Positions 1 through 64,000 of a stretch of DNA of 64,000 nucleotides are shown in pieces. The DNA comes from Sipunculus nudus (taxonomy: Eukaryota; Annelida; Sipuncula; Golfingiida; Sipunculidae): the NCBI GenBank assembly GCA_026874595.1, contig CM049306.1, forward strand, positions 62,936,019 to 63,000,018. Reading direction: 5' to 3'. The first letter of the stretch is position 1. Each line of letters begins with the position of its first letter. A model generated the notes under the pieces. That model was not told the DNA's origin, ran no database searches, and worked only from the letters and a program-made list of their open reading frames with translations. A program made the translations under genes and the position numbers.

Positions 1-928
1 TTGGAATATTCTACGAAATCTTGACCGCTTTAGGATGACTTCCCTTGCGTTTTGGGCGATCCCATTGATGACCCTAGACACATTAATATTAATAAACCAT
101 AGCCCCCAGGATTTGACATGTTAAATTTAGGCAGAAATCAATTCATTTTTTTTTAAATAATCGAATCCATAAGTGAAACGAAAGGAAATAAACGTTAATC
201 CAGTCTAAGACCACTGAGGACTATTATGCATCCAACATATCGGATAAATATATCGGATATGTTATAACAGTAATTTTTTTATATAATCTCAGCAAAGATG
301 AGAAAATCAGGTATACGTCACAGCTACTTGCTTTTTTTTGGGGGGGGGGGGGGCGGTTTACTAAGGAGAATATGTCAGAGCTACATTATGTATTTTAAAA
401 TCTAGGGAAATATGATGTATATTACAAAGTGGAATGGTTTATCTGGATATGATGTTACTCTTAGTAAAACTCGTATGTGATTGTATCAATAACAAAATGA
501 CTCCGGTCTCTTTGTACATCTGGTTCTTGTATGTATTCAGCAAACACAACACTACCTGAATTTTAGCTTATAAGAATGGACTCCTCCATTGCTGGTTTTA
601 TATATTTTCGCAACGTGGAGTCCACAGCGCTCATACGGAAGTTTTGTAGTCTTATAGAGAAAACAATAATAACCGGGCATAAACATTATTATTATTCATG
701 GTCACCTTTTAAGAACATTACTATAGAAACTGCTGCACCTTTAGTCAACCGAATACATATGCTTTTCTTTTTACTAACCGGACTTTAAAAAAAAAGCCGA
801 GCCATAGTTTAATGCAGCAGATAGGGAATGTTTGAGTGAATATTTGGGCTATACATGTGGAGGCTAGATATATTTGTGGTCGGATGTCCAGAAAAGTGCG
901 CGTAAAAAACAATCAAACGGGCATCCAC

Positions 929-1014
<86 letters not shown>

Positions 1015-2560
1015 ACGGAACCTAATATCAACAGATCATGTTGTCATGACGAGCATAATTTTGTTATTGAGATAAAAAAAAAAACAGATTCTGTAACACT
1101 CGGCAGCGAGAAATGTCTAGGGGAATGAATAAAGAAGTCAGTGTTTTTTGTTAACAAATAATTATAATTTATTCTTAGAACAACCCTAACCCTAACAACC
1201 CTATAATACACTAAATCAATACAGTTATACAGTATAAAAACAGTACAACAGCAAATCAATACAATTTCACAGTATAATAAATAAAGTGTACAGTACCTAG
1301 ATACCACCACTGTCACAGCGACAACAATTCCTTTAAAGCATATAATCAAGATGAACAGTTCACAAAAATCTTCTCAGAGAATAACAGTCCAGTTCAATCA
1401 CAAAATCAATTTTTTGTAATCCAAAAGTGAAGCTCTGATAGTGATCCCAAAGGCAAAATGAAGACTGATTAAAATCCGTTACAAATTCGAAGAAGGTCTA
1501 AAACTGCCGCACTTATTTGAAAAGGTCCACAAACTGACTTACACTCTTCTGTGTCCGCTGGAATATATCTCTCCTCTCTCCTCCCTCTTTAAAACACAGC
1601 CCCTTATTTAAAACTTTTCACCTCAAGCCGAGAGCTTTCCAATTCCCGAACAATCCAAAGAACCCAACAATACACACGTTACAGGAAACACCTAGTACAA
1701 GGAACGCTGTGTTTTTTCATATCAGGGTTCCCACGTGGGCCGGCCCGGCTCGGCCAGGCGAGAAAGCCCCAGACTAGCATGACCGCTGTGTTTACACGTC
1801 AGACCCAACCCGTGTGCCGGGCTATGCCACCATAGCAACGGACAATGCTAGCGCTGCACATACACATGTAAGACTGCTGCATACAATAAAAGAGACATTT
1901 GTAACAATATGTGGTGTCATATATTGCTTTGTTATGCACTGTCAATCGTGTCTGAAAATTAGAACTCAGCTGTTACTTGTAGCGGGATGACATCTGGCGG
2001 AGATCACCTGAAATAACGAGTTATTAGTGTTCGTCATATGTGTCTCCCATATTTGACATTCTGATCGAGCACCAGGGATATACAGCGAGTCATTTATGTT
2101 CAACCACAATATTGGTAATTTTAACATCTAAACGCCGATACTATCATACTACAAGAACTTCAAGTGTTACTGAAGAGTGCCACTTACTTTCTTCTAGATT
2201 TTTACATAATATATGCAGGAACAGTTGCTTTATATGTTTGGGATGTGGATACATGCATTTGACAAGATAATGAGATAAGGACTCGAACTCAATACAAATA
2301 GAAACTTCCTTTAACTGTATAAACACAAAGCCATGTAAACATGACCAACATGTTATTTTTAAATATATGAACTTCGCCTGGATTCATGATACCAGTCACA
2401 ACCGAACAGCTCTCATTCCTTAATTATAGACAAATGCTTTGTGTTGTTTGGCTTTAACTTCTTCCTTCACCTCATTTTTGAAGCTTCAGACAGGACCGTT
2501 TCATTTTGAACTATACATACTTTTAAAAGGAAATAAACGTGCAGGCCCGCCGCTGATACC
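1..2560. other. Non-coding AT-rich left flank
   Basis: No gene is seen here. The open frames are short, use low-complexity sequence and match no family I recognise. The stretch holds a 14-base G run at 340-353 preceded by a T run, a long (TA)n tract at 932-1010, a two-unit telomere-like CCCTAACCCTAAC near 1186-1198, and a GC-rich patch of about 100 bp from about 1731. The right end (about 2527-2560) is the junction with the 162-bp satellite. Confidence 0.7.
932..1010. repeat. (TA)n microsatellite
   Basis: An uninterrupted run of about 39 TA units. It creates spurious Tyr-Ile open frames on the plus strand that should not be annotated as proteins. Confidence 0.97.
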
Positions 2561-5500
2561 ATGCTGGATAATAAGCCATGCCAGGTGTGTACAGACTCAG
2601 CCTGGTCCATGGTGACCCCCTTCAACTTCTCTCTCAGGCCGGGCTTGATCTATAGGTACAAATCGTACCGCCTGACACAAGCGGTACAACGTGGTACGGC
2701 CACAAGCGGTACAACGTACTACATGCTGGATAATAAGCCATGCCAGGTGTGTACAGACTCAGCCTGGTCCATGGTGACCCCCTTCAACTTCTCTCTCAGG
2801 CCGGGCTTGATCTATAGGTACAAATCGTACCGCCTGACACAAGCGGTACAACGTGGTACGGCCACAAGCGGTACAACGTACTACATGCTGGATAATAAGC
2901 CATGCCAGGTGTGTACAGACTCAGCCTGGTCCATGGTGACCCCCTTCAACTTCTCTCTCAGGCCGGGCTTGATCTATAGGTACAAATCGTACCGCCTGAC
3001 ACAAGCGGTACAACGTGGTACGGCCACAAGCGGTACAACGTACTACATGCTGGATAATAAGCCATGCCAGGTGTGTACAGACTCAGCCTGGTCCATGGTG
3101 ACCCCCTTCAACTTCTCTCTCAGGCCGGGCTTGATCTATAGGTACAAATCGTACCGCCTGACACAAGCGGTACAACGTGGTACGGCCACAAGCGGTACAA
3201 CGTACTACATGCTGGATAATAAGCCATGCCAGGTGTGTACAGACTCAGCCTGGTCCATGGTGACCCCCTTCAACTTCTCTCTCAGGCCGGGCTTGATCTA
3301 TAGGTACAAATCGTACCGCCTGACACAAGCGGTACAACGTGGTACGGCCACAAGCGGTACAACGTACTACATGCTGGATAATAAGCCATGCCAGGTGTGT
3401 ACAGACTCAGCCTGGTCCATGGTGACCCCCTTCAACTTCTCTCTCAGGCCGGGCTTGATCTATAGGTACAAATCGTACCGCCTGACACAAGCGGTACAAT
3501 GTGGTACGGCCACAAGCGGTACAACGTACTACATGCTGGATAATAAGCCATGCCAGGTGTGTACAGACTCAGCCTGGTCCATGGTGACCCCCTTCAACTT
3601 CTCTCTCAGGCCGGGCTTGATCTATAGGTACAAATCGTACTGCCTGACACAAGCGGTACAACGTGGTACGGCCACAAGCGGTACAACGTACTACATGCTG
3701 GATAATAAGCCATGCCAGGTGTGTACAGACTCAGCCTGGTCCATGGTGACCCCCTTCAACTTCTCTCTCAGGCCGGGCTTGATCTATAGGTACAAATCGT
3801 ACTGCCTGACACAAGCGGTACAACGTGGTACGGCCACAAGCGGTACAACGTACTACATGCTGGATAATAAGCCATGCCAGGTGTGTACAGACTCAGCCTG
3901 GTCCATGGTGACCCCCTTCAACTTCTCTCTCAGGCCGGGCTTGATCTATAGGTACAAATCGTACCGCCTGACACAAGCGGTACAACGTGGTACGGCCACA
4001 AGCGGTACAACGTACTACATGCTGGATAATAAGCCATGCCAGGTGTGTACAGACTCAGCCTGGTCCATGGTGACCCCCTTCAACTTCTCTCTCAGGCCGG
4101 GCTTGATCTATAGGTACAAATCGTACCGCCTGACACAAGCGGTACAAACTGGTACGGCCACAAGCGGTACAACGTACTACATGCTGGATAATAAGCCATG
4201 CCAGGTGTGTACAGACTCAGCCTGGTCCATGGTGACCCCCTTCAACTTCTCTCTCAGGCCGGGCTTGATCTATAGGTACAAATCGTACCGCCTGACACAA
4301 GCGGTACAACGTGGTACGGCCACAAGCGGTACAACGTACTACATGCTGGATAATAAGCCATGCCAGGTGTGTACAGACTCAGCCTGGTCCATGGTGACCC
4401 CCTTCAACTTCTCTCTCAGGCCGGGCTTGATCTATAGGTACAAATCGTACCGCCTGACACAAGCGGTACAACGTGGTACGGCCACAAGCGGTACAACGTA
4501 CTACATGCTGGATAATAAGCCATGCCAGGTGTGTACAGACTCAGCCTGGTCCATGGTGACCCCCTTCAACTTCTCTCTCAGGCCGGGCTTGATCTATAGG
4601 TACAAATCGTACCGCCTGACACAAGCGGTACAACGTGGTACGGCCACAAGCGGTACAACGTACTACATGCTGGATAATAAGCCATGCCAGGTGTGTACAG
4701 ACTCAGCCTGGTCCATGGTGACCCCCTTCAACTTCTCTCTCAGGCCGGGCTTGATCTATAGGTAAAAATCGTACCGCCTGACACAAGCGGTACAACGTGG
4801 TACGGCCACAAGCGGTACAACGTACTACATGCTGGATAATAAGCCATGCCAGGTGTGTACAGACTCAGCCTGGTCCATGGTGACCCCCTTCAACTTCTCT
4901 CTCAGGCCGGGCTTGATCTATAGGTACAAATCGTACCGCCTGACACAAGCGGTACAACGTGGTACGGCCACAAGCGGTACAACGTACTACATGCTGGATA
5001 ATAAGCCATGCCAGGTGTGTACAGACTCAGCCTGGTCCATGGTGACCCCCTTCAACTTCTCTCTCAGGCCGGGCTTGATCTATAGGTACAAATCGTACCG
5101 CCTGACACAAGCTGTACAACGTGGTACGGCCACAAGCGGTACAACGTACTACATGCTGGATAATAAGCCATGCCATGTGTGTACAGACTCAGCCTGGTCC
5201 ATGGTGACCCCCTTCAACTTCTCTCTCAGGCCGGGCTTGATCTATAGGTACAAATCGTACCGCCTGACACAAGCGGTACAACGTGGTACGGCCACAAGCG
5301 GTACAACGTACTACATGCTGGATAATAAGCCATGCCAGGTGTGTACAGACTCAGCCTGGTCCATGGTGACCCCCTTCAACTTCTCTCTCAGGCCGGGCTT
5401 GATCTATAGGTACAAATCGTACCGCCTGACACAAGCGGTACAACGTGGTACGGCCACAAGCGGTACAACGTACTACATGCTGGATAATAAGCCAAGCCAG

Positions 5501-6658
5501 GTGTGTACAGACTCAGCCTGGTCCATGGTGACCCCCTTCAACTTCTCTCTCAGGCCGGGCTTGATCTATAGGTACAAATCGTACTGCCTGACACAAGCGG
5601 TACAACGTGGTACGGCCACAAGCGGTACAACGTACTACATGCTGGATAATAAGCCATGCCAGGTGTGTACAGACTCAGCCTGGTCCATGGTGACCCCCTT
5701 CAACTTCTCTCTCAGGCCGGGCTTGATCTATAGGTACAAATCGTACCGCCTGACACAAGCGGAACAACGTGGTACGGCCACAAGCGGTACAACGTACTAC
5801 ATGCTGGATAATAAGCCATGCCAGGTGTGTACAGACTCAGCCTGGTCCATGGTGACCCCCTTCAACTTCTCTCTCAGGCCGGGCTTGATCTATAGGTACA
5901 AATCGTACCGCCTAACACAAGCGGTACAACGTGGTACGGCCACAAGCGGTACAACGTACTACATGCTGGATAATAAGCCATGCCAGGTGTGTACAGACTC
6001 AGCCTGGTCCATGGTGACCCCCTTCAACTTCTCTCTCAGGCCGGGCTTGATCTATAGGTACAAATCGTACCGCCTGACACAAGCGGTACAACGTGGTACG
6101 GCCACAAGCGGTACAACGTACTACATGCTGGATAATAAGCCATGCCAGGTGTGTACAGACTCAGCCTGGTCCATGGTGACCCCCTTCAACTTCTCTCTCA
6201 GGCCGGGCTTGATCTATAGGTACAAATCGTACCGCCTGACACAAGCGGTACAACGTGGTACGGCCACAAGCGGTACAACGTACTACATGCTGGATAATAA
6301 GCCATGCCAGGTGTGTACAGACTCAGCCTGGTCCATGGTGACCCCCTTCAACTTCTCTCTCAGGCCGGGCTTGATCTATAGGTACAAATCGTACCGCCTG
6401 ACACAAGCGGTACAACGTGGTACGGCCACAAGCGGTACAACGTACTACATGCTGGATAATAAGCCATGCCAGGTGTGTACAGACTCAGCCTGGTCCATGG
6501 TGACCCCCTTCAACTTCTCTCTCAGGCCGGGCTTGATCTATAGGTACAAATCGTACCGCCTGACACAAGCGGTACAACGTGGTACGGCCACAAGCGGTAC
6601 AACGTACTACATGCTGGATAATAAGCCATGCCAGGTGTGTACAGACTCAGCCTGATCC

Positions 6659-9450
6659 ATGGTGACCCCCTTCAACTTCTCTCTCAGGCCGGGCTTGATC
6701 TATAGGTACAAATCGTACCGCCTGACACAAGCGGTACAACGTGGTACGGCCACAAGCGGTACAACGTACTACATGCTGGATAATAAGCCATGCCAGGTGT
6801 GTACAGACTCAGCCTGGTCCATGGTGACCCCCTTCAACTTCTCTCTCAGGCCGGGCTTGATCTATAGGTACAAATCGTACCGCCTGACACAAGCGGTACA
6901 ACGTGATACGGCCACAAGCGGTACAACGTACTACATGCTGGATAATAAGCTATGCCAGGTGTGTACAGACGCAGCCTGGTCCATGGTGACCCCCTTCAAC
7001 TTCTCTCTCAGGCCGGGCTTGATCTATAGGTACAAATCGTACCGCCTGACACAAGCGGTACAACGTGGTACGGCCACAAGCGGTACAACGTACTACATGC
7101 TGGATAATAAGCCATGCCAGGTGTGTACAGACTCAGCCTGGTCCATGGTGACCCCCTTCAACTTCTCTCTCAGGCCGGGCTTGATCTATAGGTACAAATC
7201 GTACCGCCTGACACAAGCGGTACAACGTGGTACGGCCACAAGCGGTACAACGTACTACATGCTGGATAATAAGCCATGCCAGGTGTGTACAGACTCAGCC
7301 TGGTCCATGGTGACCCCCTTCAACTTCTCTCTCAGGCCGGGCTTGATCTATAGGTACAAATCGTACCGCCTGACACAAGCGGTACAACGTGGTACGGCCA
7401 CAAGCGGTACAACGTACTACATGCTGGATAATAAGCCATGCCAGGTGTGTACAGACTCAGCCTGATCCATGGTGACCCCCTTCAACTTCTCTCTCAGGCC
7501 GGGCTTGATCTATAGGTACAAATCGTACCGCCTGACACAAGCGGTACAACGTGGTACGGCCACAAGCGGTACAACGTACTACATGCTGGATAATAAGCCA
7601 TGCCAGGTGTGTACAGACTCAGCCTGGTCCATGGTGACCCCCTTCAACTTCTCCCTCAGGCCGGGCTTGATCTATAGGTACAAATCGTACCGCCTGACAC
7701 AAGCGGTACAACGTGGTACGGCCACAAGCGGTACAACGTACTACATGCTGGATAATAAGCCATGCCAGGTGTGTACAGACTCAGCCTGGTCCATGGTGAC
7801 CCCCTTCAACTTCTCTCTCAGGCCGGGCTTGATCTATAGGTACAAATCGTACCGCCTGACACAAGCGGTACAACGTGGTACGGCCACAAGCGGTACAACG
7901 TACTACATGCTGGATAATAAGCCATGCCAGGTGTGTACAGACTCAGCCTGGTCCATGGTGACCCCCTTCAACTTCTCTCTCAGGCCGGGCTTGATCTATA
8001 GGTACAAATCGTACCGCCTGACACAAGCGGTACAACGTGGTACGGCCACAAGCGGTACAACGTACTACATGCTGGATAATAAGCCATGCCAGGTGTGTAC
8101 AGACTCAGCCTGGTCCATGGTGACCCCCTTCAACTTCTCTCTCAGGCCGGGCTTGATCTATAGGTACAAATCGTACCGCCTGACACAAGCGGTACAACGT
8201 GGTACGGCCACAAGCGGTACAACGTACTACATGCTGGATAATAAGCCATGCCAGGTGTGTACAGACTCAGCCTGGTCCATGGTGACCCCCTTCAACTTCT
8301 CTCTCAGGCCGGGCTTGATCTATAGGTACAAATCGTACCGCCTGACACAAGCGGTACAACGTGGTACGGCCACAAGCGGTACAACGTACTACATGCTGGA
8401 TAATAAGCCATGCCAGGTGTGTACAGACTCAGCCTGATCCATGGTGACCCCCTTCAACTTCTCTCTCAGGCCGGGCTTGATCTATAGGTACAAATCGTAC
8501 CGCCTGACACAAGCGGTACAACGTGGTACGGCCACAAGCGGTACAACGTACTACATGCTGGATAATAAGCCATGCCAGGTGTGTACAGACTCAGCCTGGT
8601 CCATGGTGACCCCCTTCAACTTCTCTCTCAGGCCGGGCTTGATCTATAGGTACAAATCGTACCGCCTGACACAAGCGGTACAACGTGATACGGCCACAAG
8701 CGGTACAACGTACTACATGCTGGATAATAAGCTATGCCAGGTGTGTACAGACGCAGCCTGGTCCATGGTGACCCCCTTCAACTTCTCTCTCAGGCCGGGC
8801 TTGATCTATAGGTACAAATCGTACCGCCTGACACAAGCGGTACAACGTGGTACGGCCACAAGCGGTACAACGTACTACATGCTGGATAATAAGCCATGCC
8901 AGGTGTGTACAGACTCAGCCTGGTCCATGGTGACCCCCTTCAACTTCTCTCTCAGGCCGGGCTTGATCTATAGGTACAAATCGTACCGCCTGACACAAGC
9001 GGTACAACGTGGTACGGCCACAAGCGGTACAACGTACTACATGCTGGATAATAAGCCATGCCAGGTGTGTACAGACTCAGCCTGGTCCATGGTGACCCCC
9101 TTCAACTTCTCTCTCAGGCCGGGCTTGATCTATAGGTACAAATCGTACCGCCTGACACAAGCGGTACAACGTGGTACGGCCACAAGCGGTACAACGTACT
9201 ACATGCTGGATAATAAGCCATGCCAGGTGTGTACAGACTCAGCCTGATCCATGGTGACCCCCTTCAACTTCTCTCTCAGGCCGGGCTTGATCTATAGGTA
9301 CAAATCGTACCGCCTGACACAAGCGGTACAACGTGGTACGGCCACAAGCGGTACAACGTACTACATGCTGGATAATAAGCCATGCCAGGTGTGTACAGAC
9401 TCAGCCTGGTCCATGGTGACCCCCTTCAACTTCTCCCTCAGGCCGGGCTT
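6659..9450. repeat. 11-monomer higher-order repeat (1,782 bp)
   Basis: Within the 162-bp array a rare set of variants (GATACGG, then GCTATGCC, then GACGCAGCC in the next half monomer) occurs at about 6901 and again at about 8683, exactly 1,782 bp or 11 monomers apart. A TCC variant of a TCT codon at 7651 recurs at 9433 with the same offset. The TGA-bearing monomers at 6653/8435 and 7463/9245 repeat at this spacing too, so a block of 11 monomers was duplicated in tandem. Confidence 0.9.
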
Positions 9451-12430
9451 GATCTATAGGTACAAATCGTACCGCCTGACACAAGCGGTACAACGTGGTA
9501 CGGCCACAAGCGGTACAACGTACTACATGCTGGATAATAAGCCATGCCAGGTGTGTACAGACTCAGCCTGCTCCATGGTGACCCCCTTCAACTTCTCTCT
9601 CAGGCCGGGCTTGATCTATAGGTACAAATCGTACCGCCTGACACAAGCGGTACAACGTGGTACGGCCACAAGCGGTACAACGTACTACATGCTGGATAAT
9701 AAGCCATGCCAGGTGTGTACAGACTCAGCCTGGTCCATGGTGACCCCCTTCAACTTCTCTCTCTGGCCGGGCTTGATCTATAGGTACAAATCGTACCGCC
9801 TGACACAAGCGGTACAACATGGTACGGCCACAAGCGGTACAACGTACTACATCCTGGATAATAAGCCATGCCAGGTGTGTACAGACTCAGCCTGGTCCAT
9901 GGTGACCCCCTTCAACTTCTCTCTCAGGCCGGGCTTGATCTATAGGTACAAATCGTACCGCCTGACACAAGCGGTACAACGTGGTACGGCCACAAGCGGT
10001 ACAACGTACTACATGCTGGATAATAAGCCATGCCAGGTGTGTACAGACTCAGCCTGGTCCATGGTGACCCCCTTCAACTTCTCTCTCAGGCCGGGCTTGA
10101 TCTATAGGTACAAATCGTACCGCCTGACACAAGCGGTACAACGTGGTACGGCCACAAGCGGTACAACGCACTACATGCTGGATAATAAGCCATGCCAGGT
10201 GTGTACAGACTCAGCCTGGTCCATGGTGACCCCCTTCAACTTCTCTCTCAGGCCGGGCTTGATCTATAGGTACAAATCGTACCGCCTGACACAAGCGGTA
10301 CAACGTGGTAAGGCCACAAGCGGTACAACGTACTACATGCTGGATAATAAGCCATGCCAGGTGTGTACAGACTCAGCCTGGTCCATGGTGACCCCCTTCA
10401 ACTTCTCTCTCAGGCCGGGCTTGATCTATAGGTACAAATCGTACCGCCTGACACAAGCGGTACAACGTGGTACGGCCACAAGCGGTACAACGTACTACAT
10501 GCTGGATAATAAGCCATGCCAGGTGTGTACAGACTCAGCCTGATCCATGGTGACCCCCTTCAACTTCTCTCTCAGGCCGGGCTTGATCTATAGGTACAAA
10601 TCGTACCGCCTGACACAAGCGGTACAACGTGGTACGGCCACAAGCGGTACAACGTACTACATGCTGGATAATAAGCCATGCCAGGTGTGTACAGACTCAG
10701 CCTGGTCCATGGTGACCCCCTTCAACTTCTCTCTCAGGCCGGGCTTGATCTATAGGTACAAATCGTACCGCCTGACACAAGCGGTACAACGTGGTACGGC
10801 CACAAGCGGTACAACGTACTACATGCTGGATAATAAGCCATGCCAGGTGTGTACAGACTCAGCCTGCTCCATGGTGACCCCCTTCAACTTCTCTCTCAGG
10901 CCGGGCTTGATCTATAGGTACAAATCGTACCGCCTGACACAAGCGGTACAACGTGGTACGGCCACAAGCGGTACAACGTACTACATGCTGGATAATAAGC
11001 CATGCCAGGTGTGTACAGACTCAGCCTGGTCCATGGTGACCCCCTTCAACTTCTCTCTCTGGCCGGGCTTGATCTATAGGTACAAATCGTACCGCCTGAC
11101 ACAAGCGGTACAACATGGTACGGCCACAAGCGGTACAACGTACTACATCCTGGATAATAAGCCATGCCAGGTGTGTACAGACTCAGCCTGGTCCATGGTG
11201 ACCCCCTTCAACTTCTCTCTCAGGCCGGGCTTGATCTATAGGTACAAATCGTACCGCCTGACACAAGCGGTACAACGTGGTACGGCCACAAGCGGTACAA
11301 CGTACTACATGCTGGATAATAAGCCATGCCAGGTGTGTACAGACTCAGCCTGGTCCATGGTGACCCCCTTCAACTTCTCTCTCAGGCCGGGCTTGATCTA
11401 TAGGTACAAATCGTACCGCCTGACACAAGCGGTACAACGTGGTACGGCCACAAGCGGTACAACGCACTACATGCTGGATAATAAGCCATGCCAGGTGTGT
11501 ACAGACTCAGCCTGGTCCATGGTGACCCCCTTCAACTTCTCTCTCAGGCCGGGCTTGATCTATAGGTACAAATCGTACCGCCTGACACAAGCGGTACAAC
11601 GTGGTAAGGCCACAAGCGGTACAACGTACTACATGCTGGATAATAAGCCATGCCAGGTGTGTACAGACTCAGCCTGGTCCATGGTGACCCCCTTCAACTT
11701 CTCTCTCAGGCCGGGCTTGATCTATAGGTACAAATCGTACCGCCTGACACAAGCGGTACAACGTGGTACGGCCACAAGCGGTACAACGTACTACATGCTG
11801 GATAATAAGCCATGCCAGGTGTGTACAGACTCAGCCTGGTCCATGGTGACCCCCTTCAACTTCTCTCTCAGGCCGGGCTTGATCTATAGGTACAAATCGT
11901 ACCGCCTGACACAAGCGGTACAACGTGGTACGGCCACAAGCGGTACAACGTACTACATGCTGGATAATAAGCCATGCCAGGTGTGTACAGACTCAGCCTG
12001 GTCCATGGTGACCCCCTTCAACTTCTCTCTCAGGCCGGGCTTGATCTATAGGTACAAATCGTACCGCCTGACACAAGCGGTACAACGTGGTACGGCCACA
12101 AGCGGTACAACGCACTACATGCTGGATAATAAGCCATGCCAGGTGTGTACAGACTCAGCCTGGTCCATGGTGACCCCCTTCAACTTCTCTCTCAGGCCGG
12201 GCTTGATCTATAGGTACAAATCGTACCGCCTGACACAAGCGGTACAACGTGGTAAGGCCACAAGCGGTACAACGTACTACATGCTGGATAATAAGCCATG
12301 CCAGGTGTGTACAGACTCAGCCTGGTCCATGGTGACCCCCTTCAACTTCTCTCTCAGGCCGGGCTTGATCTATAGGTACAAATCGTACCGCCTGACACAA
12401 GCGGTACAACGTGGTACGGCCACAAGCGGT
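9251..12430. repeat. 8-monomer and 4-monomer higher-order repeats
   Basis: Five private variants in fixed order mark 9251-10546: TGCTCC, CTCTGG, CAACATGG with ATCCTGG, CGCACTAC, and GGTAAGG. They recur at 10547-11842, 1,296 bp or 8 monomers later. The last two recur once more about 648 bp (4 monomers) further on, near 12111 and 12255. This is nested local amplification. Confidence 0.9.
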
Positions 12431-15400
12431 ACAACGTACTACATGCTGGATAATAAGCCATGCCAGGTGTGTACAGACTCATCCTGGTCCATGGTGACCC
12501 CCTTCAACTTCTCTCTCAGGCCGGGCTTGATCTATAGGTACAAATCGTACCGCCTGACACAAGCGGTACAACGTGGTACGGCCACAAGCGGTACAACGTA
12601 CTACATGCTGGATAATAAGCCATGCCAGGTGTGTACAGACTCAGCCTGGTCCATGGTGACCCCCTTCAACTTCTCTCTCAGGCCGGGCTTGATCTATAGG
12701 TACAAATCGTACCGCCTGACACAAGCGGTACAACGTGGTACGGCCACAAGCGGTACAACGTACTACATGCTGGATAATAAGCCATGCCAGGTGTGTACAG
12801 ACTCAGCCTGGTCCATGGTGACCCCCTTCAACTTCTCTCTCAGGCCGGGCTTGATCTATAGGTACAAATCGTACCGCCTGACACAAGCGGTACAACGTGG
12901 TACGGCCACAAGCGGTACAACGTACTACATGCTGGATAATAAGCCATGCCAGGTGTGTACAGACTCAGCCTGGTCCATGGTGACCCCCTTCAACTTCTCT
13001 CTCAGGCCGGGCTTGATCTATAGGTACAAATCGTACCGCCTGACACAAGCGGTACAACGTGGTACGGCCACAAGCGGTACAACGTACTACATGCTGGATA
13101 ATAAGCCATGCCAGCTGTGTACAGACTCAGCCTGGTCCAGGGTGACCCCCTTCAACTTCTCTCTCAGGCCGGGCTTGATCTATAGGTACAAATCGTACCG
13201 CCTGACACAAGCGGTACAACGTGGTACGGCCACAAGCGGTACAACGTACTACATGCTGGATAATAAGCCATGCCAGGTGTGTACAGACTCAGCCTGGTCC
13301 ATGGTGACCCCCTTCAACTTCTCTCTCAGGCCGGGCTTGATCTATAGGTACAAATCGTACCGCCTGACACAAGCGGTACAACGTGGTACGGCCAAAAGCG
13401 GTACAACGTACTACATCCTGGATAATAAGCCATGCCAGGTGTGTACAGACTCAGCCTGGTCCATGGTGACCCCCTTCAACTTCTCTCTCAGGCCGGGCTT
13501 GATCTATAGGTACAAATCGTACCGCCTGACACAAGCGGTACAACGTGGTACGGCCACAAGCGGTACAACGTACTACATGCTGGATAATAAGCCATGCCAG
13601 GTGTGTACAGACTCAGCCTGGTCCATGGTGACCCCCTTCAACTTCTCTCTCAGGCCGGGCTTGATCTATAGGTACAAATCGTACCGCCTGACACAAGCGG
13701 TACAACGTGGTACGGCCACAAGCGGTACAACGTACTACATGCTGGATAATAAGCCATGCCAGGTGTGTACAGACTCAGCCTGGTCCATGGTGACCCCCTT
13801 CAACTTCTCTCTCAGGCCGGGCTTGATCTATAGGTACAAATCGTACCGCCTGACACAAGCGGTACAACGTGGTACGGCCACAAGCGGTACAACGTACTAC
13901 ATGCTGGATAATAAGCCATGCCAGGTGTGTACAGACTCAGCCTGGTCCATGGTGACCCCCTTCAACTTCTCTCTCAGGCCGGGCTTGATCTATAGGTACA
14001 AATCGTACCGCCTGACACAAGCGGTACAACGTGGTACGGCCACTAGTGGTACAACGTACTACATGCTGGATAATAAGCCATGCCAGGTGTGTACAGACTC
14101 AGCCTGGTCCATGGTGACCCCCTTCAACTTCTCTCTCAGGCCGGGCTTGATCTATAGGTACAAATCGTACCGCCTGACACAAGCGGTACAACGTGGTACG
14201 GCCACAAGCGGTACAACGTACTACATGCTGGATAATAAGCCATGCCAGGTGTGTACAGACTCAGCCTGGTCCATGGTGACCCCCTTCAACTTCTCTCTCA
14301 GGCCGGGCTTGATCTATAGGTACAAATCGTACCGCCTGACACAAGCGGTACAACGTGGTACGGCCACAAGCGGTACAACGTACTACATGCTGGATAATAA
14401 GCCATGCCAGGTGTGTACAGACTCAGCCTGGTCCATGGTGACCCCCTTCAACTTCTCTCTCAGGCCGGGCTTGATCTATAGGTACAAATCGTACCGCCTG
14501 ACACAAGCGGTACAACGTGGTACGGCCGCAAGCGGTACAACGTACTACATGCTGGATAATAAGCCATGCCAGGTGTGTACAGACTCAGCCTGGTCCATGG
14601 TGACCCCCTTCAACTTCTCTCTCAGGCCGGGCTTGATCTATAGGTACAAATCGTACCGCCTGACACAAGCGGTACAACGTGGTACGGCTACAAGCGGTAC
14701 AACGTACTACATGCTGGATAATAAGCCATGCCAGGTGTGTACAGACTCAGCCTGGTCCATGGTGACCCCCTTCAACTTCTCTCTGAGGCCGGGCTTGATC
14801 TATAGGTACAAATCGTACCGCCTGACACAAGCGGTACAACGTGGTACGGCCACAAGCGGTACAACGTACTACATGCTGGATAATAAGCCATGCCAGGTGT
14901 GTACAGACTCAGCCTGGTCCATGGTGACCCCCTTCAACTTCTCTCTCAGGCCGGGCTTGATCTATAGGTACAAATCGTACCGCCTGACACAAGCGGTACA
15001 ACGTGGTACGGCCACAAGCGGTACAACGTACTACATGCTGGATAATAAGCCATGCCAGGTGTGTACAGACTCAGCCTGGTCCATGGTGACCCCCTTCAAC
15101 TTCTCTCTCAGGCCGGGCTTGATCTATAGGTACAAATCGTACCGCCTGACACAAGCGGTACAACGTGGTACGGCCACAAGCGGTACAACGTACTACATGC
15201 TGGATAATAAGCCATGCCAGGTGTGTACAGACTCAGCCTGGTCCATGGTGACCCCCTTCAACTTCTCTCTCAGGCCGGGCTTGATCTATAGGTACAAATC
15301 GTACCGCCTGACACAAGCGGTACAACGTGGTACGGCCACAAGCGGTACAACGTACTACATGCTGGATAATAAGCCATGCCAGGTGTGTACAGACTCAGCC

Positions 15401-16389
15401 TGGTCCATGGTGACCCCCTTCAACTTCTCTCTCAGGCCGGGCTTGATCTATAGGTACAAATCGTACCGCCTGACACAAGCGGTACAACGTGGTACGGCCA
15501 CAAGCGGTACAACGTACTACATGCTGGATAATAAGCCATGCCAGGTGTGTACAGACTCAGCCTGGTCCATGGTGACCCCCTTCAACTTCTCTCTCAGGCC
15601 GGGCTTGATCTATAGGTACAAATCGTACCGCCTGACACAAGCGGTACAACGTGGTACGGCCACAAGCGGTACAACGTACTACATGCTGGATAATAAGCCA
15701 TGCCAGGTGTGTACAGACTCAGCCTGGTCCATGGTGACCCCCTTCAACTTCTCTCTCAGGCCGGGCTTGATCTATAGGTACAAATCGTACCGCCTGACAC
15801 AAGCGGTACAACGTGGTACGGCCACAAGCGGTACAACGTACTACATGCTGGATAATAAGCCATGCCAGGTGTGTACAGACTCAGCCTGGTCCATGGTGAC
15901 CCCCTTCAACTTCTCTCTCAGGCCGGGCTTGATCTATAGGTACAAATCGTACCGCCTGACACAAGCGGTACAACGTGGTACGGCCACAAGCGGTACAACG
16001 TACTACATGCTGGATAATAAGCCATGCCAGGTGTGTACAGACTCAGCCTGGTCCATGGTGACCCCCTTCAACTTCTCTCTCAGGCCGGGCTTGATCTATA
16101 GGTACAAATCGTACCGCCTGACACAAGCGGTACAACGTGGTACGGCCACAAGCGGTACAACGTACTACATGCTGGATAATAAGCCATGCCAGGTGTGTAC
16201 AGACTCAGCCTGGTCCATGGTGACCCCCTTCAACTTCTCTCTCAGGCCGGGCTTGATCTATAGGTACAAATCGTACCGCCTGACACAAGCGGTACAACGT
16301 GGTACGGCCACAAGCGGTACAACGTACTACATGCTGGATAATAAGCCATGCCAGGTGTGTACAGACTCAGCCTGGTCCATGGTGACCCC

Positions 16390-19300
16390 CTTCAACTTCT
16401 ATCTCAGGCCGGGCTTGATCTATAGGTACAAATCGTACCGCCTGACACAAGCGGTACAACGTGGTACGGCCACAAGCGGTACAACGTACTACATGCTGGA
16501 TAATAAGCCATGCCAGGTGTGTACAGACTCAGCCTGGTCCATGGTGACCCCCTTCAACTTCTCTCTCAGGCCGGGCTTGATCTATAGGTACAAATCGTAC
16601 CGCCTGACACAAGCGGTACAACGTGGTACGGCCACAAGCGGTACAACGTACTACATCCTGGATAATAAGCCATGCCAGGTGTATACAGACTCAGCCTGGT
16701 CCATGGTGACCCCCTTCAACTTCTCTCTCAGGCCGGGCTTGATCTATAGGTACAAATCGTACCGCCTGACACAAGTGGTACAACGTGGTACGGCCACAAG
16801 CGGTACAACGTACTACATGCTGGATAATAAGCCATGCCAGGTGTGTACAGACTCAGCTAGCCTGGTCCATGGTGACCCCCTTCAACTTCTCTCTCAGGCC
16901 GGGCTTGATCTATAGGTACAAATCATACCGCCTGACACAAGCGGTACAACGTGATACGGCCACAAGCGGTACAACGTACTACATGCTGGATAATAAGCTA
17001 TGCCAGGTGTGTACAGCCGCAGCCTGGTCCATGGTGACCCCCTTCAACTTCTCTCTCAGGCCGGGCTTGATCTAAAGGTACAAATCGTACCGCCTGACAC
17101 AAGCGGTACAACGTGGTACGGCCACAAGCGGTACAACGTACTACATGCTGGATAATAAGCCATGCCAGGTGTGTACAGACTCAGCCTGGTCCATGGTGAC
17201 CCCCTTCAACTTCTCTCTCAGGCCGGGCTTGATCTATAGGTACAAATCGTACCGCCTGACACAAGCGGTACAACGTGGTACGGCCACAAGCGGTACAACG
17301 TACTACATGCTGGATAATAAGCCATGCCAGGTGTGTACAGACTCAGCCTGGTCCATGGTGACCCCCTTCAACTTCTCTCTCAGGCCGGGCTTGATCTATA
17401 GGTACAAATCGTACCGCCTGACACAAGCGGTACAACGTGGTACGGCCACAAGCGGTACAACGTACTACATGCTGGATAATAAGCCATGCCAGGTGTGTAC
17501 AGACTCAGCCTGATCCATGGTGACCCCCTTCAACTTCTCTCTCAGGCCGGGCTTGATCTATAGGTACAAATCGTACCGCCTGACACAAGCGGTACAACGT
17601 GGTACGGCCACAAGCGGTACAACGTACTACATGCTGGATAATAAGCCATGCCAGGTGTGTACAGACTCAGCCTGGTCCATGGTGACCCCCTTCAACTTCT
17701 CCCTCAGGCCGGGCTTGATCTATAGGTACAAATCATACCGCCTGACACAAGCGGTACAACGTGGTACGGCCACAAGCGGTACAACGTACTACATGCTGGA
17801 TAATAAGCCATGCCAGGTGTGTACAGACTCAGCCTGCTCCATGGTGACCCCCTTCAACTTCTCTCTCAGGCCGGGCTTGATCTATAGGTACAAATCGTAC
17901 CGCCTGACACAAGCGGTACAACGTGGTACGGCCACAAGCGGTACAACGTACTACATGCTGGATAATAAGCCATGCCAGGTGTGTACAGACTCAGCCTGCT
18001 CCATGATGACCCCCTTCAACTTCTCTCTCAGGCCGGGCTTGATCTATAGGTACAAATCGTACCGCCTGACACAAGCGGTACAACGTGGTACGGCCACAAG
18101 CGGTACAACGTACTACATGCTGGATAATAAGCCATGCCAGGTGTGTACAGACTCAGCCTGGTCCATGGTGACCCCCTTCAACTTCTCTCTCTGGCCGGGC
18201 TTGATCTATAGGTACAAATCGTACCGCCTGACACAAGCGGTACAACGTGGTACGGCCACAAGCGGTACAACGTACTACATGCTGGATAATAAGCCATGCC
18301 AGGTGTGTACAGACTCAGCCTGGTCCATGGTGACCCCCTTCAACTTCTCTCTCAGGCCGGGCTTGATCTATAGGTACAAATCGTACCGCCTGACACAAGC
18401 GGTACAACGTGGTACGGCCACAAGCGGTACAACGTACTACATGCTGGATAATAAGCCATGCCAGGTGTGTACAGACTCAGCCTGGTCCATGGTGACCCCC
18501 TTCAACTTCTCTCTCAGGCCGGGCTTGATCTATAGGTACAAATCGTACCGCCTGACACAAGCGGTACAACGTGGTACGGCCACAAGCGGTACAACGTACT
18601 ACATGCTGGATAATAAGCCATGCCAGGTGTGTACAGACTCAGCCTGGTCCATGGTGACCCCCTTCAACTTCTCTCTCAGGCCGGGCTTGATCTATAGGTA
18701 CAAATCGTACCGCCTGACACAAGCGGTACAACGTGGTACGGCCACAAGCGGTACAACGTACTACATGCTGGATAATAAGCCATGCCAGGTGTGTACAGAC
18801 TCAGCCTGGTCCATGGTGACCCCCTTCAACTTCTATCTCAGGCCGGGCTTGATCTATAGGTACAAATCGTACCGCCTGACACAAGCGGTACAACGTGGTA
18901 CGGCCACAAGCGGTACAACGTACTACATGCTGGATAATAAGCCATGCCAGGTGTGTACAGACTCAGCCTGGTCCATGGTGACCCCCTTCAACTTCTCTCT
19001 CAGGCCGGGCTTGATCTATAGGTACAAATCGTACCGCCTGACACAAGCGGTACAACGTGGTACGGCCACAAGCGGTACAACGTACTACATCCTGGATAAT
19101 AAGCCATGCCAGGTGTATACAGACTCAGCCTGGTCCATGGTGACCCCCTTCAACTTCTCTCTCAGGCCGGGCTTGATCTATAGGTACAAATCGTACCGCC
19201 TGACACAAGTGGTACAACGTGGTACGGCCACAAGCGGTACAACGTACTACATTCTGGATAATAAGCCATGCCAGGTGTGTACAGACTCAGCTAGCCTGGT

Positions 19301-19950
19301 CCATGGTGACCCCCTTCAACTTCTCTCTCAGGCCGGGCTTGATCTATAGGTACAAATCGTACCGCCTGACACAAGCGGTACAACGTGATACGGCCACAAG
19401 CGGTACAACGTACTACATGCTGGATAATAAGCTATGCCAGGTGTGTACAGCCGCAGCCTGGTCCATGGTGACCCCCTTCAACTTCTCTCTCAGGCCGGGC
19501 TTGATCTATAGGTACAAATCGTACCGCCTGACACAAGCGGTACAACGTGGTACGGCCACAAGCGGTACAACGTACTACATGCTGGATAATAAGCCATGCC
19601 AGGTGTGTACAGACTCAGCCTGGTCCATGGTGACCCCCTTCAACTTCTCTCTCAGGCCGGGCTTGATCTATAGGTACAAATCGTACCGCCTGACACAAGC
19701 GGTACAACGTGGTACGGCCACAAGCGGTACAACGTACTACATGCTGGATAATAAGCCATGCCAGGTGTGTACAGACTCAGCCTGGTCCATGGTGACCCCC
19801 TTCAACTTCTCTCTCAGGCCGGGCTTGATCTATAGGTACAAATCGTACCGCCTGACACAAGCGGTACAACGTGGTACGGCCACAAGCGGTACAACGTACT
19901 ACATGCTGGATAATAAGCCATGCCAGGTGTGTACAGACTCAGCCTGATCC
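16390..19950. repeat. 15-monomer plus 4-bp higher-order repeat (2,434 bp)
   Basis: Three markers occur twice with an offset of exactly 2,434 bp: a TCT-to-TAT variant (16401 and 18835), a GTGTATACAG variant shortly after, and the 4-bp insertion that turns CAGCCTGG into CAGCTAGCCTGG (16857 and 19291). 2,434 is 15 x 162 + 4. The inserted 4 bp therefore predates the duplication and tags the duplicated block. Confidence 0.92.
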
Positions 19951-22866
19951 ATGGTGACCCCCTTCAACTTCTCTCTCAGGCCGGGCTTGATCTATAGGTA
20001 CAAATCGTACCGCCTGACACAAGCGGTACAACGTGGTACGGCCACAAGCGGTACAACGTACTACATGCTGGATAATAAGCCATGCCAGGTGTGTACAGAC
20101 TCAGCCTGGTCCATGGTGACCCCCTTCAACTTCTCCCTCAGGCCGGGCTTGATCTATAGGTACAAATCGTACCGCCTGACACAAGCGGTACAACGTGGTA
20201 CGGCCACAAGCGGTACAACGTACTACATGCTGGATAATAAGCCATGCCAGGTGTGTACAGACTCAGCCTGCTCCATGGTGACCCCCTTCAACTTCTCTCT
20301 CAGGCCGGGCTTGATCTATAGGTACAAATCGTACCGCCTGACACAAGCGGTACAACGTGGTACGGCCACAAGCGGTACAACGTACTACATGCTGGATAAT
20401 AAGCCATGCCAGGTGTGTACAGACTCAGCCTGCTCCATGGTGACCCCCTTCAACTTCTCTCTCAGGCCGGGCTTGATCTATAGGTACAAATCGTACCGCC
20501 TGACACAAGCGGTACAACGTGGTACGGCCACAAGCGGTACAACGTACTACATGCTGGATAATAAGCCATGCCAGGTGTGTACAGACTCAGCCTGGTCCAT
20601 GGTGACCCCCTTCAACTTCTCTCTCTGGCCGGGCTTGATCTATAGGTACAAATCGTACCGCCTGACACAAGCGGTACAACGTGGTACGGCCACAAGCGGT
20701 ACAACGTACTACATCCTGGATAATAAGCCATGCCAGGTGTGTACAGACTCAGCCTGGTCCATGGTGACCCCCTTCAACTTCTCTCTCAGGCCGGGCTTGA
20801 TCTATAGGTACAAATCGTACCGCCTGACACAAGCGGTACAACGTGGTACGGCCACAAGCGGTACAACGTACTACATGCTGGATAATAAGCCATGCCAGGT
20901 GTGTACAGACTCAGCCTGGTCCATGGTGACCCCCTTCAACTTCTCTCTCAGGCCGGGCTTGATCTATAGGTACAAATCGTACCGCCTGACACAAGCGGTA
21001 CAACGTGGTACGGCCACAAGCGGTACAACGCACTACATGCTGGATAATAAGCCATGCCAGGTGTGTACAGACTCAGCCTGGTCCATGGTGACCCCCTTCA
21101 ACTTCTCTCTCAGGCCGGGCTTGATCTATAGGTACAAATCGTACCGCCTGACACAAGCGGTACAACGTGGTACGGCCACAAGCGGTACAACGTACTACAT
21201 GCTGGATAATAAGCCATGCCAGGTGTGTACAGACTCAGCCTGGTCCATGGTGACCCCCTTCAACTTCTCTCTCAGGCCGGGCTTGATCTATAGGTACAAA
21301 TCGTACCGCCTGACACAAGCGGTACAACGTGGTACGGCCACAAGCGGTACAACGTACTACATGCTGGATAATAAGCCATGCCAGGTGTGTACAGACTCAG
21401 CCTGATCCATGGTGACCCCCTTCAACTTCTCTCTCAGGCCGGGCTTGATCTATAGGTACAAATCGTACCGCCTGACACAAGCGGTACAACGTGGTACGGC
21501 CACAAGCGGTACAACGTACTACATGCTGGATAATAAGCCATGCCAGGTGTGTACAGACTCAGCCTGGTCCATGGTGACCCCCTTCAACTTCTCCCTCAGG
21601 CCGGGCTTGATCTATAGGTACAAATCGTACCGCCTGACACAAGCGGTACAACGTGGTACGGCCACAAACGGTACAACGTACTACATGCTGGATAATAAGC
21701 CATGCCAGGTGTGTACAGACTCAGCCTGCTCCATGGTGACCCCCTTCAACTTCTCTCTCAGGCCGGGCTTGATCTATAGGTACAAATCGTACCGCCTGAC
21801 ACAAGCGGTACAACGTGGTACGGCCACAAGCGGTACAACGTACTACATGCTGGATAATAAGCCATGCCAGGTGTGTACAGACTCAGCCTGCTCCATGGTG
21901 ACCCCCTTCAACTTCTCTCTCAGGCCGGGCTTGATCTATAGGTACAAATCGTACCGCCTGACACAAGCGGTACAACGTGGTACGGCCACAAGCGGTACAA
22001 CGTACTACATGCTGGATAATAAGCCATGCCAGGTGTGTACAGACTCAGCCTGGTCCATGGTGACCCCCTTCAACTTCTCTCTCTGGCCGGGCTTGATCTA
22101 TAGGTACAAATCGTACCGCCTGACACAAGCGGTACAACGTGGTACGGCCACAAGCGGTACAACGTACTACATCCTGGATAATAAGCCATGCCAGGTGTGT
22201 ACAGACTCAGCCTGGTCCATGGTGACCCCCTTCAACTTCTCTCTCAGGCCGGGCTTGATCTATAGGTACAAATCGTACCGCCTGACACAAGCGGTACAAC
22301 GTGGTACGGCCACAAGCGGTACAACGTACTACATGCTGGATAATAAGCCATGCCAGGTGTGTACAGACTCAGCCTGGTCCATGGTGACCCCCTTCAACTT
22401 CTCTCTCAGGCCGGGCTTGATCTATAGGTACAAATCGTACCGCCTGACACAAGCGGTGCAACGTGGTACGGCCACAAGCGGTACAACGCACTACATGCTG
22501 GATAATAAGCCATGCCAGGTGTGTACAGACTCAGCCTGGTCCATGGTGACCCCCTTCAACTTCTCTCTCAGGCCGGGCTTGATCTATAGGTACAAATCGT
22601 ACCGCCTGACACAAGCGGTACAACGTGGTAAGGCCACAAGCGGTACAACGTACTACATGCTGGATAATAAGCCATGCCAGGTGTGTACAGACTCAGCCTG
22701 GTCCATGGTGACCCCCTTCAACTTCTCTCTCAGGCCGGGCTTGATCTATAGGTACAAATCGTACCGCCTGACACAAGCGGTACAACGTGGTACGGCCACA
22801 AGCGGTACAACGTACTACATCCTGGATAATAAGCCATGCCAGGTGTGTACAGACTCAGCCTGGTCC
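19951..22866. repeat. 9-monomer higher-order repeat (1,458 bp)
   Basis: The ordered markers TCTCCC, TGCTCC twice, CTCTGG, ATCCTGG and CGCACTAC appear in 19951-21408 and again in 21409-22866, offset by 1,458 bp or 9 monomers. The same block is an expanded relative of the 8-monomer repeat at 9251, with one extra TGCTCC monomer. Confidence 0.88.
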
Positions 22867-25800
22867 ATGGTGACCCCCTTCAACTTCTCTCTCAGGCCGG
22901 GCTTGATCTATAGGTACAAATCGTACCGCCTGACACAAGCGGTACAACGTGGTACGGCCACAAGCGGTACAACGTACTACATGCTGGATAATAAGCCATG
23001 CCAGGTGTGTACAGACTCAGCCTGGTCCATGGTGACCCCCTTCAACTTCTCTCTCAGGCCGGGCTTGATCTATAGGTACAAATCGTACCGCCTGACACAA
23101 GCGGTACAACGTGGTACGGCCACAAGCGGTACAACGTTCTACATGCTGGATAATAAGCCATGCCAGGTGTGTACAGACTCAGCCTGGTCCATGGTGACCC
23201 CCTTCAACTTCTCTCTCAGGCCGGGCTTGATCTATAGGTACAAATCGTACCGCCTGACACAAGCGGTACAACGTGGTACGGCCACAAGCGGTACAACGTA
23301 CTACATGCTGGATAATAAGCCATGCCAGGTGTGTACAGACTCAGCCTGGTCCATGGTGACCCCCTTCAACTTCTCTCTCAGGCCGGGCTTGATCTATAGG
23401 TACAAATCGTACCGCCTGACACAAGCGGTACAACGTGGTACGGCCACAAGCGGTACAACGTACTACATGCTGGATAATAAGCCATGCCAGCTGTGTACAG
23501 ACTCAGCCTGGTCCAGGGTGACCCCCTTCAACTTCTCTCTTAGGCCGGGCTTGATCTATAGGTACAAATCGTACCGCCTGACACAAGCGGTACAACGTGG
23601 TACGGCCACAAGCGGTACAACGTACTACATGCTGGATAATAAGCCATGCCAGGTGTGTACAGACTCAGCCTGGTCCATGGTGACCCCCTTCAACTTCTCT
23701 CTCAGGCCGGGCTTGATCTATAGGTACAAATCGTACCGCCTGACACAAGCGGTACAACGTGGTACGGCCAAAAGCGGTACAACGTACTACATGCTGGATA
23801 ATAAGCCATGCCAGGTGTGTACAGACTCAGCCTGGTCCATGGTGACCCCCTTCAACTTCTCTCTCAGGCCGGGCTTGATCTATAGGTACAAATCGTACCG
23901 CCTGACACAAGCGGTACAACGTGGTACGGCCACAAGCGGTACAACGTACTACATGCTGGATAATAAGCCATGCCAGGTGTGTACAGACTCAGCCTGGTCC
24001 ATGGTGACCCCCTTCAACTTCTCTCTCAGGCCGGGCTTGATCTATAGGTACAAATCGTACCGCCTGACACAAGCGGTACAACGTGGTACGGCCACAAGCG
24101 GTACAACGTACTACATGCTGGATAATAAGCCATGCCAGGTGTGTACAGACTCAGCCTGGTCCATGGTGACCCCCTTCAACTTCTCTCTCAGGCCGGGCTT
24201 GATCTATAGGTACAAATCGTACCGCCTGACACAAGCGGTACAACGTGGTACGGCCACAAGCGGTACAACGTACTACATGCTGGATAATAAGCCATGCCAG
24301 GTGTGTACAGACTCAGCCTGGTCCATGGTGACCCCCTTCAACTTCTCTCTCAGGCCGGGCTTGATCTATAGGTACAAATCGTACCGCCTGACACAAGCGG
24401 TACAACGTGGTACGGCCACTAGTGGTACAACGTACTACATGCTGGATAATAAGCCATGCCAGGTGTGTACAGACTCAGCCTGGTCCATGGTGACCCCCTT
24501 CAACTTCTCTCTCAGGCCGGGCTTGATCTATAGGTACAAATCGTACCGCCTGACACAAGCGGTACAACGTGGTACGGCCACAAGCGGTACAACGTACTAC
24601 ATGCTGGATAATAAGCCATGCCAGGTGTGTACAGACTCAGCCTGGTCCATGGTGACCCCCTTCAACTTCTCTCTCAGGCCGGGCTTGATCTATAGGTACA
24701 AATCGTACCGCCTGACACAAGCGGTACAACGTGGTACGGCCACAAGCGGTACAACGTACTACATGCTGGATAATAAGCCATGCCAGGTGTGTACAGACTC
24801 AGCCTGGTCCATGGTGACCCCCTTCAACTTCTCTCTCAGGCCGGGCTTGATCTATAGGTACAAATCGTACCGCCTGACACAAGCGGTACAACGTGGTACG
24901 GCAACAAGCGGTACAACGTACTACATGCTGGATAATAAGCCATGCCAGGTGTGTACAGACTCAGCCTGGTCCATGGTGACCCCCTTCAACTTCTCTCTCA
25001 GGCCGGGCTTGATCTATAGGTACAAATCGTACCGCCTGACACAAGCGGTACAACGTGGTACGGCCGCAAGCGGTACAACGTACTACATGCTGGATAATAA
25101 GCCATGCCAGGTGTGTACAGACTCAGCCTGGTCCATGGTGACCCCCTTCAACTTCTCTCTCAGGCCGGGCTTGATCTATAGGTACAAATCGTACCGCCTG
25201 ACACAAGCGGTACAACGTGGTACGGCCACAAGCGGTACAACGTACTACATGCTGGATAATAAGCCATGCCAGGTGTGTACAGACTCAGCCTGGTCCATGG
25301 TGACCCCCTTCAACTTCTCTCTCAGGCCGGGCTTGATCTATAGGTACAAATCGTACCGCCTGACACAAGCGGTACAACGTGATACGGACACAAGCGGTAC
25401 AACGTACTACATGCTGGATAATAAGCCATGCCAGGTGTGTACAGACTCAGCCTGGTCCATGGTGACCACCTTCAACTTCTCTCTCAGGCCGGGCTTGATC
25501 TATAGGTACAAATCGTACCGCCTGACACAAGCGGTACAACGTGGTACGGCCACAAGCGGTACAACGTGCTACGTTCAGAGTCTACCTCACAGTTGGTTGG
25601 ACAGAAGTGTTCAAATAAATTTAGGTTGATAAGTATTGTGTCGCATGAAGATATTGATTACCATATATACATGCAGATGCTTAGACGCCATTGGTACAAA
25701 ATTACTGCCGATTGATTAGTATGAACGAAATAATGGGCACTTAATGTAAATAACATGAGATATTGTTTCCTCTCCGCGCGGGATCTTGGAACACACCTTC

Positions 25801-26838
25801 ATGCACACATTCCTGTCCTTACACTGTTGGGTTCGAAGGCAGACATTTATGCCCTAACTGCTGCATGTACACCTTCAAAACCCTCCATTAAACTGGAAAC
25901 AACACAAGCAGTTACTTTGTCATAAGATTTGGGTCTGAAACTGTAAAGAAAGGGCTTGATAAATATAAAGAATTCATGACATATAGATACTCCGGTCAAA
26001 TAACCACTTCTATAGAAACACACAAGCGTTATAGTCAAGCATTCCGGTGTCTGACTTGCATTGCATTATATTTAAGAATGAACTGGTGCAACTTTTGCAC
26101 TGTGAATTTTTTTAAAACTTGATTTCAACGCCATCTCTTTATGCCACATACGGTTCCATAAATATTAATGAGAGTTGGTGTGTTCAGGATTGCGTTAGTT
26201 ATGTTGTGAACAAACACACAAACACTCACAAAACACATAAACTTGAATGAACGCATACCCACCTGGCGAAGGCAATTATACCATAATCTAATATTAAACC
26301 AGTACAGAAGCCCTTACTGTGGGTAATGCAACAGTATGCATTTGCGAATGAAAAATTGTTTATGGGAATAAACCGACTGACTTACATATAAGTGAAAGTT
26401 TGGCTGAAAGTCATTTAATTATTTGATTTAGAAAAACAAAGCTTTAGAAAAGATATCAAACTGCATCCATTGCTTATACAAATTCGTAAAGTTGCAAAAA
26501 GACAAACCAAACAAACATTCAACCTTGTTACGAACAACGATAAAATAATTGGTTATAAGAACTAACATAACATGACATATTTATGACTAGCAAGTTGTTG
26601 GAAGGTGCTCGAAAGTAGTTTGTCCTCCCTTGATATTAGACTTGAACCAGTCGATTTCATATACAATTACAACCATTTGTAGCCATCTGTAATTTTGCAA
26701 TACATTTGCAAAAATGGAAGCCCGGTAATTCTTCCTTATGGTAATGTGTACTGTAGCTACCTACTCATGCATTAAAGCTGTTTTTTATAGTATAATTATT
26801 TGACTTACACACAGTCTAACTATACACACCTATAAACA

Positions 26839-26841
<3 letters not shown>

Positions 26842-26882
<41 letters not shown>
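26842..26882. repeat. (TA)n microsatellite
   Basis: About 20 uninterrupted TA units in AT-rich DNA. Confidence 0.95.
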
Positions 26883-26885
<3 letters not shown>

Positions 26886-27746
26886 TTATTACATGCCTTT
26901 GTTTTATAAATAACTAGCGTAATTCCCGTTCTCCGTACTTGCACGTGTTGTGATTATTCAGATGGTGCTGTTTTTATTTAAAGTTCTCTGTAGGTTTTAC
27001 CCTAGCTTGCAGCTTCTGTTTCTTTTACATGGGTAGATTTGTGATTACATTGCTTCTACATACACATCTAGGTAATTAGATAAAATCACTATATTATGTC
27101 AACAAAACAAATTATTCTAAACAGGATGAGTTTCATACAAGAAAAACTAATTTCTCCCAGATTGACCTAACGCTGATTGCCTCTAGGCGCGCCACTTGCT
27201 TCTCCGTTATTCAATATCATCTGTATTGTATCTGTGCTCAGCAGGTATCTGACTTATCCATTATAATTATGTATAGATTTGGTAATGGCAGCTACCCAGG
27301 AACATACACAATGCGAAGGATCATTTCATCATCAGCAGGACGGAAACAAGATATTGAAAATATATGTTCTTGAACTAATGTCCTCCATCACCAGACAAAA
27401 CTCACACAAGAAAACAATCATAGAAACCTGGTCGTTCTGCTTCTGGTAGTCAGTATGATAAATCACATGCAGTCCAATCTTCCCCGCCCTCCTCTTTTGG
27501 CCACACCAACTATTTTAAGGGTTTCAGAGCATTTTTTGTAGCCTGGACTCCCTCCCCCCTTCCAGACCTACATGGGGGCATTTTTAGGCATTATCTTTAG
27601 TCCTCCACGATTGGACCCCTCTTTTTCCGAAATCCTGGATCCGCCCAATCTGTTAACGAGTAATTCTTTGTGGTTGTCCTTTCAAAACCTAAGAAAACTA
27701 GATGTATTTACAATCGCCGAACCACAACAGAAGACCCCAACCGCAT

Positions 27747-27925
27747 CCCCCCCCCCCCCCACACACACACACATAAACCAAGGGCGTGCGCAGGATTTTA
27801 GCATTCGGGGGGGGGGGGGGGGCTCACAACCGCAAAATTCTGAGAGGACATCCCCCCCCCCATCTCTCCCCACCGGCCGAGACAGTCGACAGTCGCACTA
27901 TGATCTATATACGCCCCCCCCCCCC
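27747..27925. repeat. Cluster of poly-C, (CA)n and poly-G tracts
   Basis: Within 180 bp there is a 14-base C run (27747-27760) continuing into (CA)n to about 27773, a 16-base G run (27807-27822), a 10-base C run (27852-27861) and a 12-base C run (27914-27925). The C and G runs can pair with each other or form G-quadruplex or i-motif structures. The proline-rich and glycine-rich open frames here come only from these runs. Confidence 0.9.
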
Positions 27926-29599
27926 ATTTTTTAAATACCCACCCGTGATTACAAGACAGTACATTAAAACAGTAACAAAAAAAACATACAAAAAAACATA
28001 CAAAAAGGGTACTAAATACAAAATACATATATACATACAAATTAACCTATTAACCAAATCTAGAACAGTTTTAAGCGAGTCCAAATCTTTCCAATCAGAT
28101 GTTAATTTGTTTCAAATTACAAAGCCATAGTTTCTACTGGTTTTTTGCCTATGCATAGAGTTAGGCCTACTTTACGTCAGGGATGACAGTCACTGAAGAT
28201 TGGTAATGTGTCTGTTTGATCAAATTATTAAGATTAATTAAAACTCAATGATTTCTGAGCAGAAAGGATATATTTCATTCAGTTTTCTCTAAAGATAATA
28301 TGTTAAAGCTCTGAGACAAAGCAGGGCTTCCGAGAGAAATATTTCGAGGCGGTACATAGGTTTCCGGCCCCCTCCTTTTTCTTCGTTATAATAACCATTT
28401 AGTTTTACGGATGTACTCAACTCTTTATTCGATTTTAATCAAAGGGTGTACTTATAGAAGCAGTATACTAAAGAATATACTGTAACATGCATGTTTTCTT
28501 AATTTAATGCTACCTATATTATCATGTATATACGTTATCCACCATGCTGAACTGAAATAAAATTCATATGGAGGTTTAGCAGGCATCCCTATAACCTCAG
28601 TCTCAAGGCACGCAACCTACTGTACAAGAGGTTACCCACAGTACAGTATTTGCTTCTCATGCTTTATGTACTATCAATAACATTACTATCGCAATAACGA
28701 CAAAACCAGTTGAAACTTAGAAGACTTTTTAAATATTTACAGGAACATAATGATGTTTGATATATCATCACGTTCCGCCGCAGCCAAGTCGAGTACATAT
28801 GCGTCAGACATACTTTGACAGGTGTTAGATCAGCAGTGGAAGCTGTATGAATGACTGCAGTGATTCTGCATTTATATTTGGTCTTTCACAATAATAAGAA
28901 GCTTTATGGGTTCTTGCATGATAAGTTGATAATCGACAAGATATAAATAGCATACACATGTAGGGAGCCGGGATTTATATAAACAAAATTAAAGCGACCC
29001 CCAACCGCCCAGACACAAAGAAAAGCACCCAGATAAATTATAAAATAAATAAAATGAAAGGGGCCTCTCCACTGAATTGTTTTTTATTCCGCGTGAATCA
29101 ATAAATAAATTTGGTTTCTTGAATAATTATATTTAAGATCACTTAACAAAAGCAACTAACCTTCATTTTATATCTGATTTAGATTGAAAACAGAGTAAAA
29201 GAGTAAAATGAAAACAAATGGCATGTTATTCCGGAAAAGAAGTCTATGCTTTCCGTAGCCCTCCGGACTATGTAAAGTGAACGCAACTTAATATATTGTT
29301 TGGTAAATTTCTTCCATGTATGGATCTTTTGTACTAAATAAAAGAGTTGCCATTAATTCTGTTATATCGTAACTATTGTATATTGCTACATTTCCATGCA
29401 TTCTGATGGGCCTTAAGAACTCCTGGCCCTACCAGGCCCTTTGGACTCGACAAGGGAGAGACTTAAATTGGAAACTCCTAGGTCCAAGTCCCTTCCGATC
29501 ACTTCCGATTAAAACATTATATAAGCTAACATCAAGAAGAACTAGGAACCCATGGGTCTCGACGCTTAGCTACATTTGTCTATAAGGATATATGGTTAT

Positions 29600-30890
29600 G
29601 AGGTTATAACCTTTGACCTAGAGACCCCAAATCACAAGGAAACTTCCCCCATTTGGTAGGTGCACCACATGTCGATGATGGAAGGATTGAGATGAAAAGT
29701 TTGGCTTAAAATGCATCCACAATCTTTCTAAAGTTGTGGGTCCTGTGACCTTGACCTTTGATCTCATGACCCCAGAATCAACGGTTCTTACTTTCGTGGT
29801 AGGCCATATATAAGTCAAGTATGAAACCAATATTTCAAACCAAACTGATGTTATCATCTGGAAACTAATATGTGGATAGATGGCCCCCTTAACCTTTGAC
29901 CTTGTGACCCAAAAATCCATAAGTTACTTCCACTATTGGCAAGTGAGCAACATCTGGAAGATAAAAGGTTTGGGACAGAAAGTTCAACAATCTTTTTAAA
30001 GAAGTGGGTCCTGTGACCATGACCTTTGGCCTTATGACCCCAAAATCAAAAGGGTTCTTACATTATTGGTGGGTCATATAAAAGTCAAAATTTAAATTAA
30101 TATGTCCATCCAAACTGGAGTTTTCATCCAGAAACAAATATGTGGACAGACGGGCCCCTGAGACCATGACCTTTGACCTTGTGACCCCCAAATCAATTAG
30201 GTTCTTCCCCTTTTGGCAGCTCAGCTATATGTGCAAGATGGAAGGTTTGGGATGAAAAGTTTGGCTTAAAATTCATCCATAATCTTTCTAAATAAGTGGG
30301 TACTGTGACCTTGACCTTAGACTTCATGACCCAAAAATTGAACAGAATCTTCCCCTATTGGCAGGTTAGCAATATCTTGAAGATGGAAGGTTTGCGATAA
30401 AAAGTTTGGCTTTAAATGAATATGCATTCTTTTAAGGAAATGAGTCCTGTGACCTTGACCTTTGACCGTTGGACCCCAAAATTGACACGGTTCTTACTTT
30501 TGTGGCGAGTCATATATAAGTTAAGTTTGAAACCAATATGTCAAACTAAGTGGAAATATCATCTGGAAACTAATTTGTGAACAGATGGCCCCTGTGACCT
30601 TGACCTTTGACCTTTGACCCCAAATTCATTTATGCTCTTCCCTTACTGGCAAGTCAGCTAAATGCGCAAAATGGAAAGTTTGGGATGAAAAGCTTGGCTT
30701 AAAATGCAGCAATAATCTTTTTAAATAAGTGAGTCCTGTTACCTTGACCTTTGACCTCCTGACCCCAAAATCATATAGTTTCTTGCTTTAGTAAAGTTTA
30801 AAATCCATGTGTCAATACAACCTAGAGTTATCATCTGGAAACAAATTTGTGTGGATTGACGGATGAACAGACAGACAGACAGACAGGGTA
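29600..30890. repeat. Degenerate ~145-bp tandem repeat with TGACCTTTGACC motifs
   Basis: Nine related segments begin about every 130-150 bp. The TGACC(T)TTGACC-like core falls at about 29608, 29746, 29890, 30014, 30167, 30305, 30450, 30595 and 30745. Each is followed by a 'tgaccccaaaatca' type stretch and then by 'ggaaggtttgggatgaaaagtttggct' or 'catctggaaac' type text, which alternate and suggest an older repeat of about 290 bp. The array closes with (GACA)n at 30868-30886. TGACCTTTGACCT is the reverse complement of a perfect DR1 nuclear-receptor element. No coding potential is seen. It resembles a dispersed repeat type I associate with mollusc genomes; that association is from memory only. 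Confidence 0.85.
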
Positions 30891-31080
30891 ATTACTATAT
30901 GACATCCACTTGTGATCAATACACACACCAGGTTTTTTTTGGGCACTAGATGTAATTACAGCTAAGAAACTGACATGATTGTTGTCATTTTACAGTTAAA
31001 AAATAGAAAAATAATCGTTTAAATAACAAAAAATGCAGGTGGGGCCACAACTTTTCGAGAACTGACAAAACTATTCATGG

Positions 31081-31400
31081 TCAATATTCAAGGCAAGATT
31101 CATGACAATCCATGCATTTATTTTCAAGATATTGGAGGTTTTGTATTATATTTTTTATTATTCTGGGGGGGGGGGGGGTACTTTCAAGCTCCATAGCTCG
31201 GCGGATATAGGTGACAGTGACCAAATTCAGGTTTCCAAGGAGATATTTATTGACCTCCTTGGATTTTCTCTTAGAAGTTTCTAGAACCAGCAATTACGAT
31301 TTGTGCCCTGCTAACGGACGGCCGGACGGACGACGGACAAAGCGCCATTCCTATACCTCAGTTGACTTACAGTCAGCTGAGCTAAAAAAAAAACAAAGTT
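31081..31400 (+). repeat. Possible retroposon fragment with A-rich tail
   Basis: The stretch runs through a 14-base G run (31165-31178), then a (ACGGACGG)-type GC-rich segment at about 31314-31340, a short inverted repeat CAGTTGAC / GTCAGCTG, and ends in a 10-base A run at about 31385. A poly-A end after such a conserved-looking tail suggests a SINE-like or truncated retroposon, but no A or B box and no target duplication were found. Confidence 0.35.
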
Positions 31401-32375
31401 CCGCATTGAAAAGCATTTAGCCGGGCTCCTTTGAGGCGTCCTTAAGACCGCATTATAAAAGCAAGTGGACATAAAGGCCAACGAGATTTTCTAATTTCAA
31501 GTATTTTCTGGTGTTCTTCACATGAAGGAAACTCCTGACGAGCCTGGAGCCCTTTGGTCACGCACTATTAGAAAGTACATATTTACATTTCGTAAAACAC
31601 GTGGCTTCATCATTTTTTAGATTTTTATTGTGCCTCATTGAAAATTGCTAGGCTTAAATAAAATCAAGTGAGACATCTACATTTTCAAACATTTCACTGG
31701 ACCTTATAGGAAATTACTGCCTGGTACGGGTCCCTTAATTTCAACCCTTTAATTTCGATTAATAACTCGATATACATGTTTCTCAAATGACAAACGGGAT
31801 GCGCATTTCTGTCGCCCTATATCAGACCCTCTAGGGGCATCCTTACTAAAATGTATATAGGCTGAAAAAAAAACCAAATGAGACTTCTACATTTTCAAAC
31901 TTATTATTCTCCTCTGATCTGATCCTGGTCGATCGGGCACCCCTTAGGCCCTTTGTGCCCCCGTTTCGGTGTACCTGCTGACTTCACCGCTCATAAGGCC
32001 CTCTTTAAATTAGATAAAAACCGGCGGGGACTGCCGTGCTCCATGACCTATGCATGAGCAGCAGCTTCGAATGAAGATTTTGATTGGTCCATCATGGCTA
32101 CTAGAGGGTGTCATCCTATTCTGTTACTAAATCGAAACAGTTTAAACTGTGCCCTTGGCCTTACAAATTAACCTCTAGGAGCTTATTTTGCAAAAGGTTT
32201 AGGCACGCCTAGATAATTTACAAAATTGATGACCCCTAAATATTTATTAAACAGATATAAGGGGGGCGCGCGCCTGTTGCGCCCCTCTCTAAATACGCCC
32301 CTGCACACACACATACCTGCCTCTATCCCCTAACCCCCCGGTCTTAAACCCTCCCTCCCTGTTACTCGCTAGTGA
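31400..32375. other. Non-coding stretch
   Basis: No gene or clear element is seen. The sequence is of mixed composition with several short GC-richer patches (about 31930-32040, and 32260-32350 next to the minisatellite). Confidence 0.6.
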
Positions 32376-32379
32376 GCTG

Positions 32380-33269
32380 TAGTAATAGGAATGACTCAGA
32401 CACGCCGTGTATTAATAGGAATGACTCAGACAGGCCGTGTAGTAATAGGGGTGACTCAGACAGGCCATGTAGTAATAGGAGTGACTCAGACAGGCCATGT
32501 ATTAATAGGAATGACTCAGACAGGCCATGTATTAACAGGAATAACTCAGACACGCCGTGTATTAATAGGAATGACTCAGACAGGCCGTGTAGTAATAGGA
32601 GTGACTCAGACAGGCCGTGTAGTAATAGGAGTGACTCAGACAGGCCGTGTAGTAATAGGAATGACTCAGACACGCCATGTATTAATAGGAATGACTCAGA
32701 CACGCCATGTATTAATAGGAATGACTCAGAGAGGCCGTGTAGTAATAGGAATGACTCAGACACGCCATGTATTAATAGGAATGACTCAGACACGCCATGT
32801 ATTAATAGGAATGACTCAGACACGCCATGTATTAATAGGAATGACTCAGACAGACCGTGTAGTAATAGGAATGACTCAGACAGGCCATGTCGTAATAGGA
32901 ATGACTCAGACACGCCATGTATTAATAGGAATGACTCAGACACGCCATGTATTAATAGGAATGACTCAGACACGCCATGTATTAAAAGGAATGACTCAGA
33001 CAGGCCGTGTAGTAATAGGAATGACTCAGACACGCCATGTATTAATGGGAATGACTTAGACACGTCATGTATTAATAGGAATGACTCAGACATGACGTGT
33101 AGTAATAGAAATGACTCAGACACGCCCTGTATTAACTGGAAAGACTCAGACAGGCCATGTATTAATAGGAATGACTCAGACACGCCATGTATTAATAGGA
33201 ATGACTCAGACAGGCCGTGTAGTAATAGGAATGACTCAGACAGGCCATGTCGTAATAGGAATGACTAAG
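32380..33269. repeat. 30-bp minisatellite, about 30 copies
   Basis: The unit is 30 bp, built around ATGACTCAGACA, then C/GGCC, then TGTA.TAATAGGA. There are about 29-30 copies in phase and no indels. Two main haplotypes exist: CAGGCCGTGTAGTAAT and CACGCCATGTATTAAT, whose three or four differences mostly travel together. Since 30 is divisible by 3 and few stops occur, three frames stay open (a Cys/Asp/Asn/Arg-rich one on plus, a second on plus, and a Ser/Leu/His-rich one on minus). There is no unique start or flanking coding sequence, so none is called as a gene. Confidence 0.95.
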
Positions 33270-33360
33270 AGGGGTCATGCAGCTTGAAAATTAGGTAAAT
33301 CTATTTCCTTTGACTACGTATATAACCCTCAATTTTAGGAGTACACGTACGACCTCGGAA

Positions 33361-33625
33361 ATAAGGTTTGGCTCAAAAATAAATATCAAGTATAAATCTG
33401 TATACTATGACTAATATTTTGCATAAATTTTAGGAATTGAATATCAGCCATGATGGAGATCTAGCGCAAACGGACAGAAGTGGGAAAATGGATATCTCGT
33501 ATGGAATAAAGTAAAGGTCAAAAATAAATATCAGGTACAAAGTTGTGATCTTGGACTAATATTTTGGCTAAATTTTAGCTTTTGAAAACCAGCCATATTG
33601 GAGATCTAGCGCAAACAGAAAATGG
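33361..33625. repeat. Two diverged copies of a ~146-bp sequence
   Basis: The segment at about 33361-33470 is repeated at about 33512-33615. Shared landmarks in order are 'caaaaataaatatca', 'actaatatttt', 'aaattttag', 'ccagccat' and GGAGATCTAGCGCAAAC (near 33456 and 33600). The copies differ at many positions, so this is an old tandem duplication of non-coding DNA. Confidence 0.7.
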
Positions 33626-34467
33626 CGGAGGGAAGGAAATACAGGTAAAAGGGAAAATTTTAAATCTTTTTAAATCGTGGTTTTGCACTCAGGGGACCTT
33701 AAAGACGGTCTACTCACAAATATTTTACCCAAATATGGTCAAAGAAAACATTCAATAACCCAGGCTCTTTGTTGCCAGTCTTCCTTACAGGAATATAAAC
33801 TGGCAGCCATTAAAATTGTTGTTGAGGCTAATTACCATTGGTGAATATACAAATAACAATTAATATATCAACTGGCTTGATTTTTTTAACACTAGTTTTC
33901 TCTGCTTAAATTGCTCAGATAAAATTTTCTCGCGGGTTTATGTGAAATGTGTCAATATATTTCGATATGACGGATTTGTTTGGACACTATCTAACGCGAA
34001 TGAAATATCATTCTTTGAACATATAGTTTTATAACGAATATTCAGGTATAAATTATAAATATCCAAGATCCCTTGTGCATAACCTTTTTATTAGTTTCTC
34101 CAAAACATTTCTGACCTTACAAATTAAAATAAAAATATGTTTCAAGTCGTTCTTCAAACGTAATAAATAAGCAAAAAAATGATTCCGTGACTAACAATTA
34201 CCTATGTGTATCAACACTTATATCGAGAATGGGGCGCTGCATCAGGGACACCATAACTTTATTACAATATCCACGATGCTTGGGAAGTCCCTGGTATCGT
34301 AAGTGGCCATCAGGGATACTGGTCACAAAGGAATTTTCCCAAATATTGGTTTTGATTGCTCAACATAGTAGGTTTATATCGTATGAGTTAATAATTTAAG
34401 CCTATATATTTTTTAATTTATGGACTGTCCGAGTATCCGTGAACTTGAACTATCTATATAATTAATA
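33626..34467. other. Non-coding AT-rich stretch
   Basis: No gene or repeat with identifiable ends is seen. Confidence 0.6.
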
Positions 34468-34599
34468 CGAAGTTGGGATTTTTTCTACACAATGGTTTAC
34501 CTACATACGTTCTGATTTGACCTGAGAAATTCGACACATGTATCGGCGGTGAGCTCTTCTAGGTAAAATTTGTTTTATTTTGCGGGATTGTGCCCTGTT

Positions 34600-35008
34600 A
34601 AAGGGGCCTTTACACAGAATGGCGACCTTTGTGCCTCCCGAACACAGAATTTACCAGGTCGTCGTTGAAGCTCAAAGAAGGCAGAATGGTTGCCTAGGTC
34701 TTTCAAAGGTGGTACACAGGAGTTTACCATCAGGAATAAGACATCGCCATGGACGCCATGGTCGCCGTGATTGTTTGAACATGTTCCAAACAGTTGCACA
34801 AAGGTGGCCGAGGAGGTGGGTTACTCAAAGTTGGCTCAAAGATGGCAGAATGGAGGCAAAAGCATTATCCTGGTTGCAGATTAGAGGCAGAGTCACCGCA
34901 TTGGTTGCACAGGGGAAGCAGAAGGGAGGTAGGAATAAAAATGCCCTAAATTTGCATTTTGGAGGTTCAAGGGAAGCACATGTTATTGTTGCTCAAAGGC
35001 GGCACAAA
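34600..35008. repeat. Degenerate short-repeat insertion in copy A
   Basis: Relative to the paralogous segment near 41200-41235, copy A has about 400 extra bases between 'gccctgttaa' and 'ggtgcccct'. They contain imperfect repeats built on 'ttgctcaaaggtggcagaatgg' (for example near 34670, 34795, 34830 and 34990). A 165-codon open frame on plus crosses it; it starts outside the insertion, matches no family I recognise and has repeat-derived Gln/Arg/Gly content, so I do not call it a gene. Confidence 0.55.
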
Positions 35009-35237
35009 GGTGCCCCTATTTCTGTTTTCCCATTGAGTCCTTCACGCCTGTCACTTTTTTTTCAGGAGGGGCCTTGAGAATGTTTCTGCATTTCGAGCTC
35101 ACTGGCCACGGAGTGTATTCTGCAGTGCGCGGTCACAGGTCCACTCTGTAATCCCCATTGATCCCCATTCTTCCCTCAACATGAAGTAGATAATTTTAAT
35201 TCAAAACGAAGACCACATAACTCCGCTTTCAGTGCGA

Positions 35238-35936
35238 TACGCTCTTTACACAGCGCTTTAACTATAGGTCTACTTCCTATATCGTTAGCGCTGTTTGTTA
35301 TGACCTCGTATCCTGCATTGCTACACCAGAGGGAGCACTGTATTTTTGTCCAATCAGATGAGACCTTGTGCTGGAAGACACGGCCAAACGAGGAATACAC
35401 GGAGTCAATCATGTTGATTTCGTTTTGAGTGACAGCTCATCGCCCTAGTAACCGTATGAACAGGCCACAGGCTTGGAGAGAATTGCCGCAGACGTGGTTT
35501 ACTTAGGGCCTTTGGCACATAGGATGCCCGGTCGGTGAGCTGTAATTCAAACGAAACGTAACAACAAAGGCTGCGTGCACACCTCGCTGGCTAGTTTCAG
35601 TTCTGCAGACACCAGACACATGGCTACGCTAACACAGTCATACTGTCAGAATCGAATCGGTCGATTATGCGAGAATGCAGAGGGGGCAATTAAAATTCGA
35701 ACGTAAACTTATCTTCAAACGGCGCTTGAAGCGCAGCTATGGGCGGAGCCAGGATGCCTGTCGCGTGTTTGTTTATTGGCATCTGGTTGGCTGCTTGTCA
35801 CATCATACGCACGTTTTGTTCGGCAGACAACGAACCGCCATCTGGTGTCTAAATATATCATAAACGGTCAAAGCTGGCAGCGTGAAAATCAGTTGCTTCT
35901 TTAGAAGCGTAAGATTTCCGCTGCCTCGGGAGCGTA
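35238..35936. mobile_element. MULE-like non-autonomous DNA element, 699 bp
   Basis: The element is bounded by a 9-bp direct repeat TCAGTGCGA (35229-35237 and 35937-35945) and by terminal inverted TACGCTC / GAGCGTA. The paralogous copy at about 41480 has an uninterrupted site (TTCAATGCGAGGGC), which acts as an empty-site control and shows that the 699 bp were inserted with duplication of the target. A 9-bp duplication is typical of Mutator-like elements. Only 7 bp of terminal repeat are exact. However, a shared motif ACACCAGA.GG.G lies 85 bp from the left end and, inverted, 88 bp from the right end, suggesting diverged long terminal inverted repeats. No transposase is encoded. Confidence 0.65.
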
Positions 35937-36115
35937 TCAGTGCGAGAGCTTTCAGCTTGATTAACACCACGACCAGTTATCCGACTCCGTTTGTTTGTTA
36001 TGGGTTTTCATGTATGTTGATGTCTATACATTCATAAATATCTTTCCATTAAAACCATAGTTTCAATAGTTCATCCAATTTATGGGTTGTTCGTTCAAAC
36101 ACTGGAACACAGTTT

Positions 36116-36146
36116 GGGGGGGGGGTGGGGGTGGGGGGGGGGGGGG
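36116..36146 (+). repeat. Poly-G tract in copy A
   Basis: 31 bases, all G apart from two T interruptions. It lies at the position equivalent to the poly-G tract of 41686-41723 in the second unit; in the third unit the same place holds only a short GGAGGG (about 43077-43085). Confidence 0.9.
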
Positions 36147-36714
36147 ATGGATGCACACAATTTTAAGGATCCTCCAGGGAGTTTTTAAACATCAAAATAT
36201 AATACCAGTATGTCTTTATACTGATAGGGATTGTATTAAGTATCTAGAATCTGAGCCTAAAAACCTCCACCAGAATCTCCTTACAAGTCATGTGTTCAAG
36301 TGTACTCTTTTCATGTGTAAACACTGTCACGCTTCAGTGACCCGGTTTCCCCAGGGCGAGTAGTAGAATAAATACATACGAATGGGCGGCTTCTATAAGG
36401 GAACAAAGGAATTCTTCTTTTGTCATAATGGTATATGAGAAAAAAAAAGATATTATGTTGATTCTGATTACCTCTAAAATTCAATGGATTGTTCATACGG
36501 TTTAACACTAACCCTGTGCAAATTTTCTGAAAAATACGAATATACCCTTTTGCGTTTATTTTGTTAAAGACAAAGCAACGAACCAAGGCTGAAGTTATTT
36601 CTCTGCCACGGACTTGCACTGAAAAAATGTAAACCTGAAATTTATCTGGAAGAAACTTTAGTTTCCGATCAATCTTATGACAATCAACAAAACTCAGAAC
36701 AAGATTTAATACTA

Positions 36715-36808
36715 TAGGAGTCTATTTGCCTTAGCCTGTTTTACTTCTGTAGGAGTCTATTTGCCTGAGCCTGTTTTACTTCTGTAGGAGTCTATTTGCC
36801 TGAGCCTG
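36715..36808. repeat. 35-bp tandem repeat, 2.7 copies
   Basis: Three copies of a unit beginning TAGGAGTCTATTTGCC start at 36715, 36750 and 36785. They are nearly identical. The paralogous position near 43608 has no such triplication, so it arose after the units diverged. Confidence 0.92.
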
Positions 36809-37255
36809 TCTCTCCACATTGGCAGCTTTTACTTGCATTTTCGTGATGTCCATTAATCTTCAATTTATACAAATTATCTTTCACAAACTTTCACTTTTCT
36901 ATATACAGTCATATAATTCCTTAAAATTAATTTCATAGTATAGATGGCCCATTTATACAATGGCCAGCACTCCGGCAATGATGATGCCGTGCCCGTGTTG
37001 TTAATCGGAAGAAAAAAAAAACATTCTTACGCAAAATTCATTTACCTCTAAATATGCCTCATGTCTACTTCTTTGTCTGATTTCTCAAATAGCATAAATA
37101 AACATTTTTTGCTGACTTTTTAAGGAAGGAGGTTTCCTGGAGAATCTTAGCACAAGTGATCTTTATATTGAGCAACAGTCCCTGCGAAAAGCACATTACA
37201 AAACTATTAATCATATAGAACCATGGATTTTCCACGGGTGAATCTAGAATATATT

Positions 37256-38305
37256 AAGCTGTCCGTTAACTATTTTATCAAGAGTGGCCCGTAACTTTAT
37301 CAACAAGGACTGTCTTTTTACTTCACTAATTCTTCTGTCTAAGGAAAGCAAGTTATAAATGGTTCTTTTAAGAAACCATATGGTTCCGTCTAGAATTCAT
37401 TTGCCGGTGTGAAGGTTCCTCTCAGTAGTTTTGAGCTTCTACTGAGATTCCAGATCATGGAACCTGCTTGATCACCGGATGTTCCCATAATTGGGATGTT
37501 CATTTGAAGGCCAACGGTCGATCTTGAGTATGTTTGGTCTTCCAATGTCCGAGGAATAAAAATATTTCATAAGGCAAGTCTAGCGACTTAATCTCCCTAA
37601 TTTATCAGCTGATTTAAAAAAAAAATGGCTTATGTGATTAAAAACAAAACAACCCGATCAATGAGATTACTACATAGCTGCATGGATGCATTCACATCAT
37701 TCTGTTGTTAAAAGTACTGGAAATACTCACTTTTCATGTTTCTTGCAAATGGTTCACAAATGGTGTGGGAACAAAACTACTAGTCCATATTGGGTTTAGT
37801 CAGGAAAAGTGACAGTCCATGGCGTTTGTTTCGAAATGTGTCGGCTTTTTGTAACACGTGGGCACGAGGAACAATACAGCGCCTCTCAATGCAATTTAAA
37901 ATTAATGTTTCACGTGATTATATACTATTATTTAATATAGAATTACTTTTCAATATATTTATATACTGATGTGAATAAAAAATATATTCACTGTGGCTCA
38001 TCATGTCGATGATGCTTCTTGAACTTTACAAATAAATATGTATAATAGTGTTACATTGAAGGGGTGCAATTATGCATTATGGTTTGACAGATCACACACT
38101 CGCACACTAAATTTATTAAGGACTGCGACTAATAATGAAAAAAATAGGACACGAAAGTTTGCCAACCTTCACCAGCACAAAGTAAATTATAACTGCCTGT
38201 TGCACTCTTGTGAAGATCTGCCGGCCGCTCCCTAGAGTTCTTTCCGTCATTTTAAGGATTATAAAACCAGACGATGAACATTTCGTAATATACCTTATTG
38301 ATTGC

Positions 38306-38306
<1 letters not shown>
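37256..38306. other. Non-coding AT-rich stretch
   Basis: No gene or element with recognisable ends is seen. Confidence 0.6.
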
Positions 38307-38362
<56 letters not shown>

Positions 38363-38371
38363 TATATATAT
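38307..38371. repeat. (TA)n microsatellite
   Basis: About 65 bp of TA with one interruption. It abuts the truncated foldback element that starts at 38401, at the place where that element's left outer arm should be. Confidence 0.93.
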
Positions 38372-38400
38372 TAGTGTGTGTAGTCTAAAAAAGGTAGTCT

Positions 38401-38611
38401 GGTACAATTAGCAAATGTACCAGTACAGATCGCAATTGTGATTTGTTCTGGTACAAATAACAATTGCCAATGGTACTGGGACAATTGCCAGTCATGCCAG
38501 TACAAATCACCATTGGGATCTGTACTGGTTTATATATGATAGGAAATTATACCAAAGGGTTCTGTGTCACAACACGTCTAAAAAACGTTTGAGGTGGCAA
38601 TCTTAAATTGA
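38401..38611. mobile_element. Foldback MITE, truncated copy
   Basis: This is a second, older member of the family at 39456-39728. It shares the inner GGTACAA / GTACCAGTACA motifs and the whole right arm ('accaaagg.ttctgtgtc', then 'gtggcaat.ttaaattga', ending about 38611). The matching left outer arm is missing and the (TA)n tract lies close to the break. Confidence 0.7.
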
Positions 38612-39455
38612 AGTAAATCTCAATGTTGACATTAGTATGGGAGGTAAATAAGTTTTATTTGTTCTGAATGCATTAAATAAAAGTTTTGAAATAAATATGT
38701 CCAATAAAATATGGAGTAAATTCCCAACATGGATATTTTTAGTGGAATTAAGTTTTTTCATTTTCTAAATACATTAGATAAAACGTTTTGAATGAAGATA
38801 ATTTTATTTTTTCGCTATACATTGAATAAAGCATATTTTTTTTTCACAAGTCTTCTTTCACAGGCTGTTATTTACAGTATACTCCATCACACACTGTTGC
38901 GCACAAACAAGCCCAATTATATATTGAATACAATCACAACATGAACATGAGTAATTTCAACCCCTTCAGTTGCTACACTTCATCATAACCTGAGTGATCA
39001 CATGATAACAAACCTAAGTTGATGAGTAGTTTTACACACTCAGTTTTGACACCTCTTTCCTTAATAAGTCATAGATAGACGTGCTGGACCAAGGCCACGC
39101 AACCCAGACTTAGACGTTTTCACACCCCTCCTCTTTTAATAAACAATAGAGTTACAAGATCAATATGAATTGTCTCACTTTAGTTGTTTTACAAACTTTA
39201 TTCTACTAACTGCTTTTCAAAATAATGTTCAACAATAATTAATTTTAAGCGTGCAGAATAAATATATTCATTTGCAATTATAATATTCTTGTTGTTATTC
39301 TATACAATATCTGATTTAATTTTTAAATTTTTATTAACTGTATTAAGAAATAAAGGTATCAACTTCCAATAACAATTCACCATGTTTGGAATTTATTCAA
39401 AATCTGGTATTGAATATGCATATTTCCTTCAAAAATGCTTTTTAAATGCAATCAG
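38612..39455. other. Non-coding stretch between the two MITE copies
   Basis: AT-rich DNA without coding signal or recognised repeats. Confidence 0.55.
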
Positions 39456-39728
39456 AATCAATTTAAAAATTGCCACATCACGTGTCTGTTCGACATGCAT
39501 TACCACACAGAACCCTTTGGTACAATTGCCATTCAAACCAGTACAGATTCCAATGGTGATTTGTACTGGTACAATTGGCAGTTGTACCAGAACAGCTGGC
39601 AATTTTGATTTGTACCAGTACAAATCACAAGTGCGATCTGAACTGGTACAACTGTGAATCGTACCAAAGGATTCTGTGTCGTGATGCATGTCTAACAGAC
39701 ACGTGATGTGGCAATTTTTAAATTGATT
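39456..39728. mobile_element. Foldback MITE, complete copy (273 bp)
   Basis: Outer arms of about 69 bp (39456-39525 and 39659-39728) are inverted copies of each other with only a few mismatches. They begin AATCAATTTAAAAATTGCC and end near GGTAC. The inner part is also palindromic: it repeats GATTTGTACTGGTACAA-type motifs in both orientations around a centre near 39592, so nearly the whole element can fold into one hairpin. The two near-mirror open frames on opposite strands are products of the palindrome. No clear target duplication was found, so the superfamily is not assigned. Confidence 0.85.
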
Positions 39729-41057
39729 AACATATTTATATATATATACATAAATCGTGTTATATATATATAATTGTTTCCCCTACAGAGTACAGACATG
39801 TCAGATTAAAAGATGGCGACAAGATCACGGTTAATGATTACGTCACATCACCTGGACTATCTATCTTCTATATAATTAACTAGCTGATAGACCCGGTATA
39901 CCGGGCTTAATCCCGGGGTTGGGGAGATTTATTAACTGAGATGTGAAATGTTGGCTGATTTTTTTATTCTAAAAGTTAACAGAAAATATAGGTTCCAGTG
40001 GGAAACTGTCTCCATAAGATATATATAAACATTTTAGCACGACTGCAGAATAACTGAAGCACAACACTTCTGTGATCAGAAAACGTTTCTATGTACAACT
40101 GCTTGTATCTTAATTTTGCCACTTACTTTTAAATTACATGAATCCTAAACATCATACCGTCCGTCCGTATAAACTCATAACCTAGTGGAGACAGTGTGTG
40201 AGTGATCCTGCAGTCGCTCCAATATTTTAAACATTTAATTTTTGGGGCTGTCCTCATTGTAAGAAATTTATACGCCGGTATGTTTACCTTGAAGACCTGG
40301 TTAGTGATGGTGTTTACATTGCGAACCGGAATGAGACGCGGCGGCATTCAGGCTTTTCGATGATATTTGACTGGATTCTATCGTTGGACGTATAAAGATT
40401 AGGTTGATGTGAGGAACACATGAAAGATTTTTAAATGTACGTTGCAAGGAAACTGTTCATGAAGAGAGAAACAGAAATATGCATACCTCGTAAGCAGCAG
40501 AAGCGGACCCAACGGGACTCCATGCAGAGGGTCCGTATCCCATTTTCAACCACCGCAACCTTTCTTTCATCGTAACAGACAAATTTTGAATCCTGAAACC
40601 CCAGCCACAACCCAATCCCACCCCACCCCACCCCAGCCCTGTTCCTGAAATTGGGACCTTGAATTAGGTTTTGTCATTAATCCTCCTGGGTTGAACTCTC
40701 CACTTTATAAAGCGAGAAACATGTGTTTATCTCTTTTACTGACCACGCACGTGGGTCAAATCCCTCATTGGAAGCAAGCGTTATTCATATGAACAATAGT
40801 CCTCAGTGTTAGAGGTTAGGTGACCACGATGCACGCATCCGGTGAGTGCCGAAGGCAGTTCGGCTTTGCTCGGTAAAAAAACGGAAAAAATCACTCAAAA
40901 TTATATGTACATTAAAAATGATTTATTTTCATATCGCCTATGTCACTGCGGGGATAATAACCATTCAAATGATGCATGGCACAATATTGTACACAACGCG
41001 GTTTTAGAGAACATCGCGAACAAACCTGGACCGAATTCCTTTTAAAGGTATTAGGTA
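39729..41057. other. Non-coding stretch
   Basis: No gene is seen. It contains a perfect 14-bp palindrome CCCGGTATACCGGG near 39893-39906 in a 'ctagctgatagacccgg' context that looks like the edge of an unidentified dispersed repeat, and a C-rich patch at about 40616-40636. Confidence 0.55.
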
Positions 41058-41685
41058 CGGAGTTGGGTTTTTTTCTAGACCACGGACTAGACCACCTGCT
41101 TCCGTTCTTATTTGACTCTCCAAATTCGGCAGACCTATCGGTGGTGTGCTCTTCTAGGACAAGTTTGTTTTATTTTGCGGGATTATGCCCTATTAAGCTG
41201 AATAGTTAATAATTTTATTATTTCCCCATTAGGTGCCCCTTTTTCATTTGTGCTGCAAGGTCCTCCACGCCAGCGACGCTTTTACAAGAGGCGCCTCGGG
41301 GATTTCCACTGGCCTGTTAAGACCATGGCCAAAGGGCATTTCCGTGCAACACGCGGTCACGCCGGTCCACTATAATCCGCTTTGATCCCCCATATCCATT
41401 GTAACGCCTCTAAAGGAATTGTCGCTCTCAAGAGGAAGTAAAGGTTTTTTATCCAAAGACCACATGACTCCGCCTTCAATGCGAGGGCTTTTCAGTTTGG
41501 TCAACACCGGGCACTGAGTCCAGTGATGTGACCACCGTTTGACAATTTTTTTATGGGTTACAGGTATGTTGATTTTCATACATTCAAAAATATCTTTCCA
41601 TGAAAACAATGGTTTCAAAAGTTCGGCCAAGTCATGTATTTTCTGATTTTTTTTTCAAAAAGAAGCCCCACCGGGTTTTTTTTTT

Positions 41686-41723
41686 GGGGGGGGGGATGGG
41701 GGGGGGGGGGGGGGGGGGGGGGG
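41686..41723 (+). repeat. Poly-G tract in copy U1
   Basis: 38 bases, all G except one AT interruption, preceded by a T run. It sits at the same place in the ancestral unit as the tract at 36116-36146. Confidence 0.93.
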
Positions 41724-41879
41724 TCACCGAGCGCCTATAGAATAAGTGCCTACGGGAAATGGTTTATGTCAAGTAAAATGTTCTTAGTGTCTTTCTCTAG
41801 TATTTCCTACGTTGTTTCGTCTGTTAAACGTATGTCTGCTGTGTCTCCATCTGGTGGCGATCCTGTATTGAGAAATTCA

Positions 41880-41990
41880 TGATTTATTAGTACACATAAC
41901 TTGCAAATGTGAAGCTCTTGACTGGGTCTCGAACCAGCAACCGTGTGATAACATGTCCTATGCGCTACCAATGCGCCATAAAAGGCGAAT
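41880..41990 (-). mobile_element. tRNA-derived SINE head
   Basis: On the minus strand the RNA polymerase III promoter boxes of a tRNA are visible: an A-box-like TGGCGCATTGGTAGCGC (41962-41978 reversed), whose GCGC/GCGC can form the D stem, and about 33 bp later a B box GGTTCGAGACC (41925-41935 reversed) inside a T-arm-like CTGG / CCAG stem. The acceptor ends do not pair, so it is not a working tRNA gene. Downstream 'caagagcttcacatttgc' may be the SINE body. It lies in the foreign insertion that interrupts copy U1. Confidence 0.6.
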
Positions 41991-42059
41991 TGGAAACCAT
42001 TCATGGTTCGAATGGGGATATTTGAATCTACTCTTGAGAATGGGTCGTAGTTGCTAAAA

Positions 42060-42143
42060 TGAGGGTTAATTTTTGTTAAGCGTATGCGTCGTCCGAGTGC
42101 TTCGCGCCCAGACGTCGAAAAAGCTTAAAAAAATTAACCCTCA
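42060..42143. repeat. 84-bp inverted repeat
   Basis: TGAGGGTTAATTTTTGTTAAGC (42060-42081) and its inverse (42123-42143) form a 21-22-bp stem with one bulge around a GC-rich loop of about 41 bases. It may be a small palindromic element or the remnant of one. It is not a bacterial-type terminator. Confidence 0.75.
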
Positions 42144-42769
42144 GCCGTTTGTTAATTGCCTGTCACTAAAGCGGACTCCGTCTCGCGCTTTGCGCGGACT
42201 AGGTGGAGTCACTGGTTTATTTGTAAACCCTAACCCTTGAAATACACCAAGTATACGTTGGATAGCCGTGATCCGTGTGCATACAAATGCCTCTATAGCG
42301 CAACACAACGTATGTGAATGACGTAGGCAGGACATGTGCACATAAGCTAAGTGGTGTAAACAAGCAGAGGGAGGAATAATGACATATAAATTTTTTTAAG
42401 ATCCGTTGCTGTAGGGAGGGTGAAACATGAAAAAAAAATATCACCAGTACATCTTTAAATTGATAACAAACTAGAATCTGTAGTCAGGACGTAAAGACCT
42501 CCATCAGAATCTTCTTTAATACCAGTTATGTGTTCACGTGTATGCGTTTCATGAGTGAACACTGTCATTCTTCAGTAACATGAGTTCACCTTGCAAGTGG
42601 CAGAACAAATGGTACGTAAGGGTGGCTTCCACACGGGGACAAAGGTATGGTCCGTTGTTATTATGGTTTATAAGAAAATATATATTGTGGTGATTCTTAT
42701 TATCTCCAAAATAATATGAACTATTGAAATGTCTTTACCCTAACCCTCTACAACTGTTCAGCAAAACAT

Positions 42770-44205
42770 TTTTTGCCTGTCACGCTTTTTCAGGAGGCGA
42801 CCTTTTATCCCCACTGAACCCCATTTCCATTATATCACCTGTTAATGAATTTTACTCTTTCAAAAGAAAGTAAAGATTTTAAATTCAAGCGCGGAACCAA
42901 TGTCCACATGGATCTCTTAATAAGGAGCATTTTTCTGTTGAGTGGACACAAAGAGCTGAGACCCTTTACAGGATCGCCGTTTTATAGGTTTACAGGTATG
43001 TTGATTTAATACATTCAGAAGTATCTTTCTATTTATGGGTTGTTTGAAAAAAAGTATTTTTTTCAAAAGGAAGCCCTGGAGGGATTGCACACACTTCTAA
43101 GTGTCCTCAATCTCTCGGGGACTTTTGAAATCCTTGCCAGAATCTACTTATCAGTCGTTCGTTCATACGTGCACGTTTCATAAACATTGTCATGGTTCAG
43201 AAAAACAGGTTCACCAGGCGCGAGTGGCAGAACAATTGCATATGAAAGGGCTGCTTCTACTCGGGGACAAAGGAATAGCCCCTTATAAATATTCCTTGTG
43301 GAATAGTGATTATGGCACTTAAGAAAAAAATATATTATGGTGATTCCGATTTCCTCCAAAAATGTAATGGATTACGGGTGCAGATTTACTCTACCCCTCT
43401 ACAGATTTCCAGCAAAATCTGCATATTACATTTTGCGTTAATTTGCTGATAGACAATGCAACCAACCAAGGCTGGAGTGGTTTCTTTGCTAAATGCTTTC
43501 ATCGAAATGTATCAACCTGATTTCTTTTTTATCTGGGAGAGTTGTCAATTTTGCATCAGATCTGCTTATTCCATGACAATTTACTTTACTTAAACCAAAA
43601 CTTTAATACTGTTGGTATATATTTTTCTGGGCCAATCTTTTTCACATTGGCAGCTATACGTTTCGCGTACAAGAGACTTCAACGACATATATATGTGAAT
43701 ACAAATAACGCATGTGTCTGTTAACATGCCTTAGACTATACCCTCAACTGATTACACTGAATAAACATCGTGATTTAAGATGTCGGCTGAGCTTCAACTA
43801 ATACGAAGCATCTTTCATATAACTGAATACTTCTTTATACAATAGTTATGTCTACGATATTTTCCAAGCAATGAAGCTGTCGGACCTATGTTGTTTATCG
43901 GGAGAAAAACGTCTTACTAAAAACTCGTGCACCCTGTATATGCCTCACGTCTCTTTCCAAAATTTATTTTTTAGTGTGATTTCTGGAATATAATAATTTT
44001 TCTCTCTATGTTGATATTTTGGGTGAGGGTGTTCCTGGAGAATTCTAGCAGAAGTAACCTTTATATCATATAAGTGAAACATATGACAAAAGTTCCTGCA
44101 AAACGTTAGGATTAAAATATGCTCGTTTAGTTCCTTTCAGCTCATTAAAAAAAAAACATCAGATAGAGCCGTGGATTTTAGACGGGTGCAGTTAGTTAAT
44201 ATTAT
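42770..44205. repeat. Ancestral repeat unit, copy U2
   Basis: This starts with the 'gcctgtcacgctttttcaggagg' module also seen near 35045. It then follows copy A in order: 'agtaaagat', 'caggtatgttgat', 'ctttct', 'cagaatct', 'gttcaccaggcgcgag', 'gggacaaaggaat', 'ggtgattccgatt', 'aaccaaggctggag', 'cacattggcagct', 'tatgcctca.gtct', 'cctggagaattctagca' and 'agagccgtggattttagacgggt' (about 44165). It lacks the copy-A insertions and is the cleanest of the three. The short open frames within it are not shared in frame with copy A, so no protein is inferred. Confidence 0.72.
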
Positions 44206-44640
44206 TATTGGCGGCGGCCACAGTGAACTCCTCCGTCGCCACGCAACTGATATGGACGTACGTTCTTGAACTGTCGGGGATGATCCTAAATTTGTCCTAA
44301 GGGGTGTTATTTCCCCTATTTTACTCATATCCTGTGATACATGTATATTTCACTTCATTGTACAGGGGCTACTACAGCGCCTACTAACGGAAACTACACC
44401 AGAGACCTCTCACGGCGCAGCCTCGCACTCCCAAGACTACGACTCTGCTGTTTATTAGGGATTGTCGAAATCAAAATTTGACCCCACAATGAACCCGGGT
44501 CTTTAAAATACACCAGCGGCGTTGGTATAAATCTAGTGAAGAGGAAAAAGTTGTCCGTTCAAGTGTGTTAGATAAGAAATGTTTCAAGGCAAATTACATA
44601 AATTTGGGGTGTTTTTGTGGTTAGGACTTTACGGAATAAG

Positions 44641-44695
<55 letters not shown>

Positions 44696-45194
44696 TATAT
44701 ATATATATATATTTTTTTTTTAAAGGAATGCCCATGTTAAATGTAAACAGGTGGTGTTTCACTGAAATGTAAAGAAAAATATTTTTAATTTTGACAGTAG
44801 AGACAAGTTTCATTTCGAGTAGAAACGATTTCTGGCGGAAGGGTGCAGCGAGCTCTGTCGTTCACCAGGGGGCTATCGCAGCGCCACATGATAGAAACTA
44901 CGCCGGTCCAATTGGCCCATGTCAAATCGCTCAATTTACCAATCTGAATGTGTCAAATTTAAAGCACCTATGTACTCATTCATTCTACAAAACACCTTTG
45001 TGCTTATTCATATAGATAGATTATATATTTGTTAAATTCTGAAGTAACGTCCACCAAGTGCAAGCCATAATTCCACAACAGGTAAATGTAAACATCTTTT
45101 TCAAGTTGTTATATCACTAGTCATCCTAATGTACCAACCCATTCCGCTGGAATTTTCTTATCACAATTCTTCTGGTTGACTAAGCCAGGTAAAG
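44206..45194. other. Non-coding stretch with (TA)n
   Basis: No gene is seen. It contains a (TA)n tract (44641-44712) and two related short segments: 'ctactacagcgcctactaacggaaactac' type near 44370, and 'gctatcgcagcgccacatgatagaaactac' type near 44873. A third relative is near 55341. This suggests a low-copy dispersed repeat. Confidence 0.55.
44641..44712. repeat. (TA)n microsatellite
   Basis: About 70 bp of TA with one GA interruption, followed by a T run. Confidence 0.95.
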
Positions 45195-48100
45195 TATGAG
45201 AGTTTACGAGAGTAACCTATGACTGTTACTGGGTTGAAGTGTATCATATCTTATTTCAGCTCTCATATTTAGGATGAGATGTTAAGATGGTAACCCAGAA
45301 CTGTAACTGGATATCAGAGTATGGGAGGTTTCGATGGTAACCCAGAACTGTTTATTCATTGTAGTGGATGAGAGGTTACGATAGTAACCCACAATTGTGA
45401 CTGGATTAATTGTAGAGGATGAGAGGTTTCGATGGAAACCCAGAACTGTTTATTCATTGTAGTGGATGAGAGATCACGATGGTAACCCACAATTGTGACT
45501 GGATTAATTGTAGAGGATGAGAGATTTTGATGGAAACCCAGAACTGTTTATTCATTGTAGTCGATGAGAGGTTACGATAGTAACCCACAATTGTGACTGG
45601 ATTAATTGTAGAGGATGAGAGGTTTCGATGGAAACCCAGAACTGTTTATTCATTGTAGTGGATGAGAGATCACGATGGTAACCCACAATTGTGACTGGAT
45701 TAATTGTAGAGGATGAGAGGTTTCGATGGAAACCCAGAACTGTTTATTCATTGTAGTGGATGAGAGGTTACGATAGTAACCCACAATTGTGACTGGATTA
45801 ATTGTAGAGGATGAGAGGTTTCGATGGAAACCCAGAACTGTTTATTCATTGTAGTGGATGAGAGATCACGATGGTAACCCACAATTGTGACTGGATTAAT
45901 TGTAGAGGATGAGAGGTTTCGATGGAAACCCAGAACTGTTTATTCATTGTAGTGGATGAGAGGTTACGATAGTAACCCACAATTGTGACTGGATTAATTG
46001 TGGAGGATGAGAGGTTTCGATGGAAACCCAGAACTGTTTATTCATTGTAGTGGATGAGAGGTTACGATAGTAACCCACAATTGTGACTGGATTAATTGTA
46101 GAGGATGAGAGGTTTCGATGGAAACCCAGAACTGTTTATTCATTGTAGTGGATGAGAGATCACGATGGTAACCCACAATTGTGACTGGATTAATTGTAGA
46201 GGATGAGAGGTTTCGATGGAAACCCAGAACTGTTTATTCATTGTAGTGGATGAGAGGTTACGATAGTAACCCACAATTGTGACTGGATTAATTGTGGAGG
46301 ATGAGAGATTTTGATGGAAACCCAGAACTGTTTATTCATTGTAGTGGATGAGAGGTTACGATAGTAACCCACAATTGTGACTGGATTAATTGTGGAGGAT
46401 GAGAGATTTTGATGGAAACCCAGAACTGTTTATTCATTGTAGTGGATGAGAGGTTACGATAGTAACCAAGAATTGTGACTGGATTAATTGTGGAGGATAT
46501 CAGAGGTTTCGATGGTAACCCAGAACTTTTTATTCATTGTAGTGGATGAGAGGTTACGATAGTAACCCACAATTGTGACTGGATTAATTGTGGAGGATGA
46601 GAGGTTTCGATGGTAACCCAGAACTGTTTATTCATTGTAGTGGATGAGAGGTTACGATAGTAACCAAGAATTGTGACTGGATTAATTGTGGAGGATATCA
46701 GAGGTTTCGATGGTAACCCAGAACTGTTTATTCATTGTAGTGGATGAGAGGTTACGATAGTAACCCACAATTGTGACTGGATTAATTGTGGAGGATGAGA
46801 GGTTTCGATGGTAACCCAGAACTTTTTATTCATTGTAGTGGATGAGAGGTTACGATAGTAACCCACAATTGTGACTGGATTAATTGTGGAGGATGAGAGA
46901 TTTTGATGGAAACCCAGAACTGTTTATTCATTGTAGTGGATGAGAGGTTACGATAGTAACCAAGAATTGTGACTGGATTAATTGTGGAGGATATCAGAGG
47001 TTTCGATGGTAACCCAGAACTTTTTATTCATTGTAGTGGATGAGAGGTTACGATAGTAACCCACAATTATGACTGGATTAATTGTAGAGGATGAGAGATT
47101 TTGATGGAAACCCAGAACTGTTTATTCATTGTAGTGGATGAGAGATCACGATGGTAACCCACAATTGTGACTGGATTAATTGTAGAGGATGAGAGGTTTC
47201 GATGGAAACCCAGAACTGTTTATTCATTGTAGTGGATGAGAGGTTACGATAGTAACCCACAATTGTGACTGGATTAATTGTGGAGGATGAGAGATTTTGA
47301 TGGAAACCCAGAACTGTTTATTCATTGTAGTGGATGAGAGGTTACGATAGTAACCCACAATTGTGACTGGATTAATTGTGGAGGATGAGAGATTTTGATG
47401 GAAACCCAGAACTGTTTATTCATTGTAGTGGATGAGAGGTTACGATAGTAACCAAGAATTGTGACTGGATTAATTGTGGAGGATATCAGAGGTTTCGATG
47501 GTAACCCAGAACTTTTTATTCATTGTAGTGGATGAGAGGTTACGATAGTAACCCACAATTGTGACTGGATTAATTGTGGAGGATGAGAGGTTTCGATGGA
47601 AACCCAGAACTGTTTATTCATTGTAGTGGATGAGAGGTTACGATAGTAACCCACAATTGTGACTGGATTAATTGTAGAGGATGAGAGGTTTCGATGGAAA
47701 CCCAGAACTGTTTATTCATTGTAGTGGATGAGAGATCACGATGGTAACCCACAATTGTGACTGGATTAATTGTAGAGGATGAGAGGTTTCGATGGAAACC
47801 CAGAACTGTTTATTCATTGTAGTGGATGAGAGGTTACGATAGTAACCCACAATTGTGACTGGATTAATTGTGGAGGATGAGAGATTTTGATGGAAACCCA
47901 GAACTGTTTATTCATTGTAGTGGATGAGAGGTTACGATAGTAACCCACAATTGTGACTGGATTAATTGTGGAGGATGAGAGATTTTGATGGAAACCCAGA
48001 ACTGTTTATTCATTGTAGTGGATGAGAGGTTACGATAGTAACCAAGAATTGTGACTGGATTAATTGTGGAGGATATCAGAGGTTTTGATGGTAACCCAGA

Positions 48101-48288
48101 ACTTTTTATTCATTGTAGTGGATGAGAGGTTACGATAGTAACCCACAATTGTGACTGGATTAATTGTAGAGGATGAGAGGTTTCGATGGAAACCCAGAAC
48201 TGTTTATTCATTGTAGTGGATGAGAGGTTACGATAGTAACCCACAATTGTGACTGGATTAATTGTAGAATATGAAAGGTTTTGATGGT
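45195..48288. repeat. 49-bp hairpin satellite arranged as 98-bp dimers
   Basis: About 3.1 kb of tandem repeats. The basic unit is about 49 bp and contains GATGAGAGGTTACGATGGTAACC followed by a spacer ending in 'ggattgtagtg'. Most of the array is made of 98-bp dimers (about 30). Half A carries GGTTACGATAGTAACC and CACAATTGTG; half B carries GGTTTCGATGGAAACC and 'cagaactgtttattcattgtagtg'. Both halves keep a 6-bp inverted repeat with a 4-base loop. Further variants (GAGATCACGATGG, GAGATTTTGATGG, and a 'ggatatcagagg' form that follows the 'accaagaatt' form) recur in blocks, giving higher-order structure. The left edge (45195-45345) holds simple, non-dimeric units. Confidence 0.95.
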
Positions 48289-48294
48289 AGCGAC

Positions 48295-48356
48295 AGCTTG
48301 TCACCCCAAACGTCGATTTTAGATGAACTGAAGACGATGGGGTGACAGTACAAGCT
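48295..48356. repeat. 62-bp imperfect hairpin at the array edge
   Basis: AGCTTG.TCACCCCA..CGTC on the left pairs with GACG..TGGGGTGA..CAAGCT on the right, around an AT-rich loop. It lies directly right of the 98-bp array and is not part of the repeat unit. Confidence 0.65.
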
Positions 48357-51104
48357 ATTGGGTTCGCATCAATTCTAATATGTGCAGATGTGCACGCCAT
48401 TTCTGACACTACTTTTTCATTTTCATCTACTTCTCGAACTGTCATTATCATGAGTTTAGACAAAATGTGACGTTATTCTGTTGGGGAAAATAATAATTAT
48501 TACATCCATGGTGGACTTGCGTGTATTCGTGCAGCAGATTTTAATACCGAGGCTGGTTTTACTGCAAAAACTCGTCTCCACGTCTGTCAGCGGGAGTACC
48601 ATAACTTCCGGTAGGGGATTCCCAAACGGCTATGTGTAAAACTCGGAAGTCCGAAGTCGGAAGCAAGGATTTTTTAAAAATAAAGCAATGATCGAAGCAT
48701 AATTTAAATGCTACTACATCAATGGAAAGTACCATTTTATTTTTATTGATAGAATAAGGTCTTTTCTATCATTATGTAAAAAATAAAAGTTATCCATCCG
48801 AAGTTATAGACTATTTTTTTGGTCGGAAATGCCCGGTTATGGTCCAAATGTGTAAAACTCCTAAGCCAGTAATGGCTAATGCACTGGTCATCATATAGTC
48901 AGCAAACGTGTCAAGCCTTTAAATTTCTTCAATATTTTTCATAAACTCAATCTGTTTTGTAACATTCATGATGCTGTTTTTTATAATATATATGATATTG
49001 ATATTTTATTTCATTTTGTAAAAGCAAGATTATATTAACTCATCAATATTTTACGCTGTTACCGTATTTTATGTTGGTGGAAAAAAGTTCAGTAAATGTT
49101 TAAAAATAAATTGTTACAGAGCAAATGTTAAAGATATAAAAAAAATCTGTTTTTTTATAGAACCTGATACCAGCAACTATTAAGTTCGGAGAGAAGGAGG
49201 TCCGAAAGCGCACGGTATACTACTGTATCGAGAATTCCGACTATAGTCCGGTTAATTTTGTTTCTGAGGATAATAATATAAGAATCAAATAAAAATAGTG
49301 AGTATACATGGAATATTCAGATGCATGGATTTTTATAAAGATAAAAAATTACTATACAGCAAAAGTGAAATGGGAATAATTAATACTTGTTATTGAAATA
49401 TTTATCTTAGCGGTAAATATCTAACTTGATTTATCAAAACGGTTTGGTTTCATTATTGCATGGTGTCATAAATTTTATGTGGAATTTCAAGGAATGAATC
49501 ATATAGATGGGCAACAGGTACAATAAAAATGCCTATATCCCGTAGCATCTTCAAGACACTAGGTCACCTCTAGACAGACTTTTACTTGTCTTACGTGTCG
49601 ATAAAGATTCTATATGGTTATTTATCAAAGATTTTACATTCAACGATCTTCTCTGTAAACAAAATTGTAATTTCTTATCGAGATCCTTGTAATCGTACAG
49701 TAATCCGAAGTTGAAGGGAGCACATTCTGTTTAGATGCCCTTATCATGCACATATTATAACGTTTGAGAGTAAAATCAGTTGCAAATATACTTTAGAATA
49801 TTATTAAATATCCATTTATTTGAAGTTGAAATGTGATGTTGAAACATCAGGAGTGAAATTTTTATATATAAATTTCAAGATTGAAAAGGTTTGAAAGAAA
49901 GAGTTAAAAACTTGAAGAATTAATTTTAGTTTTAAAAAAATATTCGCTTAAATATACAAATCGATCAGATTTTATAATCACATATGTATTAGTATTTTAT
50001 ATATTATCTGGACTGTTGTATCCCTTTTCTAAGATATATTTTAACATTTTTTTTAAATATCGTAGAACTCTAACATATTGAAAGACATTTCGTTTTGTAA
50101 ATGATACATATATATGTTTGTTCCTGTGATGACCTATATATATTGAATTTTCATATTTTTTCAACGTATGGAAAATATAATAGTTTTTATTTTGAATGAC
50201 ATCGTAATTTATAACTGTATTTTTAATGCCGTATTAGGGTTTATTATACCATATTTATTATTCAGTTGTGCATCCATAGAGTGCGCAAGGCCGGTCAGAC
50301 GTAACATCTCTCATTTTATCGAGTTCTTTTCCCATTTATTCGTAATCAATTTTCATTTCTTTTTCAGATTACTTTTTTTATTCCCTAGCAATTTCATTAT
50401 TATATTTATTACTTTCAATTTATAAGTTGGTGATTTACTCCACTGAGAGAGCATCCAATTATATACTAGTATATTGAGAGAGGAAGTCTTTTCGTTATCA
50501 CACTTTTCTCGGTCATAACACCGAGGAATCCCCACCCCATACCCCCCATCGCATTACCGTGTGAGTCATGCACGGTCTCCCCACAGAGCTCAGCTCATCC
50601 CTCCTCGGCTAATACTCAGACTCACGCACTGTGCTCTGCTGTCCGAGCCTGTGCTCTCACAGATCACAAAAGTCGGTAAAATGCAAAGATTGTCATAAGA
50701 CTTAAACATATCAATTATTGTACAATGAGTAATACATTTAAATAGTAACATTTTGCAAGTTATAAATGTATAGACGCGCATTCCATCATTGACATTAACA
50801 TGTTACGAACTTTTGAATATTTGGACTTTCCAGTTTATACCGTAATTTTTATAGAAATATAAATATTAAAGCCCAAAAACCTATAGTTTGGATATATTGT
50901 TTAAAAAAATGTAGGAGAATAGTTGCGGAACAGAAAATCCTCATAATTTTTTGTTTAAGGTGCCTCAAAATGTCCTCTTTACATTGCATATTTTAAAAAT
51001 TAATCTCTTCCCATACCCTCGCCATGTAAATATAAATATCTTTAAAAAAACATGGCTCTAGATGGGGTGAAATATATTACGTGAAAATACACACACACAC
51101 ACAC

Positions 51105-51167
<63 letters not shown>

Positions 51168-51869
51168 AAATTTATAAATCAAAGAATTAAGAAATTATAC
51201 ACTCATTAAAAGCAGAATCATGCACAAGCAATTTTAATATATGCATGCAACTATAATTATAATGAAACTGCATTTGGGCTGTGGCTCTTAATTGGCACAA
51301 GTTAACCATGCAGTGCGTCTCTGTGACTTCCTAGTTATGCACATTGGATCACATCCCAGCACTTCTGACAGACTTCCGAGATGGCTTCCGGCACAAATCC
51401 GTCCATAACGTTCAGATTATCGAATGGATCACTATTATTCTTCACAGAATGATAATAAAGATCTTATTCTATCGGGGGAAAAACAAAACGGTATTGAAGC
51501 GTTAGCATTTTGTATATATGCTTTAAACTGCTTTATTCATAAAACAATTCCTTGGTTTCCGGCTTCCGACTTCCAAGTTTACATACACGACCGCGCCATG
51601 ACACCTTTTGTTTTGAATGAGAAGTACCGCTTCACATGAATCGGTGCCACAGTGATGAAAGGAGGTAATAAATGTAATTATTTTGTGTAACAACGTTTTT
51701 TCTTCGATATTAAGCACATATAATACGACTATATAAGCCTGTGATGCCAAATAATACCAGACAGGAAATATTTTTATCCGACCCTTAGAATGGGCGTTCT
51801 GTTGTGACTGCCATCATGACTCCAGGCCCTATCAGTTTATTTCCGAAGGCCTGAGTGTCATGTTGTCAT
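48357..51869. other. Non-coding stretch between the two hairpin-satellite arrays
   Basis: No gene is recognised in 3.5 kb of very AT-rich DNA. It contains (CA)n then (TA)n at 51089-51164 and a GC-richer patch at about 50520-50660. A 71-codon open frame at 51424-51639 (plus) resembles nothing I recognise and has no other support. Confidence 0.6.
51089..51164. repeat. (CA)n(TA)n compound microsatellite
   Basis: About 16 bp of AC repeats (51089-51104) followed by a TA run of about 56 bp (51109-51164). Confidence 0.95.
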
Positions 51870-52419
51870 GGCTATTTTGATGGTAACCCAGAACTGTTAA
51901 TTGATTGTCCATGAGAGGTTACGATGGTAACCGAAAATATGTGACTGGATTAATTTTAGTGGATGAGATGTTACGATGGTAATTAACCCAGAACTATTAC
52001 TGGATTGTAGTAGACAAGAGGTTACGATGGTAATTTACCCACAACTGTTATTGGATTGTAGTGGACGAGTCGTTATGATGGTAACCGAAAAGTGTTACTG
52101 GATTCAAGTGGATGATAGGTTACGATGGTAACCCAGAACTGTAACTGGATTGTAGTGGATGAGAGGTTACGATGGTAATTAACCCAGAACTGTTACTGGA
52201 TTGTAGTGGACGATTCGTTATGATGGTAACCGAAAAGTGTTACTGGATTCAAGTGGATGATAGGTTACGATGGTAACCCAGAACTGTAACTGGATTGTAG
52301 TGGATGAGAGGTTACGATGGTAACTCAGAACTGTAACTGGATTGTAGTGGATGAGAGGTTACGATGGTAACTCAGAACTGTTACTGGATTGTAGTGTACC
52401 ATATCTTATTTCAGCTCTA
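51870..52419. repeat. 49-bp hairpin satellite, monomeric array
   Basis: About 11 diverged copies of the same basic unit as the 45195-48288 array, but without the A/B dimer structure. Most keep GGTTACGATGGTAACC or close variants, 'cagaactgttactgg' and 'attgtagtggatgag'. Some units carry a TAAT insertion after the stem ('gatggtaattaaccca'). A shared 27-bp flank ('agtgta.catatcttatttcagctct') follows the last unit at 52393-52419 and occurs inside the left edge of the first array at 45238-45264, so the two arrays derive from one locus. Confidence 0.9.
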
Positions 52420-54259
52420 ATTTTTTCATATATACATAAATTTATTAATTTATACAATTATGAACGAGTTGTATATTCACAAAGAGTAATAGTAGAACTA
52501 AAACTAAACGCGGGGTGGCGGGGGGGGGGTACTTTATATACAAAGGCTTATATACAGTCCAGTGCTTATCTGACAAATCAGCAGGAATTTATTTAGGTTG
52601 CAGCTAGAACTGGCTAAGTTCATATAAAAATGTTTTTGCAATGAAAGGTAATTTGATATTGAACATTTGGCAAATCTAATGCACTTTAGCATGATTTGGG
52701 TCGTCCGTTACATTTTGTGAAAAAAAAGGTGATTTCTGTTCAGTGAACACTACGATGTGCTGACGGAATGTTAGTAAATATCCTGTCAATCACTTTATCC
52801 CCGCCCTCACCTGAGTCAGTCGGCCTATAGCGAGATGCAAGTGATTAATTAATGCATGGGCTAAGTCTGTGCACGGGGCCGCCAGAGTTGACGATCGAGT
52901 TGACGGTCTAATTAGCTGAGCATAAAACTAATAAACATTGGAGAGCAACCCAATATCAAGCTAATTAGTGTACAAATGGATACGTCCTTGTGGATGATCG
53001 GTTAGTGTTATATTATAGTATCGTTAGCCTTTTTGTCTTTTGGCGTGTATATTATATTGGAAAACAAACTTTTATATGACATCCGGTTATTTCTGCAATA
53101 TCTTGCATGAACCTACCGAAAGATATGGAAAATCATTTCCTAATAAGCTACTTGATATCCTGACCATTACGTCCTTGATATTTATACTGCAACAACTAAA
53201 AATCGCATATAACCAACGAAACTACGATGGGCCAAAGTCGCAAATTTCGAATGCCTCTTGGTGAACTCATGTCTCAGTAATTCGAACTTTTTGAACCTCC
53301 AGACTTTCTGGGACGCTGTTATTTGATTGTTTATTGGTTATCATTTATTGATACATGTAAATAAACCTCATTACATGATAAAACCGGGCACCATTTTTGA
53401 CGTGCACGTGTATGCATGGTGTAGGCATTTAACAAACCACCGTCTCGCTGATTCCCTCAAAGAAACGATAAGTCAAGAGTTCACGTGACTTGAATGTGTA
53501 AGATTTGTAAGATGATCGCACCGGCGCACCTGCACATGTGCGGGTCCTGGCTTTAGAATATTCAGCCAATCTTGGCACTCGGCCAAGACTATATATGCTC
53601 CGCCTATTGCAGCCAGGGCATGTTGTGTTTGACAGCTAGGTCGCCCAGGTGACATACAAACTTTCATGAAATTTTTACATGGTTTATAAAGAACTACCGT
53701 CTTGTCCAAAAGTGACTGTCAAATGCAATTATGCTTAGATACTTCTGCAGACCGTAAGATATCTTCGAATGTAGTTTTTGGCCATTTCTCAAAATTTCAC
53801 GTGAACACCTTATCTTTAGAGCGTTATTTTTTCAGTAATTATTTGTCCAAAACATCCCATCTTTGACATATGTAGTAATTAATATGTTAACTAAAAAGCT
53901 TTTTTTATTCTAATTTACGCCTACACTTAATTGGAAGGATTTTGATCAGATTTGTTAGTTTCAAAATTAAATACTCATTATTTTTTAAATTAATCAACAA
54001 AACAAAAACGCCTAGGATTTCTTTATCTAAATTTTTGATAAATCTAAAATTATAATCTGTATCAGCATCAGATGTGCTGGAATAACATTTTTTTCTTTTG
54101 ATATTTAAAACTAAAATAAAAACGCTTATAAAGTCATATAAAGTCCTTTTACCAAAATGTAGAGAATCTTCTAAGCTTTCAGAAAATGTATACTTTAAGG
54201 GGTCCCAAAGCAGCAGATTGTTTAATGAAAAAAACTGAAACAAAGTCAGATCACACTGG
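52420..54259. other. Non-coding stretch
   Basis: No gene is recognised. Two places look less random than the rest: 52908-52962, with CTAATTAG at both ends, and about 53556-53600, with a CCAAT box followed by TATATATG. The minus-strand open frame at 53473-53709 has no recognisable domain. Confidence 0.5.
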
Positions 54260-54267
54260 GAGACCGG

Positions 54268-55099
54268 CAGGGTTGGGGTCAAATACGTATTTGTATTTGT
54301 ATTTGAATACAGACAAAGTATGTATTTGTATTTGTATTTGTGATGTGCAAAATGATAATATTTGTATTTGTATTTTTATTTGATCTCAATATTTGATGTA
54401 TTTGATCAAATACTGTACAAATACATATTTATAAATAAATATTCATAATTCATATTCTGCCATAATTTTGAAAATCTAACTACTACCTAACTTTTGAGTA
54501 ACCCCAAAGGCATCATCAGGTCAAGTGTTTTACTTCTTCCTGATGTTTGCAATCACAAATGTGCCTGGATAATTAACTGCTTAGTTACTGTGCTCATGGT
54601 CAATAACTGCTCATGGCCTCTGCCTCACCAGGTTGTTCAGTGGCAAGGATCAGAACTGGGAAAGTGTTCCGTCCGGAGCGCTGCTGTCTTTCAGATAACA
54701 GGTTTGAGGAACTTATGTTCCTGCGTTGCAAAAGGGAATTTATTAAGACTTTCTAGAATAAAGGTCTTTTGGGCAGTAAGTTTGAGGCATTTATGTTCCT
54801 GTGTTGCAACAGGAATGTTATTTTTTTCAACTTTTTTCAACTACAGAAGGACTCTGATCACTAAAAGTACACAAGTAGTATCAATACGAGTAGACATTAT
54901 GAATATTTATGGTGCTCAAAATTAATGAAAAATATTCTGTTTAACATACATTTGCGTATTTGTATTTGATGTTCTGTATTTGTATTTGTGTTTGTTTTTA
55001 ACTTCACCTACCTGTATTTGTATTTGCATTTGGAGGAGAACAGCTCTCGCATTTATATTCGTATTTGTATTTGGCATACTGTATTTGACCCCAACCCTG
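54268..55099. mobile_element. hAT-like non-autonomous element, 832 bp
   Basis: The ends are perfect inverted copies of CAGGGTTGGGGTCAAATAC (54268-54286 and 55081-55099). The CAGGG start is typical of hAT elements. The flanks GAGACCGG (54260-54267) and GAGACCAG (55100-55107) form the expected 8-bp target duplication with one mismatch. Subterminal regions carry many GTATTTG repeats near both ends, a common arrangement for transposase-binding sites. A 143-codon open frame (54494-54925, plus) inside includes a duplicated segment ('tttgagg..ttatgttcctg.gttgcaa', about 79 bp apart) but shows no transposase domain, so the element is classed as non-autonomous. Confidence 0.88.
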
Positions 55100-55107
55100 G
55101 AGACCAG

Positions 55108-56466
55108 TTCTGCTGGGTATCGTCTACAAATTTCGTATTGCGAAAAATTGCGATATGTGGTAGCGTATTGCGATACATATTGCGATATTTTCCTTGAATA
55201 TCTCACTTGACTTTCCTTTGTGGCCACGCCGGGTAGAAATGTTGTTGGTATTGAACTGTCGGAAATCATATAAAATGTGGCCAAAGGGGGTAATTTTCCT
55301 TATTTCTCCACAATCAAGAGTTATCTCAAACTTCGCAGAAGCTATCGCAGCGTCATATGTCGGCAACTGAGATTGTGTATCAAGGGAGAACACAATTACT
55401 TATTCTGAATCAAGGCTATAGACAGGCAAAGAAAAAAGAGGACACAGTTTCAGATGAAGATTCCCAATCTGTCGAAAGTTAAGCAAAGTTAAGTTTCAAA
55501 ATTTTGAAATGCCGAAACAAAAATGCTTTTAATTTTATATTTTCTAAGACTCCTAGAGTCAGACATTACAAAATGAGCAGTTTAATTCTATAAAGAAATA
55601 TATTGTAAGTATGGTTAGAAATAAACTTTTTGCTTATTAATTCCCAAATGATCTTAAGACATGTCAGTCCTATGGAATGTGCTACAAAATGTTCACCTGT
55701 CTCAGTGTGTTGTTGTGTTATCCATTAAAATATTTAAATAGTTAAGCCAGTCTCCATCATAATAAAACGCCATCTGTCGTATTAGGAGTGAAAAGAAACT
55801 GGTCTTCATGTGCAAAATAGGTGAATAGGTGGGCAAAACTAGAAGTGTTAGCGACAAAATGTAATATGACATGGCCAGCCTGAATGGTATAATTCTTAAA
55901 ATAAAACAAGGGCCATTATAGTGCGGGTTCATGTGTAATTCCGTAGGATTTTTGTGCCGAAATTATTTTTTTTGTAGATTTGACATCATTAGAGATTAAA
56001 GAAAGAGAAAATTTTAGGGTCCACATTTCTACGGGCCACAAGACCCCTTTATCCGGGTCTTTTCAAAATGGCCGCCGCCTAACTAGCTCAGGGTCATATC
56101 TCTGGAACCAGTTGTCGGATTCTAATGATTTTTGTGTTTATCCGTAGGTTTTCGATGGTACTGAATACGAAGAAACGAGTTTCACACAGATTGGTGGCAT
56201 AGAAATTGGTCGTAAGGTCAAGGTCAAGGTCATAACTGACATACAAACTCAACACAAACTACGTTTTAGACCTTTTTCAAAGCAACTGGACTGTACAAAC
56301 GCTTGAATACTAAACATGTACCAAATATTGAATACTAGAGGTATTACAAGCAAGTTCTATGATGTGAAAACAATATACATGAATAAGGTAAGATAGGTAA
56401 GATCACTTTATATTAAGCTTGTTTAAACTTCGCACGTTTGATTTTCGCATGGCTATACGGATAGGC
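55108..56466. other. Non-coding stretch left of the pseudogene
   Basis: No gene is seen. It includes a cluster of 'attgcgata' motifs (about 55136-55188), one member of the 'gctatcgcagcg' dispersed repeat (55341), and AAGGTCAAGGTCAAGGTCA (about 56214-56232), a run of nuclear-receptor half-sites on the plus strand. Confidence 0.55.
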
Positions 56467-57020
56467 TTAACGCTCTGTGTCATCCTCGTCCTCATTGTCT
56501 TGTCGATCAGAAAAGTTGTTACAGCCAGAGGTGAAACATTTGCAAAGAGGAGTGCAGGGCAATTTGTTTCTAGGTGCAGGAGCAATTTCCTTTGCATACT
56601 GTTCGGCATCCACATTTTACGAGCTCAAGAACTGCGCGAGGAGCAGGGGGAGTTAGACATTTCAATGGCATATAAACTCCCTCGTGAAGCAACCATTCGT
56701 GCTCCTCCAAAGGAGGAAGACATGGATTTGGAGAAACGTAGGATTTGTCCCGCATTCATATGAAGTTAGTGCGAAGAACATGGGGCATCAGAGTAGTGCG
56801 AGTCGGAGGGAGCATCTCAGCCTCAAGGCTTTTTGATCGAAAGGGTCCCATCGGAGAGCAGGCAATGTTGTTGGACCTTTGGGTGAATGCGCTTTGCAGA
56901 CAAACGTTTCCAGTGCTTTTATTTCTTGTGGGAGTTCTCCATTCACCAGCTGTGAAGTTGACAGAGCTGGACTTCCGGTGTCATGGCGGCTAACAGATAG
57001 ACGTCTTCTGACAGAGCTCC
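56467..57020 (-). pseudogene. C-terminal part of LINE-split HEEADT/CXC family pseudogene
   Basis: On the minus strand, after the LINE insertion point, the sequence continues the protein that begins beyond 63000. Recognisable blocks are ETFVCKAHSPKG then LPALRWDPF (about 56900), LPPTRTTLMPHVLR in a shifted frame (about 56800), then LPPLEEHEWLLHEGVYMPL and PPAPRAVLELVKCGC with a cysteine-rich motif C-G-C..C..-C-S-C (about 56570-56650). After a 1-base frameshift come NKLPCTPLCKC and an acidic tail ending at TAA (56467-56469). The Cys pattern resembles tesmin/TSO1 CXC zinc-binding repeats. At least two frameshifts and a stop codon (near 56756) break it. The family is known to me only as uncharacterised, usually intronless invertebrate proteins; its function is unknown. 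Confidence 0.7.
57009..57020. repeat. 12-bp target-site duplication, left copy
   Basis: TGACAGAGCTCC, identical to 62892-62903 immediately after the poly-A tail of the LINE. Confidence 0.9.
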
Positions 57021-57091
57021 AAACAAACGTTTCAGAAAAGCCTCCTATCAGTGAATATATGATATCTATAGGTGTATTATAACGGGGAAAT

Positions 57092-58014
57092 ATGCCAAGA
57101 TATCCGAAGTCGAAACACCCGGACACTCAAACAAGTCTGAGCTCCTTTATAGGAGGGAATGGCTCACCGGCTACTCCCAGGAGAGACACTGGGGACAAAC
57201 ATGGCAGCGAGACACAAGAAGCCACTGGAGAGGTAAGCCAATACATTCAAACTTTGCTTGACTCTAAATTTTGTAGTTTTCATGATGAAATTAAAAAATC
57301 TTTGAGTGAACTTAAAGAATCACTCAGCATAGACATAACAATATTGCTAAATGATGTACAGAAAATAAAACATGACGTAAAGGGATGCGTGGATGACGTG
57401 TCTGAATTAAAAACCAGTGTTGAATATACGCAAGGTCAGATTGACGACACTGTGCAGAAAATAGAACGGATAGAAGGTGAAAACAGAGAGCTGAGAACAG
57501 AAATAGAGAAGTTAATGACTGAAAACGATGAGAAGAGCAAAAAAATACTTGATTTAGAAATGCATGCATGGACAAACTAAACAAACTTTAACGTTACACA
57601 AGAGAATTCAACACTAGGCTTGTTGGAGTTAACGAACAAAGGGGCGAATCATGTAAACAGTTCGTAGCCCAGATTATAGAAAAAAAAACACCTGGCATCT
57701 GAAAAATCCATGCCTGAAATCCTGGATTGTATTGAATTTGCGCACAGGTGTGGAAAAACAACAGAGGACCATGGCATATAATAGCCCGTTTCCATAACAG
57801 AACCTTTCGCAACCACGTTGTGAGATCTGCAAAAGAAAATTTGAATAATAAAGGGCCACATGGTGGTCCGGGTCTCCACGAAGACCGTGAGCGATTACCT
57901 TTTGAAAAAAAAAGCCCGTGACCAAATGATGAAAGCGCATAGAGATAAACTGAAAACCTGGTTCTGGCATGGCCAGTTGTTCATCGACGGAAAGCGGGTA
58001 GAAATTAAGGAGTA
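57092..58014 (+). pseudogene. LINE ORF1 protein (coiled-coil, L1 ORF1-like), frameshifted
   Basis: The intact first part (57092-57580, 162 codons) has a polar Ser/Pro/Arg-rich N-terminus (residues 1-45) and a long predicted coiled coil (about 48-158) with regular Leu/Ile spacing. This is the typical trimerisation region of L1 and Tx1 ORF1 proteins. The frame breaks at the end of this part. Downstream, in changing frames, the RNA-binding and C-terminal domains can still be read: CKQFVAQIIEKK (about 57655), an EFAHRCGK block (about 57735), IIARFHNRTFRNHVVRSAKE (about 57778) and GQLFIDGKRVEIKE, ending at TAA (about 58012-58014). The known role of the family is binding LINE RNA as a chaperone in the ribonucleoprotein particle. 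The first ATG after a 71-bp leader was taken as the start. Confidence 0.85.
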
Positions 58015-58922
58015 ATACCAGTGATATTATGAGTTCTATTCAGAACCTTCTTCCCGCCGTACGCAACCAAGTGTGAAGGTTTTAATTCTCTCACGACAGA
58101 GGGCGCGTGGTACAGTTGTCTGGCACTCGCTTACTATTCCACCATGTGGAAAAGAACCAGTCCAATGCCGAGTCCCAGTTACTTGGAAAGGTAACCGAAA
58201 CACAAACTGATGTATAACCTTTATTATCGTTTGGACGCAAGTTTTTGGACTCATGCTATAAATTATTGACTTTACACAAAAAATAAATTAAGAAGGCACT
58301 TTTATCTGACATATATTAGCAGATATGCTTTTTGATGTTTTTGGAGCACAGACGTAAGTAAGAGCATTTGTTGTATGATGATTAACACTGAGCGTATAGA
58401 CCATAGACTAGTAGTACATTTGTTTAGGCGCTGTTTGCAGACTGCAGGCACAGGCATAATTGATTGACCAAATAGTTCTATTATAAATTGGATGTGCATT
58501 TGGAAAATTACAGCTTATATATAATTTTCCAATGCTAGTTACTCCAGTAAACAGGGGCTGTGCCTTGATAGGAAAGTATATATGTTACTGTCACAATGAC
58601 CGGAGAATTTGTTTTACGGCAACTGATTTCATTGCCAATCTTTTTTCCCTTTTTTTGTCAATCTGTAGGCCAACTACTTCTGATAGTAGGTATCTTTGTG
58701 TACATGTTTTCATTGTTTATACTTCATGTTTAAATAATTTGCAAACTTTCAGTATCATAGTGAAACGAATGATTTCCTGGGATTTATTTATATTGCTAAA
58801 CTATTAAGTGGAGACCGTGTGGTAAGGTTATCATTGTGGGCACTTCTTATTAACAGTAGAATATTAGAAATGAATAAAAGATTTTTTGTTTAATTTTAGA
58901 TATAATAATTGATAAAAACAAA
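58015..58922. other. Inter-ORF spacer of the LINE
   Basis: About 0.9 kb between ORF1 and ORF2 with no recognisable coding signal. It is long for an L1-type spacer, so it may hide a later insertion, but no element ends were found. Confidence 0.5.
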
Positions 58923-61900
58923 ATGAAAATATTATCAGTAAATATCAGGGGCTTGGGCAACTTTAAAAAGAGGATACCGATTTTTCACTGGCTGCATGAG
59001 ATGCCTCATAACATAATTTTATTGCAGGAGACACATAGCACAAAAAGGTTGAAAATATTTGGAGAGCAGAGTGGGGTCCAACAATTATATTCAGCAATGG
59101 TATTAGTAATGGGAGAGGGGTAGCAGTATTAATAAAAAACAATTTCAACCATGAAATTAAAAACATCATAGCCGTTGAAGGGCGTTATTTAGTAATTGAT
59201 TTAATAATTGCTTACATTCAATTAACGCTTGTTAATATATTTGGACCAAATGATTACTTTCCTACTTACTTCCATAATATATTTGCACAAATAGATTCAT
59301 GTTCTAATGAGTATATATTACTTCGGGGTGACTGGAACGTGTTTTAAATTCAAGTTGATAAACAGGATGGAAATTCATCAACTAATGAAAAATCTAGAAA
59401 TGTTATACATTCTTATATGTCTGTCTTTGAACTCCTAGATATATTGAGAATGCAACATCCAGATAAGAAATTCTACACCGGGTCCCGCAATAACCCTTCC
59501 TTCATAGGTAGTAGAATAGATTATTTTCTAGGATCAGCTTCTCTATATGGTATTATCCAATCATCAGATATTAAGGAAGCTTTATATACTGACCATTGCA
59601 GTATAGATATAACAATTAATATAATGGATAGTAAAAAAGGACCAGGGTACTGGAAATTCAATTGTAAACTATTTGAGGATTCTGAGTATGAGGCTCTTAT
59701 AACAGATACAATACCTTCAACTTACAAAAATAACATAGAAACAGAGCCCGTCTTGTTTTGGGATGTCCTGAAGATGTCCATTAGAAGAGAGAAAATTACA
59801 TATTGTAAAAGAAAAAATAAAAACAAAAGAAAATGTATGAATTAGAGCCACAAATAAAAAAAAATCAGTTAAAAATCATTCAAGTGAACCAACATATATA
59901 GAAGCAAAGAAACAATAAGAAAAATTTATAGAAGAAAAAACTGAAGGTGTATTTTAAGTTGTAAAGCAAAATGGCTAGATGAAGGAGAAAAGCCAGCCAA
60001 ATACTTTCTTATTTTAGAAAAACGAAACTCTGCAAAAAAAAAATAATTAATAAATTACAAATAAATGATATCATTATTACAGATCAAAAGAAAATATTGT
60101 TAATAAGTTTAATTTTTATTCAATTTTGTATCCTACAAAGATGGAAAACAGAGAAGATGATAATGTTATTGAACAGTTTTTTATTAATGAGCATAAAGCT
60201 TAACCAGACACCTTTAAAACAGATTTAGATAAACCTATATCAGAAAATGAATTATATAATAGTTTATTAAGTTTTTCCAACTCCAAATCCCCCGGAATAG
60301 ATGGACTCTCTGCAGAATTCTTTAAACATTTTTGGCCACACATTAAATTGTTCTATATAAAAGCGGTTAATGAATCTTTTATAAAAAAAAACAGACTGCC
60401 AATAACACAGAGGCAAGCAATAATATCATTAATTCGTAAAGCTGGCAAAGATCCATTATTACTTAAAAATTGGAGACCTATATCACTCCTCAATATAGAC
60501 TACAAAATTTTGTCAAAAGCTATTGCTAATAGAATGAATCCATCATTAAATGAAATAATAAATGAAGATCAAACTGGATCTCTAAAAATAGGTTTATAGG
60601 AGAAAATATAATTAAAATTCTGTCATTAATGGATATTTGTAGATGTAGACATAAAAATGCATATCTTTTATCAGTAGACTATGAAAAGGCGTTTGACAGT
60701 TAACAATGGTCTTTCATTCAAAAATCACTCGGATAATATAATTAGATGGATTAGAATTTTATATACCAACATTTCTAGTAGCATTCTGAATAATGGATGG
60801 ATGTCTCCATTCTACACTATCACTAGAGGTGTGAGACAAGGGTGTCCTTTATCTCCTTATTTATTTATTGTTAGTGTAGAAGTTTTGGCAAATTACATTC
60901 GACACCAACAGTATATTAAAGGCATTTCAATCAATGAAACTAATTTTATCATATCACAGTACGCAGATGATACTGCCTTTACATTAGAAAATATTGAGAG
61001 TGTCAAATTAACTTTGAAAGTATTATCACAGTTTAAAAAATTGTCAGGCTTAAAAGTAAATGTTGATAAAAGTAGTATTATGCCGATGGGGAATGGCTCT
61101 ACAGATTCACCAGAACTGAAAAAAACTTGGATTATTTATCACCAATGGTCCACTTACAATCCTTGGTGTAAAAATAATAAGGAAATGGTAGTGAAATGGT
61201 TAAATTAAATTATAATGAAAAATTGGACAAAATCATAGAATCTCTGAATCTCTGGTCTAAAAGACTATCGACTCCTTTTGGTAAGATCACTTTATTGAAA
61301 TCCCAAATATTATCACAACTCATATATTTATTTTCTGTTCTTACATCCCCTGCTCAGCATTTCCACAGTACTTTAAATAAATTATTTAGAGACTTTATAT
61401 GGTCAAAGGGACGGACAAAAATAAAAAGAGACACATTAATTGGGTTAAGATGGTGGTTTAGAAATGACAGATACCGCACTACAAGAACAAGCATTAAAGA
61501 TAGACTGGATAAAACGAATAAAAGATGAAACACATTTGAATAAAATTAAAGTGATATTAACTGAAATTTTAAAATAAGACTCTTTCCTTTTTCATTATAA
61601 CTTAAAATCTGATGATGCTCATAAAGTTTTCAAACTTGTATCACCCTTTTGGTTAAATGTTATCCAGGCATGGTGCAATTTTAATTTTAAAGAGGTAAAT
61701 GAAACAAATGTTATAAATCAATCACTATGGTTCAACTCGTACATAAAGATTAATTATAAAATGGTCTTTTACAAAGCATTAAAAGAAAAAAACTGTAAGT
61801 TTATAAGAAACATAATAAAAAAGCAAACCGTTGGATTTAGATTCTTAACACAAACAGAACTAGAGGAAAAATTTCGCAACAAATGCAATTATTTACATTA

Positions 61901-62592
61901 TATGAGTTTATTAGATGCAATACCTAAAGAATGGAAGTTATTATTGAATAAAATTACACATGCAGATGAAGAAACAAATGAGGAATTCAAAATAAACACT
62001 GTAATCAAACAGAGCAAGGTATCAAAATATATATACATTTGCTTGATTAAGAAAAAAAAATATTAATGCCATGAGGAAATGGAAAGATGAACTGAATATA
62101 GAAAATGATGATTTTATTTCAAGAGGGTTTAAAAATATATAGAAGAATACAATTTCCACTAAATTAAGATATTTTCAATACTGTTTGTTACATAGGTGTT
62201 TGACACTGAACCCTTTTTTATGCAAGATTGGTATAAGATCTGATAAACATTGTAATTTTTGCAAGAACGAGGATGAGACTGTGAAGCATTTATTTTGGGA
62301 TTGTACTTTTGTGAAACACATATGGTCAGAATTATCAAAAATGATGAATAAGTTTAAAATTTTAAATACTTCTGACAAGTTGACTTACTCTTAAGTGATG
62401 TTGGGAATAAACCGGGATTCAACATTAAATGTTATTGTATTATTACTTAAAAGATTTATCTATGTCTGCAGATGTAATGAGAATAAGCCAGTCCTCCAGG
62501 TTTTAATAGAATTTTTAAAACAAAACATTCTTATAGAAAGAAAGGTAGCAAAGTCAAAAGGTAAACTGGAGTCCCATGATATTAAATGGTAA
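58923..62592 (+). pseudogene. LINE ORF2 polyprotein (endonuclease + reverse transcriptase), frameshifted
   Basis: It starts at 58923 with an AP-endonuclease fold: SVNIRGLG (metal-binding Asn), LLQETH (catalytic Glu), then, after a frameshift near 59048, GDWN (GDFN in most relatives; about 59325), a stop at 59344, SRIDYFLG (about 59510) and YTDHCSI (the His motif, about 59585). A linker with CKAKWLDEGEKPAKYF (about 59965) leads to the reverse transcriptase: KSPGIDGL (about 60285), LLKNWRPISLLN (about 60462), VDYEKAFDS followed by a stop (about 60675), GVRQGCPLSPYLF (about 60830) and the catalytic YADD (about 60960). Near 62245 a CNFC..HLFWDC zinc-finger-like motif matches the C-terminal domain of L1/Tx1 ORF2. 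The enzyme would nick the target and reverse-transcribe LINE RNA. At least four frame breaks and several stops abolish it. Confidence 0.9.
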
Positions 62593-62891
62593 AAGTGTGC
62601 TGATTTATTAACCAAATAAATTTGTATTTACCATATTACGGAAGAAACTCCATTAAAAGTAAATTGAGCTATTGAATAATCACCAAAGCTGAAGAGACTA
62701 ATAAGAATTTATTGAGATCAGGTTGATCTATGTGTGTATATGTTTGTAATCAGTATGAATTTTTTTCTCTTTATTTAATTATTACCATTATTTATTCATT
62801 GTGTTTGACTTATGTCAGTGTCATTACTATGTGTTCATGTGTGTATTGTATATGTATTTTGTTTAATTTGTTGTGTAAATAAAAAAAAAGA
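62593..62891 (+). other. LINE 3' UTR and A-rich tail
   Basis: About 300 bp of AT-rich non-coding sequence ending in AAATAAAAAAAAAG (about 62877-62890), then directly the right copy of the target duplication. Confidence 0.8.
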
Positions 62892-62903
62892 TGACAGAGC
62901 TCC
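62892..62903. repeat. 12-bp target-site duplication, right copy
   Basis: TGACAGAGCTCC, identical to 57009-57020. Confidence 0.9.
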
Positions 62904-64000
62904 TTTGCCAAGGTTTCGGAAACAATCGATTATGGGATCGTCCTCATCAGGGGAGAGATAGGCGTTCGCCCAGCTTTTCTTCGAAATTCCAACAAACTTC
63001 CCACCTCAATCAGCTCCGGAGAAGTTATGTTGGCCTATAAGCCCCTGGGCCTTGCGCCGACCAATAACCTTCACATGATCGTACATCTATTTCTCTGTAT
63101 TTTGCACCAGAGGCAGTGCAAAACTTCAGCAGAGTGAGAGGGCTAAGGTGAACGTTAGAGGCGAGGTCCATCAAGAGAATGAACACATCTGTATCAGGGG
63201 AACGTACATTGGTTTCTCTGCATGTGTTGTCACGCAGGGTTTCAATAACGTGAAGAGGTATCAGGGTGTCGGCCTCCTCGTGCGTAAACTTTGAAATCCT
63301 CATTAATGGTATGAGGGCAATTGACATTCACTACCGTGCTGTAAGCGACCACAACTTTCTTCAATGATCCCCCGAAATGCTCCAATAGAGCTTGGGCCAG
63401 GATTTCACAAAGTCCTTTCTTCGTTTTAGACGATGACAGAAGGTCTTTGAGTGGTATTGTTCTAATGCTCATTTCATTATGTACCTCGTAGCCAGCAGCA
63501 GATGTTGCTCTTTTTGCTCTTGTCTTTGCCTTCAGGCTACTTTCAATATAGCGGTTGAACAGCACTCTCATTTCGCCATATGAATTTGACATTCGGCTGA
63601 TTCGTGTGATGAAAGCTTACTTGAGATGACATATTTTTGTCATGCTCGGTGATTTTTTCATGCTCTACAACACTGCCATTGCATCAAGTATCAGTACACG
63701 ATCAGTGAGAACTTGTTTTGTAGAAGCTGATTCAGTTTCAGGTTGAGCGGTTTCTTCAAGAATTTGCATGAGGCGAGCTTTTTCAGTACAGAGAAGTAGG
63801 GAACCATCAACTGCAAACATCGAGCCTGGCACCACAGCCATCTGAAACTCACCGATTGTGGTTTCTAGCTTTGGTACAAGCTCAGGTCGAGACTGCTGAA
63901 TGACCAGAAACCGTGCAAGCAGCTGGCGCTCTTCCCTCATTTTGATAACCTTGTCCCCAACTGAAACTCGGGTTTTAATCATCCAGTTGGAGAATGTCTT
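62904..64000 (-). pseudogene. N-terminal and central part of LINE-split HEEADT/CXC family pseudogene
   Basis: This minus-strand coding relic runs in from the right window edge. In order: LLARFLVIQQSRPEL and FAVDGSLLL (63900-63780); VLILDAMAV (about 63670) followed at once by a stop; then YGEMRVLFNRYIESSLKAKTR (about 63580), IRTIPLKDLL (about 63455) and KKVVVAYSTVV (about 63350). After a frameshift near 63270 come FTHEEADTLIPLHV (about 63285) and VRSPDTDVFILLMDL (about 63200), then a further shifted segment with GRRKAQGL (about 63045) and KFVGISKKSW (about 62985), reaching the LINE insertion point in frame with the text at 57020. The acidic HEEADT and DTDV motifs resemble the metal-binding clusters of PIN/XPG-type nucleases; that role is an inference. 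No introns are apparent. Confidence 0.72.

Follow-up and report, generated by a model that had tools for sequence, protein, structure and literature searches.

A satellite array found at one locus in Sipunculus nudus, with a unit chimeric between the end of a MITE-like element and DNA found only there

The wide spread of most satellites has erased the traces of how they arose. The array described here, from an assembly of Sipunculus nudus, is transposon-derived satellite DNA, a known kind, in a well-preserved form. One locus preserves its parental element, the boundaries of its units and the order in which blocks were duplicated, and there ideas on the birth and growth of satellites (by in-place exchange or through circles, coupled to transposition or not) become testable.

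The Tetris / TIR-220 satellite of Drosophila virilis is a tandem array from the terminal repeat of a non-autonomous DNA transposon, with up to 66 copies (PMC4079207). Our array likewise derives from a transposon end; however, the Tetris / TIR-220 repeats pre-existed inside the terminal repeats of the element, at many places (PMC4079207), whereas the unit described here straddles the outer edge of its element and host DNA and was found at one locus. Pearl-family MITEs of bivalves also combine a MITE with tandem repeats, but these are described as internal arrays of up to six units (PMC5139131). CgiSat22 of the oyster Crassostrea gigas is a single-locus satellite (PMC8268682), to which the array is likened by description. 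BIV160, a family with two conserved sequence segments, is reported from several species (PMC5139131); the earlier note had compared the monomer to it in size (about 160 bp), and 162 bp does fit, the length of BIV160 being taken from its name. The likeness of the array to BIV160, of the BIV160/Cg170 satellites, is one of unit length compared in this way, and length alone says little. The CenH3-associated sequences of oysters are described as non-uniform and dispersed (PMC7348941). A literature search for a satellite unit straddling a MITE and its flank found no paper, which is weak evidence of absence; a unit straddling the element edge, with its place of origin intact, is the less usual aspect here.

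The window, i.e., the whole 64,000-bp stretch of DNA analysed (C1:62,936,019-63,000,018), belongs to an assembly of 1,426,538,692 bases (1.43 Gb) in 153 contigs. Tandem Repeats Finder reports positions 2560-25572 as a single array with a period of 162, 142.0 copies and 99% matches, and a unit-by-unit walk resolves it into 142 head-to-tail units, 140 of 162 bp and two of 166 bp. The same 4-bp insertion occurs in the units starting at 16817 and 19251, and no other length change was met among the 142 units walked.

2561-25572, + strand: the whole satellite array with its 142 units, two of them 166 bp and the others 162 bp long; Tandem Repeats Finder, unit-by-unit walk
16817-16982, + strand: unit 89, with the 4-bp insertion; unit walk, variant analysis
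19251-19416, + strand: unit 104, with the same 4-bp insertion as unit 89; unit walk, variant analysis

These results confirm the earlier note's count of 142 monomers of 162 bp with two copies of one 4-bp insertion and nothing else altering the length. Its statement that most monomers carry zero to two substitutions also holds: among the 140 units of 162 bp, 64 are identical to the consensus (64 of all 142), 56 differ at one position, 15 at two, 4 at three and 1 at four, while both insertion units carry two substitutions each on top of the insertion. Divergence from the consensus averages 0.46% (106 differences in 23,004 aligned bases), with 46 distinct substitutions and 42 distinct units. With 142 near-identical head-to-tail units at a mean pairwise distance of 0.9%, the locus has the make-up of satellite DNA. 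This low distance, together with the block duplications described below, one pair of which is identical over 1,782 bp, supports the recent and possibly continuing amplification proposed earlier.

In the assembly, the unit was found nowhere else. A 34-bp piece of it, searched through the complete assembly with up to three mismatches, matches 142 times in the forward and 0 times in the reverse orientation, and a 39-bp piece under the same threshold 140 and 0 times, the lower count arising because the insertion breaks this piece in two units; reversed-pattern controls of both pieces give 0 matches each. The matches listed individually (the first places) all lie inside the array, and the totals equal what the array itself supplies. 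A translated piece of the 92-bp part (see below) with its flank finds 144 places at E ≤ 10, each located within the array or at the first of its units; they correspond to 140 whole units plus two units each split in two by the insertion. Since the array itself accounts for the whole-assembly counts, the 162-bp unit therefore forms a one-locus array, a statement that covers the assembly as it stands, in which some sequence, such as collapsed repeats, may be missing. A search of plasmid records gave no match, and an exact 29-bp pattern gave 0 stretches in prokaryote species genomes.

Each unit is a chimera in which 92 bp found only here are followed by 70 bp of terminal sequence of a dispersed MITE-like element, as seen in the first unit and its flank:

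2412-2560, strand not assigned: 5′ flanking DNA, for which the search listed no relatives at E ≤ 1 (6 of 7 candidates scored); genome DNA search
2561-2652, + strand: first unit, positions 1-92, DNA without another copy found in the genome; genome DNA, translated and pattern searches
2653-2722, + strand: first unit, positions 93-162, end of the MITE-like element; genome search, comparison with family loci

Of the 34 candidates that a two-unit DNA query returned from the genome, 33 received a score, and each of these has its match inside unit positions 86-140, with 81-91% identity. The array is absent from the rows of this search, and the unscored 34th candidate may be the array. Positions 86-140 belong to the element part or its edge, and the matching places to dispersed elements; 70 of the 162 bp are shared with a dispersed element, as expected of a transposon-derived satellite. 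For positions 1-92 of the first unit, a translated search of the assembly found no second place at the protein level; a gene origin of the 92-bp part, prompted by an open stretch on each strand, was rejected on this ground.

The element continues beyond the array: its next 217 bp lie directly after the last unit, extending that unit's last 70 bp, and the order of element parts agrees in the family copies aligned.

25503-25789, + strand: copy of the MITE-like element, truncated, the last unit containing its outer end and the 3′ flank of the array being its inner part; genome searches, family alignments
25526-25573, + strand: internal 25-bp duplication of the element end (1.9 copies), which the unit consensus also contains; Tandem Repeats Finder, unit walk

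A 3′-flank query listed 49 places; in 25 of these, spread over 11 contigs, the match falls in the first 217 bases of the query, at 72-87% identity. With at least 25 places on 11 contigs and 10 of 11 measured copies spanning 479-542 bp, the element is short, dispersed, non-coding and present in many copies, as MITEs are; several ends behind these lengths were extrapolated, and the remaining inspected copy has an apparent span of 1,325 bp. An inverted second end is seen in several copies. The motif TAGGT begins 8 of 22 element ends and both ends in 1 of the 11 inspected copies (again with several ends extrapolated). We call the element MITE-like and regard any target duplication as putative. Its second half was not found in the window with four family copies as queries, the copy being truncated near 25789. 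The 25-bp internal duplication was not seen in 58 other loci (the end motif was present in 40 of 116 locus-strands).

A second, unrelated dispersed repeat (25795-26180; positions 223-608 of the 3′-flank query) begins where the MITE copy stops. Apparent mini-elements occur at seven loci (L003, L004, L030, L033, L036, L038, L042), where some 158-163 bp are bounded by the element end and, inverted, a 26-bp copy of that end. Such mini-elements of about 162 bp were considered as a source of the unit length, which we treat as a coincidence: in blastn comparisons of the unit with family loci of this kind it is the element part that matches, and at five loci (L003, L038, L040, L042, L045) a stretch from position 82.

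Taken between the outer limits of homology and with the insertions removed, the length of the array is 142 units plus 1 bp. Tandem duplication in place would predict a length of this kind; by chance such agreement would occur in about 3 of 162 cases. At position 158 the last unit carries G and the other 141 units A (140) or T (1); among 12 aligned family copies, G is present in 8, A in 3 and T in 1. Being common to the last unit and most of these family copies, G158 suggests that the last unit may be the founder.

25411-25572, + strand: last unit, with G at position 158, probably the founder; unit walk, variants, family alignment

Later growth is recorded in the order of unit variants, which reveals that the array grew after its founding by copying blocks of units:

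15845-20712, + strand: duplicated block of 15 units, 83-97 (15845-18278) and 98-112 (18279-20712), 5 differences, holding both insertion units; unit-order analysis
5963-9526, + strand: duplicated block of 11 units, 22-32 (5963-7744) and 33-43 (7745-9526), 0 differences in 1,782 bp; unit-order analysis
19579-22494, + strand: duplicated block of 9 units, 106-114 and 115-123, 2 differences; unit-order analysis
9041-11794, + strand: lag-8 duplication, units 41-49 recurring as 49-57; unit-order analysis

These relations score 35.1 (15 units), 19.7 (lag 8), 18.6 (11 units) and 18.2 (9 units); when the order of units was shuffled 200 times, the highest score was 13.7. A fifth relation, at lag 64, scores 12.7, below the shuffle maximum, and is not secure. 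Plain lag counts give lag 15 as the best, with 9 shared units; the highest of 1,000 shuffles also reaches 9 (99th percentile 8).

The MITE flank shares 73-80% identity (20-27% divergence) with 12 relatives, namely those with at least 180 aligned bases among the 58 loci compared, and these relatives share a mean of 80% with one another. As the units are only 0.9% apart, the amplification looks far younger than the insertion by this comparison of divergences. With an apparently old insertion and a young amplification, the growth of the array was probably separate from transposition.

The array shows no sign of coding constraint. Purifying selection was not found in any of the six frames, in all of which the 46 distinct substitutions lie near expectation. 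A protein-coding repeat was accordingly rejected, the open frame on the + strand also being broken by stops in 10 units and by the two frameshifting 4-bp insertions. Three translations of the unit hit no Pfam family above the cut-off, and the window gave 0 Rfam matches at gathering scores. RNA folding of one unit is ordinary (z = −1.13 on the + strand and −0.54 on the − strand). The 70-bp part holds 26 distinct variants and the 92-bp part 20 (p = 0.07), which gives no indication that the element end is constrained. We regard the array as most likely neutral and without its own function.

We propose that an old MITE-like element adjoined single-copy DNA, and that a tandem duplication with one breakpoint 92 bp beyond the edge of the element and the other 70 bp within it would have yielded the chimeric 162-bp unit whose structure is seen today. 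Growth in place would then have proceeded by the multi-unit block copying recorded in the array, possibly through unequal exchange or replication-based repair. It is quite likely that the array is young and non-coding and still occupies the site where it arose, having formed from a MITE edge and neighbouring DNA and grown in place by blocks, most likely without its own function. Points against this reading are the A or T at position 158 in 4 of 12 family copies, the plain lag count equalled by a shuffle, the insecure lag-64 relation, the imperfect genome DNA searches, which missed the array in their rows and left a candidate unscored, and the presence of TAGGT at both ends in only 1 of 11 MITE copies. 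We give roughly even chances to the further reading that this is a satellite at its founding locus, where the parental MITE, the founder unit and DNA that was formerly single-copy are all in place, each step from a single junction duplication to 142 units being readable as a lineage, and an old transposon end having seeded a satellite without transposition; if true, the chimeric element/host unit shows that such an end can do so.

Rolling-circle copying of small DNA circles followed by their return to the chromosome, a route discussed for satellites (PMC4079207), quickly gives long homogeneous arrays. It seems unlikely here: the array is joined in register to the MITE copy that supplies part of its unit and comprises a whole number of units plus 1 bp, neither of which re-insertion elsewhere would give, though homologous re-integration of a circle at its own locus may. 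That the unit number or the whole array is an assembly artefact we find hardly credible; near-identical arrays are hard to assemble, but this one lies inside a 110.9-Mb contig, flanked on both sides, and its variants are ordered in non-identical blocks.

The earlier note had read the homogeneity as typical of an active centromeric or pericentromeric satellite. A unit length near that of a nucleosome and the position at 62.9 Mb in the 110.9-Mb contig also favour this role for its chromosome, which the searches nevertheless do not support and which we regard as very unlikely. The note had itself named a single genomic locus as one part of what would count against it, and the matches in the assembly (142 and 140) are those of a single 23-kb locus in 1.43 Gb, not of a repeat abundant on many chromosomes. 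CENP-B-box-like sites with up to two mismatches number 46 in the window against 98 expected, and one falls in the array (1 of 142 units); moreover, the tandem repeats in the 10 kb flanking the window at either end are all small, reaching about 1 kb at most. Homogeneity alone is no mark of a centromere, and we regard the array, which seems to have grown in place, as a snapshot of the beginnings of satellite DNA, not a centromere repeat.

Several other repeats were observed in and near the window. A 98-bp tandem array of 30.7 copies (45272-48287) and a smaller array with a 47/145-bp period (51879-52396) pair at about 73-78% identity in blastn. A 30-bp repeat of 29.8 copies (32378-33270) is open from stop to stop over 306 aa on the + strand and 300 aa on the − strand, its coding capacity being only putative. 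At L091, positions 4276-5247 hold a 322-bp tandem repeat in three copies with TA runs. Two open stretches at 60204-61208 match Pfam RVT_1 (reverse transcriptase; E = 8.9e-8 and 2e-16) and belong to a broken LINE-like element.
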